A stretch of 22,500 bases of DNA from Chromera velia (lineage: Eukaryota > Sar > Chromeraceae): positions 1-22,500 of the forward strand of contig JAHBMJ010001812.1 in NCBI GenBank assembly GCA_018398765.1. Direction: 5' to 3'. Made by a program: the position numbers and the translations under genes. Shown piece by piece: positions 1-22,500 of this stretch. Position 1 is the first letter of the stretch, and each line of letters begins with the position of its first letter. Below the pieces are notes generated by a model. It was not told the DNA's origin and searched no databases. It saw only the letters and a program-made list of their open reading frames with translations.

Positions 1-564
1 CATGGCAATGCGGCCGTTGTTGAGCTCCTTGTTGCGGAGGTCAAGGTACTCCTCGGGATCCTCGGGCTTGCCGTAGGTGATGCCGGGGGCAACCTCATCG
101 GCGTCGGTCTGCTTGTAGAACACCTGGTCCATAAGGGCAACAAAGAGGGCAACCTGAGCCCAGCCGGCAGCGGGGAGGGCGGGGAAGGCAGCGAAGCCAC
201 CGGGGATATCAGAGAAGGCGGGGCCGTCCTGCTTGAAGGGAAGGTCGAAGCCGGCGTTGAGGTTTCCGGGGAGACGGGCACCGAGCTCGGTGGCAGCAAG
301 GCCGAGGATTCCGAGCATAGCGAGTCTTCCGTTCTTGAGCTCCTTGAGTCTGTACTCCTTGAACTTCTCGTCCTCAGGAGAGAGGTCAAAGGGGTTGAAG
401 ATGGGGAACCCGGGGAGACCGTACTTGCCGGAGCCGGGAGCGTCCTCGAAGGACATCTTCATCTCGGACCTGGCGGAACGAGCGACGGGCTTGACACCTC
501 CGAGAGTGAAGGCATCGACAGAGACTGCTGCGAAAGCGCAGACAGTGGCAGCGACGCACTTCAT
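1..564 (-). CDS. Light-harvesting chlorophyll a/c-type (FCP/LHC) antenna protein, 5' part
   Basis: Thylakoid antenna protein that binds chlorophyll and carotenoid and passes energy to the photosystems. Seen: an open frame of 188 codons from the ATG at 564-562 to the window edge, without intron or stop, so the 3' end is missing. Residues 1-18 form a hydrophobic signal peptide ending VDA, followed by Phe19. This matches the A/F cleavage site of bipartite presequences that target complex red-derived plastids; a short basic, Ser-rich transit stretch follows (about 19-36). Residues 75-83 (ELKNGRLAM) are the first LHC helix motif with its Glu/Asn/Arg pigment and salt-bridge residues. Residues 135-150 are a hydrophobic middle helix. 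Residues 177-188 ([12 protein letters not shown]) open the third helix, where the window ends. Third codon positions are almost all C or G, typical of a highly expressed gene. The lack of introns contrasts with the neighbouring myosin. Family assignment is secure; the exact subfamily is not. Confidence 0.95.
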
Positions 565-1780
565 TTTGACGCAAAGTAAAAGTGGAGGTGTGTCTACGGA
601 ACTCAAAAGGTCGTGTAAAAGACAAACCGCTTGAGAGAGAGGTGGGTGGGAAGAAACGGGAGTTGTGAGAAGAAACCAAAAAATTAGAGGTGAAATTTGA
701 ATTTCGGAATTTCTGTGCATGGAAGGAGACGGCTGAATTGGAGACGCGCGCGTCCGGGTCCCGCGCGAAAGTACTCCGTGCGAGCAGAGAGTAAGTGCCC
801 CTCAAGCAAAGATCCTGACAAAAAATGGCGTGCGTGTACGTCCGCGCGCAAAAAAGCGCGCGAAGTTTCGAGGTTTGGGTATTTTTTACAGGCCGCAACA
901 TATACATGCATTCGCACTCATCTTGCAGGCATCATCGACGAGTGGTTGACTTAATTTCCTGTGAGCCCATTCCTCTGTCTAGACTTCTCGTCTGTCAGGA
1001 GTCGTGCGTCTGGATTAAGCGTGGCGAGGAAGTCCTAAAAGAACAAAGAGCAACAGTTTCATGAACCAACATTCAAACAACACGCCTGCACAAAAATTAG
1101 ACGTGTTTATGTAGTATTTCTTCGCTGTCCAGAGAGCTCCACCAGGCAAATCATGTGTACAGTCCTTTAGCATTGAAAATTCGTTCTGATCTTTTGCAAT
1201 TGCTTGCTGACTTTTAGCCTTTGAATCTGACAATGAGTCTTGGGACAGGAACATACGGAGTCCGAAGTCGACGAAATAATTCGATTCTGGAAATTCGCTC
1301 GTCCAGAGAGGTTCGCTCGAAGTGCTTCGATTCGTTCCACCTTGTCCAGTCATTCAACTTTCTGAATTCGTTGTTTGTCCAGCATCTGTATTCAAGTCCT
1401 TGACGAGACAGTCTGTTCCCTCTTGACTCCCCTATATGCATGCAATTCCAAGATTCACAGTCGCTCCCGAGCAACCAGATTCTGTGAACCTTTGTGCTGT
1501 CGCGCTGATTCTTCTCTCTGTCCCAATGTACTTCCTTCTAGGATGCCGCGTGGCAGGAAAGCTGCGTGGCACCTCTTGGCGGCCACCTGACCCTTTGCCC
1601 GGTTGTTTGTGAAATCCTTTGAGATTCCGTCTCGACATCTCTCGCATGTTCCCTCCTCCCTTCCCTTCCCTTCCTCTTTCGCTTCGTCTATCCACGCGCC
1701 TGTGCGTCTGTCCCTCCTCTCTCTCTTTGTGCTATTTTGTACTTCCCAACTCTTGTCATTTCGGTGGAATCTGCTTGCAG
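565..1780. promoter_or_regulatory. Divergent intergenic region between the LHC and myosin genes
   Basis: About 1.2 kb separates the LHC start codon (minus strand) from the first certain myosin exon (plus strand), so it should hold both promoters, both 5' UTRs and possibly a first myosin exon. I see no TATA-like box I would trust. A palindromic TGCATGCA lies at 1437-1444. The stretch 1646-1780 is pyrimidine-rich and ends in TTGCAG, so it is either an intron end or, because the myosin frame stays open back to an ATG at 1646, part of the first exon. No other coding sequence is supported here; the short open frames show no recognisable domain. Confidence 0.5.
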
Positions 1781-2465
1781 GGTGCGTATGTTTGGACAGC
1801 AGACTGCCCGGCAGTGAAGGCAGACCCCGGGATCTGCTTCGCGCTCTGTCTGGTGAAGGGGCCAGGGACAAAGCCAGAAACCCTCAGACTACAGCAGGCG
1901 TCTCCCTACGCAGAGGGCGAGTTTGATGTTCCAAAGGCGAAGTGTCTGAACGTCAACGAAGATGCAGACGTAGCCGAAGTGAGTGACTGAGTGAGTGAGT
2001 GAGTCTGTTTCTGACATTGAATAAAGTTGCAGAAGTGAAGTGAAAACAAAAGGAAAATGGAGAAGAGAAGTGCAGAGAGGAAAAAGGAAGAGATGCATTT
2101 TTAAAAGGACCAGAAAGGAACAGGGGAAGCGACGGGGCGAGGGTTGAGGGGAGGAAACTATTGAAAAGATGGAGGAAGAAGAAGAAGAAGGAGAAGGAGG
2201 AGACGGAGAAGGAGAAGGAGTGGAAGGGGAAGGAGTGAAAGGGGAACGAGAAGGAGAAGAAGGGGAAGGGGGAGGGGAAGGGGAGGGGGAAAAGAAGGGG
2301 GAGGGGAAATCAAAAGAAGCCGTAGAGATGAAGAGAAAGAAGCAAAACCAGGGAGATGGAAGGTGTTTGCGAGCAGCAAATAGGCCATAAAGGGAGGCTT
2401 AGAGTAATTCGGGGGCAACCAGGCTGAAGTTCCAGACTCATTATCCAGCGTCTCTTTCTCTCGCG

Positions 2466-2510
<45 letters not shown>

Positions 2511-3436
2511 CTCTGATTCAGGCCCACGAGCTCTCAGACCTTGTCCACACAAACGAGCCAGCGATTCTGGACAACCTCCGGAAGAGATACGAACGTTCTC
2601 AGATCTACGTCAGTCAGTCAGTCAGTCAGTTAGGCAGGCAGTCTTCCAGCTGCAGACAAATAGGGAAGGGCTGACTCCTTCTTCGTACTTTTGCTTTCGT
2701 CTAGGATGGAGCAAAAGCAACATCCACCTTGCTCCCTCCGCATCTGTCTTGTACTCAAGTTCAAGTATATTTTGTTTGGGTGCGCGTTCTTCCTTCGAGG
2801 TCGCGCATGTGTTTGTTTTTGCGTGTCTATGCATTTCTTTGCGTCTTCTCGATGAAGTGCCCGGGTGCCAGATTTCTTTCTTGCTGGCTGTTCTCTGCAG
2901 ACGTTCGCTGACCCTCTGTTGATTGCCATCAATCCATTCAAGGTCCGTCTCTGCCCGTGTCTCCCTTTTCAAGAGAGAAAGACATGACTTCATACACGAG
3001 GAACGCTCTCTCCATCCTTTTGGTCGCCTCTTTGTTTTGTTTCGTCATCTCTTCTGTGGCTGTCTCTGTGCGTTGACCTGATTTAAACTGTCCGCCCACA
3101 GCTTCTCTCCTCATTCCCATGACAAAGACCCACTTCTATGGTGAACCTATGAATTGGGGCATGCAAGACGATCGATTCACTAAACAAACAAAGAGTCACT
3201 CACTCCCACGCGAGAGAGCCTGGCTGCCTGCAGGACCTGAAAAACGCGACCCCTGAGACTGTGCGTCAGTACAGGAAGGCCGCCCTCTCAGCGGATGATG
3301 ACAACAAGAGCTTAGCCGGTCTGTCTGCTGGTCTCTTTCGCTCTCGCTCTCTCATATACACGTCCCCCGCGCATTGTTTTTCCAGAGCTTCTTGCCCCTT
3401 TTCCTCTTTCTGCATCAGCAGATACGTGGAGCGTGC

Positions 3437-3488
<52 letters not shown>

Positions 3489-3495
3489 TGTGTGT

Positions 3496-3534
<39 letters not shown>

Positions 3535-5620
3535 TCTGTCTGTCTGTTTACGTGTGTGAACATAGCTATGTGTGTTATAGCACGCGTCCGCGCGTGCATA
3601 CGTCTACGTATGTTGTGTAGGCGGATGATTGGTTGCATCTAGTGAGAGCTCCAGTCTCATTGTGTTTGATCATGCCCGCTTTGCGCTTCTTCCGGCTTCC
3701 TTCTCTTCGCCTTCCTATGTTCTCACAAGACGCAATTACTCATATTTCGTCGTTTGAATCGGATTTTGACACTACAAAGCGAATGAAAAATTGTGCAATC
3801 ATGAGGATGACCACCATGGACCCCAGAGTGTTCCTCTCCTGCACTCCTGTCCCTCCCTCCCTCCCTCCCTCCCTCACTCCCTGCAGGTGGAAGCCTCCAC
3901 GAAGACAAACTGCCCCCTCACGTTTTCACAATCGCGGCAGCAGCACAGGACCAACTGAACAGGTGCGGTGTGCTTCTGCATGTAGTTGGACGATTGGTTG
4001 TTCTTGTTGAGAAGCACTGGAGAGGTCAGACGGTTTCCTCACTGTTTTCCTGTCTCTGTTCTGCCATTCGTTCGTTTTACTCATTCTGACTCGCCGTCTT
4101 TCCCTCTTTCTGTCCTCGTCATGCTTTCTTTTCACCCAGCTGTACTGCCATTCTCTATTTTTTTCTTTCTTCTATCTCTTCCCTCCAGAACGAAACTGTC
4201 ACAATCGATTGTCGTCTCTGGGGAGTCGGGAGCTGGGAAGACAGAGACCGCCAAGCTGGTGATGAGGTACTACGCAAGCACGGCTCTTGCAAGGCAAATG
4301 TCCCGCAGTGGGCAGGCAGGACCGGGGAGGCGACGGGAGTCAGAGAGAGACAGGGACAGACTGGCGGCAGTCCGACGGCAGACAAACGCACTGGGACCCT
4401 CCGCTTGGGATCCTGCTGCAGACGCGGAAGTGGACACGGAACAGTGGGCCAAGGTAGGTGGGTAGGTGTGTGAATTCCTTCCTGAGTATCATTCATTTTT
4501 TGCTTGAGTATGTGATGTCAGTCAGACAGGGCTCGAAGGGCCTCAAAGTCGTGAAAAGAAAGAAAGAAGCAGCAGCTCGGGTGTCGCTTGCACGCATGAA
4601 TTCGTTCTGAAAGGTCTAGTCTGTTTTTTCCCTTTCGATTGCTATCTTGGTTATCACCAGGAGGTTGCACTGATGCAAAAGCGATTGCCTGTTTGTCTTC
4701 CCCTGTGTATCAGAACGAATGTAAAGACACAAAAATGGAAAGACACAAAACGGGGCATAATCACACTTTGCTTTTCTTCCTTTCTTCGTATCTCCTTGCA
4801 GGTCCCCAACAACAGGGTGCAGAACGCCGTGATGGCAGCGAACCCGGTGCTGGAGGCGTTTGGGAATGCCAAGACGGCGAGGAACGACAACAGCTCTAGG
4901 TTCGGGAGGTTCATGAGACTGATGGTTGCAGAGAGGGGAGGCATTCTGGGGGGATCCATGGAGAATTATCTCCTGGAGCGATCCAGAGTCGTCAGACAGG
5001 TGAGGGAGCGTCTGTTCTCTCCGTGCTTGTCGGTTAGAGACAGTGCAGGATTAAAAGGCAATGATTCCCTCCCTGCATCACTCTGCACCAGGTAGAGCTC
5101 CAGACGGACGAATAGGGAATGTCTGTGCATGCACAGATACAGAAACGCACACAAGAATATATTAAGAGGAGAGGAGCAGGTCGAATTTCAAGTGTAAAAT
5201 TGGCAGTTCATTCAAGAAGTGTCAAGGGGGGCCTTTTTTCTTCCTGCAAGAAGTTCGTTGGCTTTCGCTTGCAGACAGATACATTTCCTGTCGTCACCAA
5301 AAGCAAGACGTGTGTTTGTTGTATTGCTCGCTCATCGCTCTATGTGCAGACAAAGGGCGAAAGGACCTATCACGTGTTCTACCAGTTTGTCTCGGGAGCC
5401 TCGGCCAAGCAACGCGAAAGATACGAAATAGGGGATCTGAAGTCCTACAAGCTGCTCAGCCAGTCGGACTGCCAGAAGATTGAGGGAGTGGTCAGTAGGG
5501 AAATAGAAAAAACTCTCCCTCTCTCTCTCTCTCACACACACACACACAGACAGACACACACACACAGTCATACAGACACACACACAGTCATACACAGACA
5601 GAAACACACACATACACACG

Positions 5621-5658
<38 letters not shown>

Positions 5659-8600
5659 AACAAACTCACGCGCGCGCGCATGCAGCCACAGGTAGATGGG
5701 TTGGGTAGGGAGTGCTCGGTTCGAGAAAGAGGCGTCAGTGTGGGAGGAAGGGACTAGCTTTCAACGGCAGCCTGAGCACGTCAGAAACAGTTCCCCCAGA
5801 GCGGGCGTGATGATTCTTCCGTTCCCCATGCTTTTCAGTCATTTGATCCGAACGTAACCAGTCGACTTGCTGGAAATGTCCCCCCAAGTATTTCCGGTCA
5901 ATTTGCCAACTTATCTCCTTCAGGCATGCATCTGCCTTTTACGTACTGAAGAACAACAGCATCCGAAAGGAAAGAAAAACACCCTCACATACGTTCATCG
6001 ACTGCTGCCCCCTCTGCCTATTCATACACATGACGCTTTGCAAGCGTGCAGGACGACTCTGCGGAGTTCTCTCGGGTCCTCTCGGCTTTTGGGGAGATGG
6101 GCCTCCAGGAGGATGAGGTCGACAGCGTCTTGAAAGTCCTCGCAGGTCTGTGGGCGGGCAGAGAGAGGGAAACAAGGAGGGGTAGAATACAAGCAGGTTT
6201 GTGTCTGTGCTCTGCCAACTTTCATCAAGTGCGCTGGACATCTTCTCTGTTTCTTTTTTGCTGTCTTTGGTCTTGCCTGCAGCAATCCTACACGCTTCCA
6301 ATGTAGAGTTTCTGGCTGATGACTCTGGAGAGACCGACAGTGCGGCGTATCTTGACGGGGCCGGGATGGAACGTTTTGCGTTGGTGTCCTCCCTTCTCGG
6401 GGTCCACCCTGACGTCCTCTACCTAGGTCTGACACAAAAGAAGACGCAGATCCGCACCTCTGTGATCTATGGGAGGTACAAAAAGGACGAGGCACAGGTG
6501 AGAAGGGTGGGCGTTTGAAGCATTGAGAAGCCACTTGGGAAGTTATTTGCATTCGGTATGTCAGAGAACTTCGACTGAAAGAAAGCACTTGTGGACGCTA
6601 CGTAGCTCCACTGCATTCGATCAACAGCTGGTGTATACACGTAAGAACCATGTACTTTTTTTGTTGGACGATGAGTGCAAGAGGAAAGTTCCAATCTGGA
6701 TCTTTTTGGTGGGCATGAAAACGATTTAGGCCTTTCGGAATGGGACGATTTCTCTTCTGACATACAGCGAATACACAGAAGTCTACGAACCTCTCCCAGG
6801 GCTCTTCTGTAAAGTTTTTGTTTTTATCGTTCTTGTTTTGCATGATCTTGCGAAGGGTTAGGCAACGAGTGGTTCTCCTTGATTATGGGATCCATTCTCA
6901 CAGAGACGACATGCTGGATACAATTGTAAGTAACGAAATCCGGTTATCTCGTATGAGCTCTGCAGGTCCTTCTGGAGTCGCTGTTAAAGTCTGCATACGA
7001 CTGCCTCTTCTCCTGGCTCGTTGCGAGGCTGAACGTTTTGATTGAGCCAAGGGAGTGGGGGCCCTTCATTGGTCTGTCTAGCTAGTGATTCTATCCATCC
7101 TTTGGGGATATGCCTGACTCCTTCCTCTTTTTTTGTGCGCTCACGAATGTGCTTGCTTGCGGCCTGTGTGCCGTCTTCTGACTGCCAAAGCACTTCCATT
7201 TTTCTCTTTTCGGTATGTTTTGTGATGGTGCGAAACGCTACTGATTTCGGAAGGCTTTCGCCTGTCTCTATGCATCGCATATGCCTTTGTTTTCTTTTCC
7301 CGTGATCATGTTTTCAGGTGTTCTCGACATCTTTGGCTTTGAGTACTTCGCTGTGAACTCGTTGGAACAACTTTTGATCAACGTTACCAACGAGAGACTC
7401 CAGCACCTGTTCATCCAGATTGTCTTCGAACGGGTCCGTCAGTCAGTCAGTCAGTCAGTCAGTCAGGCAGTCAGTCAGTCAGTCAGTCAGTCAGTCAGTC
7501 AGTCAGTTAGTGATTCTGTCAGTCAGGCAGGCAGGCAGTCAGGCAGTCAGGCAGTCAGGCAGTCAGGCAGTCAGGCAGTCAGGCAGGCAGTCAGGCAGTC
7601 AGGCAGTCAGGCAGTCAGGCAGTCAGGCAGTCAGGCAGTCAGGCAGTCAGGCAGTCAGTCAGTCAGTCAGTCAGGCAGTCGGTTTGCATTGTTGTTTCTT
7701 CTATTCAGAGCCTCTCGTTGAGTCTCGCCTGCCTGCCCCTTGAGAGATCACGAAGGTGACCCAGAGAAAGAAAGCGCAGGTAAATGAGAAGATGACTCGA
7801 TGGACAAATCCACTCTACTTTTGCCGAAGAACACAGGAAGAGAAAGCGGGAAAAAGAGAAAGGGGAAGAAAGTGCCGGCTGCGACAAGAGAAAAAGAGTG
7901 GGACCTCCGCGCACGGAGCTTCTGATTTGTTTGTGTCTGTGTCTCTACACTCTGAACTCTTCTGTGTGCCTTCAGCAGGATATTCTGATTTACAATTTGT
8001 GAGACCCTTGGTTGCATGCCATTTGATTCTTTGCCGTGCTTCTCCTGTTCACCTTCTTTCTTCTCTTTCCACCTTTGAACGTCCTCCGCTCTCTCTGAGC
8101 TTCAATCTTCCTTTCTCTTCCCCTCTACTTGCAGGAGAAGACTCTCTACGAGAGAGAGCAGGTGGACGCTTCGTCTGTTGAGTTCAAGGACAACCAGCCA
8201 GTGATCGAACTCCTCACTGCTCCCGCAGCCAGAGGCAGGGCAGCAGGCGTGCTCGTCCTGCTAGAGGACCAGTGCAAAGCCCCAAAGGGCAGCGACCAGG
8301 TCTGTTGGGCTGGCCTTCTTCCCGTGATCATCTTCTGCATCTGCATCAAGCTTCGTCTGAATGATAGAGAGAAATGGACACAGGCCCAAACAGCCTTCTC
8401 TGTTGTTCTATCTTACTATCTTTGCTCTTCCACTCGCTCCCTGAGCGTTCTTCGTCTCTTTTTCGGTTTCGTCTTCTCTCTTTTTCTCTTTGTGCGCGCG
8501 AGTTTGTAAGGGAGATAGAGAGTCTGCGTTTCTCTTTCGCGTGAGCCCACGATGAAATTTGAGTTTGCACTTCTTCAGGGTTGGGTCTCCTCCATCCACA

Positions 8601-11600
8601 CCCACCTGAGCTCGCACCCGAACTACGAGAGGCCCCGGCAGGCCGTTACCAGTCACTTCACTGTCAAGCACACATCGGCAGACGTCACGTACAGGGGCGA
8701 CGGTTGTCTGGAGAAGAACCGGGACTTCCTCAAGGACGAACTGGAGGGCATCATGAGGGTTCGTTCGTTCGTTTGTTTGGCCATCTGTCCAACTCCGTCT
8801 TTCTCTGTTTGCCTGTCTGTCTTTCTGGCTGTCTGTCTGTCCGTGTGTGTGTCCGTCCATCTGTCTGTCTCTCTAGCTGTCTCTCTGTCTGCTTGTGTGC
8901 AGCAAGTTAGGAAGAATGACACAGGCGAGAGAGAAAAAGAGAGCAGAAAGTCGTGTCAACTGCATAATTTGGCAGATGAAATGACGAGAGCAGGTAGAAT
9001 GACGAACAGAGCAACAAATTGTTGAGAAAAGCAAACAAAAGATGTCGTGCACTGTTTTCTCAACCTCTTGTGCAGAATTCAGAGGACGAGACCATTCGGC
9101 AGCTCTTCGCCGAGTCCACACCGCCTCAAAGCGTCCAACAGCAGAATGCCCCACTCTCCGCCAGTGGTGCCCCTCAGAAGGCTCCAGCCAAGTTCATCAC
9201 CTCCCAGTTCGTTTCCGCTCTCGATAACCTTTTGGCGACCCTGAGCAACACAGGTTGCCACTTTGTCAGGTGCATGAAGCCAAACGACCAAAAGAAACAC
9301 GGCATTTTCGACAACATGAAGGTGCTCTCCCAGCTCCATTCCCTCAGCATCATCGAAGCTCTCCATCTGAAACACATTGGGTTCCAGTACAGGTGTGTGG
9401 GCAGTGGGCAGGGCTGCGACATATGTGCTACTTTCTTTCTTTCTTTCGATGCATGCATGTCATGTGCTTAATTCTCAAATGGAAGGAAGCACATGCATGA
9501 ATCATCTCGGGCACGGCTTTCCTTTCGGAAGATGAAACGGAACACTACAGATGGCCTCTTTGGACATCTTCTTTCTTCATTTGGTCGTCTGTGTGGTTAT
9601 GTTCTTCGTTGTTTGCACGTATTGCCCCGTCTTTACCGTATGCTGTGTCTTTTGTCTATTTGCTCTCCTGAATTCGCCATTCATTCATCCCTTCCTCGTC
9701 CTTTCTTTCCTTCAGGAAAACCTTTGCGGAGTTCGCGGACGAGTTCCGGCTGTTGATGCCTGAAATCGCGGACACCGAAAGAGACCCGTCAGTTTCCTTT
9801 TCTTCTTAATTCTGACGTCACGGAAGCAAACGGCTCTTTCCTTTCTCTCACACACATGCAGATCCACAGGAAGGAGCCCATGCAGGGTCCCATTCCAAGT
9901 GGTCAGACAACAGAGCATCAAAATGATGCGTAAATTTCTACCTGTAACTTCTTCGCCACCCTGTGTTCAGATCGAAAAACTTATATATTTACTCAAATTC
10001 TTAGTCACTGACATAGCAAGGAAAAGCCGAAGAAGAGAACATGCAGTCACAAATTGAGGTAGCCGACAAGAAAGAGGAGAAGGATAACTGCACGTCAATC
10101 TCTGCCTGCCTCTCCACAGGGTTTGATCAGAGCAATGTGTTCCCCTCTTTTCTGCATGTGTTCACTGCAGGCGGGCACTGACAATGGCGGTCACTGACAG
10201 ATACCTTGCGAGAGAGGACTGGCAGGTTCGTGGCCCTTCTTGTGTTCGTCTGTATGCGCGTTGACCTTCCTTTCTTGTGGATATTCTTCGTACCTCTCTC
10301 CAGCTCTCTGTCTTTCACCTCTATTTGTAAAATAGTTGTTCTCCTGCCTGTATGCATCTCGCCTGCGTGCGTGCATGATGTCAGTGGAGAAATCAATCAT
10401 TCAAGAAAAACAAAACGCGTAGGAGGATTGAGGGGAGAAGACTCACCTGAAGGGTTACCATGAGACAGACGCCTTTGCATGTATTTGTTTGTCCGTTTGC
10501 ATGCAGGAAGGCCGCTCGATGATTTTCATAAAGAGGCTGGGCAAGCGGAAGCTGGACAACTTGAAGAGCGACAAACTCCAGATGCTTCGACCTCTGTGCC
10601 AAAGGGTACAGGCAGCAGTGCGCATGCAGATGGCCCGACGGGAGCTCTCGTCCCTCCAGAGTCGCATCATCTCTATTCAGGCATGCAGTCGGAGGTCAGA
10701 AGAGAAAACGAAAAAGAAGAAATCATTTTGGAGGGGAAAATCCGGATGAATGGAGCAATCACGTTGGATCGGCAAATTGGACGAGAAACGCAAAGCGAGA
10801 AGGAGAGTCAACTGTGGATGACTTCCGATTCATTCGCAAAGATTTGTCGAGAAAAGATAGAGGAAAGTCAGATCCCTCCTGAGACCCTGATTGTCTTACA
10901 GTCTGCTTTCAAAAGAGACACATGTCCCCTGGAGCCTCTCCTTGTTCTTTAGCTTCGGTGTGGGTGTGCATGCATGCAAGCTTGCAGGTACTCTGTTCTT
11001 CAGCACTCGTTGAAGCTCCGAGCGATGAAACGGAACCTTGTGGGAGCCGCATTCCTCGTCAACGCAGGTGGGCCCATCAGTCCTCTCATGTCACATGAAG
11101 AGCTGTGCGTACAAGACTTAAACTCTAACCCTCAATTCGAAACAGTCGTTGCTCAAGCCTTCGCTTCCAGTAGTGATTCTCTCATCTTTTCCTGGGCCTC
11201 TACAGATACCTTCCTTAAGTCTTTCAGACATTTCAAGCTCTCTGTCTTCGTTCTTTTCTTCCCCATACATTCTTCCCCAGTTCCTGCAATACTTTGTGTC
11301 CTTCGCTTTTCTTCACCAACTCACCCAGTAGTGACTTTCCTCCGTCTTTCTCTCTTGCCTTCTCTTTATCTCGGACTGACCGCGTGCAGGGCGACGTCGT
11401 CTGATCGCTCTGAGAGCCTCCGTTGTCCTCCAGACGGCCTTCAGGGTCCTCTCTGCACAGCGAGAACTGGGCACTCTTAAGAGGCTGAAGAAGGAAGAGG
11501 AGACGGCAGTTCTCATTCAGGTGGGCTGGGTGGGGAAGGGCAGGAAGAGTTGGAAGAGAGAGGCACAGAGAGATTTGGCAGAAAGGAGGATGTTGCATCT

Positions 11601-13523
11601 TCCGGCCGATTTTTTTCTTTTGTCTGGGCTATTCGAACAGCGGATAAGAAACAGGAGAGAGGTAGACAAGCAATTTGTGAATCTTTTCTTCCTTTACATG
11701 TCCGCATTGCTCCGTTTCTACCTTTTTGCGTTTTCTCTCTTCTTTTCCACAAATAGTGGTTTCGAAAGAAGATGAAGGAGGGATTACTCTCTTGATCCCG
11801 GTCGAAGGAGAGACTTTGCGTACAGTTGTGAGGAAGGGGCTCGATTAACGAGCCCGGGGAAGTGGAAAAGAATGTGTGTGGTGCAATCCGCATCTGCTCT
11901 TTTGAAGAACAGTCTCCCAAACATAAATATAAAATTTGCAGGCTTGGGTGCGCGGTTGTATTTCCCGCACACACCACCGGAACATCTGTCGGCTCCGACG
12001 TCTGATCACAATTTACAAATCTAGATTGGCCTGGCAACAGAGGATCGCAAAGAAGTGTGCAATCAGAATGAGAGAGTTCCTGGAGACAAGAAGGAAGAGG
12101 GAACAGTACAGACTGATGGAGGCACTCAAGGTAGGTCATTTCGACTGGTATTTCGAACCTTCTTCTGTTCATAAAATTGTCAGGTGCGCATGCTTCGCTC
12201 TCTCGTATCCCCTTCTCTGCGTTGCTAAGTTTCTGTAAGCCTGATTGGTTGCTGGAGTGTGTACATGTATCCAGTCTATCCATGTTCCTGAGACCTCCCA
12301 TCCTCTCCCGTTGTATTTCTTCCTCCCATTTTTTCTCCAACTCGTGTCTGTTTGACTGCTCTGGTTGTCTCTTCGCCCCTCCCTCCTCTCATGATGCCCT
12401 CTTTGCAGGGCCGTCGGAACCACGTGAAGGCTTTCGAGGCCTCTCAGGTGCCTCTTCAGTCCGCAATCAGAACCTTTCTCGCCAGGCAGCGCTACCTGCT
12501 CACCCACTCGGAAGAGCTCCCGCCTGCGCTTGCTGCCCGGCCAGGAACAGGAATCAACAGCAGAGGGGAAGACAGCAAGGGAAAGAAGAAGAAGGAAAGT
12601 TTGGAGGAGGAGGCACGCAAGGAGAAGGAGCGGATGCGAAGAAGAAGGGAGCGCGAGAGAGAAAGAGCGAAAGACAGTACATGGCAGTACACTCCCCCCT
12701 CACGAGAACCTTCAGCTCTCGTTGGACAAAATTATGTCAGGTAGGTCACAAAACAAAAAGAATATCCACCGGGAGTCACTGGGCTCAAGCCCTTGTCAGA
12801 TAGATCAGAAAAGGAAGCAACGTGTCCCCTCGTTTCTTCCTTCCTCTCTTTGTGCTTTCAAAATGAAACAGCAAAACGGATGCAAGAGACCTCGAAAAAC
12901 AAAACGTGATGGAATGCTCGCAAAATTGATGGGAGACTGGTATTCTCTCGGAAGAGTCGTTTCTTCTTCATCCATCGTTTCCATCCCCCGTCCGTGATTT
13001 TCACCGATTTTCTTCTGTGCTGCTTCGTTCTCCCTTTCTTTCTTGCAGACGGCTAATTCTTTGTGCAATACGGATCCAGAGCCTTGCTCGTGGATGGCTC
13101 GTGCGTCGCCGTTTCACAAAGAAACGCAAGACCCTGATTCCAAGAGATTCGGCCTACTACATTCACGCAGCAGGGCAGCCGACTTCTGCCTTCCAGAGAC
13201 AGAAGGAAAGGGATGAACAGGCTGCTCTCGCGCAGTCGAAACTTCGGAAGTCCAGATTCCTCAAGAGGTACACTGCAGAGTACGGCACACAGAGTGGAGT
13301 TTCTGCATCTCATGAAGGTGGGAGGTCGACAGCTAGTCGGACAAGTCGGAAGTCCGTCGGGGGGAAGAAGAAGGGGGCCTTGTTGGACTTTCGGGATCTG
13401 TACGACTCTTCGTACACTGCGAGGACGTACAGCAGTCCTGTGCGGAAGTCTTTGACGCAGTCTGGAGGCTCTCTCAGGAGATCTCAGCTGGCCAATTCGC
13501 ACCAGGTCATGGGAAGGCACTGA
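1781..13523 (+). CDS. Unconventional myosin heavy chain, class XIV-like head with a long IQ-motif neck (23 exons resolved)
   Basis: Actin-based ATPase motor. Exons read by eye: 1781-1978, 2522-2608, 2901-2942, 3234-3318, 3887-3962, 4189-4453, 4802-4999, 5350-5490, 6052-6145, 6283-6497, 6966-7071, 7318-7433, 8135-8299, 8579-8758, 9076-9392, 9716-9787, 10171-10225, 10507-10694, 10988-11067, 11390-11520, 11942-12130, 12409-12740, 13049-13523 (TGA). All introns are GT-AG, and the joined exons (3807 nt) keep one open frame. Residues counted from the first certain exon: P-loop GESGAGKT 174-181, switch I NDNSSRFG 279-286, switch II DIFGFE 506-511, SH1-helix region 740-756, converter to about 814, IQ neck about 838-1131, basic tail to 1268. 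The N-terminal segment (GAYVWTAD...) and the [14 protein letters not shown] helix, which has Ser/Ala where most myosins have Gly, resemble apicomplexan class XIV. No FERM, MyTH4, WD40 or RCC1 domain is visible in the tail. The true start is unresolved: either an upstream exon or the in-frame ATG at 1646. Class assignment is inference. Confidence 0.93.
1979..2521 (+). repeat. Myosin intron 1: donor-linked (GTGA)n, purine tract and (TG)20
   Basis: The intron opens with the donor GTGAGT, which continues as an imperfect (GTGA)n repeat to about 2006. From about 2166 to 2335 the plus strand is almost pure purine (GGA/GAA/GGGGA units, about 170 bp). At 2469-2508 there are 20 uninterrupted TG units, ending 13 bases before the acceptor AG (2520-2521) where a polypyrimidine tract would be expected. 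The Glu-rich, Leu-rich and Val-Cys open frames in this stretch are repeat artefacts. Confidence 0.9.
2609..2900 (+). repeat. Myosin intron 2 opening with (GTCA)n
   Basis: The donor GTCAGT directly begins a (GTCA) tetranucleotide run (2609-2632) that decays into GGCA units by about 2643. The rest of the 292-bp intron is pyrimidine-rich and ends CTCTGCAG. No coding potential seen. Confidence 0.9.
3441..3543 (+). repeat. Composite microsatellite (TC)15-(TG)n-(AG)n-(TGTC)n in myosin intron 4
   Basis: Inside intron 4 (3319-3886), a TC run (3441-3470) is followed by a TG run (to about 3495), then a GA run (about 3502-3532), then TGTC units. The TC and GA runs are complementary, so the transcript could fold into a stem of up to about 30 bp around the UG-rich centre. 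The intron itself opens GTCTGTCTG and closes with (CCCT)n (3851-3874) before its acceptor CTGCAG. Confidence 0.9.
4189..4453 (+). other. Myosin exon with P-loop and an unusual charged insertion
   Basis: This exon encodes the Walker A P-loop (GESGAGKT) and the following helix ending MRYYAS. It then continues for about 58 further residues (about 194-251), rich in Arg, Ser, Asp and Gly, before the next exon resumes the conserved head at [15 protein letters not shown]. In most myosins this position (loop 1, between the P-loop helix and the conserved Q-N-A-I/V-M-A-A-N-P segment) is short. Loop 1 is known to affect ADP release, so the insertion may tune kinetics; that is inference. The frame is open throughout and the splice phases on both sides fit, so it is probably real coding sequence and not retained intron. 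A shorter alternative donor inside the exon cannot be excluded. Confidence 0.8.
5517..5656 (+). repeat. (CT)n/(CA)n microsatellite in myosin intron 8
   Basis: Intron 8 (5491-6051) opens GTCAGTAG and soon becomes a short CT run followed by about 120 bp of CA repeats interrupted by CAGA, CATA and CACG units. It accounts for the Thr/His-rich frames in this stretch. The rest of the intron shows nothing recognisable. Confidence 0.9.
7434..7681 (+). repeat. Long (GTCA)n/(GTCAGGCA)n array at the 5' end of myosin intron 12
   Basis: Immediately after the exon ending ...FER, the intron begins GTCCGTCAGTCA and continues for about 245 bp as GTCA units. The first part is mostly (GTCA)n; from about 7521 to 7655 it is mostly a GTCAGGCA octamer, then GTCA again. 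Intron 12 (7434-8134, 701 bp) is the longest in the gene. Its remainder is ordinary pyrimidine-rich sequence ending CTTGCAG. The array is open in some frames (Ser-Val-Ser-Gln and Arg-Gln-Ser-Gly translations), but this is repeat artefact; the conserved head resumes at 8135. Confidence 0.92.
8759..8892 (+). repeat. Myosin intron 14: (GTTC)n donor repeat grading into (GTCT)n
   Basis: After the exon ending ...GIMR the donor GTTCGT is repeated three to four times and grades into GTTT, then into imperfect GTCT/GTCC units up to about 8892. A TGTGCAG follows at 8896-8902 and could act as a cryptic acceptor, but the acceptor that keeps the head frame is TGTGCAG ending at 9075. Confidence 0.85.
10507..13208 (+). 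other. IQ-motif neck (light-chain-binding lever arm) of the myosin
   Basis: After the converter ([10 protein letters not shown]) the protein runs into a series of IQ motifs, the helical sites that bind calmodulin-like light chains. Good matches to IQxxxRxxxxR start at residues 838 (VQAAVR), 936 (IQAWVRG), 1016 (LQSAIR) and 1120 (IQSLARG). Weaker ones start at 861 (IQACSRR) and 907 (LQTAFR), and there is a degenerate one near 885. Spacing of the first few is 22-24 residues, as for tandem IQs. Residues about 1058-1088 are a Lys/Glu/Arg-rich run likely to form a charged single helix. Introns cut inside IQ units (for example between IQ and AWVRG at 11520/11942). The long neck differs from the short necks of most apicomplexan class XIV gliding motors. 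Confidence 0.8.
13209..13523 (+). other. Short basic, Ser/Arg-rich C-terminal tail of the myosin
   Basis: The last exon leaves the final IQ motif and codes for a tail rich in Ser, Arg, Lys and Gly (repeated RTSRKS-like and GGKKKG patches), then Tyr/Ser-rich segments, ending at TGA 13521-13523. No known cargo-binding domain is visible. A basic tail of this kind could bind membrane lipids or a partner; that is inference. A possible AATAAA-like sequence (ATAATAAA) lies shortly downstream at about 13567-13575. Confidence 0.6.
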
Positions 13524-14421
13524 CAAAGGGACAAGCACTGACGCTGGGCTTACAATGTTCTACGTAGATAATAAACACAAGTATAGCCCTTGAAAGACCT
13601 ATTCTAGGACCCATTTTTAGAACTAAACCGCCATAACCACCGTGATTGAGAAAGACTGCTCTAGAGGACCTAGTAGTAGAGGTCGGCTCACTAGCTTACA
13701 GGCAGTTTTAACCACGACAATCAATAAGTAAATCAATATAAAGACTGAGTTTGAAAAATATATTAGTAATTTAATGATGCTCAGTTGCTTGTGAATACAA
13801 ATGAAACATGCATATGAAGTGCGTTGGCTTTAAAAATGACTCAAAAGTATAAAATAATTGTTTCTACTTGGGTTTCTACACTAGCTTTTACAATAATAAA
13901 GACTATCTGCCTAGCCATTTACCTATAGATATGGCCTAAATAATAGGCTATTAAATTGTCCCCAAAACTTGTAATAGTGATCTTTTTTATCTGTGAATAC
14001 AAATGAAACATGCATATGAAGTGCGTTGGCTTTAAAAATGACTCAAAAGTATAAAACAATTGTTTCTACCTAGGTTTCTACACTAGCTTTTCTAATAATA
14101 AAGACTATCTGTTGAGCTATTTGCCTATAGATATAGCCTAAATAATAGGTTACTAAATTGTCCCCAAAACTTGTAATAGTGATCTTGTAGTATATTTGAT
14201 TTACAAGCTTATTTCATCCTAGATTTCATCCAAAATTTCATCTAATATTTTATTCACTCTGCCAGACTATAATGAGAACGAATAAGAAAATCTGAAGAAA
14301 AAAAAACTTTTGAATTTTTATTAACTGATGGATAACTCGGAAAGGTTTCTACTAAAACTTGCAGAGAGCCGGGGAGTCGGGGACTTGTTTGTATGTATAA
14401 TCAGCATATTTAGAAATATCA
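13524..14421. other. AT-rich non-coding island downstream of the myosin gene
   Basis: After the stop codon, composition changes sharply to AT-rich sequence with TATA/AATAAT runs and no coding potential in either strand. It includes the probable myosin 3' UTR at its start and a tandem duplication (13791-14192). It ends at the edge of the left LTR; similar AT-rich sequence resumes on the far side of the retrotransposon at 21146, suggesting that the element landed inside a single AT-rich stretch. Confidence 0.75.
13791..14192. repeat. Tandem duplication, period 202 bp
   Basis: The sequence beginning GTGAATACAAATGAAACATG at 13791 recurs at 13993 with few substitutions over about 195 bp (both copies end near CTTGTAATAGTGATCTT, at 13984 and 14186). 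The offset is constant at 202 bp. The copies hold no open frame. They could be two units of a satellite or the internal part of an unidentified AT-rich element. Confidence 0.9.
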
Positions 14422-14426
14422 TAGGG

Positions 14427-15064
14427 CAAGAAGTTCAGTAGTTAGGCAACAGATGCTATCAGAGACTAGGAAGCTAGCTGTTGAGCGACTGAAGATCAAG
14501 AATCGATAGAGACTAGAAGAAGACAGAAGTCCGAAGTCTCAAAGAAGGAATAGAAACTGAATGACAAGAGCTAGGGGTTGCTCTTGAATCGAGATCAACA
14601 TGAAGAGAACACGAGCAACACGTTTGATTGAGCAATCGAATGACTTATGTGCTGCGCTATGCATGACGGAATGACAAGACCCCGGAAAGTGCCCTTGCAT
14701 GGGGCCAGATTGAAATGTCTGTGTGCTATGGATAGTCGACTTTGGTCTGAAAAGGGAGAAAGACACGTCAAGAGTAAAGAGGGCAAACCCAAGCAACACT
14801 TGGATACGTGAAGCAACACTTGACGCCAAAATTAATTCACGTGCGTACACATGGATCCGGTTGGGCCACATGAAACAGAGCACTGATCGCAGTAAATGCA
14901 TGCGCGGGAAGAAAAAGAGGAGCCGCCAAACCGAACGAGAAAAATTGGCGTGCAGTCGGCACCGGACATAAAACGCAGTCAACACGGCGCACCAAGCACT
15001 GAAAATGTATGGATGGACGCCGATAAGAAGAAAGAAAGGTCAGGCAACCTGAGAGAATATTATG
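14427..15064 (-). repeat. 3' LTR of the copia element (left copy)
   Basis: Direct repeat of 20508-21145, 638 bp, aligned without a net gap, with about 34 mismatches by hand count (about 95 % identity). The outer edge is flanked by TAGGG at 14422-14426. The ends are not the usual TG...CA. Confidence 0.92.
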
Positions 15065-15080
15065 GGGCTTTCTCTTCTTG
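15065..15080 (-). other. Probable polypurine tract
   Basis: On the minus strand the bases just upstream of the 3' LTR are a purine run (AAGAAGAGAAAG) followed by CCCC. This is the expected place and composition for the plus-strand primer of an LTR retrotransposon. Confidence 0.55.
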
Positions 15081-15116
15081 TAGCGGTAGTGAAAGGAGCA
15101 AAAAGAGAGAAATCAT

Positions 15117-16321
15117 TCACTCACGAAGGATAAGAGGAGGGAGAGAAGAAACGATCTTGGCACCAAAGATAAGAGATGCCACAGGAGACTTGCGCATGCG
15201 ACGAGTCAGAGGTCCGAGGTCCAGGGCCTTCATAAAAATATCAGAGATGTTCATCTCAGTGGGAACCTTGAAAACACCGACGCGATGGTCATCGGCAAGG
15301 TCGGTGGCGGCAAGAACAGGGACAACACACGCGCGGTCCTTCAACTCCTTCACGAGAGGGAGGAGCGCTCTCTCTGCAGAAGACGGAGCGCCAGAGAGCA
15401 GAAGAAAGAGAACGTTTGTGGCGTCACAGCCAATGCCGATGCGGATAGACTTGTAGAACGGCTGCATGCATGCAGCGAAGTAAATGGCGGCATCTAAAAC
15501 ATCCTCCAAAGCCAGAAACTCTGCGCGAGTTGTGGAACGAGCCACGCGCGGTTGTCGGCAGTTCTTGTGTATCAGAGGGAAGCCATTGATGAACAGAATT
15601 CAAGCCGACTGGGGGTGGGGGGACGCAGCGTTGCCGAAGGAGGCGTCTCCATGCACAATGCCTGTGAGCTCGTCAGGGGAATCAGAAGCATGGATATGGA
15701 TGCCGAGGGAGGGGTTGGTACGCAAGTACCTGAGAGTCTGGAGAAGGAGTCGGAATGCGCGCTCGGTGGGGGCTGCCATGAATTTAGAGAGGTAGAAGTG
15801 TGCTAAGGCCACGTCCGGTCGAGTACAATTGGCGACATACCCAACCTGACCAAGCAGAGTGCGAAAAAGAGAGGCCCCCCTGCTGTCAAGCGGGGGGGGC
15901 ACGTCATCCTCATACATGGATCCGACTGGCAAAGGCTTGTTGGCGGGCTTGAAGGAGGAACCGATATGCTCAGGAGAGAGAGAAAGCGAGGAGATGTAGT
16001 CGGTCTGATGAACACCCCATCGGTTATAACCTCAAACTGGACGCCAACGAATCGCCCCTCAGTAAGCTCAGTGTAATCGCCACAGGTGATGAAGTCTTTC
16101 AGCGGGTCGACGAGGGAAGCGGCATCCTCTCCGATACCCAGAATGAGGAGATCATCAACGTAGGTCGCAACGATGCCGCGGAGCTCGCCATCTTTGTCGC
16201 AAAGGAACCAAACACTAGGAAAGAGACCAGTAGTCCATCCAAGCTCCGTTAGCTTGGAGGCGAAAAAATCTTCAAAGACCCGACCGGCATCGGGAAGGCC
16301 GTAAACAGCCTTCTGGAGGAC
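15117..16321 (-). pseudogene. copia pol, 3' part: reverse transcriptase C-terminal half and RNase H (broken)
   Basis: Continues the pol frame after the TAG at 16322-16324. RT signatures are KAVYGLPDAGR and the catalytic YVDD at 16151-16162. The frame shifts by one near the CCCC at 16015-16018, after which the copia-typical segment around LLGQVGYVANCTRPDVALAH follows. RNase H begins with HGDASFG, is interrupted by TGA at 15600-15602, and goes on in the same frame with ARSTTRAEFLAL, CDATNV and the terminal EMNISDIFMKAL before its stop at about 15117. Order and motifs fit copia; the product is not intact. Confidence 0.9.
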
Positions 16322-18445
16322 CTACAAGTACTGCCCATCGTTGGGGTGATCGGAGGGGGAGATGGCAGCCAGAGCGGGACAATCTGCTGGAAGCGGGGCT
16401 TGGAGATATGCTTGTACGATGTCCGCTTTCTGAAGTGACAAAGGCACTCCCCGACGCTTGCAAGCGTCCAGGGCAAGCTGGAGGACACACTGGACAGCGT
16501 CGGGAGGGCAGAGGTGAGTGGTGACAACGAGGTCGTCTCTCGAAACCCTGTTGCCGAGAATGACGGTGCAGGTCTTGAAGCTACGAGAGCTATCATCCTT
16601 CAGCTTGGAGATGCGTACACGCATGAGAGGCATATGAGGGACATCGGCAGGCACTTCTGAAATGATGCGTCTCTGATACACTTCGCGAGTCAACCAGCCT
16701 TCATCCTCTTTGCGGTCAGCAAAACATACGAGCTCTTTCTTGGAATTAGAAAGATGTTTCAGGCTGACTGGCTGATGAGTGGTGGCTGCACAAACGGACG
16801 TCTCAACAGAAAAGAGGAAAGCCATGGCAGATGCAACGGCAGGGTCACGCTCAAACGCACCAGGGTACTGCCCAAACGAATAACCTTGCACACCAGAAGA
16901 GAGAGTAGAACAAACGGAAGAAGGGAGACGGAAGCCCCGACCACCTCCGCAAGAGTCCATCTCAAAACCAGAAGTGACCACCTTATCGTGCAAGAGCTCC
17001 ACCAACTCCGCCTCTCTCTTCTTCACTCGAGTGTCGTAGGTGACGTAAGCACCGCCAGAGCTGTAGTAACCTGGAGCCCACTGCCGACGGGACAACACAC
17101 AATGCTGGTATGTCCCCCAGGCGTGCACCTCGTACTTGATAGTGTCTAAATCACGAGGGCCTGGAAGAACACGGCGAATTTCTCCCACCCATAGAAGGCC
17201 GGCTTTGGGAGACCGACCAACAATCATCATGCTGGGCTCTAGAGGACCAGGCGGCATAGACAAAGGGGAAGAGGAAGGAGAGAAAGGGTTCTCGGTACCC
17301 GAACAAGATGAAGAAGACGAGAAGACAGGCACCGATGCACTCAAATCGATAACACCAGCCACAGAAGAGCTAGGGGGAGTAGGTGAGGGCATGGTAGCAG
17401 AAGTCATCTCCGCAGGGGGAGGAACCGCAGCTGGACGAAGCTGATAGGGGCTGGCGGTGGTGTTCTGGGGGATGAAGGAGGGGTCAGTGGCTTCAATTTC
17501 GTAGAAGTGGGCGTTCTCAGCTCGAACAACACGGTAAGGATACCAAACGGGGCCACACTTATGCTCCTGTCTACAGCGGCCTCCGCTGCCAGAGGTACCG
17601 ACGTTGTATATCACAGTCTCTCCGACCGAATAGGTATGGAGAGAAGAAGGAGGAGGAGGGCGGTCGGCTGACAAGAACTGTCGAAGGCAGGGAAGCGCAG
17701 GAGGGAGGGAAGCTTCATCATGACGATTCAAAGCGCCTCGCATAGACATGCGGTTGGTGAGGCATCTGACAGCTTCATCGACAACAGTGGGCCACTGAAA
17801 GGGGGAGAGACCTTGCTTAAGCAAACTGGAACGGACAGATGCCAGGACGTCTCGATGCCATCTCTCGACGATGCTGTTGCCGTCTTTGTAGCCGGAAGGA
17901 GAGAAAGTGAGACGGATGCCGTGTTTCTCACAGAACTCAATGAGGGGAGCACCTGCAAACTCGGAGCTTTGGTCGCACCGAATCTCCTGAAGAATGCCGA
18001 AACGAGGCACCCAAACAGTCTTGAGGAAGGTCACGACCTCATGGGACTTGGGGTGGCCGTGGTAGCGACAGATCCAGCCAAAGTTGTGGCAGTCCTCCAC
18101 AACCGAAAGTTGGTAAGTGTGCCCAGAGTCCGAGGAGCCCCAAAACTGACTGTCCAGATGAAGACGTGCCCCGACGTGCCCGCCACGAGTGAAAAAAACA
18201 CCGGGGATTGAGAATCCCACAGGGCCTTTCACCTGGGGGCACATGAGACAGGCAGAAAGAACCACCGCCACGAACGAACGCAACCAACAGAGAGGAAAGT
18301 CGACAAAAAAGTAATGCAGCAGCTGAGCCACCACTTCTCTCAAACCTCTATATCCACAGTCACAGTGTATCAAATTCACAAGACGATAAAGCTCGGCAGG
18401 AGTGAAAGTAATACAATGCTTCGTTTGCTTGAAAGTCAATTTCTA
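16322..18445 (-). pseudogene. copia pol, middle: integrase and start of reverse transcriptase (open, but bounded by stops)
   Basis: The longest open frame of the element (about 705 codons from 18439). A GAG-pre-integrase zinc-binding remnant (IHCDCG...CLMC) lies at residues 25-68; the second expected His is not in place. The integrase core has Asp96 (LHLD), Asp156 (RCDQSSEF) and Glu192 (IVERWHRD), which gives the canonical D,D-35-E spacing. A long Pro/Ser-rich linker follows, then the RT N-terminus with QKADIVQAYLQAPL near residues 670-682, before TAG at 16322-16324. The frame is closed upstream by TAG at 18443-18445. The catalytic triad itself looks intact. Confidence 0.9.
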
Positions 18446-18474
18446 CTCATACTGAAAAAGAGAGGAAGTGGTGG

Positions 18475-18517
18475 ATATCTCAGCAGCAGCCGCATNATAT
18501 CTCAGCAGCAGCCGCAT
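18475..18517. other. Assembly join: single N flanked by an identical 21-bp sequence on both sides
   Basis: The 21 bases at 18475-18495 are repeated exactly at 18497-18517, with one N (18496) between them. This is what results when two contigs that share an end are placed side by side without merging. One copy plus the N is 22 bp, which by itself shifts the reading frame; without it the protease frame (19010-18518) and the integrase frame (from 18445) fall in the same phase. Confidence 0.9.
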
Positions 18518-18879
18518 CAATCATTTCAGCTTTTTCTTCACAGAAATCAAAAGAAGCAGAAGGAGGAGGGGCAGGGGCAGCGGACTGTACATTCTCTCCC
18601 TCGATGCCGTCACCTGGTGGGGGGGGGGGAGGCAGACCGTCAGTCCGAGACATGAAGACGGTCGGGGGGTCACACCACAGATGATGATCGGCGTCGTCAT
18701 CGGACATGTCAGTGTCGGAGTCGCTCTCGACGAGGTTAGGGAGGGACTCCGTCTCCATAGTGTTACTATAGATCTTGAGCTGTTCCAGAGGAAGGCCGTA
18801 GTAGTGCCCGAGGTCAGTCCAGGGGAGGTGGATCTCGCTGGTGCCATCGTTCGAAAGAAGAGTCATGAGGTTGGTAGCG

Positions 18880-19269
18880 TAGTTCATGGAAGCCTCAAAA
18901 CACTGAGCAAGGGACTTGGAGAACAAGAACGGCACGCTCGACTGAGGAAGAACCAGGAAGGAGATGGTCTCAAGGCGGGAGACAAAGATGATGATCTCGA
19001 CGGTGATCATGCAGGAGGCCTACACAATCGCTTTGCCCTCGTCAGAAGACTCATGAGCGGTCTTCACGGCAATGGGAGGGTCCAAGATAGTCTCACTGTA
19101 CTTGATTTTGGACTGCACGGCTTCAGACCGGAGGTATAGTTCACCAACGGCATCGACCGTGGCGCCATCATCTTTGCCAAAGTGAGGGTCGTCGATCATC
19201 TGACCGGAGGACACGGCAGGGGTCGCGAGAGACACGGTGGCACATCGGACATTGGCAGCCTGCTGTGTA
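18880..19269 (-). pseudogene. copia aspartic protease region (broken)
   Basis: Downstream of the zinc knuckles in the same frame. A KDDGAT at about 19160 stands where copia proteases have the catalytic D-S-G-A/S motif, so the Ser is replaced by Asp. The segment PPIAVKT...ITVEIIIFVSRLE resembles the later protease strands, but TAG at 19020-19022 interrupts it. Assignment rests on position and weak motif similarity. The frame then continues as an acidic and Pro-rich linker up to the assembly join at 18496. Confidence 0.6.
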
Positions 19270-20443
19270 GCCTTCAACTTCTTGAGGCACATTGCAGGAA
19301 AGTGGCCTGTCTTGCCACACGCATACGTAATTAAGGCAGCAGGACAGGAGGAGCGATCATGAGGAGACCCTCCACAGTTAATGCACTTGGTATGCTTCCC
19401 CCACTTGTAGACGATTCCACAAAAGACACAGAGCTTGTCCTTGGGCTTCTCCTTCTCGCCATCCTTCTTCTTGGCAATGCCCTTGCCCTTTGATGACGCT
19501 GGAGTAGAAGAGGACTTGGAGGGCTGGGAGGCGAGTATGGTCGGGAGTGAAGAGAACCAAATGGATGCAGATGGGGCCTAAGCACCGTCTGCTCGTGCTT
19601 CCGCAAGCAGTTGAAGAGGCCGGTGGGGGTGAAGTCCATGTTGTTGGTGAGGACAAAACGCTTCGCTGACCCCTCTGCGGGCAGTGCTTCCAGCAAGATG
19701 GAGTACTCGAGGGGGAAGAAAGCAGGAGTACCGAAGGCGAGTGCAGGGACAAGACGCTGAAGAGCGCTAAGCACTTGGACAGCACGACCGAAGAAAGAGA
19801 TGACCATGTCCTTGGCAGTCGGACGGAGGTTCTTCACATCCTGCCAGCAGAGACGTACACGTTGCTTGTACGGATCGAGGTAGAGGGACTCAAGCTCCGT
19901 GAAGAGCCACTGAGGGTTTATTGAGTCCGTTATCCACAACGGCTTTGCCCTCAGGATGTCACGGACCTCTACTGTCACCTTGTTCCGGATGAGGATGGCC
20001 AAGTCAACCGGGCTGAAGGTGTCCGGACCATCAATCGCTTACACCTCCTGGGAGGCTGCAAGGACGTCTTGTTTCCATTTTTTGATATCCATACCAGTCT
20101 TGCCAGTGAAGACGGGGACCTGGGCAATCGCCTGCTTGGCCAGGTCGCTGCGTCGAAATGTAACCACAGAAGGCCTGGCAGGAGGGGGCATCGCTCCCGG
20201 CACCGGGGTGGTGTAGTTGGTGGGAACATCCTGAGGTCCTGGCCAGCCAAACGGAGACGGCGGTCCGTGCATGGTGTAAATAGGGACAGCCTGGGGGCCT
20301 GGACCACCAAATGGAGGCGGAGTGAGAGGAGGGTCTTGAGGAGGTTGTGCAGGAGGCGGAGGAGTCTCCTAAGCCGCGTGATGTCCAAAGGAAGGGGCAG
20401 GCGACTGGCCACCGTCCTGGTAAGTGACATCTTGAGTGTCCAT
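19270..20443 (-). pseudogene. copia gag with CCHC zinc knuckles (broken)
   Basis: Probable start ATG at 20443-20441, 64 bp inside the 5' LTR. A Pro/Gln/Gly-rich N-terminus carries TAG at 20369-20371. A capsid-like part follows (VFTGKTGMDIKKWKQDV, then TAA at 20039-20041, then LFTELESLYLDPYKQ...SFFGRAVQVLSAL), typical of copia gag (UBN2-like). A one-base shift somewhere in 19500-19580 moves to the frame of a Lys-rich linker and two zinc knuckles. The first, CINCGGSPHDRSSC, is a perfect CX2CX4HX4C. The second, TYACGKTGHFPAMC, has lost its first Cys. Confidence 0.88.
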
Positions 20444-20507
20444 CGGGTAGACACGTGGCCAAAGAGAAGGATCACTGTTCGACCCCGGGAGAAGAAAGCC
20501 GGCAGCA

Positions 20508-21145
20508 TAAGAAGTTCAGTAGCTAGACAACAGATGCTACCAGAGACTAGGAAGCTAGCTGTTGAGCGACTGAAGATCAAGAATCGATAGAGACTAGAAG
20601 AAGACAGAAGTCCAAAGTCTCAAAGAAGGAATAGAAACTGAATGACAAGAGCTAGGGGCTGCTCTTGAATCGAGATTAACATGAAGAGAACACGAGCAAC
20701 ACGTTTGATTGAGCAATCGAATGACTTGCGTGCTGTGCTATGCATGACGGAATGATAAGACCCCGAAAAGCGCCCTTACATGGGGCCAGATTGAAATGTC
20801 TATATGCCATGGATGGTCGACTTTGGTCTGAAAAGGGAGAAAGACACGTTAAGAGTAAAGAGGGCAAACCCAAGCCACACTTGGATATGTGAAGCAACAC
20901 TTAACGCCAAAATTAATTCACGTGCGTACGCATGGATCCGGTTGGGCCACATGAAACAGAGCACTGATCGCAGTAAATGCATGCGCGGGAAGAAAAAAAG
21001 GAGCCGCCAAACCGAACGAGAAAAATTAGCGCACAGTCGGCACCGGACACAAAACGCAGTCAACACGGCGCGCCAAGCACTAAAAATGCATGGATGGACG
21101 CCGATAGGAAGAAAGAAAGGTCAGGCAACCTGAGAGAACATTACG
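20508..21145 (-). repeat. 5' LTR of the copia element (right copy)
   Basis: Partner of the repeat at 14427-15064, also 638 bp. It lies upstream of gag and should carry the element's promoter; no TATA box is evident. TAGGG follows at 21146-21150, matching TAGGG on the other side of the element. Confidence 0.92.
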
Positions 21146-21700
21146 TAGGGAAGATCCTATTTTTATCTGTATACGTACAGTTACCTATAATAATATCAGT
21201 TTCTATAAGTCAGTTTTACTCACTCAAACGAGGCTAAATGATTGAAACCATTTGAGTGTGGTCACTGGCATAACATATATCTTTTATTACTTAGTATTAT
21301 GAAACATAACATAGTTTTTTTTGTTGCACATATCATGCATGTCCTTGCATGCATTTAAGTATCTTCTCTATATAAAGTTTCTCTCTCTGCAGCTGGTGTT
21401 GTTCTAATCATGCGCAGTGTAAACAGCCTTTTTTTATAACGCTGTTATATTGATCACGTCTTTTCTATTTTGTTGACTCAAAAACTGTTATATGCAGCGA
21501 ACTTAAATACAGTTTACCGGCCCTCATTCAATCTTGCGGATCATCTCACGATTCCTAGTTTATAATAATATCCCTTGGCCTCTTTTGTTTTCAAGCTTCA
21601 TTCCCGGTCTGTAACTGTTTTGAAGTCTTCAATACGCCCCCTGTGAAGTTCCGTTTCCCGTCACCCCCTTCCCCCTGAAATGATGCAATCCCCCAAAAAC
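21146..21700. other. AT-rich non-coding stretch between retrotransposon and S9 gene
   Basis: No supported open frame. The left part resembles the AT-rich DNA at 13524-14421 in composition. An inverted pair ATGCATG/CATGCAT sits at about 21334-21354. The part next to 21701 should be the 3' UTR of the S9 gene on the minus strand; no clear poly(A) signal was found. Confidence 0.6.
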
Positions 21701-21952
21701 CTAGACGGTTTGGACTGTCTCGAGTGCCTCCGTCTCCTCTAATGCACTGAGGCCACCAGAGGTTTGCACCTTCTTTGCTTCGCTCCCCCCCGTTGTCAGT
21801 TCAGCCAGCAGGTGGTCCTCCAGCATATGGTAGAGCTGCAGGTTGGACGCTTGCGTCACGGGATCTGTAAGCGAGTGGTCTCTATCCGGATAGTAGAAGG
21901 ACTTGAACTGAACGTTCGCAGCCTCCAGCTCCTTGGCGAGAAGAGCTGAGTT
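21701..21952 (-). CDS. S9-family serine peptidase (prolyl oligopeptidase/dipeptidyl peptidase-like), last exon
   Basis: The reading starts after a TGTACAG acceptor (AG at 21953-21954) and runs 84 codons to TAG at 21701-21703. The protein begins NSALLAKELEAANVQFKSFY and continues through YPDRDHSLTDP to LYHMLEDHLLAEL. This matches the C-terminal end of the alpha/beta-hydrolase domain of S9 peptidases: the His of YPDRDHS is the expected catalytic His, and a closing helix follows. The exon boundary falls just after where the family has the H-G-T-x-D-D-N-V-H motif with the catalytic Asp, so that part must lie upstream, beyond the right edge. A Glu/Thr/Ser-rich tail of about 30 residues follows the domain. 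The frame passes a run of seven G (minus strand, 21785-21791), where one miscounted base would give a shorter C-terminus. Substrate is unknown; subfamily S9B/S9C cannot be decided. Confidence 0.8.
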   Translation of the reverse strand, partial: NSALLAKELEAANVQFKSFYYPDRDHSLTDPVTQASNLQLYHMLEDHLLAELTTGGSEAKKVQTSGGLSALEETEALETVQTV

Positions 21953-22500
21953 CTGTACAAAGAAACACGGACACGCACAGAATTCCGCAGGGAGAAAGGG
22001 GCTGAAAAATGCCTGGAAAATGCCATACCTAAAATGAAGGAAAAACCCAGAGATGCTGCCCAGGTCTACCAGAATCCAGGGAGATCAAGGAGAGATTTGT
22101 GGGATCTGAGGGCCATGGAAAGAGACGGATGAATGGTTCGTGTTAGCGAGCCCGGTAAAGGCTCAAGCATTTGATACTGTGTGCTCATGTGACTGTGGGG
22201 TTCTGGACTGATCGAGGCACAGCTCTCTTGTAGAGGTTCATGCGCACATGCAGGTACACAATCGTGCAATTTCGTTTTCAATACTCTCATGGACACGACG
22301 TATACGGAACAACAGAGAGGCAGAACGCAAGAGAAAAAACGAAGAAAAAAAACCTTGAAGGACGCACAGACACATGACGTAACTCCCCCGTCTCTCCTTC
22401 ACTTCACAGACAGACCCTTTGAGCCCGAATTTTTCAAACGGTGTCCGTCCGTGTGTCCGCCTTTCCGTCTATGTGTTTCTCTCTCTCTCTCTCTCTCTCT
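21953..22500 (-). other. Intron of the S9 gene, continuing past the window edge
   Basis: At least 548 bp. I looked for an upstream exon with S9 motifs (GxSxGG, HGTxDDN) on the minus strand and found none. The right edge (22481-22500) is a TC repeat on the plus strand (GA on the coding strand). Short open frames here show no recognisable domain. Confidence 0.6.

Follow-up and report, generated by a model that had tools for sequence, protein, structure and literature searches.

Splice-site consensus sequences are usually explained by their snRNA and protein partners. Microsatellites, in the theory of proto-microsatellite seeding, start from a short accidental repeat that serves as a seed, grow by slippage and decay by point mutation. 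Among the closest described donors are tandem 5' splice sites of the form GYNNGY (Delta-4 donors), in which use of the second site shifts the reading frame and mostly brings a stop; the authors read most of this use as noise (PMC4267661).

The locus considered here lies in a window (the whole stretch of DNA analysed, 22,500 nucleotides) from a eukaryotic genome of 177.8 Mb, probably that of the chromerid alga Chromera velia. Its forward strand carries a myosin gene at 1781-13523, with a 5' exon that was not located. The gene model has 23 exons and 22 introns, and its translation of 1268 amino acids runs without an internal stop. The protein matches Pfam Myosin_head (4e-190) and has an IQ motif, and its best solved relative is Myosin A (6due, 2e-163). 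A small additional exon near 9860-9902 was considered and is excluded by the reading frame, since 9787 joined directly to 10171 stays open. All 22 introns start with GT and end with CAG, as expected of U2-type GT-AG introns.

The donors of these introns follow a common pattern at some positions. Three read GTCAGT (intron 2, 2609-2900; intron 8, 5491-6051; intron 16, 9788-10170), four GTCTGT (intron 4, 3319-3886; intron 9, 6146-6282; intron 11, 7072-7317; intron 13, 8300-8578) and two GTCCGT (intron 3, 2943-3233; intron 12, 7434-8134). GTAGGT is found in intron 6 (4454-4801), intron 21 (12131-12408) and intron 22 (12741-13048), GTTCGT in intron 14 (8759-9075) and intron 17 (10226-10506), GTGAGT in intron 1 (1979-2521) and GTGTGT in intron 15 (9393-9715). 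The remainder are GTGCGG (intron 5, 3963-4188), GTGAGG (intron 7, 5000-5349), GTGAGA (intron 10, 6498-6965), GTCAGA (intron 18, 10695-10987) and GTGGGC (intron 19, 11068-11389; intron 20, 11521-11941). A reading of this DNA made from the letters alone (the sequence-only reading) had reported G at +5 in every intron and T at +6 in 16 of the 22, and both counts hold. It had also called +3 and +4 free, with +3 often C. Position +4 is mixed (A7 C5 G5 T5) and C is indeed the commonest base at +3 (C10 G7 A3 T2), but +3 is not free, being biased to C (37/66) in the larger set described below. The worry that donors four bases apart could shift the frame is right in principle: for all 16 window donors with a GT at +5, splicing at that GT is predicted to run into a stop.

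To look beyond the window, protein homology served to place introns in further myosin and kinesin genes. Of the intron itself only the donor GT was used, and donor placement rests on homology, reading frame and GT-AG. GT and AG were imposed in these two gene families, which therefore provide no test of GT-AG. The aligner took its weights for exon ends and acceptors from the window, which makes the exon AG outside it partly a matter of construction. Out of 82 proposed introns, we kept 48 with a score loss of at least 14 on donor masking and a CAG or TAG acceptor. Left out were one with a loss of at least 14 and a GAG acceptor, 16 with a loss of 4 to 14 and a CAG acceptor (reported apart) and 17 others. 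The 48 have G at +5 in 45, T at +6 in 37, C at +3 in 30 and C at +7 in 30, with GTRAGT in 4 and a second GT at +5 in 35; the 16 less certain introns have G at +5 in 12, T at +6 in 9 and C at +3 in 7. Removing four introns of the myosin gene L041 that match those of its near-duplicate L040 leaves a non-redundant set of 66 (22 from the window and 44 from outside), in which GTRAGT occurs only five times. The observation as a whole is confirmed and extends outside the window. In the whole genome, CAGGTCAGT occurs 2957 times (reversed-pattern control 1385) and CAGGTGAGT 1998 times (1530), CAGGTAAGT 771 times (2256) and CAGGTTAGT 470 times (857). Our own gene finder recovered most window donors; on the gene-poor contig C994 (199 kb) it gave G at +5 in only 13 of its 28 best introns, which are noisy, were left out of the counts and would count against our reading if correct.

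Some donors continue as tetranucleotide arrays. The seven repeat positions named in the sequence-only reading are all exact donors, of which four (1979, 2609, 7434 and 8759) are clear arrays: (GTGA)n from +1 with a single CTGA break in intron 1 (TRF 1978-2004), (GTCA)5 from +1 in intron 2, a long (GTCA)n from +5 to about 7680 in intron 12, and (GTTC)3(GTTT)2 from +1 in intron 14, which has a second, interior TCTG array at 8804-8891. The other three are less telling, as 4454 keeps a GT every four bases with mixed units, and 3319 and 7072 have just two perfect units, which prove nothing alone. Across the 66 introns, 8 of 39 perfect arrays of at least 12 nt start at +1 to +6, where 0.75 would be expected (Poisson p 1e-6), and five start exactly at +1 (0.13 expected). 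Outside the window alone, 5 of 26 arrays start at +1 to +6 (0.55 expected). The donors examined are not GTRAGT and arrays are enriched at +1, the reverse of the counter-case that the sequence-only reading had set itself. In five of the eight array introns the unit is the donor's own first four bases; one donor array (L042) is CAGG rather than GTNN. GTCA/GTCT arrays among the 39 are on the sense strand in 11 cases and on the antisense strand in none. A genome-wide test of flanks is ambiguous: (GTCW)4 occurs 643 times after AG (300 in the reversed control) and 2325 times (1693) after one of six dinucleotides that are not part of the repeat. By hand count in 100 listed places, the preceding dinucleotide was TG 29, AG 23, GG 17, TC 15, GC 10 and AC 6 times.

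A four-base rhythm also runs in phase with the donor. Base identity at a lag of four over +3 to +12 is 0.493 at donors and 0.357 in the intron interior (70 introns). A GTCW template set in donor phase matches the 66 introns at 0.498 over +7 to +14 and 0.395 over +15 to +46, compared with 0.31-0.32 in random phase (p<1e-4), and the signal is gone by +47 to +78. At +15 to +46 it is present in the 44 outside introns alone (p 0.0002). In the 54 introns with neither an array nor a third GT it is weak (p 0.012).

Our preferred reading, which we hold to be probable though well short of certain, is that the donor is a permanently kept repeat seed, to and from which slippage adds and removes units without harming it. 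Introns in this genome would be marked by a relaxed donor, mostly NAG/GTNNGT (the slash is the exon edge) with C preferred at +3. Recognition would most likely run through the exon AG, the GT at +1/+2, the G at +5 and the T at +6, by way of canonical U1 and U6, so that +3 and +4 could drift. In GTNNGT a four-base repeat is present one and a half times. Purifying selection that kept this motif permanently in place would make it a standing seed. Replication slippage may then insert or delete complete GTNN units directly after the exon edge, a change that would be nearly neutral because the identical exon/GTNNGT junction is regenerated. Arrays arising after the seed would lengthen and shorten, and point mutation would erode them, with the fading rhythm to about +46 as the residue. 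A third GT follows the GTNNGT seed in 11 of 48 donors and in 11 of 72 interior seeds, a difference that is not significant (Fisher p 0.34); the lack of excess growth at donors fits seeding, in a test of little power.

Near-duplicate genes allow the same introns to be compared. Of five introns shared by L040 and L041 (93% identity in the single exon compared), two show a four-base difference at the donor, and only one of these differences is a clean unit. At amino acid 603, L040 has four perfect GTCT units and L041 five, each followed by GTCC; at amino acid 576, the GTCA donor array differs by four bases. These introns are also separated by many indels of other lengths, which shows that they do not change by whole units alone. 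In addition, the introns at amino acids 615 and 650 exist in versions with and without an array in C994 and L039.

The sequence-only reading had left two causes side by side, seeding of slippage and selection for repeated donors. That interpretation is supported in part. Seeding fits better, given the own-unit arrays (5/8) and the four-base paralog differences (2/5), and the data do not establish selection. The selective account, which we judge unlikely, holds that adjacent GTNNGT copies raise capture by U1 and U6 (avidity), chiefly where coding prevents an AG exon end. The exon ends in AG at 2 of 8 array donors and at 38 of 58 others (p 0.05), and two array positions are retained in both L040 and L041. 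However, the exon-end link is post hoc, and adding 15 less certain introns weakens it to p 0.07; AG-ended array donors occur (L040:3077, L040:3552), as do paralogous introns without arrays (amino acid 615), and copies at four-base spacing endanger the frame.

It is rather unlikely that there is only an extended consensus, that is, a spliceosome that in this lineage prefers roughly GTCAGTC, with the donor arrays reflecting a general abundance of GTCA/GTCT microsatellites. The C counts at +3 and +7 (each 30/48) agree with this, and +3 and +7 are identical in 21 of 48 introns, close to the 21 or so that our arithmetic from the column compositions gives. Extended consensus, and not copied units, could therefore account for part of the echo. 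The GTCA class is also the commonest tetranucleotide array in C994 (30/119), though 22 of those 30 sit in one cluster. Against it, the array excess at +1 to +6 is about tenfold, GTGA and GTTC arrays are also found, each matching its own donor, and the rhythm reaches +46, farther than any donor contact that we know of. An origin of the introns from repeat-bearing elements, or transport by them, with the first unit providing the donor, is very improbable. In its favour, the rhythm is present in many introns and introner-type gain is reported for the alveolate Amoebophrya (PMC7789003). Against it, among the donor regions, tetranucleotide arrays and five L040/L041 intron pairs compared, a single intron at a position shared between paralogs can have an array in one copy and lack it in the other.

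Changed splicing partners were also considered as causes. The suspicion of weak U1 and U6 pairing at +3/+4 was not upheld, as both snRNAs are canonical at their pairing sites: ACTTACCTGG is present in two U1 matches (L009 and L010, not L011) and ACUUACCUGG is kept in two of the three, and ACAGAG is found in all seven U6 matches (L012-L018), extended to ACAGAGA in six. Loss of SNRNP27K is not supported, SNRNP27 being matched at 87 bits. Nor is loss of METTL16, PF05971 (the METTL16 family) being matched in two pieces of 39 and 33 bits; this family also matches bacterial controls, so the match is no proof of METTL16. The partners tested look ordinary, the third intron base is unusual, and an alternative cause may lie in a mutational process linked to the signal itself. 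More tentatively, slippage of splice-neutral GTCW units might have driven the donor genome-wide from GTRAGT towards GTCNGTC. We regard this as doubtful; if true, the C at +3, which canonical U1 and U6 do not favour, would be the imprint of microsatellite drive and not of a changed spliceosome.

Our literature searches found no description of such donors. The METTL16/SNRNP27K-linked case (PMC10581693) likewise involves a species-wide shift of one donor position; its text contains none of six terms such as Chromera or apicomplexa, and here, unlike there, both families are matched and the odd position is +3. A strong exon AG alongside a weak +3/+4 is known as well and resembles the present donors, except that C is commonest at +3 here, +5 G and +6 T are strong, and U1 and U6 are canonical where they pair. 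As in the GYNNGY tandem donors, two GT donors stand four bases apart; those of PMC4267661 are a subset of human donors, whereas GTNNGT is the majority form among the introns examined here and sometimes an array. How a spliceosome chooses the first among several donors at four-base spacing could be studied in these introns as a natural test case. Finally, in contrast to a proto-microsatellite, the seed at these donors would be a conserved functional signal, unable to decay and fixed both in its place and in its phase, which would make it a microsatellite seed of known location and phase.

Among solved structures, the myosin gene in the window matches Myosin A chains best (6due, 2e-163). It was modelled as 23 exons between 1781 and 13523, which together give an open frame of 1268 codons; no 5' exon upstream of 1781 was found in model building. 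Its 22 introns all begin with GT, carry G at +5 and end in CAG; T stands at +6 in 16 of them. At +3, ten have C, seven G, three A and two T, which agrees with the sequence-only reading of these donors (G at +5 throughout, T commonly at +6, often C at +3). The seven donors named in that reading are correctly placed, and the arrays at 1979, 2609, 7434 and 8759 are genuine; 4454 is a run of mixed units, and 3319 and 7072 have only two units each. The window also contains an LHC gene for a chlorophyll-binding protein (2e-34 to Pfam Chloroa_b-bind). Directly past the myosin gene, a 202-base unit stands twice in tandem, 93% alike (13790-14186). On the minus strand there follow what we named by eye as a Ty1/copia-like element (14430-21140; long minus-strand ORFs between similar stretches near 14430-15060 and 20510-21140, with a single N at 18496) and the 3' end of a gene (21741-22500). 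The last exon of this gene resembles by eye a prolyl oligopeptidase or DPP-type C-terminus; a Pfam search with a 59-residue piece gave no match.

Since a single gene is insufficient for a claim about donors, the genome (177.8 Mb in 4040 contigs, the window being bases 1-22500 of contig C1809) was searched for myosin and kinesin, giving 37 myosin exon matches and 134 kinesin matches. The samples comprised myosin stretches on seven other contigs and eight kinesin loci, with one single-exon kinesin motor as reference. Introns were placed by a purpose-written protein-to-genome spliced aligner that uses the donor GT, the three preceding exon bases, the acceptor and homology, and nothing from +3 onward; its weights for exon bases and acceptor were trained on the window introns. 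We kept 48 of 82 proposed introns, namely those with a CAG or TAG acceptor whose score falls by 14 units or more when the donor is masked. Among these homology-placed introns, 45 have G at +5 and 37 have T at +6, with +3 distributed as C 30, G 8, A 8 and T 2, and +4 as A 24, C 11, G 7 and T 6. The normal GTRAGT consensus does not describe them, as only 4 of the 48 donors have it. A four-base echo of the donor is visible downstream (C at +7 in 30, G at +9 in 28, C at +11 in 26). In 16 less certain introns (masking loss 4-14), G is found at +5 in 12, T at +6 in nine and C at +3 in seven. Genome-wide, exact matches on both strands were counted against the reversed pattern: CAGGTCAGT occurs 2957 times (control 1385), CAGGTGAGT 1998 (1530), CAGGTAAGT 771 (2256) and CAGGTTAGT 470 (857). 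Raw counts by +3 base run C > G > A > T, and ratios to control are C 2.1, G 1.3, T 0.55 and A 0.34. By either measure C at +3 comes first and A, the textbook base, ranks low; part of the CAGGTCAGT count may come from GTCA microsatellites. The donor pattern is real: both gene families show it, and so do the genome-wide counts.

The repeats can be followed between the near-duplicate myosin genes L040 and L041 (contigs C1231 and C3136; 93% identity in the single 311-base exon compared), which have five placed introns in common. At aa 603, the donor reads GTCT x4 plus GTCC in L040 and GTCT x5 plus GTCC in L041, with identical sequence after: a change of exactly one unit. At aa 576, GTCA x3 is present in both, and L041 is four bases longer directly after; the aligner calls one GTCA unit, but the extra letters read as a degenerate one. 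The remaining three pairs, and the rest of all five introns, show indels of many lengths, some large. Between the genes on contig C994 and at L039, an array is present in one and absent in the other at introns aa 615 and aa 650 (the C994 aa 650 donor has a support of only 9.4).

Dropping four L041 introns that duplicate L040 leaves a non-redundant set of 66 introns with 39 perfect period-4 stretches of at least 12 nt. Eight start at +1 to +6 against 0.75 expected (p 1e-6), and five exactly at +1 against 0.13, so the proposed start at the exon edge exceeds expectation; none of the 39 ends within 8 nt of an acceptor. Counting just the introns outside the window, 5 of 26 arrays start at +1 to +6 (0.55 expected; 7 of 29 in the 48 introns before removal), and 3 of 13 do so within it. 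GTCA/GTCT arrays are in sense orientation 11 times and antisense never. A candidate extra case lies on kinesin contig C46, where CAG is followed by GTCA x4 (108614-108632, minus), adjoining exon matches at 108588-108758 and 108014-108199. Separately, at position 2500 of stretch L042 the donor GTCAGG runs on as (CAGG)n from +3, a donor array in another register. C994 also has dense CAGT-type arrays with short interruptions at about 180.8-182.4 kb (stretch L037), and 22 of the 30 GTCA-class arrays on that contig lie there.

A four-base rhythm extends past the donor. In 70 introns, lag-4 identity over +3 to +12 is 0.493 at donors versus 0.357 in the intron interior, and lag-8 identity 0.477 versus 0.331; at the six further lags examined, donors do not exceed the interior. 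Matches to a GTCW template (W, A or T) in donor phase are 0.498 at +7 to +14, 0.407 at +15 to +30 and 0.384 at +31 to +46 (random phase 0.31-0.32), and are at background level at +47 to +78 (p 0.23). The +15 to +46 signal has p 0.0002 in the 44 outside introns alone, and the 22 window introns give p 0.027. It is weaker in the 54 introns without an array or a third GT, i.e. one continuing the rhythm after GTNNGT (0.366 versus 0.324, p 0.012). We read this phase-locked rhythm as decayed arrays.

The sequence-only reading left two options, that the motif seeds slippage or that repeated donors are selected. A third GT follows 11 of the 48 donors that have GTNNGT, exceeding GT density (p 0.0006) but not its frequency at interior GTNNGT seeds (11/72, p 0.34). 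Being not significantly commoner at donors than at interior seeds, it favours seeding without special selection, in a comparison of little power. Selection of repeated donors for avidity would fit weaker exon ends at array donors: an exon-end AG marks the true donor in 40 of 66 introns, and is absent from six of eight array donors versus 20 of 58 others (p 0.05, a post hoc observation that weakens, to p 0.07, once another 15 introns are added).

Weak snRNA pairing at +3/+4 had also been suggested. An intact ACUUACCUGG 5' end is present in U1 matches L009 (79 bits) and L010 (weaker), and not in a third, L011; all seven U6 matches have ACAGAG, and six ACAGAGA (in L017 a T follows). With these pairing sites intact, the snRNA sites examined do not account for the free +4 or for C at +3. 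Pairing with U1 should still be possible through exon AG, +5 G and +6 T, and the genome has SNRNP27 and PF05971 (METTL16 family) matches. The fidelity concern is well placed in principle: use of the +5 GT at the 16 window donors that have one is predicted to reach a stop in every case. At one donor this stop falls within the retained bases, and at the rest it lies 8 to 497 nt downstream.

Altogether, the donor is best read as a functional signal serving as a fixed microsatellite seed, with a C at +3 that the snRNA sites examined do not explain. No account of GTNNGT donors that grow into repeats, or of such donors in chromerids, turned up in the open-licence literature searched, which does not prove absence. 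Human GYNNGY donors have been described (PMC4267661), as have two donor classes (PMC11732430).
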